From positions 992,001 through 1,056,000 of the forward strand of contig NZ_JACDXJ010000001.1 of NCBI RefSeq assembly GCF_013520865.1: a DNA stretch of 64,000 nt, written 5' to 3'. The notes below the pieces were generated by a model. The model was not told where the DNA came from and ran no database searches. It saw only the letters and a list, made by a program, of their open reading frames with translations. A program made the position numbers and the translations under genes. The stretch comes from Microvirga mediterraneensis. GTDB taxonomy: Bacteria > Pseudomonadota > Alphaproteobacteria > Rhizobiales > Beijerinckiaceae. Shown piece by piece: positions 1-64,000 of this stretch; positions within the stretch are counted from its first letter, which is position 1; every line of letters starts with the position of its first letter.

Positions 1-1875
1 GCGCAGCTCGTAGGACACGTGGTGCACGAACTCGTCGCGCAGCCGCGAGGCGCGTTCCAGCGCCTCGTTGCGCTCGGTGAGCGCGCGCTCCACGTTTACG
101 CTCGCGGTCACGTCCGTGAAGCTCAGGAGCGTCGCGCCGTCCGGCAGCGGCTGCGCCGCGCAGTCGAGCGCCGTGCCGTCGAGGCGTTCAATGCGGCAGG
201 TGAGGCCCATGCGCATGTCGGCGAGGCCCGCCACCGCGCCGCGGATGTCGATCCACGGCTCGTCCTGCGGCGCCAGCAGGCGGGCGGCCCGGATGATCGT
301 GTCGATATGCGGGTTCTCCGCCGTCATCTCGGGCGACAGGTTCCACATGTCGGCGAAGGCGCGGTTGTGCAGCTTGAGGCGCCCGTCGGAGCCGAACACG
401 GCCACGCCTTCCTTGAGCGTATCCAGGGTCTCGGACTGGACGCGGGTCAGCGAATGGACCTGAGAGGCCAGCTCGAAGCGCTCGCTCACATCGTCGAACA
501 GGTACGTGACGCCGCCCTGCGGATTGGGGTTGATGACCACGCGCAGGGTGCGCCGGTCGGGCAGGTGCCACCAGGTCTCCTGCTGCTCGACCGAATGGTA
601 GCCCTGCAGGAACTCGGTCTTCCAGGCGCGGAAATCCGCCTGCTCGGGAAGCTTGCGGCCTGCGCGCAGCTTGTCGAGCACCTCGCCGTCCGTGGGGCGC
701 GAGGCCAGGAAGGCGGCGTCCAGGCCCCAGAGCTGCTGATAGGCGGCGTTGCTGAAGATGAGGGTCTGCGACCCGTCGAAGATCGCGACGGCGGTCGGCA
801 GCTGGTCCAGGGTGCGCACATGGGCATCCATCTGGCGCTGCAGGTCGGTGCGCACCGCTTCGAGCTCGGACACGTCCACGGCGATGCCCGCGCTGCCGCC
901 GGCGGTCGGACGCTCGATCACGTCGAGCACGGCGCGATGGCCCGCGACGACGGCCGTGACGCGCCCCGAGAAGGTGACGCCCGACAGGCGCTGGCGCCGC
1001 GCCTCGTCCCGGGTGGCCGTGCCGAGGAGCTCGAGGGAGCGGGCGATGGCATCGTCGAGGTCCCTGGCCTCGACGGAGCGCAGATAGGCCTGGTTCGCCC
1101 AGAGCAGCTTGTCGTCCGTATCGCGGATCCAGAGCGGATAGGCCACGTCGTCGAGCAGCATCGTCATGGAGCGCAGGTCGCTGCGCGCAACCGAGAGCTG
1201 GCCCTGGATCTTCATGAGCTCGGCCCGGTCGCCGGTCACGTCGCGCAGGCGCAGGAGCGCCCGCCCGCCGATGGTGCGGCCTTCCACGTCGACGAAGCGG
1301 CTGCCCGCGGTGCAGCGCCCCGTCAGGCGGAACGCCTGGCCGCGCTCTTTCAGCTGTTCGAGGGCGCCCTCGACCGCGGCGGCATCCGCCGGGGCGAGCC
1401 AGGCACCGAAGGCGAGTGCGCGCTGGGCCGAGGCGTTCTCGCCCACGATGGTCGGGTCGCCCTGGAACCGCGGTTCCCCGTCCCGCCCATGCCAACTCAC
1501 GAGGAGCTGGCGCTCGGACCCCATGAGCAGGGTCGCGAGATCGTCCGAGCCGCGCAGGGCGTCGAGCTCGTTGCGCAGGCGCTGCTCCATCCGGGCGGCG
1601 CGCTTGCGCTCGTGCATCAGCAGCAGGGCGGTGGTGGTCGAGACGGCCACGAGACCCATGAAGAGGCCGAAATAGACCGCGTTGTGCAGGTCGAAGCCGT
1701 TCAGGAAGCCGAGGAGGTCCGTGGCCCCGTCCGTGATCGGGCGCAGCAGGTCGTTGGCGAGGGCCGCCTGTGAGGTGCCGGCCAGGAGCATCAGGGACAG
1801 GGGGACGCGGGCCGAACCGGCGAGGGAGCCTGTCCCATCGCTGTTGCCGCTATGACGCTCCCATTGCCCGGCCAT
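1..1875 (-). CDS. divL: DivL-like PAS sensor pseudokinase, N-terminal part (cut by window)
   Basis: The gene runs off the left edge; 625 codons are visible. The N-terminus has a hydrophobic signal-like stretch (about residues 28-40), a membrane segment (about 60-85), then a long series of PAS-type sensory regions with PAS-like phrases such as AIFDGSQTL and AVFGSDGRLKL. The last visible residues are FVHHVSYELR, the H-box of a histidine kinase with Tyr (codon 10-12, residue about 622) where the phospho-accepting His should be. This Tyr is the hallmark of DivL, the pseudokinase that controls CckA and so CtrA in alphaproteobacteria. The neighbour ahcY also fits divL in Rhizobiales. I chose the ATG at 1875 because AAGGAAGGG lies about 9 bases upstream and an in-frame stop lies at 1954-1956. 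The catalytic ATPase domain is outside the window, so identity rests on the H-box and the neighbourhood. Confidence 0.85.
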   Translation of the reverse strand, partial: MAGQWERHSGNSDGTGSLAGSARVPLSLMLLAGTSQAALANDLLRPITDGATDLLGFLNGFDLHNAVYFGLFMGLVAVSTTTALLLMHERKRAARMEQRLRNELDALRGSDDLATLLMGSERQLLVSWHGRDGEPRFQGDPTIVGENASAQRALAFGAWLAPADAAAVEGALEQLKERGQAFRLTGRCTAGSRFVDVEGRTIGGRALLRLRDVTGDRAELMKIQGQLSVARSDLRSMTMLLDDVAYPLWIRDTDDKLLWANQAYLRSVEARDLDDAIARSLELLGTATRDEARRQRLSGVTFSGRVTAVVAGHRAVLDVIERPTAGGSAGIAVDVSELEAVRTDLQRQMDAHVRTLDQLPTAVAIFDGSQTLIFSNAAYQQLWGLDAAFLASRPTDGEVLDKLRAGRKLPEQADFRAWKTEFLQGYHSVEQQETWWHLPDRRTLRVVINPNPQGGVTYLFDDVSERFELASQVHSLTRVQSETLDTLKEGVAVFGSDGRLKLHNRAFADMWNLSPEMTAENPHIDTIIRAARLLAPQDEPWIDIRGAVAGLADMRMGLTCRIERLDGTALDCAAQPLPDGATLLSFTDVTASVNVERALTERNEALERASRLRDEFVHHVSYELR

Positions 1876-2186
1876 GCCGTGCTGCCCTTCCTTGTTGGCG
1901 GCCGAAAAACGAAGGCCAAGTTGGATCGATCCCGGCCGCGCCTTGCGGCGCTGCAGAGGTCAACCGTCTACGCATGAACGGAACTGCCGGCGCAGGTTCG
2001 AAGCCACAGCACAGCCGGTCGATTCGGGTTCACTCTAGACTACCCCCGACTCCGCCAGGAAGAGGGTTAACACCGGCTTAAACTTCCTTTGGAGAACCTG
2101 TGTGCAATTCCTCGAACCATATTGCATTTGTGACACACACATGCCGGTGCGACAGTTTTGGTCGATTCGGATCCTGGCCGGACACG
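1876..2186. other. divL upstream region, no gene
   Basis: About 310 bases without a convincing reading frame separate the divL start from the ahcY terminator. It contains a perfect CtrA-type box (2067-2081, listed separately) and three GANTC sites (2021-2025, 2048-2052, 2164-2168), the target of the CcrM methylase in alphaproteobacteria. It is therefore most likely the divL promoter region. No clear -35/-10 pair could be assigned. Confidence 0.6.
2067..2081. promoter_or_regulatory. CtrA-type box TTAA-N7-TTAA upstream of divL
   Basis: TTAA at 2067-2070 and TTAA at 2078-2081 are separated by exactly seven bases (CACCGGC), the consensus full binding site of the cell-cycle regulator CtrA. It lies about 190-205 bases upstream of the divL start codon. 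Such AT-only tetramer pairs should be rare by chance in DNA of this GC content. Binding is inferred, not shown. Confidence 0.6.
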
Positions 2187-2213
2187 AAAAAGCCCGGCGC
2201 GAGGCCGGGCTTT
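2187..2213 (-). terminator. Intrinsic terminator of ahcY
   Basis: A GC-rich inverted repeat (AGCCCGGC ... GCCGGGCT, 5-base loop) ends, on the minus strand, in a run of five T. It lies about 20 bases after the ahcY stop codon. Confidence 0.85.
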
Positions 2214-2235
2214 CGAAGGCTGATGGATGAGCCGA

Positions 2236-3636
<1,401 letters not shown>

Positions 3637-3711
3637 GATGGCCTCTCTCCTGCACCTGATCGGTTGAATTGGCGCTGTCTCTACCAGAGACCCGGAAGCG
3701 AGGCAATCAAG

Positions 3712-3731
3712 ATATAAAGATGTCTTTATAT
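3712..3731. promoter_or_regulatory. Perfect inverted repeat upstream of ahcY, SahR-type operator candidate
   Basis: ATATAAAGA, a TG spacer and TCTTTATAT form a perfect 9-base inverted repeat 76-95 bases upstream of the ahcY start. SahR, an ArsR-family repressor sensing SAH, is known in proteobacteria to control SAM-cycle genes including ahcY through AT-rich palindromes. The assignment to SahR is inference; no sahR gene is in the window. I looked for the conserved SAH riboswitch core in this leader and did not see it. Confidence 0.6.
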
Positions 3732-3781
3732 GTCACTTGAGATGAAAGGTCCTGCCAGCGGCATGCCAAGCAGGCAGGCTC

Positions 3782-4111
3782 CTACTCGTCCTCGCCGAAC
3801 CTGTTGGCGAGAAGGTCGTCGATGGCCTGGAGGCAGGCCTGGGCGTCCTCGCCCTTGGCCGTGACCGTGATGGAGGTACCCTGGGCGGCCGCGAGGGTCA
3901 AAAGGCCCATGATCGAGCGTCCGCCCACGGTCTCGCCGCAGCGGGTCACCGTCACGTCGGAATTGAAGCGCTCGACGGTCTGGACGAACTTGGCCGAGGC
4001 GCGGGCGTGCAGGCCCCGGCGGTTGATGATGGGAAGCTCCCGGACCTCGGCTCCGTCCGGCACTGGCGCCGGGGGGCAATCCTCGTCGCTGAGCCTTTGC
4101 ATGACGGTCAC
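3782..4111 (-). CDS. ptsH: HPr phosphocarrier protein
   Basis: HPr passes phosphate from PEP via enzyme I to EIIA proteins. The 109-residue product has the active-site phrase NRRGLHARASAKF with the phosphorylated His at about residue 35, and GGRSIMGL with the regulatory Ser (about residue 66) that HPr kinase modifies. As written the start is GTG, overlapping the stop of the preceding EIIA gene (GTGA), which suggests translational coupling; an ATG three codons later (4102) is an equally good start. It carries an N-terminal extension of about 20 residues compared with enterobacterial HPr. With EIIA(Man) and HPrK but no sugar permease nearby, this looks like the regulatory PTS of Rhizobiales rather than a transport system. 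Confidence 0.95.
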   Translation of the reverse strand: MTVMQRLSDEDCPPAPVPDGAEVRELPIINRRGLHARASAKFVQTVERFNSDVTVTRCGETVGGRSIMGLLTLAAAQGTSITVTAKGEDAQACLQAIDDLLANRFGEDE

Positions 4112-4506
4112 TTTCCGGAGAGAACGCGCGAGGCGATGTTGATGTATTTGCGTCCCGCCTCCTGAGCATGGGAAACGGCGTCGGACAGGGTTTCCTCGTC
4201 GCGGACGGAGGCCAGCTTGATGAGCATGGGCAGGTTGATTCCGGCCACGACCTCGACGGAGCCGTTCATGCAGGACAGGGCCAGATTCGAGGGCGTGCCG
4301 CCGAACATGTCCGTCAGGACCACGACCCCCTGGCCCGAATTGACCCGGCAGACGGCGGCCATGATGTCCTTGCGCCGAGTCTCCATGTCGTCGTCGGGGC
4401 CGATCGTGATCGTTTCAAGCTGCTCCTGAGGACCCACGACATGCTCGAGCGCCGCTTTGAATTCCGTCGCGAGCTGCCCGTGGGTGACGAGCACCATTCC
4501 AATCAT
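4108..4506 (-). CDS. PTS EIIA component, mannose family (regulatory)
   Basis: The 132-residue single-domain protein belongs to the EIIA(Man) family: MIGMVLVTHGQLA with the phosphorylation His at residue 9, and the conserved TDMFGGTPSNLA near residue 65-77. No EIIB, EIIC or EIID genes are nearby, as in other Rhizobiales, where this protein is an output of the regulatory PTS. The start is ATG at 4506, 88 bases after the hprK stop; the stop overlaps the ptsH start. Often annotated manX or ptsM; I leave the symbol open. Confidence 0.93.
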   Translation of the reverse strand: MIGMVLVTHGQLATEFKAALEHVVGPQEQLETITIGPDDDMETRRKDIMAAVCRVNSGQGVVVLTDMFGGTPSNLALSCMNGSVEVVAGINLPMLIKLASVRDEETLSDAVSHAQEAGRKYINIASRVLSGK

Positions 4507-4594
4507 AATGTTACAAGTCCGAACGCTCCGAGAGCGGAGCCGCTATTTTGTGCACTGCGAAGCCAAGCGCAAGAGCAATGAGAGGAAAAGTTCA

Positions 4595-5050
4595 TCACAG
4601 TGTCACGACCGTGTCGCAAACACCACTCAGGCAGGCAAGAGCGACATCCGCCGAGCTTGCCCCGGCCTGCATCCGGATGCGAGGGATCATGACGCCGCAG
4701 AGCTCGACCTGCCTGTCCTCCTCTTCGGGGTAGCGGACGGGATCGTCGGAGAGGTCGGCCACCAGGCGCACCACGGCGGCCTTTTCGAAGGGCTGGCGGA
4801 TTATGCCGAGGCCGAACACCTCGATGCGGCCGCCGAGGGGCTCCACCGGACGGGCCAGGAGGCGGCCGTGATGCGCTTCGAGGCGGGTACGGGCGTCGCT
4901 GACCAGCCGCCCGAAGCGGCCCGCCCTGAGGGCGAGCGCCACCACCTCGCGGGCCAGCGTCGACTTGCCCGATCCCGACGCGCCCCGGATCAGGAGGCCC
5001 GCCTCGCCGACGAGCACGCAGCCGGCATGGATCGTCTCGCCGCCGCTCAA
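4595..5050 (-). CDS. hprK: HPr kinase/phosphorylase, short alphaproteobacterial form
   Basis: This is the C-terminal kinase domain only (151 residues against about 310 in Firmicutes), the usual form in alphaproteobacteria. The Walker A loop GASGSGKST is at residues 23-31, followed by the domain's conserved core with FGLGIIRQPF and PVRYPEEEDRQVEL. It modifies the regulatory Ser of HPr. The start codon appears to be TTG, sharing bases with the chvG stop (TTGA), so translation is likely coupled to the sensor kinase upstream. Placed directly after chvI-chvG as in other Rhizobiales. Confidence 0.92.
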   Translation of the reverse strand: MSGGETIHAGCVLVGEAGLLIRGASGSGKSTLAREVVALALRAGRFGRLVSDARTRLEAHHGRLLARPVEPLGGRIEVFGLGIIRQPFEKAAVVRLVADLSDDPVRYPEEEDRQVELCGVMIPRIRMQAGASSADVALACLSGVCDTVVTL

Positions 5051-6912
5051 GGGGCTTTCTTCCCGGCGTCGCGCCTCGCCTTGTCCTTGGCCTTGTCCCG
5101 ATCCTTCTTCTCCTGCTCCTTCTTGGCCTTCGCCCCCTCGACGGGCAGGCGGATGACGAAGCGGGCACCGAGGCGGATGGACTCGCCGTCCTCGTCGGGA
5201 GAGCCAAGCCGGTTCTCGGCCCGGATCGTGCCGCGATGGGCCTCGATGATCTGGCGGGAGATGGAGAGGCCGAGGCCGGAATTCTGACCGAAGCCCTGTT
5301 CGGGCCTGTCCGTGTAGAAGCGCTCGAAGATCCGGTCGAGGGCGTCCGGCTCGATGCCGGGCCCGCTGTCCTCCACCAGGATCTCCACCTGATTCTTGCG
5401 GCGGCGCATGGCGACGCTGACGGTTTCGTCGGGCGGCGAGAAGGAGCGGGCGTTGTCGATCAGGTTGTTGAAGACCTGCCCCAGGCGGCTGTCATGGCCG
5501 AGGACCAGGAAGGCGTCGCGGCCCTGGGCCTGCCTTTCGATGCTGAGCGTGATGAGCGGGTCGCCGTCCTGGCGGCGTTCGTTGGCGACCGACACCACCG
5601 CGTCGAGCAGTTGCACCATGTCCACCGGTTCCGCGTCGGCACGGGCGAGCTCCGCGTCGAGCCGCGACGCATCCGAAATGTCGCTGATCAGCCGGTCGAG
5701 GCGCTTCACGTCGTGCTGGATGATCGACAGGAGGCGCTCCCGGGACTCGTCGCTGCGGGCGAGCGGGAGGGTCTCGACGGCGCTGCGCAGGGAGGTCAGC
5801 GGGTTCTTCAGCTCGTGCGCCACGTCCGCCGCGAAGCTCTCGATGGCGTCGATGCGGTTGTAGAGCGCCCGGGTCATGTCGCGCAGGGCGCCCGACAGGT
5901 GGCCGATCTCGTCGGACCGCTTCGTGAAATCGGGAATTTCCTGACGGGACTTCGTGCCCCAGCGCACCCGCTCCGCCGCCTCGGCCAGCCGCCGCACCGG
6001 GCCCGCGATGGCGCCGGCGAGGAAGAGCGACAGGACGATCATGACCACGGCCGCCACCAGGAAGACCTGGAGCAGGGCGAACCGTTCGGACGCGATGATC
6101 GCGTCGATGTCGCCTTCCTGGGTCGACAGCAGGAGAGCGCCCTGGACCGTGCGGAAGCGCTGGACCGGCACGGCCACCGACACGATGGTCTCGCCGCGGT
6201 TGTTGATGCGCACCACGCTCGATTGCTGGCCGGCGAAGGCCTGCTGCACCTCCGGCAGGGACTTGCCGTTGGCCGGGCCGACCTCCTCCTGCACCGGGCG
6301 CCTGGTGCGACGGAACATCTTGCGGATGCTGTTCCATGTGCGCTCGATGAAGCTCGTCGTGTCCTCGACATTGGCGACCGGCGGCAGCTCCATGCGCAGG
6401 ATGTCGCCGCGGGAATAGAACGACCTGGAATCGAGCAGCAGGGTGCCTTCCCGGTCGAAGATCCGGGCGCGGGTCTTGGTCGGCGTCACCAGCCGGCGCA
6501 GCAGGGGAGCGACGCGTTCGGGATTGATGGAGAACTCGAGCGACGAGAAGGATTCGTCGTTGAACCGCTCGGTCTCCCCCGCCTGCATCTGCAGGAGCTG
6601 GTCCGGATCGATCGTGATGGTGTTGGTCTCGACCGTGGCGGAGCTCGCGATCGCGCCCGCGATGATCTCGCCCTGGGTGAGCAGGCTCTGCACCCGGGCC
6701 TCGATGAGGCCCTCGCGGAACTGGTTGAGGTAGAGGAAGCCGACGAGCAGGGCCACGAGGCCGGCCAGGTTGAGCACCACGATCCGCCGCGTCAGGCTCG
6801 ACGAGCCGCGCTGCACGATCATGCGGCCGAAATGCTTCAGCCGCGCCAGGATGCCCTGAGGGGCCGGCGGATCGTCGAACGCCGCCTCGGCGTGGATAGG
6901 GTCAGCCTTCAT
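5047..6912 (-). CDS. chvG: Sensor histidine kinase ChvG (ExoS)
   Basis: A membrane sensor kinase of 621 residues: a cytoplasmic N-terminus, a first membrane segment (LNLAGLVALLVGFLYL, about 45-62), a periplasmic sensor domain of about 230 residues, a second membrane segment (VFLVAAVVMIVLSLFLAGAI), HAMP, an H-box with ADVAHELKNPLTSLRS, and ATPase boxes NLIDNARSF and the G-box GLGLSISRQI. The C-terminus is a highly charged Lys/Asp/Glu tail. It pairs with ChvI in the acid/envelope-stress response of Rhizobiales. It lies 90 bases after chvI and its stop overlaps hprK. Confidence 0.96.
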   Translation of the reverse strand: MKADPIHAEAAFDDPPAPQGILARLKHFGRMIVQRGSSSLTRRIVVLNLAGLVALLVGFLYLNQFREGLIEARVQSLLTQGEIIAGAIASSATVETNTITIDPDQLLQMQAGETERFNDESFSSLEFSINPERVAPLLRRLVTPTKTRARIFDREGTLLLDSRSFYSRGDILRMELPPVANVEDTTSFIERTWNSIRKMFRRTRRPVQEEVGPANGKSLPEVQQAFAGQQSSVVRINNRGETIVSVAVPVQRFRTVQGALLLSTQEGDIDAIIASERFALLQVFLVAAVVMIVLSLFLAGAIAGPVRRLAEAAERVRWGTKSRQEIPDFTKRSDEIGHLSGALRDMTRALYNRIDAIESFAADVAHELKNPLTSLRSAVETLPLARSDESRERLLSIIQHDVKRLDRLISDISDASRLDAELARADAEPVDMVQLLDAVVSVANERRQDGDPLITLSIERQAQGRDAFLVLGHDSRLGQVFNNLIDNARSFSPPDETVSVAMRRRKNQVEILVEDSGPGIEPDALDRIFERFYTDRPEQGFGQNSGLGLSISRQIIEAHRGTIRAENRLGSPDEDGESIRLGARFVIRLPVEGAKAKKEQEKKDRDKAKDKARRDAGKKAP

Positions 6913-7002
6913 GCCACTTGTTCAAGCCCGATCCGGTTTCCTCGTCCCGGACCATGGCCGCCGTTCCGGGTTGCCCGCCAGGGTGCTTGCGCCACCAAAG
7001 CG

Positions 7003-7701
7003 TCAGGCTTCCTTGAAACGGTAGCCCACGCCGTAGAGGGTCTCGATCATTTCGAAACTCTGGTCAACCGACTTGAACTTCTTGCGCAGGCGCTTGATGT
7101 GGCTGTCGATGGTGCGGTCGTCCACATAGACCTGGTCGTCATAGGCCGCGTCCATCAGGGCGTTGCGGCTTTTCACCACCCCGGGGCGCGTGGCGAGGGC
7201 CTGCAGGATCAGGAATTCCGTCACGGTGAGGGTCACCGGCTCGCCCTTCCAGGTGCAGGCGTGGCGCTCCGGGTCCATCTTGAGCTGGCCGCGCTCCAGG
7301 GCCTTCGGATCGGCCTCCTTGGGGGCGGTCTGATCCTTGGGCGCGAAACGCCGCAGGACGGCTTTCACGCGCTCGACGAGAAGGCGCTGGGAGAACGGCT
7401 TCCGGATGAAGTCGTCGGCGCCCATCTTGAGCCCGAACAGCTCGTCGATCTCCTCGTCCTTGGAGGTCAGGAAGATCACCGGCAGGTCCGATTTCTGCCG
7501 CAGGCGGCGCAGGAGCTCCATGCCGTCCATGCGGGGCATCTTGATGTCGAAGATCGCCAGATCCGGAGGAGCATGCTTGAGACCGTCCAGAGCCGAGGCC
7601 CCATCCGTATAGGTCTGGATGCGGTAGCCCTCCGCTTCGAGGGCGATGGAAACAGAGGTCAGGATGTTGCGATCGTCATCGACTAGGGCGATCGTTGGCA
7701 T
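7003..7701 (-). CDS. chvI: Response regulator ChvI
   Basis: An OmpR-type response regulator of 232 residues. The receiver domain shows the acidic pair at residues 8-10, the phospho-acceptor Asp52 in [11 protein letters not shown] and Lys in RKPFS; the winged-helix DNA-binding domain ends with [10 protein letters not shown] use ATG at 7701 because AAGGAAG lies 7 bases upstream; a GTG eight codons earlier (7725) is possible but lacks a ribosome site. First gene of the chvI-chvG-hprK-EIIA-ptsH run. Confidence 0.96.
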
Positions 7702-7731
7702 GAACTCTTCCTTGGTTTGGCACAAACTATG

Positions 7732-8148
7732 TCAGACATTCGTATCGCCTGACAACGCAGGAGGCCCTAAAACGTCCCCAACTGCGCCTTTCTCGTGGCA
7801 TAAATATGGTTTCCCCCGGCCATGGCCAGGGGTGGCCCTGATAGTGGTGTCTAACGGACGCCCATTCAACCGCCGATGAACGATCCATGATCGCCCGGAC
7901 AGGACATGCCCCGGTATATTCCTTGACGTCATGTATCGGATTTCCAGCTGAAACGGCTGGTCAATCATACGAAAGAATGCGGAAAATACCTTGAAATTCG
8001 AGGGATTGAGCCTGTCAGAGGTCTGGCTCTCGAAAAAATAGAATGCGATGAAATGACCTGAGTTGACGACACCGTCAGCTGGCCTAAAGAAGGTTCCATG
8101 TTCAAGCGAGACGGCAAAGTCTTGCCCGAATTGTTTGACCTTACCCAT
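7732..8148 (-). CDS. Hypothetical protein, doubtful
   Basis: A 138-codon frame between chvI and pckA. ATG at 8148 has GAGGA 8 bases upstream, and the middle (about residues 30-85) is aromatic-rich and protein-like, but the third-position GC is clearly lower than in all neighbours and I recognise no family. It may be a true orphan gene, or simply the pckA/chvI control region read by chance. If it is not a gene, the 480 bases between chvI and pckA are non-coding and divergently or separately regulated. Confidence 0.3.
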   Translation of the reverse strand: MGKVKQFGQDFAVSLEHGTFFRPADGVVNSGHFIAFYFFESQTSDRLNPSNFKVFSAFFRMIDQPFQLEIRYMTSRNIPGHVLSGRSWIVHRRLNGRPLDTTIRATPGHGRGKPYLCHEKGAVGDVLGPPALSGDTNV

Positions 8149-8212
8149 GTGACGGTCCTCGGACGGCGGCCGATCCGGCTGCGCGGCGACCGCCAATCAG
8201 GAGAAGTCTTCC

Positions 8213-9823
8213 GTGGAAAATATCGGCGTCTTCAACAGCGCACAGGGCGCTGAGGCCTCCGGCCTCCGCAATCTCAAACGGGTCTACTGGAACCTCGAGG
8301 CGCCTGCTCTCTACGAGCAGTCCCTGACCCGGGGCGAGACCAAGCTCGTGCAGGGCGGTGCACTTCTGGCCGATACCGGCGTGCACACGGGCCGTTCGCC
8401 CAAGGACAAGTTCGTGGTGCACGACGAGACCACGGAGAACACGGTCTGGTGGGACAACAACGGTGCCATCACGCCCGGCCATTTCGACACCCTGCTGGCC
8501 GACTTCCTGGCCCATGCCGAGGGCAAGGAGCTGTTCGCCCAGGATCTCTACGGCGGTGCCGATCCGGCCTACCGGGTCAAGGCGCGTGTCTTTACGGAAT
8601 ACGCCTGGCACTCGCTCTTCATCCGCAACCTGCTGATCCGTCCCGACCGGGGCGAGCTCGCGGATTACGCGCCCGGCCTGACCATCATCGACCTGCCGTC
8701 CTTCAAGGCCGACCCGGCCCGGCACGGCTGCCGTACGGAGACGGTCATCGCCTGCGACTTCAAGCGCAAGATCGTGCTCATCGGCGGCACGTCCTATGCG
8801 GGCGAGATGAAGAAGTCGGTCTTCACCTATCTCAACTACGTGCTGCCCGCCCAGAAGGTCATGCCCATGCATTGCTCCGCCAATGTGGGCGACCAGGGCG
8901 ACGTGGCGGTGTTCTTCGGCCTCTCCGGCACCGGTAAGACCACACTCTCGGCCGATCCGAACCGGGTCCTGCTCGGCGACGACGAGCATGGCTGGGGCCC
9001 GAACGGCGTGTTCAACTTCGAGGGCGGCTGCTACGCCAAGACCATCCGGCTCTCCCGCGAGGCCGAGCCCGAGATCTTCGCCACCACCGAGCGCTTCGGC
9101 ACGGTGCTGGAGAACGTCACCATCGATCCCATCACGCGCATCCCCGATTTCGACGACGCCTCGAAGACGGAGAACACGCGCTGCGCCTATCCGCTCGACT
9201 TCATTCCTAATGCGAGCTCGACGGGCCGCGCGGGCATTCCGAAGAACATCGTGATGCTCACCTGCGATGCCTTCGGTGTGCTGCCCCCCATCGCGAAGCT
9301 GACGCCCGCCGAGGCCATGTACCATTTCCTCTCCGGCTACACGGCGAAGGTCGCGGGCACGGAGAAGGGCGTAAAGGATCCGGAGGCCACCTTCTCCACC
9401 TGCTTCGGCGCGCCCTTCATGCCGCGTCACCCGTCCGAATACGGCAACCTGCTGCGCGATCTCATCGCCAAGCACTCGGTGGATTGCTGGCTCGTCAACA
9501 CGGGCTGGACGGGCGGCAAGTACGGCGTCGGCCGGCGCATGCCGATCCGCGTCACCCGCCGCCTGCTGACCGCGGCGCTCGACGGCTCGCTGTCCCGCGC
9601 CGATTTCCGCCGCGACCCGTATTTCGGCTTCGCGGTGCCGACCTCGGTGCCCGGCGTCGAGCCGCACATCCTGTATCCGGTGAAGACCTGGCAGAACAAG
9701 GCGGAGTTCGCCGAGACCGCCAAGCGCCTGATCGACATGTTCAACGAGAACTTCAAGCGCTTCGAGGGCCATGTGGACGCCGATGTCCGCTCGGCCGCGC
9801 CGCAGACGTCGATCGCGGCATAA
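8213..9823 (+). CDS. pckA: Phosphoenolpyruvate carboxykinase (ATP)
   Basis: ATP-dependent PEPCK converts oxaloacetate to PEP, the first step of gluconeogenesis. The 536-residue product has the full set of signatures: GRSPKDKF near residue 62, the kinase loop [15 protein letters not shown] near 240, and the downstream metal-site phrase LLGDDEHGW. The start is GTG with AGGAGAAG at 8199-8206. Placement beside chvG/chvI is typical of Rhizobiales, where ChvI has been linked to pckA control. Confidence 0.98.
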
Positions 9824-9849
9824 CGACGATCTCGATTCTCTTCCAACGG

Positions 9850-9875
9850 AAGGCGGCCCAAGGGCCGCCTTTTTT
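9850..9875 (+). terminator. Intrinsic terminator of pckA
   Basis: A 10-base perfect stem (AAGGCGGCCC/GGGCCGCCTT) with a 2-base loop, then a T run, 26 bases after the pckA stop. Confidence 0.9.
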
Positions 9876-10003
9876 GTTTGTCCGTCCCACGAGCAGCGCT
9901 CCCCACCCATGCGCTGCGGGAATTCCGACTGACCGAAAAGAATGTATGATGACAGGCAAATAAGATGGGGCCGAAAGCCTCATGAGCCAGGTGGGATACG
10001 CCC

Positions 10004-10915
10004 GTGACCCGATTGACAGGTGTCCTTTTTGCGATTGCCGCAAACGGGCTTTTCGCGACCAGCGACACCCTGGTGAAGCTCCTCTCCCTGCATTATCCCA
10101 TCTTCCAGATCATCGCCATGCAGGCGAGCGTCGCCTGTGTCGTGGTAGGCATCGTCATCTGGCGCGACAAGGCCTACAGGCTCTCGGCGGTGCGCAATCC
10201 GAAGATGCTGATCGGGCGCGGCTTTCTCGCCGGCGTGGGGACGGTCTCCGGGTTCTATGCCTTCTCGCTCCTGCCGCTTGCGGATGTCTATGCGATCACC
10301 TTCGGCTCGCCGCTCGTCGTCACGGTCGCGGCCGCGTGGCTCCTCGGCGAACGAACGGGGCCGGCCCGATGGGTCGCGATCCTCGTCGGCTTCTCCGGCA
10401 TCCTGGTCATGGTCCAGCCGGGCTATGCGGCTTTGTCGCCCGGGCATCTGGCGGCGTTCCTCAACGTCTTCGTCGGAGCGAGCGTTATCCTGATCATGCG
10501 CACCATCGGATCGCAGGAAAACCGCGCCATCATGGTTGCGGCCGTGATGGCCGGCCAGCTGACCGCAAGCCTGCCCGGCCTGTCCCTGAGCCATGCGCCA
10601 GAGTGGAGCGATGTCGGGCTCGTGATCGTCTCCGGCCTCGTGATGGTGTCGGCGCAGTTCCTGATGATCGAGTCTCTCCGTCGCGCGCCGGCATCGAGCG
10701 TCGCGCCCATGCAATACACCAAACTCATCTGGGCCCTTCCGGTCGGGCTGTTCATGTTCGGCGACGAGCCGAAGCTGCACGTTCTCGCCGGAGCCGTCGT
10801 GGTGATCGGGTCGGTCCTGTATCTCCTCGATCATCAGCGGAGGGCGGACAACAGGGTGGCCCGCCACGAAAGGATCACGTCCAAATGTCCGGAGCCGTCA
10901 CCACAGCAGGAATGA
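10004..10915 (+). CDS. DMT-superfamily (EamA) transporter
   Basis: An inner-membrane protein of 303 residues with about ten hydrophobic segments in two repeated EamA halves (first half starts at GVLFAIAANGLFATSD, second around HLAAFLNVFVGASVIL). Members export or exchange small metabolites; substrate cannot be read from sequence. GTG start with AGGTGGGA about 10 bases upstream. It ends 4 bases before the end of the convergent galM-like gene, with no terminator between them. Confidence 0.88.
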   Translation: MTRLTGVLFAIAANGLFATSDTLVKLLSLHYPIFQIIAMQASVACVVVGIVIWRDKAYRLSAVRNPKMLIGRGFLAGVGTVSGFYAFSLLPLADVYAITFGSPLVVTVAAAWLLGERTGPARWVAILVGFSGILVMVQPGYAALSPGHLAAFLNVFVGASVILIMRTIGSQENRAIMVAAVMAGQLTASLPGLSLSHAPEWSDVGLVIVSGLVMVSAQFLMIESLRRAPASSVAPMQYTKLIWALPVGLFMFGDEPKLHVLAGAVVVIGSVLYLLDHQRRADNRVARHERITSKCPEPSPQQE

Positions 10916-10919
10916 GAGC

Positions 10920-11978
10920 TCAGACGAGCATGTCCTGAACAACGAAGAACGGGATGTGCATCACATGCCGGTACGTTTCGCCTGGACGCAGCACGGCGGA
11001 GGGGAAATGCGGGACGTTCGGCGCATTCGGATAATTCTGCGTCTCGAGCGCGAAACCGGCATGCCTGTCATAGACGGCGCCGTCCTTGCCGGTGGCCGGA
11101 ACCTTGCCGAAATGGTTGGCCGTGTAGAATTGAACACCCGGCTGGTTGGTCCAGATCTCCAACCCCCGGCGTGAGACGGGATCGACGGCCCGCGCGGCGC
11201 GTCGCAGAGGCCGTCCGTTGTCGTTGAGACAGAAATTGTGATCGTAGCCGGCCTCCGGGAGCTGCGCCGTGTCGTCGATCATCGCACCGATGGGCCGTGC
11301 CATCCTGAAATCGAAGGCCGTGCCGGCGACGGGCGCCACCTCGCCGGTCGGAATCTTTCCGGGGCCGACGGGCGTGTAATGGTCGGCGTCGATCAGGAGA
11401 TGCTGTTCGCGGACATGTCCGGACCCGTGTCCGGCGAGATTCCAGTAACCGTGATAGGCAAGGTTCACGATGGTCGGGCGATCCGTCGTCGCTTCCATGA
11501 CGATTTCGAGCGCCGGTTGGTCCGTCAGCCTGTACGTGACCGCCGTGGTGACGGCCCCGGGATAGCCCTCGTCGCCGTCGGGCCGTTTCAGGATCAGCCG
11601 AACGGCCTTGTTCGCCGTATCGGCCTCGCCGGTCCAGATCCTCTTGCTGAAGCCGCGAAAGCCGCCGTGAATGTGGTTCGGCGGCTCATTCGGCGAGAGG
11701 GTATAAGTCTCGCCGTCGAGGGTGAAGCGTGCATCGGCGATGCGGTTGGCGTAGCGGCCGCAGATTGCGCCCGCCGAGCCGCGATTCTGAACGTAGGACG
11801 CAGGGTCGTCATAGCCGAGGACGATGTCGGCCTGCCGCCCGTCGCCGTCGGGGACGAACAGGCGGTTCAAGGCGGCCGCATAGGTGATGATCGTGGCGCG
11901 GGCTCGTCCCGCCTCGATGTCGAAGGCTTCGACCGGCTCGCCGTCGATGGCGCCGAAGGCGTATTTCTGGATGCTCAT
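10920..11978 (-). CDS. galM: Aldose 1-epimerase (galactose mutarotase family)
   Basis: Interconverts alpha and beta anomers of free sugars. The 352-residue product has the family core: NRIADARFTLDG, NHIHGGFRGFSKRIW with the catalytic His pair region, NLAYHGYWNLAG, and the acid/base Glu in ALETQNYPNAPN. No signal peptide, so cytosolic. It follows the dehydratase gene on the same strand after 60 bases and is probably co-transcribed. Its presence suits a route that oxidises a free sugar directly, where the dehydrogenase uses one anomer. Confidence 0.93.
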   Translation of the reverse strand: MSIQKYAFGAIDGEPVEAFDIEAGRARATIITYAAALNRLFVPDGDGRQADIVLGYDDPASYVQNRGSAGAICGRYANRIADARFTLDGETYTLSPNEPPNHIHGGFRGFSKRIWTGEADTANKAVRLILKRPDGDEGYPGAVTTAVTYRLTDQPALEIVMEATTDRPTIVNLAYHGYWNLAGHGSGHVREQHLLIDADHYTPVGPGKIPTGEVAPVAGTAFDFRMARPIGAMIDDTAQLPEAGYDHNFCLNDNGRPLRRAARAVDPVSRRGLEIWTNQPGVQFYTANHFGKVPATGKDGAVYDRHAGFALETQNYPNAPNVPHFPSAVLRPGETYRHVMHIPFFVVQDMLV

Positions 11979-12038
11979 GGGCTGACGCGAAAATGCCGGC
12001 GGCGCCGCGATGCGGCGGCACGGCCGGCCAGGGGAGGA

Positions 12039-13760
<1,722 letters not shown>

Positions 13761-13801
13761 TCTCGTTTCACTCCCCGCGCCTGACGGCGCAAAAGCCATA
13801 T

Positions 13802-13848
13802 GTCATACAACTTTAAAAATTCGTCGTCGTTTTGAGGCCGGCTGTCAA
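13802..13848 (-). promoter_or_regulatory. Candidate promoter and GntR half-site before the dehydratase gene
   Basis: On the minus strand TTGACA (13848-13843) could be a -35 element, though no good -10 follows. Further downstream lies GTTGTATGACA, whose complement TCATACAAC matches the arm of the palindrome at 14947-14964 and a motif at 29812. This suggests autoregulated control of both sides of the locus by the GntR protein; the operator assignment is inference. Confidence 0.35.
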
Positions 13849-13880
13849 GTGCAGCCATCCCTTTTGTACGGCTTGCCGGG

Positions 13881-14669
13881 TCAGGCTTTGGCGGCGGAGC
13901 GGATTTTGACGGCCTTGGGGGCGGACGCGTCGGATGCCTGCAGAATCCGCGCCGAATAACGGTTGCGGCTGTTGGCCAGATGCGCGCGCATCATGGCGGC
14001 GGCGAGGTTCGAGTCGCCCATGGCGATGGCGTCCCGGATCGCCCTGTGCTCGCGCTCGATCACGCTGAGATAGTCGCGCTGGCGCTGGTCCGTTCCCACG
14101 GGGTCCAGCTGGCCGGAGCGGCGGGGGACGGCGAATTCTCCGAGGAAGTCCAGGAAGCGTGCGAAGTAGGGGTTCTTGGTGGCGCCCGCGAGGATGCGGT
14201 GGAACTCGAGATCGGCCGCAATGCCGTAATCCTCGCCCTTGGTGATGTTCTCCAGGGCCCGGTCGAGCGCCGCCATTTCCTCGTCTGTGCGGCGCACGGC
14301 GGCCAGCGACGCGGCCTCCACCTCCACGGCGAGGCGCAGTTCCAGCATGGCCAGGATGTCGTCCACCTCGCCGTTGCTGAGAGATGCGAAGAAATCCGAT
14401 TTCGGCGGGGGCGGGAGCACGAAGGCGCCGGCGCCCTGCCGGGTCTGGACGAGCTTGGCCGCCTTCAGGGCCGCCACGGCCTCGCGCACGACGGTCCGGC
14501 TGACGCCGGCGGCGGCCGCGAGTTCGGCTTCGGTCGGCAACCGGTCGCCCGCCTGCAGCCGTCCTTCGGCGATCTCGCGGGAGATCGCTTCCGCCAGATC
14601 GCTCACGAGATTGCGCTTGCGGGCGACGGTGTTGAGGGACAGGTCGGAAAGGAAGGAGCGTTCGTTCAT
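13881..14669 (-). CDS. GntR-family regulator, FadR (FCD) type
   Basis: 262 residues: winged helix-turn-helix (about 20-85; SREIAEGRLQAGDRLPTEAE, AAAGVSRTVVREA) followed by the all-helical FCD ligand-binding domain with the typical metal-site His/Asp pattern (LEFHRILAGATKNPYF, EHRAIRDAI). I chose the ATG at 14669 because the domain starts directly there; an 82-codon upstream extension is open but reads as noise. It is followed on the same strand by the dehydratase and galM genes and is divergent from the binding protein-aldolase-oxidase genes, so it most likely controls both arms in response to a sugar acid. Confidence 0.93.
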   Translation of the reverse strand: MNERSFLSDLSLNTVARKRNLVSDLAEAISREIAEGRLQAGDRLPTEAELAAAAGVSRTVVREAVAALKAAKLVQTRQGAGAFVLPPPPKSDFFASLSNGEVDDILAMLELRLAVEVEAASLAAVRRTDEEMAALDRALENITKGEDYGIAADLEFHRILAGATKNPYFARFLDFLGEFAVPRRSGQLDPVGTDQRQRDYLSVIEREHRAIRDAIAMGDSNLAAAMMRAHLANSRNRYSARILQASDASAPKAVKIRSAAKA

Positions 14670-14946
14670 GGGGCCGTTGATGCCTCTTGCAAGGCGCTGA
14701 GAAAGAAAGATGTCTGGATGCTGCTTCCAACTGGTTCGGAAGCGATCCGCCAAGCCCGCGCCGGGTTCCGGAGCTTCGACCGGCCGCGCGGGCGATGTGC
14801 CCGATCCGGCCGGCCAACTTGTCGTATGTCCCACTAGCTTGCCGGCGTCTCCCAAGTCAAAAGAAATTGTTATTACAGCAGCTTTCCCTGGTGGAAATCC
14901 GTCTTTGGAGCACAAGTGTGCACGGATGCGGGCCGCTTGTCAAAAT

Positions 14947-14964
14947 TTGTATGTTGCCATACAA
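14947..14964. promoter_or_regulatory. Inverted repeat in the GntR / binding-protein divergent region
   Basis: TTGTATG and CATACAA form perfect 7-base arms around TTGC, 56-73 bases upstream of the binding-protein gene. FadR-type GntR proteins bind short TNGTN-type palindromes, so this is the best operator candidate. The rest of the 350-base gap (14670-15019) shows no other clear element. Confidence 0.55.
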
Positions 14965-15019
14965 GATATGCCGCAAGTCCAGCGCCTAAGCTCGACAAAG
15001 GGAATCAGGGAGAGAACGC

Positions 15020-16000
15020 ATGAAGACATGGCTCGCCGCGATAGGCCTTTCGCTTCTCGGCGCAGGGGCTGGATTCGCCTCCGCGCAGGCGCAGGGATCG
15101 GACTGGCCGCAGAAGCAGGTTACGATCGTCGTGCCCTTCGGCCCGGGCGGCACGACCGACCTCTTCGCCCGCCTCGTGGCCGAGCAGCTCCATGCGAAAT
15201 ACGGCAAGCCCTTCATCATCGAGAACCGTCCCGGCGCCGGCGGCAATATCGGCACGACGGCGGTCGCCAAGGCCGCGCCCGACGGCCACACCCTGCTCGT
15301 CGGCACGGTGAGCACGCACGCGATCAACCCGTTCCTCTACAAGAACCTGCCCCATGATGCCGAGAAGGACTTCGTGCCGATCACGGGCTTGGCCAAGCTT
15401 CCCAATCTTCTGGTGGTGAGCCCCAAGATTCCGGTGAAGACGTTTACGGAATTCGTCGACTACGCAAAGCAAAATCCCGGCAAGCTGAACTACGGCTCGT
15501 CCGGGGCCGGAACGTCGCAGCACCTCGCGGCCGAGCTGTTCCAGCTCAAGACCGGCGCCAAGATGACCCATGTGCCGTTCCGCTCGTCCCAGGACATCGT
15601 CAACGGGCTGATCGGCGGACATATCGATCTGGCCTTCGACAACATGACCATCGCCTGGCCTCAGGCGCAGGGCGGAACCGTGCGGGCGCTCGCCGTCACC
15701 AGCCCCGACCGCAGCCAGCAGGCGCCCGAGATCCCGACCGTCGCCGAGACGCTGACCGGGTTCGATGCGACCTCCTGGAACGGATTGTGGGCGCCGGCCG
15801 GCACGCCGCAGGCCATCGTCGATACGATCGCGGCCGATGTGAAGACCATTCTCGAGAAGCCCGAGATCCAGAAGAAGGCGGCCGAAATGGCCTCGGTCAC
15901 CGCGGCGATGACCCCGAAGCAGTTCGCCGAATACATCCAGAGCGAGCGGCAGAAATGGTCCGAGGTCGTCAAGACCGTCGGCATCCAGATCGGCCAGTGA
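15020..16000 (+). CDS. Tripartite tricarboxylate transport (Bug/TctC) substrate-binding protein
   Basis: Periplasmic binding protein of 326 residues: signal peptide with cleavage near ASAQA-QG (residue about 24), then the Bug-family core with VTIVVPFGPGGTTDLFAR, NRPGAGGNIGT and YGSSGAGTSQHLA. Such proteins bind carboxylates. There are no TctA/TctB membrane genes beside it, so it must share membrane partners encoded elsewhere or act as a sensor. Start at ATG 15020 with AGGGAGAG upstream. First gene of the plus-strand arm of the sugar-acid locus. Confidence 0.92.
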   Translation: MKTWLAAIGLSLLGAGAGFASAQAQGSDWPQKQVTIVVPFGPGGTTDLFARLVAEQLHAKYGKPFIIENRPGAGGNIGTTAVAKAAPDGHTLLVGTVSTHAINPFLYKNLPHDAEKDFVPITGLAKLPNLLVVSPKIPVKTFTEFVDYAKQNPGKLNYGSSGAGTSQHLAAELFQLKTGAKMTHVPFRSSQDIVNGLIGGHIDLAFDNMTIAWPQAQGGTVRALAVTSPDRSQQAPEIPTVAETLTGFDATSWNGLWAPAGTPQAIVDTIAADVKTILEKPEIQKKAAEMASVTAAMTPKQFAEYIQSERQKWSEVVKTVGIQIGQ

Positions 16001-16077
16001 GCGCCTACCCTTGAAGAATGCGGCCGGGCAGGCCCTGGCCGCTGCAGAACTGCCCTGAAACCAGCGAGACAATCTCC

Positions 16078-17016
16078 ATGCTGACGACCATCGACACCTC
16101 TCACCTCGCCCGTTCCGTTCTGGCGGTTCCGCCATTCGCCCTGACGGGCGATTTCGAGATCAACCGGGAGGCCAATGCGAAGCTGATCCGCCATCTCGAG
16201 GCCGGCGGCGTGTCGACCCTGCTCTATGGCGGCAACGCCAATGTCCATAACTGGCCGGTGTCGAAATTCGCCGCATGGCTCGACAGCCTCGAGGAAGCGG
16301 TGGCCGAGGATACGTGGCTGATCCCCTCGGTCGGGCCCGACTGGGGCAAGCTCGTCGACGAGGCGGCGATCCTGAAGTCGCGCCGCTATCCCGTCGCGAT
16401 GGCGCTGCCGATGATCGCCCCGCAGACCCCCGAGGGCGTGGTGCGTGGGCTGCAGGATTTCGTGGATCGCTCAGGCGTGCCGCTGATCGTCTACATCAAG
16501 ACCGATCAATACGTGCCCGCCGAGGCGATGGGGCGGCTCGTGGAGCAGGGCGCCGTCTTCGGCATCAAGTATGCGGTTCCGCGCGCCGACCTGACGCAGG
16601 ATTCCTATCTGCAGGAGCTGATCGACGCGGTCGGCGCCGAGCGCATCGTCAGCGGCTTCGGCGAGCCTCCGGCGCTGCCGCATCTCACGCATTTCAAGCT
16701 CGCCGGTTTCACCGCAGGCTGCGTCTGCATCGCGCCGCACCTATCCATGACTTTCCTCCATGCGCTGAAGCGCGGCGACGAGGCCGAGGCGCGGCGCCAG
16801 CTGGAGGTCTTCATGCCGCTCGAGGCCCTGCGCGAGCGCCACAACGCGATCCGGGTCCTTCACACCGCCGTGTCTCTCTCGGGCGTGGCCGATATGGGGC
16901 CGATCCTGCCGCTCCTCACCGAGGCCGATCCGGCAGTTCATGGCGACATCCGGGAGGCCGCCCGGGCGCTTCTCGCGGCCGAAATGACCGCTCGACAGAA
17001 GGCCGCGGCTGCGTAA
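16078..17016 (+). CDS. DapA-family aldolase/dehydratase for a 2-keto-3-deoxy sugar acid
   Basis: 312-residue class I TIM-barrel lyase. The Schiff-base Lys is in FGIKYAVPR (about residue 165), the conserved Tyr in IVYIKTDQYV, and the substrate loop is YGGNANVHNWP instead of the GTTGE of DapA, so it is not lysine biosynthesis. Members cleave 2-keto-3-deoxy acids to pyruvate plus an aldehyde, or dehydrate them. ATG at 16078 is the natural start; 20 upstream codons are open but not conserved-looking. Position between a carboxylate-binding protein and a hydroxyacid oxidase suggests cleavage of a keto-deoxy pentonate to pyruvate and glycolaldehyde, but dehydration to 2-oxoglutarate semialdehyde is not excluded. 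Confidence 0.85.
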   Translation: MLTTIDTSHLARSVLAVPPFALTGDFEINREANAKLIRHLEAGGVSTLLYGGNANVHNWPVSKFAAWLDSLEEAVAEDTWLIPSVGPDWGKLVDEAAILKSRRYPVAMALPMIAPQTPEGVVRGLQDFVDRSGVPLIVYIKTDQYVPAEAMGRLVEQGAVFGIKYAVPRADLTQDSYLQELIDAVGAERIVSGFGEPPALPHLTHFKLAGFTAGCVCIAPHLSMTFLHALKRGDEAEARRQLEVFMPLEALRERHNAIRVLHTAVSLSGVADMGPILPLLTEADPAVHGDIREAARALLAAEMTARQKAAAA

Positions 17017-17079
17017 TCTGGCGGGCATCATCGGTCGGCCGGCCCCGTGCCGGCAGCATGCAAGGCGTCTGTGATCTCT

Positions 17080-18537
17080 ATGCCGGAACTCCACTCCGAT
17101 CTCCTGGGCGCGCTCTCCGCGCGCCTGGGAGCCAAGCACGTCATCGCCGATCCCGCCGGGATGGAGAGCTATCTCGTCGAGGAGCGGAAGCTCTATCGCG
17201 GCACCGCCCTGGCGGTGGTCCGGCCCGGCAGCACGGAAGAAGTCGCCTTCGTGGTGCGGGAATGCGCCAGGGCGAAGGTCGCCGTGGTGCCGCAGGGGGG
17301 CAATACCGGGCTCGTCGGGGGAGGTGTGCCGCACACGGGCATCGTCCTGTCTCTGGCTAGGCTCGACCGCATCCGCGAGGTCAATCCCTTCAACGCCACC
17401 ATGATCGTCGAGGCCGGTTGCATCCTGAGGAATGTTCAGGATGCGGCGGAAAAGGTCGACTGCATCTTCCCGCTGTCGCTCGCCTCGGAAGGATCCTGCC
17501 GGATCGGCGGCAACATCTCGACCAATGCCGGCGGCGTGAACGTTCTGCGCTACGGCAACACCCGCGAACTCGTGCTCGGGCTCGAAGTCGTCCTCGCCGA
17601 CGGCCGGATCTGGAACGGGTTGAAGAGCCTGCGCAAGGACAATACCGGTTACGACCTGAAGAACCTCTTCATCGGTTCGGAAGGAACCCTCGGCATCGTC
17701 ACGGCCGCGGTGCTGAAGCTCTTTCCGAAACCGAAGACACGCGTGACGGCCTTCATCGGCTGCGCCTCGCCCCATGCCGCGCTCGACCTTTTCGAAGGTC
17801 TGCGCCAGACCATGGGCGACGAGCTCACGGCCTTCGAGTTCATGCCGCATTTCGCCCTGGATATCGTGCTCAGGCACGCGCCCGGCGCGGTTCGCCCCTT
17901 GAGCGGCGACCATGCCGCCTATGCGCTGATCGAAGTCGCGTCGCCGGATCCCGATCTCGATCTGCGCGAGCTTCTGGAGAAAGCCCTGGGTGCCGCCTTC
18001 GAGAACGGCACCGTCGAGGACGCGGCCATCGCCGCGAGTGAGGCTCAGAACGCGGCTCTCTGGCACCTGCGCGAAAGCCTCTCCGACGTGCAGGGTCTCG
18101 AAGGAGGCTCGATCAAGCACGACGTTTCCGTGCCGGTCTCCGATGTCGCCGATTTCATCGTCACGGCGAGCCGGGCCTGCGAGGAGGCGTTGCCCGGGAT
18201 CCGCGTCTGCGCCTTCGGCCATTTCGGGGACGGCAACATCCACTTCAACCTGACCCAGCCGGTCGACATGGAAAAGCCGCTCTTTCTGGCCCAATGGGAG
18301 CGCTTCAACCGGATCGTCCACGACATCGTCCACGCCATGAACGGATCGATTTCCGCCGAGCACGGGGTCGGCCTGATCAAGCGCGACGAGTTGGCACGCT
18401 ACAAGGATCCGGTGGCGCTCGACCTGATGAAGACCCTGAAACGGGCGCTCGATCCGCAGAACATCCTCAATCCCGGAAAGGTCGTCGCCCTGGAGGGCGA
18501 TCTTCCGCCGGCGCTGCCTATGGGGAAGAAGGGATGA
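17080..18537 (+). CDS. GlcD/D2HGDH-type FAD-linked 2-hydroxyacid oxidase
   Basis: 485 residues: PCMH FAD-binding domain (about 35-215; VVPQGGNTGLVGGG, GGNISTNAGG, GSEGTLGIVT) and the C-terminal FAD-oxidase domain with the metal-site motif FGHFGDGNIHFN and SAEHGVGLIK. The family oxidises D-2-hydroxyacids such as glycolate, D-lactate or D-2-hydroxyglutarate. In this locus glycolate (from glycolaldehyde) or the hydroxyacid product of the aldolase is a reasonable substrate; GlcE and GlcF partners are absent, which favours a stand-alone D-lactate/D-2-hydroxyglutarate type enzyme. ATG 17080 preferred over GTG 17047. Confidence 0.88.
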   Translation: MPELHSDLLGALSARLGAKHVIADPAGMESYLVEERKLYRGTALAVVRPGSTEEVAFVVRECARAKVAVVPQGGNTGLVGGGVPHTGIVLSLARLDRIREVNPFNATMIVEAGCILRNVQDAAEKVDCIFPLSLASEGSCRIGGNISTNAGGVNVLRYGNTRELVLGLEVVLADGRIWNGLKSLRKDNTGYDLKNLFIGSEGTLGIVTAAVLKLFPKPKTRVTAFIGCASPHAALDLFEGLRQTMGDELTAFEFMPHFALDIVLRHAPGAVRPLSGDHAAYALIEVASPDPDLDLRELLEKALGAAFENGTVEDAAIAASEAQNAALWHLRESLSDVQGLEGGSIKHDVSVPVSDVADFIVTASRACEEALPGIRVCAFGHFGDGNIHFNLTQPVDMEKPLFLAQWERFNRIVHDIVHAMNGSISAEHGVGLIKRDELARYKDPVALDLMKTLKRALDPQNILNPGKVVALEGDLPPALPMGKKG

Positions 18538-18577
18538 TGAGTGGCTTCGAAGAAGAGATCGGCCGATCAAACTCTCA

Positions 18578-18685
18578 CCTCATCCTGAGGAGCCTGCGGA
18601 GCAGGCATCTCGAAGGAGGATCCAGAGAGCATCGGAGACGCCCTGATCCTTCGAGACGGAGCTAAAGCTCCTCCTCAGGATGAGG
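18578..18685. repeat. Dispersed palindromic repeat, copy 1
   Basis: A 108-base intergenic element bounded by perfect 15-base inverted ends (CCTCATCCTGAGGAG ... CTCCTCAGGATGAGG). Its inner part includes CCTGATCCTTCGAGACG, shared with copy 2 at 46415-46511. It has no reading frame. The rest of the 295-base gap (18538-18832) shows nothing else. Confidence 0.8.
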
Positions 18686-18832
18686 GCTAAGGGAAAGTCA
18701 AAGTCGTGCGCCGAAACCGGAGATCAACAAGCCGCATTCCCACCGCCCGTTTCGTTTCGGCGCCGATTGAGGTAACAACATCAAACCTGCAAGGTTGGCC
18801 GGCCGCCGTCGGTCCGTAAAATCTGGAGCTTC

Positions 18833-19474
18833 ATGAGCGTCCCCGCCGTCAGCAAGCAAGCCGTTCGAGATGCCGAAGCGACCAAGCGGCGGATCCTCGA
18901 TGCGGCGACGGCCGAGTTCGCAGGCCACGGCTATGGCGGGGCGCGGGTGGACCAGATCGCGGAAGCCGCCCGCACCAACAAGCGCATGCTCTATTATTAT
19001 TACGGGAGCAAGGAGGCGCTGTTTCTCGCAACCCTCGAAGCGGCCTATGACCATATCCGCGCCGCCGAGCGCGAGCTGCACCTGGAAGAGCTTTCGCCCC
19101 TGCAGGCGCTCGAGGAGCTCGTGCGGTTCACGTGGAACTATTTCGTCCAGTATCCCGAGTTCATGATGCTGCTCAACGCGGAGAACCAGCATCACGCCAA
19201 GCACCTGAAGAAATCCACCCGGGTGCACACCATGAACTCCCCGGTCATCGAGACGATCGGGGTCATCCTCAAGCGGGGCGAGAAGGCCAGGACCATCCGT
19301 CCCGGCATCGACCCGGTCCAGCTTTACGTCTCCATTGCCGGGCTCTGCTACTTCTACCTGTCGAACGTCTACACCCTGTCCGTGGCCTTCGGCCGCGAGC
19401 TTCTGTCCCCGCCGGCCATGAAGGAGCGCATCGACCACGTGGTCGATTTCGTCCTGGCGGGCGTGCGCGCCTGA
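18833..19474 (+). CDS. TetR-family transcriptional regulator
   Basis: 213 residues with an N-terminal TetR helix-turn-helix (about 15-65; RRILDAATAEFAGHGYGGAR, KRMLYYYYGSKEALF) and an all-helical ligand-binding domain containing an uncommon NAENQHHAKHLKKS stretch. It sits directly upstream of, and in the same direction as, the seven-gene importer/catabolic operon. A strong promoter and an imperfect palindrome lie between them, so it is the likely repressor of that operon. Ligand unknown. Confidence 0.9.
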   Translation: MSVPAVSKQAVRDAEATKRRILDAATAEFAGHGYGGARVDQIAEAARTNKRMLYYYYGSKEALFLATLEAAYDHIRAAERELHLEELSPLQALEELVRFTWNYFVQYPEFMMLLNAENQHHAKHLKKSTRVHTMNSPVIETIGVILKRGEKARTIRPGIDPVQLYVSIAGLCYFYLSNVYTLSVAFGRELLSPPAMKERIDHVVDFVLAGVRA

Positions 19475-19490
19475 ATTTTCCAAACAGCGC

Positions 19491-19519
19491 TTGACATGTC
19501 CGACAACCGGGCATCTAAT
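19491..19519 (+). promoter_or_regulatory. Sigma-70-like promoter of the NMT1-importer operon
   Basis: TTGACA (19491-19496), a 17-base spacer and TCTAAT (19514-19519) match the consensus in 11 of 12 bases. It points at the permease gene starting at 19694, leaving a leader of about 165 bases that contains repeat hairpins. Confidence 0.65.
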
Positions 19520-19533
19520 TAACCAGGTAGTTA
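19520..19533. promoter_or_regulatory. Imperfect palindrome just after the -10 element
   Basis: TAACCAGGTAGTTA has 4-base inverted arms (TAAC/GTTA) and two further symmetric positions. It begins right behind the -10 box, where a TetR repressor would block initiation. It also resembles a CtrA box with one mismatch (TTAA-N7-GTTA), so the protein that reads it is uncertain. Confidence 0.4.
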
Positions 19534-19580
19534 CATAGAGCGGCTGAAGCCGCCTGCCCATGCCCTTTGGAAACGCCCTG

Positions 19581-19680
19581 GAGCATCGTGCGAAGAAGTG
19601 GGAACCGGTTCTTCGCGAAGAACGATGCTCCTCGAAGAAATAGAGCAAGCACTCTGATCCCGTCGGAATGCCTGCTCTAG
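19581..19680. repeat. Intergenic repeat of the GAGCATCG family (two hairpins)
   Basis: GAGCATCGT ... ACGATGCTC (19581-19630) forms a hairpin around GTGGGAACCGG, and AGAGCA ... TGCTCT (about 19643-19678) a second. The same core words recur at 27031, 41327 and 42254. It lies in the leader of the operon below. Confidence 0.7.
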
Positions 19681-19693
19681 AGGAAGACGCTGC

Positions 19694-20500
19694 ATGACGT
19701 CGAAGCTCGCGCGCGCCAGTCAAAACCTGCTGAATTCCGCCTGGATCAAGCCGTTCGGGCTTCTCGTCCTCACGGTCGTGCTCTGGGACCTCACGGTCCG
19801 GATCTTCGCGATCCCGGCCTATCTGGTCCCGCCGCCGAAGGACGTGGCCGTGGCCTTCTGGAACGAGGGCGGCATGCTGCTCCGGGAGGCCGTCCCGACC
19901 ACGACGGCCACGCTCGGCGGCTTCCTCCTGTCCGCCCTGTTCGGCATCCCGATCGCCATGCTCATCGCGGGGTCGCGAACGGTCGAATCTTACGTCTATC
20001 CGCTGCTCGTCTTCTCGCAGTCGATCCCCAAGGTCGCGGTAGCACCGCTCTTCGTGGTGTGGTTCGGCTTCGGCATGGCCCCGAAGGTGATCTCCGCGTT
20101 CCTGCTCGGGTTCTTCCCCGTGGTCGTCGCCGGCGTGCAGGGCTTCAAATCGCTCGATCCCGAAATGCGCGACCTCGTGCGCTCCATGAAGGCGTCGCGC
20201 CTGCAAGCCTTCACCATGGTCAACCTGCCGCACGCGCTGCCGGCGATCTTCTCCGGCCTGAAGGTCTCCGTCACGCTGGCCGTCGTCGGTGCTGTCGTGG
20301 GAGAATTCGTCGGCGCCAATTCGGGCATCGGCTTCGTGCTGCAGCGGTCCATCGGCAATTTCGAGCTGCCGACCATGTTCGCGGCCCTCGTCATCCTGGC
20401 GCTGATCAGCGTCATCCTCTTCTGGATCATCGATCTCGTCGAGCGTTTCACCGTGCCGTGGCACGCCAGCCAGCGGCACGACTTTGCAGCAACCGCCTAA
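19694..20500 (+). CDS. ABC transporter permease, nitrate/taurine/NMT1 type
   Basis: 268-residue inner-membrane protein with about six segments of the binding-protein-dependent permease domain (SsuC/TauC/ThiX-like); the cytoplasmic coupling loop lies around MRDLVRSMKASRLQAF. First gene of the operon, with GAGGAAG before ATG 19694. It would form the channel with the binding protein (20541) and ATPase (21545). Confidence 0.93.
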   Translation: MTSKLARASQNLLNSAWIKPFGLLVLTVVLWDLTVRIFAIPAYLVPPPKDVAVAFWNEGGMLLREAVPTTTATLGGFLLSALFGIPIAMLIAGSRTVESYVYPLLVFSQSIPKVAVAPLFVVWFGFGMAPKVISAFLLGFFPVVVAGVQGFKSLDPEMRDLVRSMKASRLQAFTMVNLPHALPAIFSGLKVSVTLAVVGAVVGEFVGANSGIGFVLQRSIGNFELPTMFAALVILALISVILFWIIDLVERFTVPWHASQRHDFAATA

Positions 20501-20540
20501 AACAAAAAGGCGGAGCCCATAACACCATCGGAGGAAGTCC

Positions 20541-21548
20541 ATGAAGAAACGTACGTTCCTGAAAGCTACCCTCTTTGCCGCCACCGCTCTCATGCCCTTC
20601 GTGTCGCTGCCGGCGCAGGCCGCCGACAAGGTCGTGCTGATGCTCAACTGGTATGTCTATGGCGAGCATGCGCCGTTCTACTACGGCAAGGAGAAGGGGC
20701 TTTACGCCGCCGAGGGAATCGATCTCGAAATCCAGGAGGGGCGCGGCTCGGCAGTCACCGTGCAGGCGGTGGCCGCGAAGACCGTCGACTTCGCCTATGC
20801 GGACGTTCCGACCATGATCCGCGCGGCGGTCAAGGGCGCGCCCGTCATGTCTCCCGGCGTGCTGCTGCAGAAGAACCCCATGTCCGTGATGGGCTTCTCC
20901 GAGAAGAACATCCGTAAGGCCGAGGACCTGCGCGGCAAGACGGTGGCGACGACACCGGGCGATTCCATGTCGCAGATCTGGCCGCTCTTCCTGAAGAAGG
21001 CTGGCCTCAAGGAGAGCGAGATGCGCATCGTGTCCGGTGATGCGCAGACGAAGCTCAATGCGGTGATCAACGGCCAGGCCGACGTTCTCCTCGGCTATGT
21101 CATGGACCAGAGCATGAAGATCAAGGACGCGACGGGCAAGAACGTCACGCCGGTCATGTTCGCGGATTACGGCGTCAACCTCGTGTCCTCCGGCATCATC
21201 GCGCACAAGGATACCCTGAAGGACAAGGCCGACCTCGTGCGCCGCTTCATGAGCGCCACCACCAAGGCGATCGAGGGCGCGGAGAAAGCCCCGACCGAGG
21301 CCACGCAGGCCGTGCTGAAGGCCCTGCCGAAGGCCGGAAAGCCCGATACGCTGCAGGAGGGCTTCGAGCTGACGATCCCGCTCTACCGCACGGAAGAGAC
21401 GAAGAATCAGCGCCCGTTCAACGTCACCGACGCCAACATGGCCGAGACGGTGAATCTCCTCATCGAATACGGCGGACTCGATCCGGCCGCGAAGGAGAAT
21501 CCCAAGGCGTTCTACACCCGCGACTTCCTGCCGAAGGCCACGCAGTGA
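20541..21548 (+). CDS. NMT1/THI5-like ABC substrate-binding protein
   Basis: 335 residues with a signal peptide (cleavage near LPAQA-AD, residue 28) and the NMT1 core: VLMLNWYVYGEHAPFYYGKE, GLYAAEGIDLEIQEGRGSA, FAYADVPTM. Relatives bind pyrimidine precursors of thiamine, riboflavin, sulfonates or aromatic compounds; the WY near the N-terminus is typical of the THI5 group. The genes downstream are sugar-type catabolic enzymes, so the ligand may be a polyol or sugar derivative rather than a vitamin precursor. Ligand unassigned. Confidence 0.92.
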   Translation: MKKRTFLKATLFAATALMPFVSLPAQAADKVVLMLNWYVYGEHAPFYYGKEKGLYAAEGIDLEIQEGRGSAVTVQAVAAKTVDFAYADVPTMIRAAVKGAPVMSPGVLLQKNPMSVMGFSEKNIRKAEDLRGKTVATTPGDSMSQIWPLFLKKAGLKESEMRIVSGDAQTKLNAVINGQADVLLGYVMDQSMKIKDATGKNVTPVMFADYGVNLVSSGIIAHKDTLKDKADLVRRFMSATTKAIEGAEKAPTEATQAVLKALPKAGKPDTLQEGFELTIPLYRTEETKNQRPFNVTDANMAETVNLLIEYGGLDPAAKENPKAFYTRDFLPKATQ

Positions 21549-22378
21549 GCAGGACCGCGCGCGCCATGGCACATCTTCGTGTCATACCAAAAAGCGAGGC
21601 GTCCGCGCCTCGCAACATGATCGAGATCCGCAACCTTGCGAAAACCTATCGCACCCGGGGCGGCGACGTTCCATCCCTGCGGCCGATCAACCTCGACATC
21701 ACCGACGGCGAGTTCGTCGCCGTGGTCGGGCCGTCGGGCTGCGGCAAGTCCACGCTTCTGAAGCTCGTGGCGGGCCTCATCCCGTCGAGCGAGGGCGAGG
21801 TCCAGATCGGCGGTGTCGCCGTCCGCGAGCCGCCGGACGACGTGGGCATCGTGTTCCAGAGCCCGGTGCTGCTGCCCTGGCGCTCGGTGCTGCGCAACGT
21901 GATGATGCCCGTGGAGGTGCGAAAGCTCGACCGGGAAACCCATCTCGCCCGCGCCCGCAAGCTCCTGTCGATGGCCGGGCTCGAGGACTTTCAGAACAAA
22001 TATCCCTGGCAGCTTTCCGGCGGCATGCAGCAGCGCACCGCCATCTGCCGGGCGCTGGTGCATGATCCGAAGATCGTGCTCATGGACGAGCCTTTCGGCG
22101 CGCTCGACGCCATGACGCGCGAGCGCATGAATCTCGAATTGCAGCGCATCCACCACGAGACCGGGAAGACGATCCTCCTGATCACCCACTCGATTCCCGA
22201 GGCGGTGTTTCTGGCGGATCGCGTGGTCGTCATGTCCGAGCGGCCGGGTGCGATTGCGGCGATCTACGACGTGACGCTGCCGCGGCCGCGCAACCTGGAG
22301 ATCATGGGGCACCCGACCTTCGTCGATCTCACGCAAAGGATCCGCGCTCATTTCTACGCCCGCGGTCACTTGGACTGA
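21545..22378 (+). CDS. ABC transporter ATPase, nitrate/taurine type
   Basis: 277 residues with Walker A GPSGCGKST, Q-loop, signature LSGGMQQRTAI and Walker B IVLMDEPFGALD. Start GTG at 21545 overlaps the binding-protein stop by 4 bases (GTGA); the domain itself begins near MIEIRNLAKTY (residue 25), so a later start is also possible. Energises the importer of this operon. Confidence 0.95.
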   Translation: MSRTARAMAHLRVIPKSEASAPRNMIEIRNLAKTYRTRGGDVPSLRPINLDITDGEFVAVVGPSGCGKSTLLKLVAGLIPSSEGEVQIGGVAVREPPDDVGIVFQSPVLLPWRSVLRNVMMPVEVRKLDRETHLARARKLLSMAGLEDFQNKYPWQLSGGMQQRTAICRALVHDPKIVLMDEPFGALDAMTRERMNLELQRIHHETGKTILLITHSIPEAVFLADRVVVMSERPGAIAAIYDVTLPRPRNLEIMGHPTFVDLTQRIRAHFYARGHLD

Positions 22379-22383
22379 AGACC

Positions 22384-23772
22384 ATGTCAGGCATCAGGCT
22401 TCGCATTCGTGACATCGAGATCTTCGAGCGCCCCATGCGGTTCGCACGGCCGTTCCGGTTCGGTCTCGTGACCGTCGACGAGGCGCCCCAGGCTTTCGTG
22501 CGGGTCGTGGTCGAGGTGGAAGGCACCGGAACCGCGACCGGCGTCACGGCCGAGATGATGATGCCGAAATGGTTCGACAAAAACCCGGCGAAGTCCCCGC
22601 AGGACACGATCGCAGACCTGAAGGCGAGCCTCGGTGAGGCTGCCCGCAACTATGCACAGGCTGAGGACTGGGACACGGCCTTCGGCCACCATGCAGGCGG
22701 TTTCGCGGCCCAGAAGATGTGGGCGGCCGACCACGGGCTTCCGGGACTCGTCGCCTCCTTCGGACCCGCGCTCGTCGACAAGGCGGTCGCCGATGCGCTC
22801 CTCAAGGCCCTGGGCCTCGACTTCGCCGAGGGTCTGCGTCGCAATGTCTTCGGCATCGACGCTCGTCTTACGACGGACCTCGCGGAGGAGCGTATCCGGT
22901 CCTTCCTGGCGGACGTCCGGCCGGTTGGCGATGTTCTTTTACGGCATACGGTCGGGCTGCTCGATTCCCTCGACGGCGCGGGCGGTCTCGAAGACGAGAT
23001 CCGGCTGGCGACGCTAAGGCTCTTCAAGATCAAGATCGGCGGCGACGTTGATGCGGATATCGCGCGCTTGGCGGCCATCCATAACCTCCTGTCGCGGCAC
23101 GTTCCCGACTACCGCGCCACCCTCGACGCCAATGAGCAGTACGATCCGCAGCGCCTGCGGGTTCTGCTTCAGGAAATGAACAGCGGCGCCTTGCGCGCCT
23201 TCCGCGATCATCTTCTCTACATCGAGCAGCCCTTCGACCGGGCAGGGACCTTCGCCGCCCCTTTGGGCGACCTCGCGGACGAGATCCCGTTCATCATCGA
23301 CGAGGCGGACGGCGATTACGATGCTTTCCCGCGCGCGGTGGAACTCGGCTATCGCGGCGTGTCCTCGAAGGCCTGCAAAGGGTTCTACAAATCCGTTCTG
23401 AACGCCGTCCGCGTATCGGTTTTGAATGAGACGCAGCCGGCGAAGTTCTTCGTCTCCGCCGAGGATCTCACCTGTCAGGCGGGGCTGGGGATCCAACAGG
23501 ATACGGCGCTCGTCGCGGCGCTCGGCCTGTCTCATGCCGAGCGCAACGGACATCACTACGTCGAGGGTTTCGGCCCGGCATCGGACGCGGAAGCGGCGCG
23601 CTTCTTAGCCGCGCATCCCGATCTCTACCGGAAGCAGGGCAAGCGGATCGGCCTTGCCTTCGAGCGAGGATCGCTCCCGACCGTTTCTCTTCTGTCCGCT
23701 CCGGGCTTCGCCAGCGGCGCCGAGCCCAACTGGGACAGTCTCGTTCCGCTCGCACAACACCATCTTTCATAG
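22384..23772 (+). CDS. Enolase-superfamily (mandelate racemase / muconate lactonising) enzyme
   Basis: 462 residues, longer than the usual 370-400. The barrel shows the metal and catalytic signatures in order: FKIKIGG (KxK), [25 protein letters not shown] and a late SSKACKG. The superfamily abstracts a proton alpha to a carboxylate (acid-sugar dehydration, racemisation, cycloisomerisation). The substrate cannot be named. It starts 5 bases after the ATPase gene and is followed 10 bases on by a Gfo/Idh/MocA enzyme, so import and catabolism are one transcription unit. Confidence 0.85.
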
Positions 23773-23782
23773 GGGATATATT

Positions 23783-24970
23783 ATGGCACAGCGCAGATTG
23801 GGCATCGTGATGCACGGCATCACCGGCCGCATGGGCATGAACCAGCACCTCATCCGTTCCGTCGCGGCGATCCGCGCCCAGGGCGGTGTCACGCTCTCGG
23901 ACGGGTCGAAGGTGCAGCTCGATCCCATCCTGGTCGGCCGCAACGCGGACAAGATCCAGGAGCTCGCCAAGACCTACGGCATCGACCGCTGGACGACCGA
24001 CCTGGATGCCGCCATCGCCGATCCGAAGGACGAGATCTTCTTCGACGCGGCCACGACCCAGATGCGCCCGACCCTGCTGGAGCAGGCGATCAATGCCGGC
24101 AAGCACATCTATTGCGAGAAGCCGATCTCCACGAACCTGCCGGAGGCCTTGAAGATCGTCCGCCTCGCCCGTGAGAAGGGCGTGAAGAACGGCACCGTGC
24201 AGGACAAGCTGTTCCTGCCGGGCCTGCAGAAGCTGAAGATGCTGCGCGATTCCGGCTTCTTCGGCCGCATGCTCTCCGTGCGCGGCGAGTTCGGCTATTG
24301 GGTGTTCGAGGGCGATTGGGGCCAGCCGGCGCAGCGTCCGTCCTGGAACTATCGTGCCGAGGACGGCGGCGGCATGATCCTCGACATGGTCTGCCACTGG
24401 CGCTACGTGCTCGACAATCTCTTCGGCGAGGTCCGTTCGGTCTCCTGCATCGGCTCGACGCATATTCCCGAGCGCGTGGACGAGAAGGGCAAGACCTATC
24501 AGGCGACAGCCGACGATTCGGCCTATGCCACCTTCATGCTCGATGGCGGCGTGATCGCCCACATCAATATGTCCTGGTGCACCCGCGTCTATCGCGACGA
24601 TCTCGTCACCTTCCACGTGGACGGCACGCACGGCTCGGCCGTCGCCGGCCTCACCGATTGCGTGATCCAGCCGCGTCAGGCCACGCCCCGCCCGGTCTGG
24701 AACCCGGACCAGAAGCAGACCATCGATTTCTACGACACCTGGCAGCCGGTTCCTGACAACACGGTCTACGACAACGGCTTCAAGACCCAATGGGAGATGT
24801 TCGTCCGCCACGTGGTCGAGGATGCACCCTACAAGTACACGCTGGTGGAAGGCGCCAAGGGCGTGCAGCTCGTGGAATGCGCGCTGGAAAGCTGGCGCGA
24901 GCGCCGCTGGGTCGACGTGCCGCCGCTGAACGTGGGCGCCGCGAAGGAGAAGCAGCATGAACCGGCCTGA
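23783..24970 (+). CDS. Gfo/Idh/MocA oxidoreductase
   Basis: 395-residue NAD(P)-dependent sugar/polyol dehydrogenase type. Rossmann start [15 protein letters not shown] is unusual in having an insertion before the dinucleotide turn; the family Lys-Pro motif is in YCEKPISTN (about residue 117), and DMVCHWRY supplies the catalytic-region His. ATG at 23783 follows the enolase gene by 10 bases; the frame is open further upstream but inside that gene. Its stop overlaps the DUF993 start by 14 bases. Confidence 0.9.
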
Positions 24971-26147
24971 GTCCATCAGCGCCCTGTCGATCCGCCTGCC
25001 GCAGACGGATCGCAGTCTGGAGACCTACAAGCTCTCCGCGCCGAAATCCTTCCCCGAGAAGGCAAACGGGCCGATGAACCGCATCGCGTTCTCGGCCGCC
25101 CATGTGGTGGCCGATCCGCTCGCCGATGCGGATCCGTGGCTGCAGGCCGCCATCGACTGGGACAAGACCATCGCCTATCGCGAGCGCCTGTGGGATCTCG
25201 GCCTCGGCGTGGCGGAAGCGATGGACACCGCGCAGCGCGGCATGGGCCTCGACTGGCCCACCTCCCTCGAACTGATCCGCCGCTCGGTTGGCGCCGCCAA
25301 GGCGCGCGGCGATGCCCTGGTGTTCTCCGGCGCCGGCACGGACCATCTCGCACCCGAGGCGGCGCGCAGCATCGACGACGTGATCCGTGCCTACGAGGAG
25401 CAGTTCGCCGCCATCGAGGCGGTCGGCGGACGCATCATCCTCATGGCCTCGCGGGCTCTCGCGCGCGTCGCCCAATCGCCGGACGATTACGTCAAGGTCT
25501 ACAACCGGATCCTCGGCCAGGCGAAGGAGCCCGTGATCATTCACTGGCTCGGCGACATGTTCGATCCGGCCCTTGCGGGCTATTGGGGCACGGCCGATCT
25601 CGATGCCGCCATGGACACGGCCGTGTCGATCATCAACGACAACGCGTCCAAGGTCGACGGCGTCAAGATCTCCCTCCTCGACAAGGACAAGGAGATCGCC
25701 ATGCGCCGTCGCCTCGACGGGCGCGTGCGGATGTATACGGGCGACGACTTCAACTATGCGGAGCTGATCGCCGGCGATGATCAGGGCTATTCGCATGCGC
25801 TGCTCGGCATCTTCGATGCCATCGCGCCCGCGGCTTCGTCCGCGCTCGTGAGTCTCGCGGCCGGTGATCTCGATGCGTTCCACGAGACCCTCGCGCCGAC
25901 AGTCCCGCTGTCGCGGCACATCTTCCGGGCGCCGACGCGGTTCTACAAGACCGGCGTGGTGTTCATGGCCTACCTCAACGGCCATCAGGACCATTTCACC
26001 ATGGTCGGCGGACAGGAGAGCGCGCGCTCGACCCTGCATCTCGCCGAACTCTTCCGTCTGGCGGACAAGGCCGGCCTGCTGCGGGATCCGGATCTCGCGG
26101 TGGAGCGCATGCGCTTCGTCCTCGCCACGCACGGCGTGGAGGCGTGA
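24957..26147 (+). CDS. DUF993 family protein (DapA-like TIM barrel of unknown function)
   Basis: 396 residues that I recognise as the DUF993 group, a remote relative of dihydrodipicolinate synthase. The barrel-like stretches [36 protein letters not shown] (a Lys at the position of the Schiff-base residue) and [10 protein letters not shown] support an aldolase-like mechanism. No biochemical role is known to me. Tightly linked to a Gfo/Idh/MocA enzyme (14-base overlap) and a sugar-isomerase-like TIM barrel (3-base gap). Confidence 0.85.
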
Positions 26148-26150
26148 CGC

Positions 26151-27017
26151 ATGCGTGACTTTTCCGGCGATCACCGCGCCCTGTCGATCAACACGGCGAC
26201 CGTGAGAAAGCAGGGCGATCTCGTGGCCATCACGGAGGCCTGCGCCCGGGCCGACATCAAGGCGATCTCGCCCTGGCGCGATCAGGTGGCGCATGTGGGT
26301 CTCAATCGGGCCGTGGCGGCCGTGAAGGATGCGGGGCTCGAACTCTCCGGCTATTGCCGCGGCGGCATGTTTCCGGCCGATGCGGCACGGATGCAGGAAG
26401 CCACCGACGATAATCGCCGCGCCGTGGACGAGGCGGTCGCCCTCGGCGCTCCCTGTCTCGTGCTCGTGGTCGGCGGCCTGCCGCAATATTCGCGGCCGGG
26501 CTGTCACGCCTCGAAGGACATCGATGCCGCCCGCGCTATGGTGGAGGACGGGATCGCGACCCTGCTCGAGTATTCCCGCCAGGCCGGCCTGCCGCTCGCC
26601 ATCGAGCCGCTGCATCCCATGTATGCGGCGGACCGCGCCTGCGTGAACACCATGCGCCAGGCGCTCGACATCTGCGACCGGGTCGATCCGGAGCGGACCG
26701 GCATGCTCGGCCTTGCGGTCGACGTCTATCACGTGTGGTGGGATCCGGAGCTGAAGGAGCAGATCCGGCGCACGGGACAGGACCGGCTGCTCGCCTATCA
26801 CGTCTGCGACTGGCTGGTGCCCACCACGGACCTGCTGCTCGATCGCGGCATGATGGGCGACGGCGTCATCGACCTGCGCGGCATCCGTGAGGCCGTCGAG
26901 GCGGTCGGCTTCGCGGGCTACTCGGAAGTCGAGATCTTCTCGGAAAACAATTGGTGGAAACGTCCGATGGAGGAGGTGCTCGCCACCTGCATCGAGCGTC
27001 ACCGCACGGTCGTCTGA
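26151..27017 (+). CDS. Sugar phosphate isomerase/epimerase-like TIM barrel
   Basis: 288 residues of the xylose isomerase-like / AP endonuclease 2 family, with metal-site candidates in PLAIEPLHPMY (Glu), LAVDVYHVWWD (Asp/His), YHVCDW and GYSEVEIFSE (Glu). Members isomerise, epimerise or dehydrate keto-sugars and inosose-type substrates. Last gene of the operon; followed by repeat hairpins at 27031-27143. Confidence 0.88.
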   Translation: MRDFSGDHRALSINTATVRKQGDLVAITEACARADIKAISPWRDQVAHVGLNRAVAAVKDAGLELSGYCRGGMFPADAARMQEATDDNRRAVDEAVALGAPCLVLVVGGLPQYSRPGCHASKDIDAARAMVEDGIATLLEYSRQAGLPLAIEPLHPMYAADRACVNTMRQALDICDRVDPERTGMLGLAVDVYHVWWDPELKEQIRRTGQDRLLAYHVCDWLVPTTDLLLDRGMMGDGVIDLRGIREAVEAVGFAGYSEVEIFSENNWWKRPMEEVLATCIERHRTVV

Positions 27018-27030
27018 ACCGACGCTATTA

Positions 27031-27143
27031 GAGCATCGTACGGAAAAGTGGATCCGGTTTTCCGTACGAACGATGCTCTCATCTGAGAGGAAGCATCGGA
27101 TTCGATCCCAAAAGTGCAAGTCCACTTTTGGGTCCGATGCTTT
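27031..27143. repeat. Intergenic repeat of the GAGCATCG family (two hairpins)
   Basis: GAGCATCGTACGGAAAA pairs with its complement (27031-27078) around GTGGATCCGG, and AAGCATCGGA ... TCCGATGCTT (27091-27142) encloses CAAAAGTG/CACTTTTG. Strong hairpins after the last operon gene may also act as a terminator for it. Confidence 0.75.
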
Positions 27144-27173
27144 AGGATCTTTGACATCGTGTCTTTGAACATT

Positions 27174-27197
27174 GGCTCCCGCCTACGGGCGGGAGCC
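27174..27197 (-). terminator. Stem-loop after the Ldh-family gene
   Basis: A perfect 10-base stem (GGCTCCCGCC/GGCGGGAGCC) with a 4-base loop, 9 bases past the stop of the minus-strand gene. The following T content is low, so termination strength is uncertain. Confidence 0.55.
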
Positions 27198-27205
27198 GCA
27201 CAATC

Positions 27206-28318
27206 TCACGCGGCGAGAACGGATCGCAGCAGATACGGCGCACCGGCTGCCTCCGCGATCTCCTGCACTTTCAGTTTCAATGTCTCGGGGATCGGGATGC
27301 CCGTTGCGAGACGCTCCTCTCGGGCCGCCCATTCCGGTTCGCCCGGTATCAAGACCGGCTCGTCCTCACGGATGGGCTTCGTGGCATGGAGCGTATCGAC
27401 GATCGCTTCCACGTCGGCCTGGAACTCATCGAACGGCCTGAAGGCCGCCGGGTTCAAGGCCATGAAGAAATGGCCGATATTGTCGGGATCGGACGGCTTC
27501 TGCGTCCGGTTCCTCACCGGCGAGAAGGATGCGCCGGACAGGGTGCCCGACAGGATCTGGGCGATCAGGCCGAGCCCGTAGCCCTTATGGCCTCCCATAT
27601 CGCTGCCGTCGCCCCCGATGGGAGTGAGGCCACCCTCGCGGCCCTCGAAAATCTGGCGAAAAGCCTGTCCTGAATCGGTGACCGGCTGCCCCTGGCCGTC
27701 GATCACCCACCCAGGGGGAAGCTCCTTGCCCTGGAGGGCATAGACCTTCACCTTGTTGGCCGCCACGACGCTGGTGGAAATGTCGACGCAGATGTCCGCA
27801 TGGGATCCCGCCGGCACCGCGACCGCGATCGGGTTCGTGCCGAGCACGCGTTCGACCCCGTTCGTCGGCACGACGGAGATGACGCGGGTCGTGGAAGAGA
27901 CGACGCCGATCAGCCCGCGTTGTGCCGCCATCGTGGCGTAGTAACCGGCGGCGCCGAAATGGTGGGAATTGAACACCGTCACGATGCCGACATCGTGCGC
28001 CAGCGCCTTCTCGATGGCGAGATCCATGCCCATCAGGGCGGCGGGATGGCCGAGGCCCGCTCCGCCGTCGATCAGGGCCGTGCTGGCACTCTGCCGGACG
28101 ATCCTGGGCTCGGCCCGAAGCCGCAGCTGACCGGCTGTCTGCATCTGGGCATATTGGGTCAGCATCGAGATGCCGTGCGAGTCGATGCCGCGCAGATCGG
28201 TCTCGACCATCACTTCGGCGGTCAGGCGCAGCTTGTCCTCGCCCATGCCCCAAGCGCGCAGGATCGCCTCGATCTGGGCGCGAATCACATCCGCCGAGAA
28301 ATTCTCGCTCGCGACCAT
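27206..28318 (-). CDS. Ldh-family (malate/L-lactate type) NAD(P)-dependent oxidoreductase
   Basis: 370 residues of the Ldh_2 family (YlbC/YbiC/DpkA group), which reduces or oxidises 2-keto and 2-hydroxy acids or cyclic imines. Seen: ETDLRGIDSHGISML with the catalytic-region Arg/His, NSHHFGAAGYYA, GTNPIAVAVP and GHKGYGLGL. Probably cytosolic. Second gene after the Gfo/Idh/MocA gene at 28397, with two hairpins between them. Confidence 0.9.
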   Translation of the reverse strand: MVASENFSADVIRAQIEAILRAWGMGEDKLRLTAEVMVETDLRGIDSHGISMLTQYAQMQTAGQLRLRAEPRIVRQSASTALIDGGAGLGHPAALMGMDLAIEKALAHDVGIVTVFNSHHFGAAGYYATMAAQRGLIGVVSSTTRVISVVPTNGVERVLGTNPIAVAVPAGSHADICVDISTSVVAANKVKVYALQGKELPPGWVIDGQGQPVTDSGQAFRQIFEGREGGLTPIGGDGSDMGGHKGYGLGLIAQILSGTLSGASFSPVRNRTQKPSDPDNIGHFFMALNPAAFRPFDEFQADVEAIVDTLHATKPIREDEPVLIPGEPEWAAREERLATGIPIPETLKLKVQEIAEAAGAPYLLRSVLAA

Positions 28319-28345
28319 CGCCTGTTCTCTCGCGTTTAAAGTCGT

Positions 28346-28389
28346 GGCTCCCCTAGGGAGCCGGTGCGGAGGTGGCCTGCGCCACCTCC
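28346..28389 (-). other. Two tandem stem-loops between minus-strand genes
   Basis: GGAGGTGGC/GCCACCTCC (28368-28389) and GGCTCCC/GGGAGCC (28346-28361) fill the 78-base gap between the Gfo/Idh/MocA gene and the Ldh-family gene. No T-run follows, so they more likely set relative expression or mRNA stability than end transcription. Confidence 0.5.
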
Positions 28390-28396
28390 TTGTTCA

Positions 28397-29647
28397 TCAG
28401 GCCGCGATGGCCTGCGCCGGGTCGAGCAGCTTCGAGACGCTGACCAGCTGGCCCGTCTTCGCGCTCTGGAGCGCCGCGATGCCGCACAGGACCGACATGG
28501 CGCCGGCGCGCGAACCGGCGCGCTGGTTCAGCGGGTCCGGCGTATCCGGCTTGAAGAGCATGTCCTGCAGCTTCGGGTCGCCGCCGAAATGCCCGCCCGG
28601 CTCATGCGGGACCTTGATGGTCTCGGCGCCGCCGAAGTTCCGCACCAGCAGGATCTCGTCGTGCTCCGGCGTCTCCCAGGGCTGACGTTCGAACTGGCGC
28701 ATCTGGATGCGGCCCTTCGTTCCGTCGAAGGCGATGAAGTGGCCTTCGATCGGCATGTAGGTGTTCACCGAATAGGTGACCTGCACGCCCTTCCGGTAGC
28801 GGATCATGGCCGACATGGTGTCGGGGATGTCGATCTCCTCGCGGAATACGCAGGCGTCGCGCACATAGCCGTCCTCGCGCGAGGGATCCTCGTAGAGAGC
28901 CTCGAGCCAGGGATCCTGGCTGATGTCCATATAGTAGTCGCAATAGCTGGCATGCGGGCAGGTCTTGCAGCGCTCGCCGCGGAAGGGGCCGGCCTTGCCG
29001 TATTTGCGCAGGCTGGCGAATGCGGACACGTCCTCCGGGTCATCGTCCAGGTACCAGTTCATCAGGTCGAAATGGTGCGTGCTCTTGTGCACGAACAGGC
29101 TGCCCGAATTCTCCTCGATGGCGTGCCAGCGGCGGAAGTAGTCGGCCCCGTGCTTGTTGTCGAGGAACCAGTGGAAATCGATGGAGGTGACGTCGCCGAT
29201 CACGCCCGAAGTCAGGAGTTCCTTGATCTTACGAACGGTCGGGGCGTAGCGGTAATTGAAGGTCACGTCGACGCGCTTGCCCGTGCGCTTCTCGGCTTCG
29301 AGGATGCGGCGTACCTTCTCGGCCGTCGTGGTCATCGGCTTTTCGGTGATGACGTTCACGCCGGCTTCGAGCGCCCGCACGATCATCTCGTCGTGGTTCG
29401 AATCGCGTGTGCAGATGATGACCGTGTCCGGCTTGATGGCCGCGATCATCTCCTGGGCGTCGGCATAGATCGGGGCATCGATTCCCAGGAAGCTTCTGGC
29501 GCGCTCGGCGCGAAGCCTGTTGATGTCGCACAGGGCGACGATCTCAACGAAGTCGCTGTAACCCTTGACGACGTTGATCCCCCACATGCTCGTGCCGCGA
29601 TGGCCTGTGCCGATGAGGGCAATGCGTTTCCTGTTCGCGCGGTCCAT
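28397..29647 (-). CDS. Gfo/Idh/MocA oxidoreductase with a Cys-rich insertion
   Basis: 416 residues. Rossmann turn IALIGTGHRGTSMWG, family motif NVITEKPMTTT, and catalytic-region HKSTHHFDLMNWY. About residue 235 carries RCKTCPHASYCDYY (C-x2-C-x5-C) with a further Cys in VRDACVF about 35 residues later, a possible metal or Fe-S site seen in some members of this superfamily. I use ATG 29647 (GGAGAA upstream) rather than TTG at 29710. It is divergent from the ABC operon at 30011. Confidence 0.9.
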   Translation of the reverse strand: MDRANRKRIALIGTGHRGTSMWGINVVKGYSDFVEIVALCDINRLRAERARSFLGIDAPIYADAQEMIAAIKPDTVIICTRDSNHDEMIVRALEAGVNVITEKPMTTTAEKVRRILEAEKRTGKRVDVTFNYRYAPTVRKIKELLTSGVIGDVTSIDFHWFLDNKHGADYFRRWHAIEENSGSLFVHKSTHHFDLMNWYLDDDPEDVSAFASLRKYGKAGPFRGERCKTCPHASYCDYYMDISQDPWLEALYEDPSREDGYVRDACVFREEIDIPDTMSAMIRYRKGVQVTYSVNTYMPIEGHFIAFDGTKGRIQMRQFERQPWETPEHDEILLVRNFGGAETIKVPHEPGGHFGGDPKLQDMLFKPDTPDPLNQRAGSRAGAMSVLCGIAALQSAKTGQLVSVSKLLDPAQAIAA

Positions 29648-29811
29648 ACTCTTGGGTTCTCCTGCTGCTTCGCTCGTGGGCGTTCGCTGAGCGATTGATT
29701 TGTCAGACAAATATGAGCTTCATTTATTGGCAAACCAGAGGGGAGGGATCTTCTCTGTCTGATCTTTCTTAGGGAAGCTTCCGTAAAGGAGCTTAGATCG
29801 GCAAATTACAT

Positions 29812-29834
29812 CATACAACTGGTTGACATACAAC
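29812..29834. promoter_or_regulatory. Repeated CATACAAC motifs in a divergent control region
   Basis: CATACAAC occurs at 29812-29819 and again at 29827-29834, with TTGACA (29823-29828) overlapping the second copy. The same octamer is found before the dehydratase gene (13804-13811), and its first seven bases form an arm of the GntR-region palindrome (14958-14964). The 363-base gap between the divergent genes at 29647 and 30011 shows no other clear element. Confidence 0.4.
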
Positions 29835-30010
29835 CATTCTAAATTTTAGCTTCATGTCGGATGGCGACAAACGAAAAGCGCACGCGTAGCGTACGAGGCG
29901 GAGGGATCGAAGCCTCGGCGCGCCGCAAGCCAAAGAAAAGAACTGTCGCCAAGTAAGAGGCAACAAGGCCGGGCGCCCGCCAAGCGGCGCCCAAGAGGGA
30001 GATACGCCAC

Positions 30011-31291
30011 ATGACTCATGACCTTAACCGTAGGACTCTGTTGAAGGCGGCCCTCGGGTCTGCCGGCCTCAGCGCTCTGGGAAGCCTTCCGGCTTTCGCG
30101 CAGGATGCGCGCATTCGCCTGTACTGGTGGGGCTCGAAGGAGCGCGCCGACCGCACGCTGAAAGCGGTCGGGCTCTACCAGGAGCGGAACCCGGGCGTGA
30201 AGATCGACGGCGAGACCCTGGCCTGGGGCGATTACTGGCCCCGGCTCGCCACCCAGGCTGCCGGCCGCAACGCTCCCGACCTGATCCAGATGGATTATCG
30301 CTATGTCGCGGAATATGCCCGGCGCGGCGCCCTGATGCCGCTGGACGAGTTCATGGGAAAGTCGCTCACCATCGGCGATTTCGACAAGGCTTCCCTCGAC
30401 AGCTGCAAAGTCGACGGCAAGCTCTACGGCATCAATATCGGCAACAATTCGAACGCTTTGATCTACAACAAGGCCGCGTTCCAGAAGGCCGGCGTGCCCG
30501 AGCCGATCGACGTGAGCTGGGACAAGTTCTTCGAACTCGCCGCCGCCGTCACGAAGGCGCATAACGGCGAATACTTCGGGACGTCGGACGGAAGTTCCGA
30601 GGAGACAGCCTTTGAGAACTGGCTCCGCCAGCGCGGCAAGGCGCTCTACACGGAGGACGGCAAACTCGGCCTCACCGAACAGGACGCGACCGACTGGTTC
30701 GCCATGTGGGCCAAGGCGCGTGAGTCCAAGGCCTGCCCGCCGGCCGACCTGCAGGCGCTGGACAAGAACAACATCGAGACGAACCTGCTGACCCAGGGCC
30801 GCGCCGCTTGCGCGTTCAACCACTCGAACCAGTATGTCGGCTATCAAGTTCTCAACAAGAACCCGCTCGGCATCACCATGTACCCGCAGGGCGCGGGCCC
30901 GAACCCCGGCCACTACCTCAAGCCGTCGATGATGTGGAGCATTTATGCCCGCTCCAAGGTGGCCGAACAGGCGGTGAAGTTCGCCAACTTCACCGTGGAG
31001 GACGTGGACGGCGCGAAGGTTCTCGGCGTGGAGCGCGGCGTGCCCGCCTCGCCCAAGGTCCGTGACGCGGTATCGGCGGAACTCGACGACATGGGCAAGC
31101 TCGTCGTGGGCTTCATCGCTCACGTCACGCCCAAGGTCGGGCCGATCCCGCCCGCTCCGCCGAAGGGCGCCGGCGAGATCCAGACGATGCAGCGCCGGAT
31201 TGCCGAGCAGGTCAGCTTCGCGCGCCTGTCCCCGGCCGATGGCGGCAAGCAGTATGTCAGCGAAGCCCAGGCCATTCTGAGCCGCGCCTGA
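30011..31291 (+). CDS. Sugar ABC transporter substrate-binding protein (CUT1)
   Basis: 426-residue periplasmic binding protein. The N-terminus NRRTLLKAALGSAGLSAL has a twin-Arg pair with the R-R-x-L-L-K pattern, so export is probably by Tat, with cleavage near PAFA-QD (residue 31). Core features such as YWWGSKERADRTLKAV and YWPRLATQAAGRNAPDLIQ fit extracellular solute-binding family 1. First gene of a plus-strand operon with two permeases, a dehydrogenase and a lactonase. Ligand unknown; a uronic acid or oligosaccharide would suit the neighbours. Confidence 0.93.
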   Translation: MTHDLNRRTLLKAALGSAGLSALGSLPAFAQDARIRLYWWGSKERADRTLKAVGLYQERNPGVKIDGETLAWGDYWPRLATQAAGRNAPDLIQMDYRYVAEYARRGALMPLDEFMGKSLTIGDFDKASLDSCKVDGKLYGINIGNNSNALIYNKAAFQKAGVPEPIDVSWDKFFELAAAVTKAHNGEYFGTSDGSSEETAFENWLRQRGKALYTEDGKLGLTEQDATDWFAMWAKARESKACPPADLQALDKNNIETNLLTQGRAACAFNHSNQYVGYQVLNKNPLGITMYPQGAGPNPGHYLKPSMMWSIYARSKVAEQAVKFANFTVEDVDGAKVLGVERGVPASPKVRDAVSAELDDMGKLVVGFIAHVTPKVGPIPPAPPKGAGEIQTMQRRIAEQVSFARLSPADGGKQYVSEAQAILSRA

Positions 31292-31312
31292 CGCGACCGC
31301 CTTTGACTCACC

Positions 31313-31341
31313 AGGCCGACCCAGCCGAACCGGGTCGGCCT
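31313..31341 (+). other. Intercistronic stem-loop after the binding-protein gene
   Basis: A perfect 10-base stem (AGGCCGACCC/GGGTCGGCCT) with a 9-base loop and no T-run, between binding protein and first permease. Such structures commonly stabilise the upstream mRNA and give more binding protein than permease. Confidence 0.65.
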
Positions 31342-31377
31342 GTCCGTCTATCATGACATTGCTGTGAGCCATTCCGT

Positions 31378-32319
31378 ATGACAACAACTGCTCAAATCCC
31401 TTTGACGATCAGCGAGCCGGAAAAGCGCAGCAAGCGCCGCGGAAGTTTGTCCCGGGCGCTTGTGTCGTATTCCTTTCTCGCGCCCTGGCTCATCGGCTTC
31501 CTCGGGCTGACCCTCGGCCCGACGCTCGCATCCCTTTATCTGTCCTTCACCAATTTCGACCTGCTGCAGGATCCGCAGTTCATCGGATTGGCCAATTACG
31601 AGCGCATCGTCACCAACGACGTGAAGTTCTGGCATTCCATGCAGGTGACGTTCACCTACGTCATCCTGGCGGTTCCGCTGAAGCTTGCCTTCGCGCTCGG
31701 CCTCGCGATGGTGCTCAACCGCGGCATCGCCGGCCTGCCCCTGTACCGGGCTCTCTTCTATCTGCCCTCGCTGCTCGGCGCGAGCGTCGCCATCGCGGTG
31801 CTGTGGCGCCAGCTCTTCGCCAAGGACGGCCTCGCCAACGTGGCGCTGGGCCTCTTCGGCATCCAGGGGCCGAGCTGGATCTCCGACCCGAACTACTCCC
31901 TCTACACGCTGGTGCTGCTCAGTGTCTGGCAGTTCGGCTCGCCGATGATCATCTTCCTCGCCGGCCTGCGGCAGATCCCGCCTGACGTGTACGAGGCTGC
32001 GAACATCGACGGCGCCAACAAGATGCAGCAGTTCTTCAAGATCACCCTGCCGCTGCTCACGCCGGTGGTGTTCTTCAACGGCATCGTGCAGACCATCGAT
32101 GCCTTCAAGGCCTTCACGCCGGCCTTCATCATCAGCGAGGGCACCGGCGGCCCGATCGACTCGACCCTCTTCTACACCCTGTACCTGTATCAGGAAGGCT
32201 TCGCCTATTTCCGCATGGGATATGCGTCGGCTCTGGCATGGATCCTGCTGATCATCATCGCCTGCTTCACCGCCTTCTCGTTCCTCACCTCTCGCTACTG
32301 GGTCCATTACAATGACTGA
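31378..32319 (+). CDS. Sugar ABC transporter permease 1 (MalF/UgpA type)
   Basis: 313 residues, about six membrane segments beginning SFLAPWLIGFLGLTLGPTL, with the EAA coupling loop YEAANIDGANKMQQFFKITLP (about 205-225). Forms the channel with the next gene, whose start it overlaps by 8 bases. Confidence 0.94.
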   Translation: MTTTAQIPLTISEPEKRSKRRGSLSRALVSYSFLAPWLIGFLGLTLGPTLASLYLSFTNFDLLQDPQFIGLANYERIVTNDVKFWHSMQVTFTYVILAVPLKLAFALGLAMVLNRGIAGLPLYRALFYLPSLLGASVAIAVLWRQLFAKDGLANVALGLFGIQGPSWISDPNYSLYTLVLLSVWQFGSPMIIFLAGLRQIPPDVYEAANIDGANKMQQFFKITLPLLTPVVFFNGIVQTIDAFKAFTPAFIISEGTGGPIDSTLFYTLYLYQEGFAYFRMGYASALAWILLIIIACFTAFSFLTSRYWVHYND

Positions 32320-33172
32320 TGCTGCAGCTACGACGCAGAAAGTCGGCGGCGCCCGCTCGCTTCTGTACCATGTGATCCTGTGTGGCGTGTCGCTGATCAT
32401 GCTCTATCCGCTGCTCTGGATGCTCGCGAGCAGCTTCAAGCCGGATGACGAAATCTTCGGCAACGCCTCGCTGTGGCCGGACAGCTTTACCCTCGACGCG
32501 TATATCCGCGGCTGGAGCGGCCTGACGGTGAGCTTCGGAACCTTCTTCTGGAACTCCCTGGTGATCGCAGTGCTGAGCGTGATCGGCAACGTGATCTCCT
32601 GCTCGCTGGCGGCTTATGCCTTCGCGCGGCTGAGATTCCCGCTGAAGAACTTCTGGTTCGCCCTCATGCTCGGCACGCTGATGCTGCCGTATCACGTGAC
32701 TCTGATTCCGCAATATGTGCTGTTCCTGAACCTCGACTGGGTGAACACCTTCCTGCCGCTGGTGGTGCCGAAGTTCCTGGCTGCAGACGCCTTCTTCATC
32801 TTCCTGCTCTACCAGTTCTTTCGCGGCATCCCGCGCGAGCTCGACGAGGCGGCGATCATCGACGGAGCGGGCCCCTGGCGCATCTTCTGGAGCGTCATGC
32901 TGCCCCTGTCGGTGCCGGCGCTGGCCACAGCCGCGATCTTCACCTTTATCTGGACCTGGGACGACTTCTTCGGCCCGCTCATCTACCTGAACGACGCGAG
33001 CCAGTACACGGTCCAGCTCGGTCTGCGCACCTTCGTGGACTCGACGGGCAAGTCCGACTGGAGCGCCCTGTTCGCCATGTCGGTGGTCGCTCTGATCCCT
33101 GTCCTGCTGTTCTTCGGTGTCTTCCAGCGCCTTCTCATCGAAGGCATCGCGACCACGGGCCTTAAGGGTTAA
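32312..33172 (+). CDS. Sugar ABC transporter permease 2 (MalG/UgpE type)
   Basis: 286 residues, about six membrane segments, EAA loop LDEAAIIDGAGPWRIFWSV (about 185-205). Second channel subunit of the CUT1 importer. Ends 11 bases before the next gene. Confidence 0.94.
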   Translation: MTDAAATTQKVGGARSLLYHVILCGVSLIMLYPLLWMLASSFKPDDEIFGNASLWPDSFTLDAYIRGWSGLTVSFGTFFWNSLVIAVLSVIGNVISCSLAAYAFARLRFPLKNFWFALMLGTLMLPYHVTLIPQYVLFLNLDWVNTFLPLVVPKFLAADAFFIFLLYQFFRGIPRELDEAAIIDGAGPWRIFWSVMLPLSVPALATAAIFTFIWTWDDFFGPLIYLNDASQYTVQLGLRTFVDSTGKSDWSALFAMSVVALIPVLLFFGVFQRLLIEGIATTGLKG

Positions 33173-33183
33173 GGATCGAGCGA

Positions 33184-34215
33184 ATGTCATCATCCGGTAT
33201 TCGCTTTGCCGTGATCGGCATCAACCACAACCACATCTTCGGTCAGGTCGATGCCCTTCTCGGCGCCGGGGCCACGTTCGTGTCGTTCTTCGCCCCGGAG
33301 GACGACCTCGCGGCGCCCTTCGCGGAGCGCTATCCGCAGGCGGAGCGTGTTCATGATGCCCGCCGCATCCTGGAAGACGACGGCATCGCCCTCGTGCTGA
33401 GCGCCGCGATCCCCAGGGATCGCGCGCGCATCGGCATCGAAGTGATGCGCCACGGCAAGGACTACATGGTCGACAAGCCGGGCATGGTAACGCTGGAGGA
33501 GCTGGCCGAAGTCCGCCGGGTCCAGCGTGAGACGGGGCGCATCTACTCGATCTTCTACTCCGAGCATTTCAACAGCCGCGTCACCAACAAGGCCGGCGAG
33601 CTGATCCGCGGCGGCGCGATCGGCAAGGTGGTGAACACGCTCGGCCTTGGTCCGCACCGGCTCAATGCGCCCATCCGCCCGTCCTGGTTCTTCGAGCGCG
33701 AGGCCTATGGGGGAATCCTGACCGACATCGCGTCCCATCAATGCGAGCAGTTCCTGTTCTATACGGGCGCGAAGGACGCCGAGGTCACCTACGCGATGGT
33801 GGCCAACCGTAACAATCCTCGGACGCCGGGCCTCCAGGATTTCGGCGAGATGACGCTCAGGTCGAACGACGCCACCGGCTATATCCGCGTGGACTGGTTC
33901 ACTCCGGACGGCCTGCCGACCTGGGGCGACGGGCGCGTCATGGTCGTAGGGACCGACGGGTACATCGAGATGCGCAAGTACATCGACATCGCCGGGCGCG
34001 AGGGCAAGGATCACCTCTTCCTCGTGGACAAGACAGGCACGCGCCATCTCGACTGCTCCGGCGAGGATCTGCCTTACGGGCGTGATCTTCTCAACGACGT
34101 GCGGGACCGGACCGAGACCGCCATGGGCCAGGAGCACTGCTTCAAGGCCATGGAGCTGACCCTCAAGGCGCAGGCGCTGGCGGAAGCGACGCTGCCCGGG
34201 CAGGGGCCCCGCTGA
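33184..34215 (+). CDS. Gfo/Idh/MocA oxidoreductase
   Basis: 343 residues; Rossmann start IRFAVIGINHNHIFG (GxNHNH in place of the usual GxGxxG), Lys-Pro motif YMVDKPGMV near residue 98, catalytic region TDIASHQCEQFLF. The modified dinucleotide loop is shared by a subgroup of this family and does not by itself mean loss of cofactor binding. Stop overlaps the lactonase start by one base (TGATG). Confidence 0.88.
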   Translation: MSSSGIRFAVIGINHNHIFGQVDALLGAGATFVSFFAPEDDLAAPFAERYPQAERVHDARRILEDDGIALVLSAAIPRDRARIGIEVMRHGKDYMVDKPGMVTLEELAEVRRVQRETGRIYSIFYSEHFNSRVTNKAGELIRGGAIGKVVNTLGLGPHRLNAPIRPSWFFEREAYGGILTDIASHQCEQFLFYTGAKDAEVTYAMVANRNNPRTPGLQDFGEMTLRSNDATGYIRVDWFTPDGLPTWGDGRVMVVGTDGYIEMRKYIDIAGREGKDHLFLVDKTGTRHLDCSGEDLPYGRDLLNDVRDRTETAMGQEHCFKAMELTLKAQALAEATLPGQGPR

Positions 34216-35093
34216 TGCTCGCGTTCGGCCTGCTCAAGGATGTGCGGTGCGGGATCGGCGAGAGCCCGGTCTGGGACGATCGCCGCGAGGTCCTGTTCTT
34301 CGTCGACATCAAGGCTCCGGCCATCCATTCCATCCGGCTCAACGGCTCGGAGCATCGCACCTGGACGATGCCCCGGGTCGTCGGCTCCATCGGACTCGGC
34401 GCCAGCGGCCGCCTGGTCGTGGCGCTCGAGCGCACCATCGCGGTCTTCGACCCGGATGCCGAGAGCCTCGACATTCTCGCGGAGCTCCCCGGCGAGCCCT
34501 CATGGCACCGGCTGAACGACGGCAAGGTCGGACCCGACGGCGCGTTCTGGGTCGGGTCGATGGACGACCGCCCACAGAAGGAGCCGCGCGGCTCCCTCTA
34601 CCGGATCGATGGGCGAGGCCGGGTGACCCGCGTTCTCGAACATGTCTGCCTCGTGTCGAACGGGCTCGCCTGGTCGGCCGATGGCCGCACCATGTTCCAC
34701 TCGGATTCCCGTGGCCCCTGGATCGATCGCTACGACTTCGAGTCCGCCTCGGGCCGCCTCGCGAACCGGACGCGCATCGCCACGCTCGACGAGACGAGGG
34801 GGCGGCCGGACGGCGGCGCCTGCGACGCAGAAGGGTTTTACTGGAGCTGCGGGGTATCGGCCGGGCGGCTGAACCGGTTCTCCCGCGAGGGAGAGATCGT
34901 GGAATCTCATCCGGTTCCCGTTCCCGCGCCCACCATGCCGTGCTTCTGCGGCGACGACCTCAAGACGCTCGTGATCACGTCCCTCAAGCCGGACGATCCC
35001 GACGCTCTGGCCGCCGCCCCGCAATCCGGAAGCCTGTTCATCGCGTCGTCTCCCGTGGCGGGCGCACGGATCGCCCGGTGGGCGGACGCCTGA
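34215..35093 (+). CDS. SMP-30/gluconolactonase-family lactonase
   Basis: 292-residue six-bladed propeller lactonase. Metal ligands are visible at Glu in IGESPVWD (about 16), Asn in WHRLNDGKVGPDGAFW (about 100), Asn in SNGLAWS (about 150) and Asp in FHSDSRG. It hydrolyses sugar-acid lactones made by dehydrogenases like those beside it. Cytosolic. Last gene of the importer operon. Confidence 0.92.
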   Translation: MLAFGLLKDVRCGIGESPVWDDRREVLFFVDIKAPAIHSIRLNGSEHRTWTMPRVVGSIGLGASGRLVVALERTIAVFDPDAESLDILAELPGEPSWHRLNDGKVGPDGAFWVGSMDDRPQKEPRGSLYRIDGRGRVTRVLEHVCLVSNGLAWSADGRTMFHSDSRGPWIDRYDFESASGRLANRTRIATLDETRGRPDGGACDAEGFYWSCGVSAGRLNRFSREGEIVESHPVPVPAPTMPCFCGDDLKTLVITSLKPDDPDALAAAPQSGSLFIASSPVAGARIARWADA

Positions 35094-35218
35094 CGGGCCG
35101 GCCTGATCGATAAGCGCATGAATTCAGAGCAATCTGCCGGGATCGGGGCGTCACTGTTCGAATAATTCATCATATATCCTATAAATATCCTTTCGATCAT
35201 CAGCATCGTGAACCAGCC

Positions 35219-36022
35219 ATGACCTCGAACCGAATCCTGATCACCGGGGCCGCCGGCCGCCTTGGAACGATCCTCCGCCAATCCCTTGCCGGACGCTTCG
35301 CCTTGCTGCGGCTGTCCGACATTGTTCCCATGGAGGCGTCCGGAGAGGGCGAACAGGTCGTTCCCTGCGACCTTGCCGACGCGGCGGCCGTTCGGGATCT
35401 GTGCGAAGGCGTGGATGCCATCATCCATCTCGGCGGCATCCCTTATGAAACCGGATGGTCCGAGATGCTGCGGACCAACATTGCGGGTACCGTCAATCTC
35501 TATGAGGGCGCGCGGCACGCCGGCGTCGACCGTGTGATCTTCGCCAGCAGCAACCATGCCACCGGCATGTATCCGAGCGACCGGACCCTGTCCGGCGACA
35601 GTTCGCCCCGTCCCGATTCACGCTACGGCCTGACGAAGGCCTTCGGAGAGGATCTCGCGGCGCTCTACGCCTACAAGCACGGCATCCGCAGCCTCTGCCT
35701 GAGGATCGGGTCGTGCCTGCCGAAGCCTGACAACAGGCGCGCCTTGTCCACGTGGCTGTCCCATGACGATTTCGTCCGCTTGATCGAGGTGGGCCTGAGC
35801 GCCGATTACGTCCACGAGATCGTCTACGGCGTCTCCCGGAACACGCGCTCCTGGTGGGACAATTCCGCTGCGTATCGTCTCGGCTACGAGCCGCTGGACA
35901 ACGCGGAGGTTTATGCGGCGGAGGTCGAGAGCATCGAGCTCAAGGCGGAGCTTGCCCGTCTCTATCAGGGCGGGAACTTCGTGCCGGAGGAGTTCACGAG
36001 CCGCAAGGAATGGCTGGGCTGA
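35219..36022 (+). CDS. udh: Uronate dehydrogenase (SDR epimerase-like)
   Basis: 267-residue extended-SDR protein: NAD-binding ITGAAGRLG, the catalytic region FASSNHATG, and Y-x3-K in RYGLTKAFGE. Length and phrases such as IGSCLPKPDN, LSTWLSHDDFVRLIE and SWWDNS match the Agrobacterium uronate dehydrogenase as I remember it. It oxidises galacturonate or glucuronate to the aldaro-lactone, a substrate class for the SMP-30 lactonase just upstream. Separate promoter likely: a 125-base AT-rich gap precedes it. Ends at a bidirectional terminator. Confidence 0.87.
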   Translation: MTSNRILITGAAGRLGTILRQSLAGRFALLRLSDIVPMEASGEGEQVVPCDLADAAAVRDLCEGVDAIIHLGGIPYETGWSEMLRTNIAGTVNLYEGARHAGVDRVIFASSNHATGMYPSDRTLSGDSSPRPDSRYGLTKAFGEDLAALYAYKHGIRSLCLRIGSCLPKPDNRRALSTWLSHDDFVRLIEVGLSADYVHEIVYGVSRNTRSWWDNSAAYRLGYEPLDNAEVYAAEVESIELKAELARLYQGGNFVPEEFTSRKEWLG

Positions 36023-36045
36023 GACTGCGTCTGCCATCGACCAAG

Positions 36046-36078
36046 AAAAGCCGGAGCGCCGCGAGCGCCCCGGCTTTT
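36046..36078. terminator. Bidirectional terminator between udh and the convergent gene
   Basis: AAAAGCCGG ... CCGGCTTTT with extra GC pairing inside gives a stem with A/T tails on both sides, placed between the two convergent stops. Confidence 0.85.
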
Positions 36079-36094
36079 GACATGCGATCGAGAA

Positions 36095-37195
36095 TTACGC
36101 CCGCGCCGCGTAGCGCAGGATGTCGGCGCCTTTGTTCGCGAGGCTCCAGTTCTGATAGCGCGGATGATCCGGGCCGACCTGCAAGGTCTGCGGGCGCTCG
36201 GTCTCGATGGATTGATAGAACGCCGTCAGCAGCTCCAGCGAGCGGCGCGCATCGGCCAAGGTGATGGGAAGTTCGCCACCCGTAACGAGCGCCTCGTGAT
36301 ACGGGGCGAACAACCCTTCGAAGCGCGTCGGAACGAACTTCCATCCCTCGAAGGCCCGATCGATTTTCGCCTGCACCTCGGGCGATGCGGGGATGATCTT
36401 CCACGGATCGTCGCCAGGGGCATAGGGCTTCTGGCAGCTCTCGAACGTCACGTTCTCGAAACAGAAGCGCAGGCGGCTGATCTCGTCCTGGGAGCCTAGG
36501 GTCGCGGCCGTGGACGCCAGGGCGCCATTCTGCATCTCCAGGCTGCCGACGACGCAATCCTCCACCTCGATGTCGTTCACGCGGGTCGCCGCGCGGGCGA
36601 ACACGGATTTGACCGGGCCCATGATGAAGGTGAGCAGGTCGTGCAGGTGGATCGCATGGGTGACGAGAACGCCGCCGAGTTCGGTTTCCCAACGCCCGCG
36701 CCAGGGATTGTCGTAGTACTTCGCGGTGCGCTTCCAGAACACTTCGACGGAAGCGAGATAAGGCTTCCCGGCGATGCCCTGGTCGATGAGGTGCTTGGCT
36801 TTCATGATGCCGTTGCCGTAGCGATACTGAAAGATCGGCAGCACCCGGCCTTTGGATTGCGTCTCGGCCGCGATCACCTTGTCCACGTCCGCCACGGACC
36901 CAACGAGCGGCTTCTCGCAGACCACGTTCTTGCCGGCGGCGAGCGCCGCCAGGATCTGTTCCAGATGGACCGCCGGAGGCGTGCAGACATCGACGATATC
37001 CACATCCTCCATCCGGAGAACGTCTGCGAAATCCTTGGTCCGCCGCTCGATGCTGAACTCGTCGCCGATGCTCGCCAGGCGCTCGTCGTTGAGGTCGCAG
37101 ATGGCGACCACACGGAATTTGTCCGGATGAGCCGCATAGGAAACAATGTGAGTGCGGCCAATTCCGCAGCCGACGACCGCAACATTCTTGATCAT
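36095..37195 (-). CDS. Gfo/Idh/MocA oxidoreductase
   Basis: 366 residues; NAD-binding VAVVGCGIGRTHI, Lys-Pro motif NVVCEKPLVGS near residue 95, catalytic region LVTHAIHLHDLLTF. Fourth Gfo/Idh/MocA enzyme in the window and third in this locus. Convergent with udh and divergent from the ABC ATPase at 37503. Confidence 0.9.
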   Translation of the reverse strand: MIKNVAVVGCGIGRTHIVSYAAHPDKFRVVAICDLNDERLASIGDEFSIERRTKDFADVLRMEDVDIVDVCTPPAVHLEQILAALAAGKNVVCEKPLVGSVADVDKVIAAETQSKGRVLPIFQYRYGNGIMKAKHLIDQGIAGKPYLASVEVFWKRTAKYYDNPWRGRWETELGGVLVTHAIHLHDLLTFIMGPVKSVFARAATRVNDIEVEDCVVGSLEMQNGALASTAATLGSQDEISRLRFCFENVTFESCQKPYAPGDDPWKIIPASPEVQAKIDRAFEGWKFVPTRFEGLFAPYHEALVTGGELPITLADARRSLELLTAFYQSIETERPQTLQVGPDHPRYQNWSLANKGADILRYAARA

Positions 37196-37502
37196 AAGCG
37201 CATTTCTCCCTTCGCTCCGGACCGTGCAGGCTTCTCGGAGCTTGCCGATGCAAAACGGCTCCTGTGCATCATGGCAGATTGATCTGCGAACGAACGACAG
37301 TGGCTCATTGCGGCTGAGCTTCAGGAACCGTAATCTTCGCGATGCAACGTCACTCCGGCTTGCATGTCAAGATTTGTCGTGCAACATGATATGTGCTTAA
37401 CTTGATCAAGCCGTAAAAATACATACGTTAGCGTAGCCGCATCAGGGTTCTGCAGGGCACCCTGAGAGGGCCGCAAACGCACAAAGTTTTGGAGGAAGCC
37501 CC
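37196..37502. other. Divergent control region, no gene
   Basis: 307 bases between the divergent oxidoreductase and ATPase genes. It is AT-rich compared with its surroundings and includes the perfect 10-base palindrome CTTGATCAAG (37401-37410), but no clear promoter pair. Confidence 0.45.
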
Positions 37503-38558
<1,056 letters not shown>

Positions 38559-38575
38559 ACGGCAAGCCATGTGAG

Positions 38576-38606
38576 GGCGGCCCGCAAGATGCGAGGCCGC
38601 CTTTTT
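38576..38606 (+). terminator. Intrinsic terminator of the ABC ATPase gene
   Basis: GGCGGCC/GGCCGCC stem extended inside by CGC/GCG, followed by five T. Confidence 0.85.
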
Positions 38607-38688
38607 CGTGAGACCGGCAATGCGGTCATGGCCGGGGTGCCGCGGCTGCCGTGGCTCGTCCGGCCGTTTCGTTCTATGCCCCGGCACG

Positions 38689-39810
38689 GTGAATTCCGCA
38701 GAAGGGGAGGCGGTCATAGACATCCTGGTGATCGGCGCGGGAGTCGTGGGGCTTGCCGTCGCGCGCGCGCTCGGCCTCCGCGGCCATAGCGTGATCGTGG
38801 CGGAAGCGACCGGCGGCATCGGCAACGGCGTGTCCTCGCGCAACAGCGAGGTAATCCACGCCGGCATGTATTATCCCTCCGGCTCCCTGCGGGCGCGTCA
38901 TTGCGTCGAGGGGCGGCGGATGCTCTACGCCTTCTGCGAGAGCCACGGGGTGCCGCACGCGAAATGCGGCAAGCTGATCGTCGCCACCAACGATCTCGAA
39001 CAGGCCAAGATCGAGGGCATCTACGAGCAGGGGCTGGCGAACGGCGTCGAGGGGCTCGCCTTCCTGACGGGTGAGGAGGCGCGCGCCCTCGAACCGAACC
39101 TCGCCTGCACGGGCGCCGTGCTGTCGCGGGAAACGGGGATCGTCGACAGCCACGCCCTCATGCTCGCCCTGCAGGGCGATCTCGAGAATGCGGGCGGCGT
39201 CATCGCCTTTCACGCTCCGGTGAAACGCATCGCGCGGAACGGAACCGGATGGGACGTGCATGTCGGCGGGGCAGAGCCCGCCGAACTCACCGTCGATGCG
39301 GTGATCAACGCGGCGGGGCTCGGCGCACAGGCGCTCGCCCGCGCGACGGAAGGCTATCCCGAGGAGCGCGCCCCGCCGCTGGTGCTGGCGAAGGGCAATT
39401 CCTTCGGCTGCCTCGGCAGGCCCGCCTTCTCGCGCCTGATCTATCCGGCTCCCGTCGACGGCGGGCTGGGCACGCATGTGACGCTCGACCTTGCCAGCCG
39501 CATGCGCTTCGGCCCCGACGTGGAATGGGTCGCGCGGGAGGAATACGAGGTCGATCCGCGCCGGGCCGAGAGCTTCTACGCCTCCATCCGCCGCTACTGG
39601 CCGGGCCTCCCCGACGGCGCTCTCGTGCCCGATTATTCCGGCATCCGCCCCAAGCTCACGGGCGCCGGCGAGAAGGCCGCCGATTTCATGATCGACGGCC
39701 CGGCCGAGCACGGCCTGCCGGGCCTCGTGCATCTCTTCGGCATCGAGAGCCCGGGCCTGACCTCGTGCCTGTCGATCGCCGAGGACGTGGCCGCGAGGCT
39801 CACCCCCTGA
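38689..39810 (+). CDS. FAD-dependent oxidoreductase, L-2-hydroxyglutarate oxidase-like (DAO family)
   Basis: About 373 residues of the DAO fold: dinucleotide-binding ILVIGAGVVGLAVARALG at the very start, SSRNSEVIHAGMYYPSGS and the C-terminal GIESPGLTSCLSIAE, all typical of the LhgO-like group. Acts on 2-hydroxyacids or amines. The start is unclear: GTG at 38689 is the last standard start but has no ribosome site, whereas GGGGAGG (38704-38710) sits correctly spaced before an in-frame ATA (38716), directly in front of the FAD fold. The end overlaps the convergent antiporter gene by 11 bases. Confidence 0.87.
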   Translation: MNSAEGEAVIDILVIGAGVVGLAVARALGLRGHSVIVAEATGGIGNGVSSRNSEVIHAGMYYPSGSLRARHCVEGRRMLYAFCESHGVPHAKCGKLIVATNDLEQAKIEGIYEQGLANGVEGLAFLTGEEARALEPNLACTGAVLSRETGIVDSHALMLALQGDLENAGGVIAFHAPVKRIARNGTGWDVHVGGAEPAELTVDAVINAAGLGAQALARATEGYPEERAPPLVLAKGNSFGCLGRPAFSRLIYPAPVDGGLGTHVTLDLASRMRFGPDVEWVAREEYEVDPRRAESFYASIRRYWPGLPDGALVPDYSGIRPKLTGAGEKAADFMIDGPAEHGLPGLVHLFGIESPGLTSCLSIAEDVAARLTP

Positions 39811-41206
39811 AGAACAGCAGCGTCACGAGCAGGAAGGTCGGGATGAGGATCGCGCCCGACCAGAGCAGGTAGCCGAAGAAGCTCGGCATCTTCACGCCGC
39901 CTTCGCGGGCGATCGCGTAGACCATGAAGTTGGGCGCGTTGCCGATATAGGAGTTGGCGCCCATGAACACGGCGCCGGCCGAGATGGCGCTCAGCGTCAG
40001 CGCGCCCGCGGTCATCAGCTTCTGCGGGTCGCCGCCGGCGAGCTCGAAGAACACCAGGTAGGTCGGCGCATTGTCGAGGAACGAGGACAGGCCGCCCGTG
40101 AGCCAGAAATAGGCCGCGTTGTTGGCGCTGCCGTCCGGATTGGTCACGAGGGCGACCAGGGGCGCGAAGGCGCCGTCCGCGCCGGCCTTCAGCATGGCGA
40201 GCACCGGGATGATCGCGATGAAGATGCCGGCGAACAGCTTGGCCACCTCCTTGATCGGCCCCCAGGAGAAGCCGTTCTCGATGCGGTTGGCCTTCGGGGT
40301 CGTCTTGAGGGAGATGATCGTGACCACGATCATGATGAGGTCGCGCAGGGCATTGGCGAGCTCGATCTGAGCGCCGAGCAGGGTCACGCGGCCGAGATCG
40401 ACGGTGGCGCTCATGAGGATGGCCGCGATGATGACGAAGATCAGCAGGAAGTTCATGCCGCCCGTGACGCGCACCGGATTGTCGGGCGTCGGGTCGGGGC
40501 GGACGCGGCCTTCCTTCTTGTAGATCGCCAGATCGATCACGAAGAAGAGGGCGAGGAGGAGAAGGCTCGCGAACAGCGTTTCCGGAAACAGGTGCGTGGT
40601 GGTCCAGAAGAATTCCACGCCGCGCAGGAAGCCGAGGAAGAGCGGCGGATCGCCGAGCGGCGAGAGCGAGCCGCCGATATTCGACACCAGGAAGATGAAG
40701 AACACGATCACATGGACGTTGTGCATCCGGTCGTCGTTGGCGCGCATGATCGGCCGGATCATCACCATGGAGGCGCCGGTCGTGCCGATGAAGCTCGCGA
40801 GCACCGTGCCGATGGCGAGCAGAATCGTGTTGGTGCCCGGCGCGCCATGGATGTTGCCGCGCACGAGGATGCCGCCCGCCACCGTGAACAGGGCCAGCAG
40901 CAGCAGGATGAACGGGATGTATTCCAGGAATGCCGTGTGGGCGAGGGCATGGATCGCCGTCACCGGGCCGAAGGCGAACGCCATCGGGGCCAGCACCAGC
41001 AGGCCCCAGGCGGCTGCGATCTTGCCCTGGTGATGCTCCCAGAAATGGGGGGCCAGCAGGGGGAACAGGGCGATGGAGAGCAGGATCCCCGCGAAGGGCA
41101 GGGCCCAGGCGAAGCCGAGGCTCGCCCCGTCGAATTCCGCCGCGAAGGCTGCCTGGGGCAGGAGGATCAGCGCGGCGGCCGGCGCCAGGCTCGAGAGGCG
41201 AAGCAT
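39800..41206 (-). CDS. Sodium:proton antiporter / CitMHS-like ion transporter
   Basis: 468-residue inner-membrane protein with a signal-like first segment and about twelve hydrophobic segments. Conserved-looking phrases: IGTTGASMVMIRPIMRAN, NIGGSLSPLGDPPLFLGFL and a mirrored SSFLDNAPTYLVFFELAGG and GANSYIGNAPNFMVYA, the pseudo-repeat of the ion-transporter (NhaD/CitM/ArsB) superfamily. ATG 41206; upstream codons are open but run into the repeat at 41327. Substrate ion not certain. Confidence 0.85.
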   Translation of the reverse strand: MLRLSSLAPAAALILLPQAAFAAEFDGASLGFAWALPFAGILLSIALFPLLAPHFWEHHQGKIAAAWGLLVLAPMAFAFGPVTAIHALAHTAFLEYIPFILLLLALFTVAGGILVRGNIHGAPGTNTILLAIGTVLASFIGTTGASMVMIRPIMRANDDRMHNVHVIVFFIFLVSNIGGSLSPLGDPPLFLGFLRGVEFFWTTTHLFPETLFASLLLLALFFVIDLAIYKKEGRVRPDPTPDNPVRVTGGMNFLLIFVIIAAILMSATVDLGRVTLLGAQIELANALRDLIMIVVTIISLKTTPKANRIENGFSWGPIKEVAKLFAGIFIAIIPVLAMLKAGADGAFAPLVALVTNPDGSANNAAYFWLTGGLSSFLDNAPTYLVFFELAGGDPQKLMTAGALTLSAISAGAVFMGANSYIGNAPNFMVYAIAREGGVKMPSFFGYLLWSGAILIPTFLLVTLLFFRG

Positions 41207-41326
41207 GTTGTCGGGTTCCCCATGCCGGCCTGGCCGGCTTTTTATCGAATGATTGCGAATGCTTTTATGGGAATCGCCATGGTGCCGCAACGGCCCGCGC
41301 ACCGAAGGGTGCGCTCGTCCAGGACC

Positions 41327-41377
41327 GAGCATCGGACAGATCCCGAAGGGGCAACTCCACGTTCGGGTCAGATGCTT
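41327..41377. repeat. Intergenic repeat of the GAGCATCG family
   Basis: GAGCATCGGACAGATCCCGAA pairs imperfectly with TTCGGGTCAGATGCTT. It lies in the 257-base gap between the divergent antiporter and amidotransferase genes; nothing else is evident there. Confidence 0.6.
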
Positions 41378-41463
41378 TGCCCGTTAACCGGCTATTCACC
41401 ATAAGTCAAAGATAGTACAACATCATTACAGGCCTCGCTGGGGTAAGGGGTTGCCGTCAAACC

Positions 41464-42252
41464 ATGTGCCGCTTTCTCGCCTATAAGGGAGAACCCATCT
41501 TCCTCGACGAACTCGTCTGCGCCCCGGCCCATTCGCTGGTTCACCAATCGCTGCATGCGGTCGAGGCCAAGACGGAGACGAACGGGGACGGGTTCGGCAT
41601 CGGCTGGTACGGGGAGAGGAGCGAGCCGGGCATCTACCGGGAGGTCCGCCCGGCCTGGTCCGACGAGAACCTGAGAAGCCTGTGCGAGCAGGTGCGGTCA
41701 AAGCTCTTCTTCGCCCATGTGCGCGCCTCCACGGGCACCTCGACCACGCGGGCCAATTGCCATCCCTTCGCCCATGGCCGTTATCTCTTCATGCATAACG
41801 GCCAGATCGGCGGCTATGGACGCATCAAGCGGCGGCTGGAAGGCCTGATCCCGGACGAACTTTACGACCGCCGCCTGGGCACCACGGATTCGGAGGCGAT
41901 CTTCCTTCTCGCTCTCGCCAACGGGCTGCCCGAGGAGCCCGTGACCGCCATGGCGCGAACCCTCAAGCAGGTGCGCGGCCTCATGGATGATGCCGGCATC
42001 GACGAGGCTCTGCGCTTCACCGCCGCCTTCACCGACGGCGAGAATCTGTGGGCCTATCGCTGGGCCTGCGATGCCAAGCCTCCGACCCTCTACTTCCGCG
42101 AGGTCGACGGCAACCTGCTCGTGGTTTCCGAGCCCATCGACGACAAGACCCGGGGCTGGCGCGAGGTGCCGAAGGGCTGCAGCATCGTCGCCCGCTCCGG
42201 CAGCGTCACGGTCGAGTGCCTGAACCAAGCCATGGGGTGCCTGGCTGCCTAA
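41464..42252 (+). CDS. Class II glutamine amidotransferase (YafJ-like)
   Basis: 262 residues. Cys2 (MCRFLAYKG) is the N-terminal nucleophile after Met removal; NGDGFGIGWYG, HVRASTGTSTTRANCHPF and FMHNGQIGGY complete the Ntn glutaminase site. No synthetase domain, so it is the stand-alone type (YafJ/EgtC-like). No ergothioneine genes nearby, so YafJ-like of unknown role is the safer call. Confidence 0.9.
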   Translation: MCRFLAYKGEPIFLDELVCAPAHSLVHQSLHAVEAKTETNGDGFGIGWYGERSEPGIYREVRPAWSDENLRSLCEQVRSKLFFAHVRASTGTSTTRANCHPFAHGRYLFMHNGQIGGYGRIKRRLEGLIPDELYDRRLGTTDSEAIFLLALANGLPEEPVTAMARTLKQVRGLMDDAGIDEALRFTAAFTDGENLWAYRWACDAKPPTLYFREVDGNLLVVSEPIDDKTRGWREVPKGCSIVARSGSVTVECLNQAMGCLAA

Positions 42253-42253
42253 A

Positions 42254-42286
42254 GCATCGGACGCAAAAGTGGGAACCGGTTTTCCT
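42254..42286. repeat. Partial copy of the GAGCATCG-family repeat
   Basis: AGCATCGGACGCAAAAGTG followed by GGAACCGGTTTTCC matches the left half of the elements at 19581 and 27031. It lies between the convergent amidotransferase and coiled-coil genes. Confidence 0.6.
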
Positions 42287-42567
42287 CAGTTCAGGCTGTC
42301 TCCCGGCCGCGCGATCAGGGACATCAGGGCGCCTTTCAGCGCTTCCATCTGAAGCTCCGTCTCGGTCCGGGATGATCCGTCATCCGGGCTGGCGAGGGAC
42401 CTGAGCCGGGCATTCTCCGTGGCGAGCCGGTCGTTCTCGGCCATGAGGATCGCGATCTTCTCCTCGGCGATCCGAAGGCGGGCCTGGATCTCGTTCCGCT
42501 CCTGCTCGCGCAACTGCGCGCGGTCGCGCCAGAGACGGATCGCAACGCCCTCGGTGTCGTCGTTCAT
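42286..42567 (-). CDS. Small coiled-coil protein of unknown function
   Basis: 93 residues. Residues about 14-55 form a heptad-patterned, charged coiled coil (QLREQERNEIQARLRIAEEK, ENDRLATENARLRSL), with a short polar C-terminus. ATG 42567 has AGGAG 6 bases upstream and codon use matches the neighbours, so I take it as real. A perfect CtrA-type box lies 80 bases upstream, which suggests cell-cycle control. No signal peptide or membrane segment. Confidence 0.7.
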   Translation of the reverse strand: MNDDTEGVAIRLWRDRAQLREQERNEIQARLRIAEEKIAILMAENDRLATENARLRSLASPDDGSSRTETELQMEALKGALMSLIARPGDSLN

Positions 42568-42646
42568 GGTCTGCTCCTGATTGCCCGTTAAATTCGAGAG
42601 GCAGCGTGGAGGAATTGAGGCATGACACCATCAGTCCTGCCGATCC

Positions 42647-42661
42647 TTAAAAAGCATTTAA
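42647..42661. promoter_or_regulatory. CtrA-type box TTAA-N7-TTAA before the coiled-coil gene
   Basis: TTAA (42647-42650), AAAGCAT, TTAA (42658-42661). It overlaps the stop codon of the GST gene and lies 80-94 bases upstream of the 93-residue protein's ATG, a usual distance for a promoter element. Confidence 0.5.
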
Positions 42662-43368
42662 GCATCCAGTTCGGGATAGTGCCGGAAGATGCCCTCCTGG
42701 TTGAACGGGATGCGGCGTAGGCTGCCGAGATAGGCTTCGATCCGCGGGCGCCTCGCCACCGCGGCATGGAGAGCGGCCACGCGCGGGGTGTCCTTCAAGG
42801 CGCGCCGCGCGGCCCTGGGGAAGGCGTAAGCCAGCCCCTCCACGACCTGGAACAGGGAGAGGTCCACATAGGTCAGCGAGCGGCCCACGAGATGCCCGTC
42901 GCCTGCGGGGTTGCGGGCGAGGATCGTCTCGAACCAGTTCAGGAATTTCGGGATCCGGCTGTCGCGGAATTCCCGGGCGCGCCGGAGCGCCTCGCTCATC
43001 TGGTCCTCGTAAGTGAGGCCGACGCCGACGGGATGATGCGTATCGTGAGCCTCGGCGACGACATCAGCGATGGTGAGCTGGATCTGGTGCGTCCAGAGTC
43101 CTCCGGCCGGATCCTTGGGAGCAAGGCCATGCCGCGCCCCGAGATAGAGCAGGATGGCCGCGCTCTGCCCGATGATCGTCTCGCCATCCTTGAGAAAGGG
43201 CGGCGCGAAGGGCGGGCGCTCCGCGTCGTCTATCATCCGCATCATCGCCGCGAGGCCCTCCGGTTCCCGGGCCACGTCGACATATGCGGCCCCGGCCTCT
43301 TCCAGCGCCAGCCTGACGAATTCCCCGCGCCCCTGGATGCTCGGCCAATAATAGAGTTCATAGGACAT
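42658..43368 (-). CDS. Glutathione S-transferase family protein
   Basis: 236 residues: N-terminal thioredoxin-like domain (ELYYWPSIQGRGEFVRLALE, then GQSAAILLYLGARHG for the gamma-glutamyl site) and an all-helical C-terminal domain (about 90-220) with SLTYVDLSLFQVVEG as N-capping region. ATG 43368 chosen because the fold starts there. Substrate unknown. Confidence 0.87.
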   Translation of the reverse strand: MSYELYYWPSIQGRGEFVRLALEEAGAAYVDVAREPEGLAAMMRMIDDAERPPFAPPFLKDGETIIGQSAAILLYLGARHGLAPKDPAGGLWTHQIQLTIADVVAEAHDTHHPVGVGLTYEDQMSEALRRAREFRDSRIPKFLNWFETILARNPAGDGHLVGRSLTYVDLSLFQVVEGLAYAFPRAARRALKDTPRVAALHAAVARRPRIEAYLGSLRRIPFNQEGIFRHYPELDA

Positions 43369-43482
43369 GGTGATCTTCCCGTATGGCTCTGACACCAAGG
43401 ACGATGGGCCCCGAAGGGTTCCGCCCGACGCGCCGCGCCTGACCGGATCGTCCGATCGCATGGCGGAGCACCGCCGGGATGC

Positions 43483-43513
43483 AAAAAGGGCGCCCCGCGA
43501 AGCAGGACGCCCT
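43483..43513 (-). terminator. Intrinsic terminator of the RTX gene
   Basis: On the minus strand AGGGCG ... CGCCCT with internal pairing is followed by five T, about 45 bases past the stop codon. Confidence 0.8.
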
Positions 43514-43553
43514 GGGAAGCCGGGCCCGGCCCGAAGAGGCCGGGGAGCTCGGT

Positions 43554-45980
43554 TTAGATGACGAAGAAGTCCTTGTAGGTCATCTTCAGGTTCTTGGAGA
43601 GTGTGGCGATCTTGACCTGCGCCGCGGCGCCGTTGCCGTCCGCGTCGTAGTACAGGATGCCCTTCTTGTTGTCGTAGATGATCCGGTCGTCCGCGTCGTG
43701 CGCCTTCGCACCCTTGTAGAAGTGCTTGCCCGCCATCTGCTTGGGCTTCGTGAGCGTCCCGGAAGGCGTGACCTTGAAGTACTTGTTCTCCAGGTAGATC
43801 GAATCGTCCGCGACGTTGAAGTCCGAGATCCTGTCGACGTTGTTCGACTTGTGCGGCTTCTTGTCGAACACGAAGATGTCGCGCCCGGTGCCGCCCATGA
43901 GGATGTCGTTGCCATCGCCGCCGTGAATGCGGTCGTTGCCCGCGCCGCCGTTCAGGATGTCGTTGCCAGCATTACCGTAGAGGATGTTGGCCCCGTCGTT
44001 TCCGGTGAACACGTTGTTGCCGTCGTTGCCCGTCAGCGTGATGTCGATGGCGCCGATGCCCGTGATGTTCTCGATGGTGCCGAGGCGCGCGATGTCGTAG
44101 CTCACGGCGAGATAGACGGTGTCGACACCGGCTCCGTCGACGATCTGGTCGTTGACGTCGTCGATGTAATAGACGTCGTTGCCCGCGCCGCCGACCATCA
44201 CGTCGGCTCCTGCGCCGCCATTGATCACGTCGTCGCCGTCGCCGCCATCGAGCCTGTCGTTGCCGTCGCCGCCGCTGAGGTTGTCGTTGCCCGCGCCGCC
44301 GGCCAAGGCATCGGCTCCGGCTCCCCCATCCAGCACGTCGTTGCCGTTGCCGCCATCGAGGTTGTCGTCGCCGCTTGCGCCGCGCAGGGTGTCGTTGCCG
44401 CCGCCGCCGATGAGCTGGTTGTTCGCCTCATTGCCGACGATGAGGTTGTCGCTCTCGTTTCCGGTGAGGTTGATGGCATTGGTACCCGTGGCGAACAGGT
44501 TCTCGAGATGAGCGGCCAGCGTGTAGGTGGCGTCGCTGTAGACCGTGTCGGTCCCGCCGCCCGCCGTCTCGACAAGCGTCGTGCCGGCCTTGACGAAATA
44601 CACGTCGTCGCCCGCGCCGCCCTGCAGCGTGCTCGCGCCGTTGCCGCCCGTGAGCGTGTCGGCGAAATTCGAGCCGATGACCCTCTCGAAGTTCGTGTAG
44701 GTGTCGCCCGCCGCAATGCCGGCCGTTCCGACGCCCGCCGTGAGATCGACCGCCACGCCGCTGCCTGCCGCCTGGAAGGTCAGGGTATCGATGCCGTTGC
44801 CGCCATCAAGGGTGTCGTCGGCATATTCGGATGGAGCGTAGATGTCATCGCCGCTGGTACCTGTTACTGAGATATTGGCGGTTCGTGCATCGACAATGGT
44901 CGTAGAAAGATTGTCGCCGTTCCCAGCGCTGCTTGTGGGATCATACCAAGAGATTGAAAGACGACCGTCCGCCATTTCCGAGATTGTCGGAGTCCTCTGT
45001 GACATGAAGGAGTCTAGAGTATTCCGACCATTGACTTTGAGCGGTTGACCCACATTGCCGCTGGCATCGATGACCGTGATGTAGACATCTCCGAGGTCTC
45101 CAGCAGCAGGATCTGCCGCGATGTACGCAAGGGCGATACCACCCGTCTTCAATGCGACAGCTGAGGCGCAATCGAAATCCGAATTAGGCTTTGCATTCGC
45201 AATCAGGATGGGCCCGCCCACATTATCGCCCCCAGAATTAATCTTCTGAGCCGTGATTGTGGTGCCGTTGTCGTTGATCACATAGAACTCACCAGTCGGG
45301 GCGTGCGTCGCGGGATCGCGCAACGCCACAACGTCCATTGCTACCACTGATGCGAGGTTGGCAAGATTGCTAACCGTGGTGCCGTTCACGACATAAAGAT
45401 CGGAGCCATTATTGGATTGATAGGCAACAATGTACTTTGCTCCACCAAGCCAAGTCACATCGAGCCCTGTCGATGCGCCCGCTATCGCGACAGGTACCGG
45501 ATTGCCAACGGGATCGCCAGAGGAGTTGAACTCTCTGAAAACAACGTTTCCATTGTCGATATAAGCCGTGCCCCAGCCGCCGGTAGCATTCGAAGCCATT
45601 TGCGCTCCGCTTTTACCGGTTCCATTAGCAACCGTGACAGTTGCTGTCGGAGAGCCTCCGTTCGGGTCGTACGTTCTGCTATAAAGAGAAACGTTGCTGA
45701 CCCCGCCCTCTGACCAAGTAACCGCAAAGCGTCCTTCCGAACCAATTGCTTCAACAGTTGCAAACCTCGGAGTTTCACTGGAAGCTGCGGCGACGACCTG
45801 GGGCTCTGCCCACATCGCATCTCCGTTGCCGTTGTAAAGCTGAAAGGCAAATTTCGTCCCGCCTTCCAACCACATGACGACATAGCTGCCATTGGGTAGG
45901 GCAGTGATGGAAGGCAGCGTCGGTGAAACGCCAGGCAAAGTCCGAACGACGTCTTCAGTACCCCAGATCTTGAGAGTCAT
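43554..45980 (-). CDS. RTX-type calcium-binding protein, probably type I secreted
   Basis: 808 residues without a signal peptide. The first half (about 1-400) has repeated beta-rich units with W/Y-x-G patterns (GSYVVMWLEGG, GRFAVTWSEGG), as in RTX adhesin-like proteins. From about residue 440 to 720 come many glycine/Asp nonapeptides (GGNGNDVLD, GGAGNDNLS, GGDGNDRLD) that wind into a calcium-bound beta-roll. The C-terminus ends DFFVI, a hydrophobic type I secretion-like end. No ABC/HlyD/TolC genes are in the window. The part encoding the first half (about 45000-45950) has a visibly lower GC content than the repeats. ATG 45980 with AGGAGG upstream. Function unknown. Confidence 0.9.
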   Translation of the reverse strand: MTLKIWGTEDVVRTLPGVSPTLPSITALPNGSYVVMWLEGGTKFAFQLYNGNGDAMWAEPQVVAAASSETPRFATVEAIGSEGRFAVTWSEGGVSNVSLYSRTYDPNGGSPTATVTVANGTGKSGAQMASNATGGWGTAYIDNGNVVFREFNSSGDPVGNPVPVAIAGASTGLDVTWLGGAKYIVAYQSNNGSDLYVVNGTTVSNLANLASVVAMDVVALRDPATHAPTGEFYVINDNGTTITAQKINSGGDNVGGPILIANAKPNSDFDCASAVALKTGGIALAYIAADPAAGDLGDVYITVIDASGNVGQPLKVNGRNTLDSFMSQRTPTISEMADGRLSISWYDPTSSAGNGDNLSTTIVDARTANISVTGTSGDDIYAPSEYADDTLDGGNGIDTLTFQAAGSGVAVDLTAGVGTAGIAAGDTYTNFERVIGSNFADTLTGGNGASTLQGGAGDDVYFVKAGTTLVETAGGGTDTVYSDATYTLAAHLENLFATGTNAINLTGNESDNLIVGNEANNQLIGGGGNDTLRGASGDDNLDGGNGNDVLDGGAGADALAGGAGNDNLSGGDGNDRLDGGDGDDVINGGAGADVMVGGAGNDVYYIDDVNDQIVDGAGVDTVYLAVSYDIARLGTIENITGIGAIDITLTGNDGNNVFTGNDGANILYGNAGNDILNGGAGNDRIHGGDGNDILMGGTGRDIFVFDKKPHKSNNVDRISDFNVADDSIYLENKYFKVTPSGTLTKPKQMAGKHFYKGAKAHDADDRIIYDNKKGILYYDADGNGAAAQVKIATLSKNLKMTYKDFFVI

Positions 45981-46414
45981 TTGTGTATCCTCCTGAAAGG
46001 CGAATGCGCCAGATGATGAGAGATGGTGTGCACCGCCGAGCCTGGACTCGTCGGTGGCTACAGGCGTGGAGAACCCGGCCTTGGCCGGACTCGATGAAAG
46101 CAGAGTGAGCTTTGCCCTGTCGTGTCTTCGTTCAGACGCCGCTCTCTCGACCCGCAGCCGTTCAGGCTGCCGATTCATCGGAGCGATTTACGTAACGCTA
46201 TATTGGCGGAGATTCGGCCTCACAACTCTCCGTTCAGAGAGGTGCGACCGAAAGAAGGGGCGATCTCCGGTGCCGAAGCCCGCCCAGATGTCTGCCAAGT
46301 GCTTGTCGCTGCATCAGGAAAGTCGCTGCCGACGGCGATGGACAGAGTCTCCGAGACCGAGCTTGGCTGTGTGCTGACGCACATCTTCATGCCTCCCTCC
46401 TGAACCCTCTCCGG

Positions 46415-46511
46415 CCTCATCCTGAGGAGGTCGCAGAGCGACCGTCGCGAAGGAGGGGCTGGAGGCGCCCTGATCCTTCGAGACGCCGCTGCGCTGCTCC
46501 TCAGGAGGAGG
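46415..46511. repeat. Dispersed palindromic repeat, copy 2
   Basis: Bounded by CCTCATCCTGAGGAG and CTCCTCAGGAGGAGG (one mismatch to a perfect inverted end); shares CGCCCTGATCCTTCGAGACG with copy 1 at 18578. Part of a 1.06-kb gene-poor stretch (45981-47043). Confidence 0.8.
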
Positions 46512-46550
46512 GCGCAGGGGGAAAGGCGATGTTGTGTTCTCACTTTGTTC

Positions 46551-46579
46551 TTGACAGGGCGGATAACCTTGGCTATATC
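46551..46579 (+). promoter_or_regulatory. Strong sigma-70-like promoter in a gene-free stretch
   Basis: TTGACA (46551-46556), a 17-base spacer, TATATC (46574-46579). No protein gene follows on the plus strand for more than 5 kb, so the product is probably an RNA. Confidence 0.6.
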
Positions 46580-46585
46580 GTTGCC

Positions 46586-46750
46586 CTAGATCTGCTCTGA
46601 CGAGGGGCGCGCTCGCGAGGCGTCGCAAGAGTGAGAGCAGGCACGGTCCCGCCGCAGGCCTCGCACGCCTGTGGTCGCGGGAGGTCGACCTTGGGGGCTC
46701 CCCAGCTGGTCCACCTGAAAAGAACCGTGCGTGACGAGCAGTTCGGCTCT
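46586..46750 (+). ncRNA. Candidate structured small RNA
   Basis: Downstream of the promoter the sequence folds by eye into a closed structure: CTGCTC (46592-46597) with GAGCAG (46736-46741), GCACGG (46641-46646) with CCGTGC (46725-46730), and an inner hairpin of TCCCG plus CCGCAGGC (46647-46659) with GCCTGTGG and CGGGA (46667-46682). The expected length (about 160 nt) and strong promoter fit a housekeeping RNA such as 6S, but I do not recognise a diagnostic sequence. Further hairpins at 46813-46840 could extend it to about 260 nt. No RNase P or tmRNA signature was seen. Confidence 0.4.
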
Positions 46751-46873
46751 TCCATCAACACACACGAGCGAGCCGGGCTGCCCGACGCGCCACCCTCGAA
46801 CCCGAAAGGCTCGCAGCGCAAGCTGCGGGCCCCAAGGGGCTGGCTCTTTGACACAAGCATCGGCTCCACCCGC

Positions 46874-47003
46874 GTCATGACCGGCCCCGGACTTGATCCG
46901 GGGATCAGTCCCGGCCACCGACGTCCTGGGAACCGCACCGCTGCCAAGGCGTGGGCTTGCCCCGACCGTCATCCCGGGGCCGCGCAGCGGAACCCGGGAC
47001 CCA
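46874..47003. repeat. GTCATCCCGG-family intergenic repeat
   Basis: Contains the hairpin CCCCGGACTTGATCCGGGG (46885-46903) and, at 46968-47003, GTCATCCCGGGGCCGCG followed by AGCGGAACCCGG, nearly identical to the left arm of the element at 62910. Confidence 0.7.
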
Positions 47004-47043
47004 GATCCGCCTGCGCGGGGATAACAGCGTGGTGTTTACGACG

Positions 47044-47535
47044 TCAGATCCTGGCCAGATTCGAAAGGGCTTCTCCCTCAAGGCGCAGATGCCTGTGATG
47101 AAGGTCGCGCATTCCGATCCGTTCGTAGAAGGAGAGGGCGGGCCTTCCCTCCTCGACGAAGAGTTCGATCCGGATCCACCCGCGCTCCAGGGCGATCCGG
47201 GCGACCCCGGCCATCAATGTCCGCGCCGCTCCGGAGCGGCGCTCCTCCGGCAGAACGTAGAGGGCATGGACGATGCCCATGGGCTTGCCGCGCCAGCCGG
47301 CATAGCCGCGAAAGAACGAGACGAAGCCGATCGGCTGGTCATCGCGCTCGGCGATCAGGGCCTCGAAGAGCGGGTCGGAGCCGAAGCCGTTGATCTTGAT
47401 ATCCTCCACCGAAACCCAGGGCGGCTGTCCCGGCAGATGATCCTCGATCAGGCCCGCCGTGAATCGGAAGATCGTCTCCGCATCGCCGGCCACGGCCTTG
47501 CGCACGATGAGCGAGGAAGCCTGCATGTCAGGCAT
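47044..47535 (-). CDS. GNAT-family N-acetyltransferase
   Basis: 163 residues of the GNAT fold: acetyl-CoA motif A in ALYVLPEERRSGAARTLM (about 92-110) and motif B in ALSFYERIGMRD. Related by pattern to small-molecule or polyamine acetyltransferases; substrate unknown. Starts 18 bases after the polA stop, so probably co-transcribed. Two in-frame ATG (47535 and 47526). Confidence 0.9.
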   Translation of the reverse strand: MPDMQASSLIVRKAVAGDAETIFRFTAGLIEDHLPGQPPWVSVEDIKINGFGSDPLFEALIAERDDQPIGFVSFFRGYAGWRGKPMGIVHALYVLPEERRSGAARTLMAGVARIALERGWIRIELFVEEGRPALSFYERIGMRDLHHRHLRLEGEALSNLARI

Positions 47536-47553
47536 CCCGCGTGCTCATCCCGC

Positions 47554-50500
47554 TCAATGCGCCTCATCCCAGTTCTGCGCCGCGCGGGCTTCGACCGCGA
47601 GCGGGACCTTGAGGGTCACGGCCGGGAAGGGGGCTTCCGTCATGACGCGGGAGATCACCGGCAGCGAGGCGTCGACCTCGTCGTCGGGGACCTCGAACAC
47701 CAGTTCGTCGTGCACCTGCAGCAGCATGCGGGCGGAGAGGCGCTCGGCCTTCAGCGCGTCCTCCATGCGCACCATGGCGCGGCGGATGATGTCGGCGGCG
47801 GTGCCCTGGATCGGCGCGTTGATCGCCTGGCGCTCCACGCCCGCGCGCTCGGAAGGATTGCCCGACTTGATCTGCGGGTAATGGCACACGCGCCCGAACA
47901 GCGTGGTCACGTAGCCCTTGTCCTTACAGAAGCGCTTCGTCTCGTCGATATAGGTGCGGATGCCGGGGAAGCGCTCGAAATACTGCTTGATGAACGCGGA
48001 GGCTTCCTGGTTCGCGATGCCGAGGCGCGTCGCGAGGCCGAAGGCCGAGATGCCGTAGATGATGCCGAAATTGATGGTCTTCGCCTGACGGCGCAGGTCG
48101 CCGGTCATCTGGTCGAGCGGCACGCCGAACATGGCCGAGGCCGTCGCCGCGTGAATGTCGATTCCTTGCGCGAAGGCTTCCTGCAATTGCGGAATGTCGG
48201 CGATATGCGCGAGCAGCCGCAGCTCGATCTGGCTGTAATCGGCCGAGATGATCTTGTGGCCTTCCTGGGCCACGAAGGCCTTGCGGATCTTGCGCCCGGC
48301 TTCCGTACGGATCGGGATGTTCTGCAGGTTCGGATCGGACGACGACAGGCGTCCCGTCGTGGTGGCGGCGAGCGAGAACGAGGTGTGCACCCGCTTGGTC
48401 TCGGGATGCATGTGCTCCTGCAGCGTATCCGTGTAGGTGGATTTCAGCTTGGAGAGCTGGCGCCATTCGAGGATCTTCGCGGGCAGCTCGTGGCCGGCCT
48501 GCGCCAGCTCGTCCAGGAGCGTCGCGGGCGTGGCCCATTGTCCGGACGGTGTCTTCTTCGCGCCGGGCAGGCCCATCTTGCCGAAGAGGATGTCGCCGAT
48601 CTGCTTGGGCGAGCCGAGGGCGAACTTCTCGCCCGCCATCTCGTGGATCTCGTCCTCGAGCCGCGCGAGCGTCTGGGCGAAATCGCCCGACAGGCGGCTG
48701 AGGATCTGCCGGTCGACCATGATGCCGCGCATCTCCATGCGGGCGAGCGTGTCGACCATGGGGCGCTCCAGCGTCTCGTACACCGTGGCGCGGTGCTCGG
48801 CGGCGAGGCGCGGCTTCAAAAGCTGCCACAGGCGCAAGGTGACGTCCGCGTCCTCCGCCGCATAGGCGGTGGCCTTGGAGATCTCCACCTTGTCGAAGGT
48901 CACCTTGTTCCGGCCCGTGCCCGCCACCTCGGAGAAGGTGATGGGCGAGTGGCCGAGATGGCGGCGCGAGAGCTCATCCATGCCGTGCGAGCCCTTGCCC
49001 GCATCGAGCACGTAGGAGATCAGCATCGTGTCGTCGAAGGGCTGCACCTCGATGCCGTGGCGCTTCAGCACGACCCAGTCGTATTTCAGGTTCTGGCCGA
49101 TCTTGAGGACGGACGGATCCTCCAGAAGCGGCCGCAGGGCGTCGAGCGCTTCGGTGATCGGGATCTGGCCCTTCACGAGACCGCCGCCGAAGAGATCGGA
49201 TTCATCGCGGTGCTGGAGGGGCACGTAGCAGGCCTTGCCCGCTTCCAGCGCGAGCGAGAAGCCGACGAGATCGGCCCGGGTCGCGTCGAGGTCGCTCGTT
49301 TCCGTATCGACGGCGACGAAGCCCTGCTCGCGCCCCTGCGCGACCCATTCCTTCAGCCGTTCCAGGCTCGTGACGGTCTCGTAGGCCGTTACGTCGAAGG
49401 GCAGGGACGATGCTTCCGTTGCGCGTTTGGCTGCAAGCTGCGAGGGCGTGCCGATGCCGTCGACGGGCTTGCGCGGGGTCGCGGTCTCCGGCAGGTCGAG
49501 ACCCGCGAAGGGATCGACCTCACCCGCAGCGGCATCGGCCTTGCCGAAGAACGGCACGGCGTCGTCGGTCGGCGCCGTCACGCCGGTTCCCTGGCCGTTG
49601 CGCTCCCAGCGGATCGCCTCGCCGCCGGGCATGAGGCGCGGGTCGGGCCCGATGGCGGCCGGGTCCGCCTCGTAGAGCTCGGCCACGCGCCGGGTGAGCG
49701 TGTTGAACTCCATGGCCTTCAGGAAGCCGATCAGCGTCTTCGGATCGGGCTCCGGCAGGCGCAGGTCGTCGAGGGGCACCGGGACCGGGGCCTCGCAGTC
49801 GAGCGTCACGAGCTTCTTGGACAGGCGCGCCGATTCCGCATTGTTGATGAGCGTCTCGCGGCGCTTGGGCTGCTTGATCTCGGGGGCGCGCTCCAGCAGG
49901 GTTTCGAGGTCGCCGTATTCCTTGATCAGCTGGGCGGCAGTCTTCAAGCCGATGCCCGGCACGCCCGGAACGTTGTCCGAGGTGTCGCCCATGAGGGCGA
50001 GCACGTCGCCGATCTTCTCCGGCGGAATGCCCTCCCACTTCTCGATGACGGCGGCCTCGTCCAGGTTGCGCTCGGGCCGGTAGCCCGGCTTGCCCTTGGA
50101 GCCCGATTCAAAATCGTAGAAGCACACCTTCGGGCCCACGAGCTGCATCAGGTCCTTGTCGGACGAGATGATGAGCACGTCCGCCCCGCGCGCTTTTGCC
50201 TGCTGGGTATAGGTGGCGATCAGGTCGTCGGCCTCGTAGCGCTGCAGCTCCACCGGTTCGAGCCCGAAGGCCCGGATCGCTTCGCGCATGATCGGCATCT
50301 GGACCTTCAGGTCCTCCGGCGCGTCCGGCCGGTGACCCTTGTAATCCTCGTAGAGCTCCTTGCGGAACGAGCCCTCGGACTTGTCGAGCACGATGGCGAG
50401 ATGCGTCGGCTTCAGGCCCGCGGCCCCGTCGCGCATGAACTGCAGGAGCTTGGACACGAAGAGCCGCACGGCTCCCGTGGGCATCCCGTCCGACGAGCGG

Positions 50501-50613
50501 GCATTGTACTTCTGGTCCTGGTTCATGGACTGGAAGTAGGCCCGGAAGATGAAGGAGGAGCCGTCGACGAGGAAGACGTGGTCGCCGGCTTGGACGGGAC
50601 GGGAGGAAGCCAT
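47554..50613 (-). CDS. polA: DNA polymerase I
   Basis: 1019 residues with all three domains: 5'-3' flap nuclease (about 10-300; VDGSSFIFRAYF, DDLIATYT, GDTSDNVPGVPGIG), an intact 3'-5' proofreading exonuclease (about 420-600; AVDTETSDLD, NLKYDWVVL), and the polymerase (motif A DYSQIELRLLAHIADI, motif B RRQAKTINFGIIYG, motif C QVHDELVF). About 90 residues longer than the E. coli enzyme, mostly from a Pro/Ala-rich linker between the nuclease and exonuclease domains (about 320-400). Acts in Okazaki maturation and repair. Confidence 0.98.
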   Translation of the reverse strand: MASSRPVQAGDHVFLVDGSSFIFRAYFQSMNQDQKYNARSSDGMPTGAVRLFVSKLLQFMRDGAAGLKPTHLAIVLDKSEGSFRKELYEDYKGHRPDAPEDLKVQMPIMREAIRAFGLEPVELQRYEADDLIATYTQQAKARGADVLIISSDKDLMQLVGPKVCFYDFESGSKGKPGYRPERNLDEAAVIEKWEGIPPEKIGDVLALMGDTSDNVPGVPGIGLKTAAQLIKEYGDLETLLERAPEIKQPKRRETLINNAESARLSKKLVTLDCEAPVPVPLDDLRLPEPDPKTLIGFLKAMEFNTLTRRVAELYEADPAAIGPDPRLMPGGEAIRWERNGQGTGVTAPTDDAVPFFGKADAAAGEVDPFAGLDLPETATPRKPVDGIGTPSQLAAKRATEASSLPFDVTAYETVTSLERLKEWVAQGREQGFVAVDTETSDLDATRADLVGFSLALEAGKACYVPLQHRDESDLFGGGLVKGQIPITEALDALRPLLEDPSVLKIGQNLKYDWVVLKRHGIEVQPFDDTMLISYVLDAGKGSHGMDELSRRHLGHSPITFSEVAGTGRNKVTFDKVEISKATAYAAEDADVTLRLWQLLKPRLAAEHRATVYETLERPMVDTLARMEMRGIMVDRQILSRLSGDFAQTLARLEDEIHEMAGEKFALGSPKQIGDILFGKMGLPGAKKTPSGQWATPATLLDELAQAGHELPAKILEWRQLSKLKSTYTDTLQEHMHPETKRVHTSFSLAATTTGRLSSSDPNLQNIPIRTEAGRKIRKAFVAQEGHKIISADYSQIELRLLAHIADIPQLQEAFAQGIDIHAATASAMFGVPLDQMTGDLRRQAKTINFGIIYGISAFGLATRLGIANQEASAFIKQYFERFPGIRTYIDETKRFCKDKGYVTTLFGRVCHYPQIKSGNPSERAGVERQAINAPIQGTAADIIRRAMVRMEDALKAERLSARMLLQVHDELVFEVPDDEVDASLPVISRVMTEAPFPAVTLKVPLAVEARAAQNWDEAH

Positions 50614-50687
50614 GGGTCTCTTTTGGTGAGAAATCGACCCGTAACAGATAGTGTTTTTGAGGCCCGATGGCTACGCCCGTGGCGGGG

Positions 50688-51905
50688 TTATGCAGCCTTG
50701 AGGCGGGCGAGGTCCAGGTCGAGTTCGCGCAGGGCCTGGATCACCACCCCTTCCGTCAGCAGGTCCATGGAGGATTCCACCACATGGATGGCGGCGAGCG
50801 CCCGCAATTCGGGAATGGTCTGCGATTCGAGCGCGGCCTCGAAGGAGGGGCGCAGCAGGTCCATGGCCCGCGTGCCGGGGCCGCAGAGGACGATGTGGTC
50901 GGGCTCGAGCGTCTGGATCAGAATGCCGACCGCATCGCCCAGGACTTCGCCCGCCGCCTGGAAGAGATTGAGCAGGGCGGGATCGCCCGCCCGGGCCTGC
51001 TCGACGATGGATCCCATCGCGTCCTCGCCCGGCAGCAGCAGGGTCGGGGCGGGGCGGTGGTCGATGAGCTGGGCGTCCCGGTGCAGGGCGTAGTCGGCCA
51101 GATAGGCCTCGATGCAGCCGCGGCCGCCGCAGCGGCATTGCGGGCCGCCGCGGCGCAGGCGCACATGGCCGAACTCGCTGCCGCCGAAACGGGCGCCGCG
51201 ATAGAGCTCTCCCTGGATGAGGAAGCCGAGACCCACGCCGTCGCCGATCATCAGGCAGGCGGTGCGCCCGGAGCGCAGCTCCGCGTTCCGCTGCGTGATG
51301 GCGAAGGCCATGGCGCTGGCGTCGTTCTCCATGAGGACGGGCTTGCCGAGCCTTTCGCCAAGCCCTGAGGCCAGCGGCAGGTCGCGGGTGCCGAGCACCG
51401 GGCTCCAGGCGACGATGCCGTCCCGCGTGTCCACATAGCCCTGGCAGGCGAGGCCGATGGCCTTCACGTCGTGGGCGCCGGTCTCCTGAGCAAAGGCCGT
51501 GATCGTGTCCGCCAGAACGTCCATCAGCTCCTCCGCCCCGAGATTGCGCAAGGGACGTTCGATATGGCGGCTGGCCCGGTTGTGCCCGGCGCTGTCCACG
51601 AGCCGCAGCTCGATGCGGTTGAAGCCGGTCCAGACGCCGATCACGGCGCCGAGGGTTTCGGCGAAGTAAAGGCGGGTCTTGGGCCGTCCGCGAATCAGCC
51701 CGGAAGCCTGATCGGCCGTCTCTTCCGCGACCAGGATCCCCTCGTCGAGGAGGCTCGCCGTCAGTTCGGACACGGAGGCCGGGCTCATGCCGAGATGCTG
51801 GCCGATCTCCACCCTGGCCATGGGACCTTCCCGGCGCAGAGCATCGAGCAGGCGCCGCCGGGCCGATTCTCGTGGGGAAAGAGGGATTAGGGTTATCGCG
51901 GTCAT
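50688..51905 (-). CDS. ROK-family transcriptional regulator (xylose-type)
   Basis: 405 residues: N-terminal winged helix (about 15-75; VEIGQHLGMSPASVSELTAS) and a ROK sugar-binding domain with GLACQGYVDTRDG, ENDASAMAF and the zinc motif CRCGGRGCIEAY. Divergent from the xylose-type importer across a 215-base gap, so most likely its repressor (XylR-like). Confidence 0.92.
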   Translation of the reverse strand: MTAITLIPLSPRESARRRLLDALRREGPMARVEIGQHLGMSPASVSELTASLLDEGILVAEETADQASGLIRGRPKTRLYFAETLGAVIGVWTGFNRIELRLVDSAGHNRASRHIERPLRNLGAEELMDVLADTITAFAQETGAHDVKAIGLACQGYVDTRDGIVAWSPVLGTRDLPLASGLGERLGKPVLMENDASAMAFAITQRNAELRSGRTACLMIGDGVGLGFLIQGELYRGARFGGSEFGHVRLRRGGPQCRCGGRGCIEAYLADYALHRDAQLIDHRPAPTLLLPGEDAMGSIVEQARAGDPALLNLFQAAGEVLGDAVGILIQTLEPDHIVLCGPGTRAMDLLRPSFEAALESQTIPELRALAAIHVVESSMDLLTEGVVIQALRELDLDLARLKAA

Positions 51906-52120
51906 TTGTTCGATCTACGAATAAAACTATTCCAGTGTGATTGGATATCAGACGAAAAGATAAGCTCGATGGTGCTTGAAGGCGGTCATGGCTGAGATAA
52001 TTATTTCTCCGCTCGAACTATAAAGCATGGCAGAGCGAGCCTTACCGTCGATCCGGCTGGATCGACAGCCTGCCATGAGCCACGGACCTGCAAGGGAACG
52101 CAAGGTCCAGGAGGAAGCCG
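51906..52120. promoter_or_regulatory. Divergent ROK / xylF control region
   Basis: AT-rich 215-base gap. TTCG and CGAA form a short inverted repeat around ATCTA (51909-51921) beside the ROK start, and a second AT-flanked motif, TTATTT-N9-AACTATAAA, lies at 52001-52024. Both are possible operators; neither is a clear consensus. AGGAGGAAG before xylF is a strong ribosome site. Confidence 0.35.
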
Positions 52121-53164
52121 ATGCTATCGAAGAAACACGCCCTGATCAGCCTTGCCGCCCTGGCTCTGTCCGCCACCGCCGCCTTCGCCCAGAAGGGCCC
52201 GGTCATCGGCGTCAGCTGGTCGAATTTCCAGGAGGAGCGCTGGAAGACCGACGAAGCCGCCATCAAGGCCGCCGTCGAGAAGGCCGGCGGCACCTATGTG
52301 TCGGCGGATGCGCAATCCTCGCCCGCCAAGCAGCTCACCGATATCGAGAGCCTCATCTCCCGCGGCGCCAAGGCGCTGATCGTGCTTGCCCAGGATTCGG
52401 ACGCGGTGCGCCCGGCCGTCGAGAAGGCCATCGCGGAAGGCATCGCGGTCGTCGGCTATGACCGCCTGATCGAAATCCCGCAGGCCTTCTATCTCACCTT
52501 CGACAACGTCGAGGTCGGCCGCCTCCAGGCCCGCGAGGTCCTCAAGGTGAAGCCCGAGGGCAACTATGCCTTCATCAAGGGCTCGGGTTCCGATCCGAAC
52601 GCCAACTTCCTGTTCCAGGGCTCGATGGAAGTGCTGAAGCCCGCCATCGATGCCGGCAAGATCAAGAACGTGGGCGAGGCCTACACGGATGGCTGGCTCC
52701 CGGCCAACGCGCAGCGGAACATGGAGCAGTTCCTCACCAAGAACAACAACAAGATCGACGCGGTGATCGCCGCCAACGACGGCACCGCCGGCGGCGCCAT
52801 CGCGGCTCTCGCGGCGCAGGGCCTGGCCGGTTCAGTGCCGGTTTCCGGTCAAGACGCCGACAAGGCGGCTCTCAACCGCGTCGCGCTCGGCACGCAGACC
52901 GTTACGGTCTTCAAGGACGCGCGTGAACTCGGCCGCAACGCGGCGGAAATCGCCGTGCAGCTCGCAGGCGGCAAGAAGCTCGGCGAGATCCAGGGCGCGA
53001 AGCCGTGGAACCTCGGCCCGAAGAAGCAGAACATGACCGCTCTCTTCCTCACCCCGGTGGCGATCACGAAGGACAATCTCGACGTGGTCATCAAGGCCGG
53101 CTGGGCGTCCAAGGAGGTCGTCTGCCAGGGTGTGAAGGCCGGCACCGTGAAGGCCTGCGACTGA
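52121..53164 (+). CDS. xylF: D-xylose-type ABC substrate-binding protein
   Basis: 347 residues, signal peptide with cleavage near AAFA-QK (residue 23). Periplasmic binding protein type [55 protein letters not shown] and [10 protein letters not shown], closely following XylF of E. coli. Imports xylose or a related pentose with the two following genes. Confidence 0.93.
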
Positions 53165-53181
53165 TCGAAACTTGCTCCGTA

Positions 53182-53280
53182 TCATCCCCGGCGAGCCTTC
53201 AGGCGAGGGAAAGGGATCCATAGCGCAAAGCGTGCGAATGGATCCCCTTCCCCTCCGCTGACGCTCCAGCCGGGGATGAC
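53182..53280. repeat. GTCATCCCGG-family repeat between xylF and xylH
   Basis: TCATCCCCGGC ... GCCGGGGATGA ends, with AAGGGATCCAT/ATGGATCCCCTT inside, make a large hairpin in the 157-base gap. It could favour xylF expression over the permease. Confidence 0.7.
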
Positions 53281-53321
53281 ATTTTTCATGAGACTTTTCA
53301 TTCGTCTTTCAGCGTGACGTC

Positions 53322-54623
53322 ATGACCGCACCCATTGCCACGACAGCCCCGCCGCCGCCGAGCACCGCGTCCGGGTCGCTCCTCTCGAAACTCGAAATCG
53401 ACGTTCGCATGCTCGGCATGCTGGCGGCGCTCGCCGTGATCTGGATCGGGTTCGACATTCTCTCCGGCGGCGTGTTCCTGACGCCCCGCAACCTCTGGAA
53501 CCTCTCGGTCCAGACGGCCTCCGTGGCCGTCATGGCGACCGGCATGGTGCTGGTCATCGTCACGCGCAACATCGACCTGTCGGTCGGGGCGATCCTCGGC
53601 GTCGTCGGCATGATCATCGGCGTCGCGCAGGTGCAGTGGCTGCCGGCCTATCTCGGCCTCGAGCATTGGCTGACGGCGCCGCTTGCCGTGCTGATCGCGC
53701 TCGTGGCCGGCGGCCTCATCGGCCTGTTCCAGGGCTGGCTCATCGCCTATCTCGGCATTCCCTCCTTCATCGTCACCCTGGGCGGCCTGCTCGTGTGGCG
53801 CGGCGCGGCCTGGTGGGTCACGACGGGCCAGACCGTCGCGCCGATGGATTCGCGCTTCAAGGCCTTCGGCGGCGGCGTGGAAGGGGCGCTCGGCGCCACG
53901 ACCACCTGGATCATCGCGGCGATTGCCTGCGGGCTCATCATCGTGGGCCTGGGCCTGACGCGCCGCCGCCGCCTGCGCTTCGGCTTCCCGGTCCGTCCCG
54001 GCTGGGCCGACGCGGTGATCGCCATCGTCGCCTGCGGGGCCGTTCTCGCGACGGCTGCGGTCTTCAACGCCTATCCCATGCCGATGGGATCGGCCCGGGC
54101 CTGGGCCGAGGCTCGCGGCATCGCCTGGCCCGAGGGCGGGCTGTTCATCTCGCAGGGCGTCGCCCTGCCGGTGCTGATCGCCGTCCTGGTCGGGTTGGTG
54201 ATGACCTTCATCGCCACGCGCCGGCGCTTCGGCCGCTACGTCTTCGCCATCGGGGGCAATCCGGAGGCGGCCGAGCTGTCGGGCATCAACACCCGCTGGA
54301 CACTCATGAAGGTGTTCGGCCTCATGGGTCTGCTCTGCGGCATCTCCGCCTGCATCTCGACCGCGCGCCTGAACGCGGCCACGAACGCGGCCGGAACGCT
54401 CGACGAGCTGTACGTGATCGCGTCCGCGGTGATCGGCGGCACGTCGCTCGCCGGCGGCATCGGGACGATCGCGGGCGCCATGCTCGGCGCCCTCGTCATG
54501 CAATCGCTGCAATCGGGCATGGTGCTGCTGGGCGTCGACACGCCGCTGCAGAACATCGTCGTCGGCGCCGTGCTCGTGCTGGCAGTCTGGGTCGACAGCC
54601 TCTATCGCCGTCGCATCAAGTAG
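53322..54623 (+). CDS. xylH: Xylose-type ABC transporter permease
   Basis: 433-residue inner-membrane protein with about ten segments and the family phrases [53 protein letters not shown] and [16 protein letters not shown]. Slightly longer than E. coli XylH (393) through its N-terminus and a middle loop (about 205-225, RRRRLRFGF). Confidence 0.94.
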
Positions 54624-54634
54624 GGAGGCGCATC

Positions 54635-55414
54635 ATGCACACCAATGGAACGACGCCTCTCGTCGAGATGCGCAACATCTCCATCGCGTTCGGCGGCATC
54701 AAGGCCGTGGACGGCGTGTCCGTCGATCTTCGCCCGGGCGAGGTGGTGGGCCTGCTCGGCCACAACGGCGCCGGCAAGTCGACACTGATCAAGATCCTGT
54801 CCGGCGCCTACAGGCCGGACTCGGGCGAGATCTACGTCAACGGCGAACAGGCCGACATCGCGACACCCCGCGACGCCAAGCGCTACGGCATCGAGACGAT
54901 CTACCAGACGCTCGCGCTCGCCGACAACATCGACGCGGCGGGCAACATCTTCCTTGGCCGCGAGGTTCTCACACCCTACGGCACCCTCGACGACGCGACG
55001 ATGGAGGCCGAGACCCGCAAGGTCATGGCGCGCCTCAACCCGCATTTCCGCCGCTTCAAGGAACCGGTGAAGGCGCTCTCCGGCGGCCAGCGCCAGTCCG
55101 TGGCGATCGCGCGCGCAATCTACTTCAATGCGCGGGTGCTGATCATGGACGAGCCGACGGCCGCGCTCGGCCCGGCCGAGACGCAGCAGGTCGCCGACCT
55201 CGTGCTGCAGCTGAAGAAGGAGGGCATCGGCATCTTCCTCATCAGCCATGACATCCACGACGTCTTCGGCCTCGCCGACCGGGTGAGCGTGATGAAGAAC
55301 GGCAGGCTCGTGGGCTCGGCTAACGTGCAGGACGTCACGCAGGACGAGGTCCTCGGCATGATCATCCTGGGCAAATGCCCGCCCGGCGCAACGCCGGGAC
55401 CGGGCGCGAGCTGA
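54635..55414 (+). CDS. Sugar ABC transporter ATPase, single-domain XylG-like
   Basis: 259 residues with one ATPase domain: Walker [10 protein letters not shown], signature [14 protein letters not shown], Walker [12 protein letters not shown]. Enterobacterial XylG has two fused domains (about 510 residues); this half-size form resembles FrcA of the Rhizobiales fructose importer and presumably works as a homodimer. Starts 11 bases after the permease gene. Confidence 0.93.
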
Positions 55415-55418
55415 TCAC

Positions 55419-55520
55419 GTCATCCCGGACGAAGCATAGCGAAGATCCGGGATCGGTTGCAGAATGAGGCCCGATTCTGTTCTGTCGTCCTGGATTCTGC
55501 GGCGCAGCTCCGGGATGATG
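55419..55520. repeat. GTCATCCCGG-family repeat
   Basis: GTCATCCCGGAC at the left and CTCCGGGATGAT at the right bracket an inner GATCCGGGATC and an imperfect arm pair. Fills most of the gap between the ATPase and SDR genes. Confidence 0.65.
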
Positions 55521-55548
55521 GAACGCCATTTCAATCAAGTGAGAAATC

Positions 55549-56301
55549 ATGACCCAAACGACTTACGGCTCCCTGAAGGGAAAAACCGTTCTCATTACCG
55601 GCGGCGCCAGCGGCATCGGCGAGAGCATCGCGCGCTCGTTCCACGCGCAGGGCAGCAAGGTCGCCATTCTCGACTACAATGCCGAGGCCGGTCAGTCCCT
55701 GGCGAAGGAGCTCGGCGAGCGCGTGCATTTCGAGCACAGCGACGTGCGCGACATCCCGGCCTTCCAGGCGGCGATCCGCCGCGCGAGCGAGGCGCTGGGG
55801 CCCATCACGATCCTCGTCAACAACGCCGCGCGCGACGACCGCCACACCATCGATCAGGTGACGCCGGAATATTGGCGCGAGCGCTTCGCCACCAATCTCG
55901 ACCACCAGTTCTTCGCAGCCCAGGCCGTGCTGCCCGACATGGAGAAGGCCGGTGGCGGCTCGATCATCAACATGGGCTCGACGAGCTACATGGTGAGCGA
56001 CGATTCCTTCGCCGCCTACAAGACGGCGAAATCCGCCGCAATCGGCCTCACCCGCGCCCTCGCGCGCGAGCTCGGCCCGAAGAACATCCGCGTGAACTGC
56101 CTGGTGCCCGGCTGGATCATGACCCAGCGCCAGATCGATCTGTGGCTCACGCCGGAAGGCGAGAAGGAGCTGCTCAAGCGTCAATGCGTGAAGCGCAAGC
56201 TCGTGCCGCAGGACATCGCGAACTTCGCCCTGTTCCTCGGCGCGGACGATTCCAGCGCCATGTCGGCGCAGACCTATCTCGTGGACGGCGGCTGGGTTTA
56301 A
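55549..56301 (+). CDS. SDR dehydrogenase, D-xylose 1-dehydrogenase (XylB)-like
   Basis: 250-residue classical SDR: TGGASGIGES (NAD), ILVNNAARDDRHTIDQVTP, INMGSTSYM and Y-x3-K in YKTAK. NNA-x2-DDRH, the YW-x-ER and W-x-TPEGE phrases match Caulobacter xylose dehydrogenase as I recall it, so the first step xylose to xylonolactone is likely. L-arabinose or another pentose is possible. Its position after the xylose importer supports this. Confidence 0.82.
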   Translation: MTQTTYGSLKGKTVLITGGASGIGESIARSFHAQGSKVAILDYNAEAGQSLAKELGERVHFEHSDVRDIPAFQAAIRRASEALGPITILVNNAARDDRHTIDQVTPEYWRERFATNLDHQFFAAQAVLPDMEKAGGGSIINMGSTSYMVSDDSFAAYKTAKSAAIGLTRALARELGPKNIRVNCLVPGWIMTQRQIDLWLTPEGEKELLKRQCVKRKLVPQDIANFALFLGADDSSAMSAQTYLVDGGWV

Positions 56302-56352
56302 TCCAAAGCCTTGAGAGACGTCGCCGGACGCAGCCGATAAGGAATGCTCTCC

Positions 56353-56439
56353 GTCATGGCCGGGCCTGTCCCGGCCATCCCGATCGGAGGAGCGCGGCGC
56401 CGTTCAAATCGAGATCACCGGCACAAGGCCGGTGATGAC
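56353..56439. repeat. GTCATCCCGG-family repeat (variant)
   Basis: GTCATGGCCGGGCCTGTCCCGGCCATCCCGATCGG at the left, GATCACCGGCACAAGGCCGGTGATGAC at the right; each half makes its own hairpin and the ends are complementary. Lies between the convergent SDR and permease genes and may serve as a terminator for both. Confidence 0.65.
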
Positions 56440-56486
56440 GTGGTGGGTGCCATGACCAATCACGCTTACTGTCATGACGCCCGACC

Positions 56487-57746
56487 TCAAGCCCTCGAGC
56501 CGGCGCCGACCGGCGCGGTTTCGAGTCCGGCCGCTTCCTCTTTCTCCGCGACCGTCTTCATCGTGTCCCGCCGGATGACGATGCACAGGATCACCAGCGG
56601 AATGGCGATGGTGGCCGTGCCGGTGAAGAGGGTCGGATAGCCGAAGTTCTCCACCACGGCCCCCGAAGCTCCGCCGATGAGCTTGCCCGGCAGGGCATAG
56701 AGCGAGCTGAGAAGCGCGTATTGCGTCGCGGCGAAGCCGGGTGAGGTCAGGCCCGACATATAGGCGACGAGGGCCGCACCCGCGAAGCCTCCGGCGAAAT
56801 TGTCGACGCTGATGGAGAGCGTGAGGCCCCAGAGCGTTGCGTGTCCGGAGGCGAGCCAGGAGAACATCAGGTTCGATCCGGCCGCGATGACGGCGCCGAT
56901 GAGCAGGGTCCACCACAGGCCGATGCGGGTGAGCGCCAGTCCGCCGGCGAAGGCGCCGATGATGCCGATCCAGACCCCGTAGAGCTTCGACACGTTGGCG
57001 ATGTCGGCCTTGCTGAAGCCGAGGTCGATGTAGAGGGGATTGGCCATGATGCCCGACGCATAATCGGGAATCCTGTAACAGGCGATGAGCGCCAGGATGG
57101 GGATCAGCATCGGGCCCTTGCGCCGGAAGAGGTCGACCAGCGGCTCGACGATGGCCTTGGCGATGGGCAGGCGTTCCCGGGCCGGTCCTTCGTCGATGCG
57201 GGGCGCGAGCAGGGTGCCGATCAGGCCGACAACCATGAGCCCGGCCATGGCGAGGTAAGCGCTGCGCCAATTCGCGAACTCGGCAATATACAGCGCGCCG
57301 GCGCCGGCCGTGATGAGGGCGAGCCGATAGCCCAGCAGCAGGGCCGCCGCCATCATGCCCTGGCGCTCGGTCGCGGCGGCATCGATGCGCCAGCCGTCGA
57401 TGACCACATCCTGGCTCGCCGAGGCGAAGGCGACGAGAACGGCGAAGAGGATCGTGAAGGGAAGGCCCGATTGCGGATCGGTCGATGCCATGCCGATCAG
57501 CCCGGCCGCGACCCCGAGCTGCGTCAGGACCATCCACCCGCGCCGTCGCCCGAGAAGGCGGGAGAGAACAGGAACGTCGTAACGATCGACGACGGGAGCC
57601 CAGAGGAATTTGAGGGAATAGGCCAGGGCGACCCAGCTCATCATGCCGATGACGGTCAGCGAGATCCCCGCTTCCCGGAGCCATGTCGACAGGGTGCTGA
57701 AGACGAGCAGGAAGGGCAGCCCCGAGGAGAAGCCGAGGGGCAGCAT
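56487..57746 (-). CDS. MFS transporter, AmpG (muropeptide permease)-like
   Basis: At least 419 residues and about twelve membrane segments. MLPLGFSSGLPFLLVFST, WLREAGISLTVIG, KFLWAPVVDRYD and SQDVVIDGWRIDA are AmpG signatures; AmpG imports anhydro-muropeptides for recycling. The reading frame continues upstream with a family-like SLRDVLTDGRVAL before the ATG at 57746, but I find no ATG, GTG or TTG in that frame before a stop, so the true start may be a rare codon or the N-terminus may be shortened by four to twenty residues. Confidence 0.85.
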   Translation of the reverse strand: MLPLGFSSGLPFLLVFSTLSTWLREAGISLTVIGMMSWVALAYSLKFLWAPVVDRYDVPVLSRLLGRRRGWMVLTQLGVAAGLIGMASTDPQSGLPFTILFAVLVAFASASQDVVIDGWRIDAAATERQGMMAAALLLGYRLALITAGAGALYIAEFANWRSAYLAMAGLMVVGLIGTLLAPRIDEGPARERLPIAKAIVEPLVDLFRRKGPMLIPILALIACYRIPDYASGIMANPLYIDLGFSKADIANVSKLYGVWIGIIGAFAGGLALTRIGLWWTLLIGAVIAAGSNLMFSWLASGHATLWGLTLSISVDNFAGGFAGAALVAYMSGLTSPGFAATQYALLSSLYALPGKLIGGASGAVVENFGYPTLFTGTATIAIPLVILCIVIRRDTMKTVAEKEEAAGLETAPVGAGSRA

Positions 57747-57894
57747 GAGCGCGACGCGTCCGTCGGTCAGGACGTCGCGCAGGGACAGACGGCGTTTGGC
57801 TGAGGCGGTGATGGGAACCCCCGAACATGGTTGCCGCAGGCCCGCCCCGGAATGGGCGAGCGAGCGGTTCTTCCGCTATCGTCCCGCAGAGGCG

Positions 57895-58743
57895 TTAACG
57901 ATCTCTCACGGAAGCGGCGGCCGTGACGGTCGGCTTGGCCTCGGCGACGGACTGCTCCACCATGGCCTGAAGGGCGCCAGCCATGCAACCGGCCAGGTGA
58001 TCGTAGCCCTTGTCGCCCATGTGGAAGCCGTCCGCGGAGAGCATGGAGCGCAGCTCCTCGGGGGAGCGGCTGTTCCATTCCTTCATGAGGGCATAGCGCG
58101 AGAACACGCCGACCTTGCGCTCGAGGCCGGTCACGCTGACGGCGTTCACGAACCGCTCGTAACGGGCGAGGTCCTTGATCGAGGGAAAGTATTGCTGGTC
58201 GAGGAGAACCATCTCGGTCCCGGCCTGCCGGACGGCCGAGATGCCCCGGTCGAGCAGGGCCCGGAACGATTCCTCGTCGACGCCCTTGATGGCATCGTTC
58301 GTGCCGACCTGCCAGATCACGAGGTCGTACCTGTCGGCCTTGAGGGCGGCCTCCAGGCGCTCGATGGTCTGGATGACGGTTTCGCCGCCCTTGCCGGAAT
58401 TCACCACCGTGACCGGCTCCTTCCAGAGCGCCGCGAGGTCGTCCTCGAGCTGGGCCGGATAGGTATAGTCGGGCGAGGAAGCGCCGATGCCCTCGGTCGA
58501 GGAGGAGCCGATGGCCAGGATGCGGATGGGCTGGTGCCGGGACAGCTTGCCGGCCAGGGCCGGGATGGCGCTCTGCCCCTTCAGCCGGGCGGCGACGCCG
58601 GAGCACATGGGGGCGTTCTCGGCTCCGGCCGGAGCGCCTGCCCCCAGGAATGCGAGACTTAGGAGAACCGCCCCTGAGAGGCGGGCAATCCGAGATCCTT
58701 TGCCATTCCCTTCGGAGGAGCGGCCACGTTGAGCTTGTTCCAT
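57895..58743 (-). CDS. SGNH/GDSL-type hydrolase, periplasmic
   Basis: 282 residues. Signal peptide with hydrophobic core LSGAVLLSLAFLGAG and cleavage near PAGA-EN (about 41). SGNH blocks: ILAIGSSSTEG (Ser nucleophile), NSGKGGET (Gly), VGTNDAI (Asn) and DGFHMGDKG (Asp/His). Likely an esterase acting on acyl or acetyl groups of envelope glycans. Its first 85 bases lie inside the end of opgC on the same strand, suggesting translational coupling with glucan modification. Confidence 0.87.
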   Translation of the reverse strand: MEQAQRGRSSEGNGKGSRIARLSGAVLLSLAFLGAGAPAGAENAPMCSGVAARLKGQSAIPALAGKLSRHQPIRILAIGSSSTEGIGASSPDYTYPAQLEDDLAALWKEPVTVVNSGKGGETVIQTIERLEAALKADRYDLVIWQVGTNDAIKGVDEESFRALLDRGISAVRQAGTEMVLLDQQYFPSIKDLARYERFVNAVSVTGLERKVGVFSRYALMKEWNSRSPEELRSMLSADGFHMGDKGYDHLAGCMAGALQAMVEQSVAEAKPTVTAAASVRDR

Positions 58744-59816
58744 TCGAGATATCGCGCCAGCGCAAGAAGACCAATGATGCCGATGATGGTGAATACCATC
58801 CCGATCATGTGCGGACTAGCGGAGGATTTCACGGCGGCCAGCGTCATGGTGACCTGTCCCAGGGCGCTCAGGAGCGACCCGGCGGCGAAGATCATGAGCG
58901 CATTGCGGCCCAGTCGCTTCAGGTCGGGGCCGACGAAGGTGCGCTTGAGGACATCGCCCACGGGGAACTGGGTGAGGACATAGGCGAGGGCGAGAAAATG
59001 CACGATCCGGCCGAGCCCCAGGTCGTGCTTCGTCAGGTCGAAGAGCGCCTGGGCCGTCTCGGGCAGATGCGGGAAAAGCCCGAAGCCCGCCGTCGTGAAC
59101 AGCAGCGACAGGGCCACGACGAAGAAGGACGCGAGCATCAGGGGGCGGCTGTAGAAGCTCTGCCGCCGGAACATAAGGATCCCTGTCACGATCCCCATGG
59201 TGAACAGGACCTGCCAGGCGAAGGGATTGAAGAACCAGGTTCCCGGCTCCGGCCAGCTCCGCAGGGTGAGAAGCTCCAGGCGGGCGAGGCCGTAAATGCC
59301 GGCTGATACCGCGAGGGCCAGGCCGAGATGGATTCGCGCCAGGACCAGCGCCACCGGAGCCCATAGCATGAGCATGATGTAGAGCGGCAGGATGTTGAAA
59401 TAGCCGAGCTGGTGGCCGAGCAGGAGGATCCCGGTCACGCCCTTCGCCGTGTCGCCGAAGACCATGCTGCGGCCATGCTCTTCGATGAGGCCGATCTCCT
59501 CGCTCAGCTCATAGCCGATGGAGAAGAGCGCGATGGCGCCGGCCGTGAGGAGGAGATGCATGCGATAGAGTTCGAAGGCCCGCCTCAGGCATCGCTTCAC
59601 GACGCCGACGATGTCGCCCTGCGGGATTTTCGGATAATAGACGAGTGCGACGGACAGGCCGGAGATGAAGATGAACGCCTCGGTCGAGTCGGAAAATCCG
59701 AAATTTCGCGGCGTGACATGCTCGATGAGATTGCCGGGAATGTGATTGACGAAGATGATCACGAGGACAAGCCCGCGCCAGAAATCGATCGTCGTGTTGC
59801 GTCCCAAGACCTTCAT
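58659..59816 (-). CDS. opgC: OpgC family membrane protein (periplasmic glucan modification)
   Basis: 385-residue inner-membrane acyltransferase-like protein with about ten segments. Begins with RNTTIDFWRGLVLVIIFVNH and FGFSDSTEAFIFISGLSVAL, hallmarks of the OpgC group that adds succinyl groups to osmoregulated periplasmic glucans. Overlaps the SGNH hydrolase gene, an attractive functional pair. Confidence 0.9.
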   Translation of the reverse strand: MKVLGRNTTIDFWRGLVLVIIFVNHIPGNLIEHVTPRNFGFSDSTEAFIFISGLSVALVYYPKIPQGDIVGVVKRCLRRAFELYRMHLLLTAGAIALFSIGYELSEEIGLIEEHGRSMVFGDTAKGVTGILLLGHQLGYFNILPLYIMLMLWAPVALVLARIHLGLALAVSAGIYGLARLELLTLRSWPEPGTWFFNPFAWQVLFTMGIVTGILMFRRQSFYSRPLMLASFFVVALSLLFTTAGFGLFPHLPETAQALFDLTKHDLGLGRIVHFLALAYVLTQFPVGDVLKRTFVGPDLKRLGRNALMIFAAGSLLSALGQVTMTLAAVKSSASPHMIGMVFTIIGIIGLLALARYLEWNKLNVAAPPKGMAKDLGLPASQGRFS

Positions 59817-60032
59817 CGACCCACTCTTGAACTTGTCCCCGATGGCAACGCCAACAAGGCAAAGGGGTTGCCCAGGAGCAAACGCGCCTGTGCAGGAACC
59901 CCGCGAATCTTCTTGAATGGATGAGTTCTAGCACAAAAGCTTGACGGGTCGAGATGCGGCGTCATCACACCTGTATGATCGGGCCCGGATCCCGGGATCA
60001 GGTCCAGTGATGTGATCACGTGAGGATCTAGG

Positions 60033-60059
60033 GATGTCTCCACGAAAGTGGAAACATCT
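60033..60059. repeat. Hairpin in the opgC / fghA intergenic region
   Basis: GATGTCTCCAC pairs with GTGGAAACATC (one mismatch). The 325-base gap 59817-60141 also holds GATCCCGGGATC (59989-60000) and a GGTGAACCGG/CACTTCACC pair near 60098-60112; no reading frame is convincing. Confidence 0.5.
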
Positions 60060-60141
60060 ATCTTCTTTGCCGAGCCGCATTGTCTGACGGTGAACCGGAT
60101 CCACTTCACCGAAAATGCTTTAACAATCGCCGTTCAAGCTC

Positions 60142-60990
60142 TCAGCTCGCGCCGAGCCGCTGCGCATGCCAGCGCAGATGGTCCTCGATGAAGGTTGCGA
60201 TGAAGAAATAGGAATGGTCGTAGCCGTCCTGCATCCGCAGCGTGAGAGGCTGGCCCGCCTTGGCGCAGGCGGCTTCCAGGAGCTGCGGTTTCAGCTGACT
60301 GTCCAGGAACCCGTCGGCCGTGCCCTGATCGACCAGGAGATCCGGGAGCCGGGCGCCGCCTTCGATCAGCGCGCAGGCATCGTAGTCGCGCCAGGCCGCG
60401 CGGTCGGGCCCGATATAGCGCGACAGCGCCTTCTCGCCCCAGGGGCAATTCAGGGGCGAGGCAATCGGCGCGAAGGCCGAGACGGCCCTGAAGCGCTCAG
60501 GGTCGCGCAAGCCGATGGTGAGCGCGCCATGGCCGCCCATCGAATGGCCCATGATGCCCTGCCGGCTCATGTCGGCGGGCAGGTGCTCGGCGACGAGGTC
60601 CGGCAGCTCGCGCTCCAGATAAGAGCGCATGCGGTAGTTGCGCGCCCAAGGCTCCTGCGTGGCATCCACGTAGAAGCCGGCGCCCAGGCCGAAATCGTAA
60701 GCGCCTTCGGGATCGTCCGGTACGGCCTCGCCGCGGGGGCTGGTATCCGGGGCGATCAGGATCAGGCCGAGCTCAGAGGCCACCCGCTGCGCGCCCGCCT
60801 TCACGGTGAAGTTCTCTTCCGTGCAGGTGAGCCCGGCGAGGAACCACACCACCGGCACCTTGGCGGCGGCGGCCTGCGGCGGCACGAAGACCGCCACGCG
60901 CATGGGCGTGCCGGTTTCCTCGGAAAGATGCCGATAGACGAACTGCGTGCCGCCGAAGCTGCGCGCTTGCGAGACGGTCTCGAAACTCAA
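60142..60990 (-). CDS. fghA: S-formylglutathione hydrolase
   Basis: 282-residue esterase-D-type alpha/beta hydrolase that releases formate from S-formylglutathione. WFLAGLTCTEENF oxyanion region, nucleophile GHSMGGHGA (about 150), charge relay in QGTADGFL and catalytic His in DGYDHSYFF. The start appears to be TTG at 60990, just behind CGGGAGA and 14 bases after the preceding gene's stop; no ATG is available near it. Works directly after the dehydrogenase encoded upstream. Confidence 0.94.
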   Translation of the reverse strand: MSFETVSQARSFGGTQFVYRHLSEETGTPMRVAVFVPPQAAAAKVPVVWFLAGLTCTEENFTVKAGAQRVASELGLILIAPDTSPRGEAVPDDPEGAYDFGLGAGFYVDATQEPWARNYRMRSYLERELPDLVAEHLPADMSRQGIMGHSMGGHGALTIGLRDPERFRAVSAFAPIASPLNCPWGEKALSRYIGPDRAAWRDYDACALIEGGARLPDLLVDQGTADGFLDSQLKPQLLEAACAKAGQPLTLRMQDGYDHSYFFIATFIEDHLRWHAQRLGAS

Positions 60991-61004
60991 CCCGTATCTC
61001 CCGA

Positions 61005-62117
<1,113 letters not shown>

Positions 62118-62234
62118 GCTCGTGTCCTTAGCTCGTGATTCGATGCCGGGACTATGTGAAGCCGGGCTCCGCAAGGTCAATAGACGCGAGCCTTTCCAGC
62201 CGCCTCCGCAGCACCTATGTGTGGATGCGACACG

Positions 62235-62900
62235 ATGAAGGAATCGCCTGTGCCAGACGTCAGCGCCACCATCATTCCCGTGACGCCCTTCCAGCAGAAC
62301 TGCACGTTGCTGTGGTGCGAGAAGACGAAGAAAGCGGCCGTGGTCGATCCCGGCGGCGATCTTGACCGCATCCGCGAGGCCATCGCGCAGGCCGGCGTCA
62401 CCGTGGAGAAAATCATCCTCACCCACGGCCATATCGATCATGCCGGTGGCGCGGCCGAGCTGCGCGAGGACCTCGGCGTTCCAGTCGAAGGCCCCCACGA
62501 GGCGGATCGGTTCCTGCTGGAGCGCCTCGCCGAGCAGGGGCAGGTCTATGGTTTTCCCGCCCGCGCCGTCACGCCGGATCGCTGGCTGAACGAAGGCGAT
62601 ACGGTCACGGTCGGGGACCTCACCCTCGAAGTGCTGCATTGCCCTGGCCACTCCCCGGGCAGCGTCGTTCTGGTGTCGCCGTCGCAGCGCTTCGCCCTCG
62701 TGGGCGACGTGCTGTTCCAGGGCTCCGTCGGCCGCGTGGATCTTCCCGGCGGCGACGGCAAGGCGCTGATCGCCTCGATCAAGGACAAGCTTCTGCCGCT
62801 CGGCGACGACATCGCCTTCATCTGCGGCCATGGCCCCATGAGCACCATCGGCCAGGAGCGGCAGACCAACCCGTTCCTGCAGGGCGAGGGGTTGCTTTGA
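62235..62900 (+). CDS. MBL-fold hydrolase, glyoxalase II-like
   Basis: 222 residues with the metallo-beta-lactamase metal motif [10 protein letters not shown] (about 70), GHSPGSV, a conserved Asp in [13 protein letters not shown] and the last His in [11 protein letters not shown]. Group of small hydroxyacylglutathione hydrolase-like enzymes (GloB/YcbL). Divergent from frmA across 117 bases, both thiol-ester related, so possibly part of the same glutathione chemistry. ATG 62235; GTG 62250 is an alternative. Confidence 0.9.
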
Positions 62901-62909
62901 AGCCCTCCA

Positions 62910-63044
62910 GTCATTCCGGGGCCGCGTAGCGGAACCCGGAACCCATAACCACAACGTCTCAAGAAAAATCGATCACCATCACGCCTCTCCCTAAACCGTC
63001 AGTGGTTATGGGTTCCGGGCTCGCCTGCGGCGCCCCGGAATGAC
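62910..63044. repeat. Large GTCATTCCGG palindromic repeat
   Basis: A 135-base element whose 43-base arms are near-complementary: GTCATTCCGGGG and GGAACCCATAACCAC at the left, GTGGTTATGGGTTCC and CCCCGGAATGAC at the right, around a 49-base AT-rich centre. Same family as 46874-47003. Confidence 0.8.
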
Positions 63045-63067
63045 AGTGGTGCGACAAACAAAAAAAT

Positions 63068-63091
63068 CGGCCCGGGATCGCTCCCGGGCCG
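63068..63091 (-). terminator. Intrinsic terminator of the catalase gene
   Basis: A 10-base perfect stem (CGGCCCGGGA/TCCCGGGCCG, 4-base loop) followed on the minus strand by a run of T. Confidence 0.9.
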
Positions 63092-63122
63092 CTCCGTTTT
63101 GCCCCTACGGATATTTATTCGC

Positions 63123-64000
63123 TTATTCCGCAGCCTGGATCATCACGGCGCCCTTGAGGCCCATGCGGTCCGCCACGCCGAGGCCGTAGGCCTTGTCGGC
63201 GAGGTAGAAGTGGACGATCTGCCGTTTCACGATGGCCTCGGGCACGCCCTGCATCGCTTCCGCGATGTTGTCCATGAGCTGGCTCTGCTCGTCGGGCGTC
63301 ATGAGACGGAACAGGTCGCCCGGCTGTTTGTAGTCGTCGTTGCCGGCGCGGTGGTCGTAGCGGTCGGCATCACCCGAGATCCTGAGCGGCGGTTCGGCCG
63401 CGCGCTGCGTCTGCACCGGGCCGCCGAAGGAGTTCGGCTCGTAATAAGCATCGCCGCGGTTCGGGATGTCGAACAGCATCGGGCCGTCTGCATGATAATG
63501 GTTCACGGCGCTGCGCGGACGGTTCACCGGCAGCACCTCGTAATGGGTGCCGACGCGATAGCGGTGCGCATCCGCATAGGCGAAGATCCGGCCCTGAAGC
63601 ATCTTGTCCGGCGAGAAGCCGATGCCGGGCACGATGTTCGACGGTGAGAACGAGGATTGCTCGACCTCGGCGAAGTAGTGCTGGGCGTTGCGGTTGAGCT
63701 CGAGAATGCCGACCTCGATCAGCGGATACTCCGCATGCGGCCACACCTTGGTGACATCGAACGGATTGTAGGAGGTCTTCTCCGCATCCGTCTCGGGCAT
63801 GATCTGGACGCAGAACTTCCAGCGCGGGAAATCGCCGCCTTCGATGGCCTCGTAAAGGTCGCGCTGGGCGCTCTCGCGATCCTTGGCCACGACAGCCTCG
63901 GCCTCGCGGTTCGTCCAGGTCTTGATGCCCTGCATGGACTTGAAGTGGAACTTCACCCAGAAGCGCTCACCGGCCTCGTTGATGAACGAGTAGGTGTGCG
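63123..64000 (-). CDS. katA: Catalase, heme-dependent, C-terminal part (cut by window)
   Basis: About 292 codons of a monofunctional catalase; the N-terminus with the distal His is outside the window. Visible: [17 protein letters not shown] region at the edge, [20 protein letters not shown], and the proximal heme-ligand motif [14 protein letters not shown] (Tyr). The short C-terminus, without a flavodoxin-like domain, indicates a small-subunit (clade 3-like) enzyme. Decomposes hydrogen peroxide. Confidence 0.95.

Follow-up and report, generated by a model that had tools for sequence, protein, structure and literature searches.

The seven-gene operon of Microvirga mediterraneensis described here encodes an ABC importer and four enzymes, and is read, at roughly even odds (probability about 0.5), as a TetR-repressed operon for the catabolism of a sugar acid or of a glycoside that contains uronic acid. 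It lies in the window, the stretch of 64,000 nucleotides that was analysed (Table 1). Its central enzyme carries the domain of unknown function DUF993 (PF06187) and is likely, judging from its motifs, to be a class I lyase acting on a non-pyruvate ketone, because its Lys237 is placed as the lysine of DapA while other DapA motifs are missing. More tentatively, and with somewhat less confidence than in the operon's overall role, DUF993 may represent the founding activity of a new DHDPS branch: a lyase on an in-chain, non-pyruvate ketone in an undescribed, non-phosphorylated uronide or sugar-acid route, partnered by a metal-dependent isomerase and a dedicated dehydrogenase, occurring in Proteobacteria and Actinobacteria, with the proteobacterial forms often under a shared TetR operator. 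If the operon is read correctly, it would supply a route, missing so far, by which rhizobia and related bacteria could use sugar acids from plants or soil. As importer and regulator belong to one co-regulated unit and the predicted steps are few, the function of DUF993 can be tested with one strain and three purified proteins, and solved, generically named relatives are available for three of the four enzymes (4dnh, 3oqb and 3ju2).

Table 1. Features of the gene cluster, in window coordinates
Feature	Position	Strand	Basis or remark
TctC-type solute-binding protein	15020..16000	+	PF03401, 244.5 bits
Divergent DapA/KdgD-like protein	16018..17016, probable start 16078	+	DHDPS, 29.1 bits
GlcD-like FAD-linked 2-hydroxyacid oxidase	17047..18537	+	glcD, 279.5 bits, under cut-off 567.9
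TetR-family regulator	18833..19474	+	TetR_N and TetR_C_29
Promoter TTGACA-17-TCTAAT	19491..19519	+	read from sequence
Palindromic candidate operator TTAACCAGGTAGTTAC	19519..19534		overlaps -10 box
REP-like palindromic element, inserted in operon leader	19571..19690, limits approximate		
Seven-gene operon	19,694-27,017	+	
ABC permease	19694..20500	+	BPD_transp_1
NMT1/THI5-type solute-binding protein	20541..21548	+	PF09084, 157.3 bits (cut-off 20.5)
ABC ATPase	21545..22378, start 21545 or 21617	+	ABC_tran
Enolase-superfamily enzyme (ENO), muconate-lactonizing type	22384..23772	+	residues and fold matches
Gfo/Idh/MocA dehydrogenase (Gfo), relative of solved 3oqb	23783..24970	+	3oqb, E 3.5e-209
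DUF993, DapA-like barrel, putative Schiff-base lyase with Lys237	24957..26147	+	PF06187, 641 bits
AP_endonuc_2 (xylose-isomerase-like) barrel	26151..27017	+	118 bits
Ldh_2-family 2-hydroxyacid dehydrogenase	27206..28318	-	368 bits
Gfo2, second Gfo/Idh/MocA	28397..29710	-	59-64% to gene within five S. meliloti-type DUF993 operons
CUT1-type sugar-binding protein	30011..31291	+	SBP_bac_8, 111 bits
Two CUT1 permeases	31462-32319, 32312-33172	+	cluster comparison
Gfo3, third Gfo/Idh/MocA	33211..34215	+	60-64% to 3/5 S. meliloti-type clusters
SMP-30/gluconolactonase-like lactonase	34215..35093	+	SGL, 242.5 bits
Uronate dehydrogenase-like protein	35219..36022	+	3rft, E 1.2e-70; 6mfh, E 3.6e-76
Gfo57, fourth Gfo/Idh/MocA	36095..37195	-	61-64% to 5/5 S. 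meliloti-type clusters
MalK-type ATPase	37503..38558	+	ABC_tran plus OB_MalK

Conservation of the gene set

The preliminary description of seven closely packed plus-strand genes next to a TetR gene and behind a near-consensus promoter agrees with the sequence. Its further claim, that the seven genes serve one pathway, is upheld in part: on sequence comparison, a shared candidate operator and a conserved core of Gfo, DUF993 and the isomerase-like barrel support a single co-regulated catabolic unit. The exact seven-gene order recurs in 69 of the 80 closest loci, mostly from Bradyrhizobium, and in none of the 25 loci of the class sample, being rare beyond Bradyrhizobium, Microvirga and close relatives. 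The core lasts across loci and the transporters vary; TctABC-type (carboxylate) systems, for example, replace the NMT1 type in three loci (L138, L148 and L157).

Across 289 genomes, Gfo and DUF993 were found together in 22, DUF993 only in 3, Gfo only in 4 and neither in 260 (p 6e-26, with relatedness ignored). Rarity of the gene set elsewhere had been named in advance as grounds for abandoning the idea. This doubt is borne out for the exact order in the class sample, but not for the Gfo–DUF993 pair, which is robust (22 together, 7 apart). The seven-gene unit thus stands as regards its core, whereas the transporter is exchangeable and ENO is a separable module, because 17 of the 25 genomes with DUF993 carry ENO and four other genomes carry ENO without DUF993 (DUF993 only, 8; neither, 260); one ENO-only genome, G071, stood outside the locus comparison. 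Gene content was resolved for one of the Gfo-only genomes, G148 (the others being G229, G102 and G208, with loci L205, L207 and L206). G148 lacks DUF993 genome-wide, although TetR, ENO, Gfo and the barrel are present along with an exact operator; DUF993 is therefore not indispensable to the module.

Among 12 plasmid loci, 6 have an annotated glycerate kinase close to DUF993. By gene clusters, counts that miss members falling in other clusters, glycerate kinase occurs in only 9, aldehyde dehydrogenase in 11 and lactonase in 5 of 139 loci. Mirror-tree correlations of DUF993 with Gfo (0.91), the barrel (0.92) and ENO (0.93) were dropped as evidence of linkage, as they scarcely exceed those of the ATPase (0.86) and TetR (0.88).

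Catalytic residues of the operon enzymes

Comparison with relatives shows that all four operon enzymes keep the predicted catalytic residues of their families. In ENO, K215, K217, D248, E281, D306 and K329 are kept in 96/96, giving the KxK motif, three acidic metal ligands and strand-6 lysine of the muconate-lactonizing type. A single-sequence search of the PDB gave no match to ENO; a profile search returned dipeptide epimerases and muconate cycloisomerases among the matches listed. Gfo retains K113, D201 and H205 (112/112 each), the EKP lysine and D-x3-H that we take to be catalytic, and its best PDB match after 3oqb is a scyllo-inositol dehydrogenase with L-glucose dehydrogenase activity (E 1.7e-17). 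The barrel conserves E152, D191, H217 and E261 (116, 116, 115 and 116 of 116), presumably the metal ligands of an AP_endonuc_2 isomerase or epimerase. Its solved relatives are 3ju2, 3qc0 and 7vpf; IolI matches it at E 4.7e-6, and its score against the 5-keto-L-gluconate epimerase IolO is 25.2 bits, under the equivalog cut-off of 300.

DUF993 as a probable DapA-like lyase

The DUF993 protein matches PF06187 over the whole profile (1-382 of 382; cut-off 24 bits); the protein database contains at least 8,000 related proteins. In the Foldseek comparison its nearest solved chain is 4dnh (67% identical), followed, among the matches listed, by the NAL/DHDPS family. Although the predicted model is weak (pLDDT 61.3), these matches support a DapA-like TIM-barrel fold of the DHDPS/NAL type, as had been expected. 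The lack of a usable active-site lysine had been set beforehand as a refuting observation; instead, Lys237 is invariant (139/139) and sits as in DapA by motif and spacing. From Lys237 to TGDD there are 26 residues, the spacing from Lys178 to SGED in the DapA of the same genome (L196), and the predicted model of DUF993 has a strand at 233-239. Motif and spacing would thus place Lys237 at the end of strand 6, as in Schiff-base enzymes. An hhalign alignment with DHDPS puts Lys237 on the DHDPS lysine at an E-value of 0.098, which is not significant.

The remainder of the DHDPS/NAL superfamily (PF00701) signature is replaced. The strand-5 tyrosine motif (YNxP-like; YNIP at 150 in the own-genome DapA) is absent, with HWLG.MFDP in its stead, of which H196, W197 and D203 are invariant. 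The GTTGE-type carboxylate-binding motif is likewise not present, an 11-residue segment lying opposite it in the hhalign alignment (E 0.098). DUF993 is also about 100 residues longer, and does not match PF00701, PF06187 being the sole profile listed at 1e-3.

A literature search found no paper on DUF993. Queries for PF06187, pfam06187 and IPR009334 gave none, a related match holding only SMc04138 and SMc04139; 4DNH was absent among the matches listed for it with S. meliloti and DHDPS, and 3JU2, 3OQB, 3QC0 and 7VPF returned nothing relevant. Nothing was found for retro-aldol with glycerate kinase, nothing on the DUF993 gene among the matches listed for pAO1 and xylose, and no relevant title among those listed for glucuronide-3-dehydrogenase.

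A probable TetR switch with a candidate palindromic operator

TetR is probably the switch of the operon, because the palindrome overlaps the -10 box and recurs upstream of the relatives' genes. The promoter is retained in five Microvirga loci, and the REP-like leader element is found in the window and L002 but not in L003, L005 or L006. The operator consensus is GTAACY-N4-RGTTAC, and DNA was scanned with a symmetric consensus; the candidate operator is the sole match in the window at one mismatch or fewer. Intergenic DNA of 26 TetR-bearing loci holds 20 exact sites and 44 with at most one mismatch (shuffles, 0.0 and 0.5), and 423 kb of coding DNA holds 0 and 1. The 33 loci without TetR hold 5 and 12 (shuffles, 0.1 and 1.5). 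In relatives the sites precede transporters and TetR genes as well as DUF993 operons. In four S. meliloti-type clusters (L135, L150, L177 and L179), whose TetR proteins are 48-51% identical to that of the window, one site separates TetR from a divergent CUT1 operon and another precedes Gfo. The fifth cluster, L146, has both sites in the interval from its CUT1 genes to Gfo, in which no TetR gene was called.

Across the whole Microvirga genome the motif is not enriched, the reversed control giving 5 exact sites to the motif's 2 and, at one mismatch, 163 to its 45, so that the support lies in position and conservation rather than in number. The other exact genomic site (C1:2132562), between SerA-like and O-antigen-ligase-like reading frames, is taken as chance. 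Ahead of the window's CUT1 operon (29641-30060), no site was found at three mismatches or fewer.

Neighbouring genes

The gene cluster reaches beyond the seven genes, spanning 15.0-38.6 kb. In the Microvirga loci L002-L006, the Ldh_2 and DapA/KdgD-like genes are both present in 5/5 and the GlcD-like gene is conserved. The DapA/KdgD-like protein has its lysine within VFGIKYAV and scores 27.2 bits against the KdgD equivalog, under the cut-off of 373.95. We infer that the TctC-type protein also belongs to the pathway. In Microvirga zambiensis (L004), where a TctC gene likewise lies upstream of the DapA-like gene, it was rejected as a replacement of NMT1, since the window, too, has TctC upstream. 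This, together with a stump in L004 that on our reading of the sequence resembles the permease start, indicates that the ABC genes were lost there.

Downstream, several proteins resemble those of the five S. meliloti-type clusters: the CUT1 binding protein (51-55% to four), the permeases (76-77% to four and 71-80% to five) and the MalK-type ATPase (51-52% to four). Gfo2 is nearest among solved chains to DgpA (7xr9, E 1.4e-20), with glucuronide-3-dehydrogenase (8tdi, E 3.8e-16) lower among the matches. The better match of the uronate dehydrogenase-like protein spans residues 4-256 of 267. In the DNA compared from the five S. meliloti-type clusters, no relative of this protein or of the lactonase was found, so that Microvirga provides most of the support for a uronide.

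Proposed pathway and alternatives

The compound would enter through the NMT1-type importer, or as a glycoside through the neighbouring CUT1 importer, and relieve TetR repression. The Mg-dependent ENO would move a proton beside the carboxylate, in an epimerisation, a dehydration or the opening of a lactone. Gfo would use NAD to turn a secondary alcohol into a ketone, and the metal-dependent barrel would epimerise or shift this ketone. Lys237 of DUF993 would then form a Schiff base with the ketone, and retro-aldol cleavage of the adjacent C–C bond would yield two small oxygenated pieces. One piece may be oxidised by the Ldh_2 and GlcD-like gene products in Microvirga; in other hosts, one may become glycerate and be phosphorylated by the nearby glycerate kinase. 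An acid or uronide is suggested because the adjacent CUT1 operon includes genes for a uronate dehydrogenase and a lactonase, and TctABC systems serve three of the loci.

The DHDPS superfamily includes non-aldolases such as KdgD and HypD, and DUF993 could instead be a Schiff-base dehydratase, decarboxylase or deaminase, leaving the remaining pathway unchanged. This is rather unlikely: the nearby glycerate kinase and aldehyde dehydrogenases, in several lineages, fit C–C cleavage to C3 pieces. A little less probable again is a cyclitol pathway, in which Gfo would make an inosose-like ketone, the barrel would act as IolE or IolI, and DUF993 would open or split the ring. The scyllo-inositol dehydrogenase and IolI matches favour it, as does an inositol 2-dehydrogenase model as top NCBIfam match for three of the four Gfo proteins; but the Gfo scores are far under equivalog cut-offs (77.6 against 355 bits), and the Mg-carboxylate ENO, TctC-type transporters and uronate dehydrogenase suggest an acid.

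Two further readings are highly improbable. Many NMT1-type systems carry vitamin precursors, sulfonates or aromatic acids, and the enzymes might act on such a cargo; the family of the binding protein and its weak SsuA similarity point that way, but the SsuA_fam (aliphatic sulfonate) score of 62.7 bits is under the cut-off of 163.5, relatives pair the same enzymes with CUT1 or TctABC importers, and family searches of the seven genes gave no monooxygenase, thiamin or aromatic-ring enzyme. A chance pile-up of seven general sugar enzymes with no single pathway would fit the varying transporter and the order's absence from the class sample, but hardly its retention in the closest loci, the Gfo–DUF993 co-occurrence (relatedness ignored) or the shared operator.

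Relation to known systems

The reading as a sugar-acid or uronide operon can be set beside known routes. The oxidative uronate pathway runs through uronate dehydrogenase, a lactone isomerase or lactonase, and KdgD. The window resembles it in having uronate dehydrogenase, lactonase, ENO and a KdgD-like protein within about 20 kb, although the latter scores far under the KdgD cut-off; we know of no such route with DUF993, Gfo or the isomerase-like barrel. With the 3-keto-glycoside pathways (DgpA, levoglucosan dehydrogenase) the window shares a barrel protein alongside several Gfo proteins, Gfo2 being nearest DgpA and also matching glucuronide-3-dehydrogenase, but all its Gfo scores are under equivalog cut-offs and, to our knowledge, DUF993 does not occur in these pathways. 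Myo-inositol catabolism (iolG, iolE, iolI) also joins Gfo and AP_endonuc_2 families, but the scores are weak and the seven genes lack the iolB, iolC, iolD and iolJ families. The pAO1 sugar cluster of Paenarthrobacter nicotinovorans has adjoining Gfo, DUF993, aldehyde dehydrogenase and glycerate kinase genes; unlike in the window, ENO and the barrel are absent from the compared stretch. Xylose oxidation has reportedly been proposed for this region.

The closest relative with a structure, 4dnh, is the DUF993 protein SMc04132 of Sinorhizobium meliloti 1021, solved with no function assigned, and 3ju2 carries the name SMc04130 in the PDB list. In PMC12542648, SMc04133 is termed a putative oxidoreductase and SMc04135 an amino acid or peptide ABC binding protein; an excerpt of PMC11387232 contains the cluster by locus-tag names only, and one of PMC12904279 mentions an unnamed pSymB 'dihydrodipicolinate synthase family protein', with no match made to DUF993. 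The S. meliloti cluster probably has the same core as the window, and its transporter seems different from the NMT1 type.

Gene order and the conserved core

The system is, as a best guess from sequence comparison, a regulated sugar-acid catabolic cluster built around an enzyme family without known activity, DUF993. Genes were called in 139 DUF993 loci by a codon-usage script and their proteins then clustered. The exact order of the seven Microvirga genes (ABC permease, NMT1-type binding protein, ABC ATPase, enolase-superfamily enzyme or ENO, Gfo/Idh/MocA dehydrogenase or Gfo, DUF993 and a xylose-isomerase-like barrel protein) recurs in 69 of the 80 closest loci, mostly Bradyrhizobium, in 1/12 plasmid loci and in 7/22 phylum-sample loci, all seven from a single family (f159) placed with Bradyrhizobium in the DUF993 tree. 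The expectation of the preliminary description that the seven genes would co-occur elsewhere thus holds among close relatives but not across the class, where none of the 25 class-sample loci (24 genomes) has this order. Gfo nevertheless lies directly upstream of DUF993 in 18 of these 25, the barrel directly downstream in 16, and both in 13; therefore the core of the gene set is Gfo–DUF993–barrel. ENO is found within 10.5 kb of DUF993 in 10/25. The transporter differs between loci: NMT1-type ABC, tripartite TctABC (L138, L148, L157 and others), CUT1 sugar ABC (L135, L146, L150, L177, L179) or MFS (L141). At the Microvirga zambiensis locus (L004) the ABC importer genes are lost, and a permease-like start after the operator is followed by ENO, Gfo, DUF993 and barrel.

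Genome-wide co-occurrence was counted in 289 genomes sampled across the class, with thresholds of 1e-60 for Gfo and 1e-40 for ENO; the p values ignore shared ancestry. DUF993 is present in 25 genomes, Gfo in 26 and ENO in 21. DUF993 and Gfo occur together in 22, with 3 genomes having DUF993 only, 4 Gfo only (two of these matches at 40–46% identity) and 260 neither. For DUF993 and ENO the corresponding numbers are 17, 8, 4 and 260, and for DUF993 and Gfo2, a further dehydrogenase gene downstream of the operon, 3 genomes have both, 22 DUF993 only and one Gfo2 only. Within the genus, DUF993 occurs in 14 of 48 Microvirga genomes and is therefore an accessory trait.

Of the four genomes with ENO and without DUF993, one, G148 (L204), carries TetR, TctABC, ENO, Gfo, barrel and an exact operator site, and no DUF993 was found in that genome even at E 10; no other result speaks as clearly against an essential role of DUF993 in the module. 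Two others (G066 and G280; L209 and L210) have ENO with a second barrel protein and an NAD-dependent epimerase, with an acetyltransferase and another DapA-like protein nearby; these other partners mark ENO as a separate module. Next to this second, unstudied unit with the same ENO lies a divergent ABC importer of NMT1 type. The operon around a 44.1% identical ENO relative on plasmid pRL10 of Rhizobium johnstonii 3841 (L133) encodes an ABC importer of peptide type along with 5-deoxyglucuronate isomerase, a hydroxyacid dehydrogenase, a glycosyl hydrolase and a TIM-barrel protein; the fetched stretch holds no DUF993.

DUF993 also keeps other company. It lies beside a CoA-transferase, an acyl-CoA dehydrogenase and a ketoacyl-type reductase in L140, L142 and L145, a second, CoA-linked context to which L145 adds ETF genes. 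Two GMC oxidoreductases, a Dabb protein, LacI and glycerate kinase accompany it in L144, L188, L189 and L191, and in part in L190 and L192, while plasmid pAO1 has it with an aldehyde dehydrogenase and glycerate kinase. Annotation names glycerate kinase in 6/12 plasmid loci (L139, L140, L141, L143, L144, L145), but the protein clusters place it in only 9 of the 139 loci. The DUF993 proteins of L139, L140, L141, L169 and L170 are long-branched in the tree, which suggests further subfamilies.

The surrounding cluster

Besides the core, eight window genes are common to at least three of five S. meliloti-type DUF993 clusters (L135, from S. meliloti, L146, L150, L177 and L179) at 48–80% identity.

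Features in and around the operon (window positions)
Feature	Position	Remark
TetR gene		shared with S. meliloti-type clusters
Putative operator TTAACCAGGTAGTTAC	19519-19534	16-base palindrome; first base is last base of -10 box
Palindromic leader element	about 19571-19690	between promoter and first gene
Gfo2	28397-29710	shared with S. meliloti-type clusters
CUT1 binding protein and two permeases	30011-33172	shared with S. meliloti-type clusters
Gfo3	33211-34215	shared with S. meliloti-type clusters
Gfo57	36095-37195	shared with S. meliloti-type clusters
MalK-type ATPase	37503-38558	shared with S. meliloti-type clusters

As the Microvirga DUF993 proteins stand apart from those of the five clusters in the tree, the gene sets were joined, or kept joined, in two separate lineages. 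The Microvirga CUT1 operon adds a lactonase of SMP-30 type and a very near relative of uronate dehydrogenase; the stretches fetched for the five clusters contain no counterpart of either. Upstream of the seven-gene operon, a TctC-type binding protein is followed by two genes kept in five Microvirga loci, which encode a divergent DapA/KdgD-like protein and a GlcD-like oxidase. With these flanking genes, the seven-gene operon is the middle of a roughly 24 kb cluster.

A putative palindromic operator

Of the new evidence for a single regulated unit, the putative operator, absent from the preliminary description, is the strongest. In five Microvirga relatives the outer TAAC...GTTA is kept and the inner bases differ inside the symmetric pattern. 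The symmetric consensus KTAACYNNNNRGTTAM was counted in 59 other loci (L134-L192), the same loci on which it was fitted and which include close, non-independent relatives. The 26 loci with a same-cluster TetR hold 20 exact intergenic sites (13 loci; shuffles 0.0) and 44 at up to one mismatch (23 loci; shuffles 0.5), against 0 and 1, respectively, in 423 kb of coding sequence. The 33 loci without such a TetR hold 5 exact sites (4 loci; shuffles 0.1) and 12 at up to one mismatch (7 loci; shuffles 1.5). The Bradyrhizobium operator is a one-mismatch form, TTATCCAACGGGTTAA, and amounts to roughly one observation. Genome-wide, the motif shows no enrichment in the host (2 exact sites versus 5 for a reversed control).

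L135, L150, L177 and L179 each have a site between TetR and the divergent CUT1 operon and a further one before Gfo, which links the CUT1 transporter to the same switch. More generally, the GTAACY-N4-RGTTAC palindrome precedes DUF993 operons, TetR genes and assorted transporters, and in L142 and L145 also genes for CoA-transferase and acyl-CoA dehydrogenase. The palindrome bound by RutR-type TetR proteins is somewhat similar; RutR is the best NCBIfam match of the window TetR, at 68 bits far below the cut-off of 368.

Catalytic residues and proposed pathway

The catalytic residues of all four enzymes appear to be in place: Lys237 of DUF993 (139/139); Lys113, Asp201 and His205 of Gfo (112/112); Glu152, Asp191 and Glu261 (116/116) and His217 (115/116) of the barrel; and Lys215, Lys217, Asp248, Glu281, Asp306 and Lys329 of ENO (96/96). 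These residues presumably have the roles assigned in their families. The predicted DUF993 structure is poor (pLDDT 61.3); its best match is 4dnh, a solved family member, followed by N-acetylneuraminate lyase and DHDPS. The earlier proposal of a usable lysine placed as in DapA gains support from the invariance of Lys237, its position within VDGVKIS in a strand predicted by this weak model (233-239), and the DD of TGDD 26 residues further on, as the genome's true DapA has IVGVKD and then SGED at the same spacing. A profile comparison with DHDPS places both lysines opposite each other at a non-significant score (E 0.098). In DUF993, HWLG.MFDP takes the place of the DapA strand-5 Tyr motif and another 11-residue stretch that of GTTGE, which makes pyruvate an unlikely partner.

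In the proposed pathway, Gfo would produce a ketone, the barrel would shift or invert it, and DUF993 would cleave the chain beside it; ENO would come earlier, acting on a carbon adjoining a carboxylate. The best guess for the substrate is a uronide or other sugar acid, given a uronate dehydrogenase and a lactonase in the CUT1 operon, transporters of TctC type, and the similarity of Gfo2 to both DgpA and a glucuronide-3-dehydrogenase.

Solved close relatives carry generic names: 3oqb (Gfo), 4dnh (DUF993) and 3ju2, 3qc0 and 7vpf (barrel). No mention of DUF993 or its accession numbers was found in the literature searched, which covers a minority of subscription journals. The S. meliloti tags SMc04132, SMc04133 and SMc04135 are listed, without function, among the tabulated results of a study on PhaR (PMC12542648).

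The inserted leader element is present in L002 too and absent from L003, L005 and L006, all Microvirga loci. A related copy of its core lies at 42267 with 3 mismatches, and three further genomic copies match a slightly shortened pattern with 1 mismatch.
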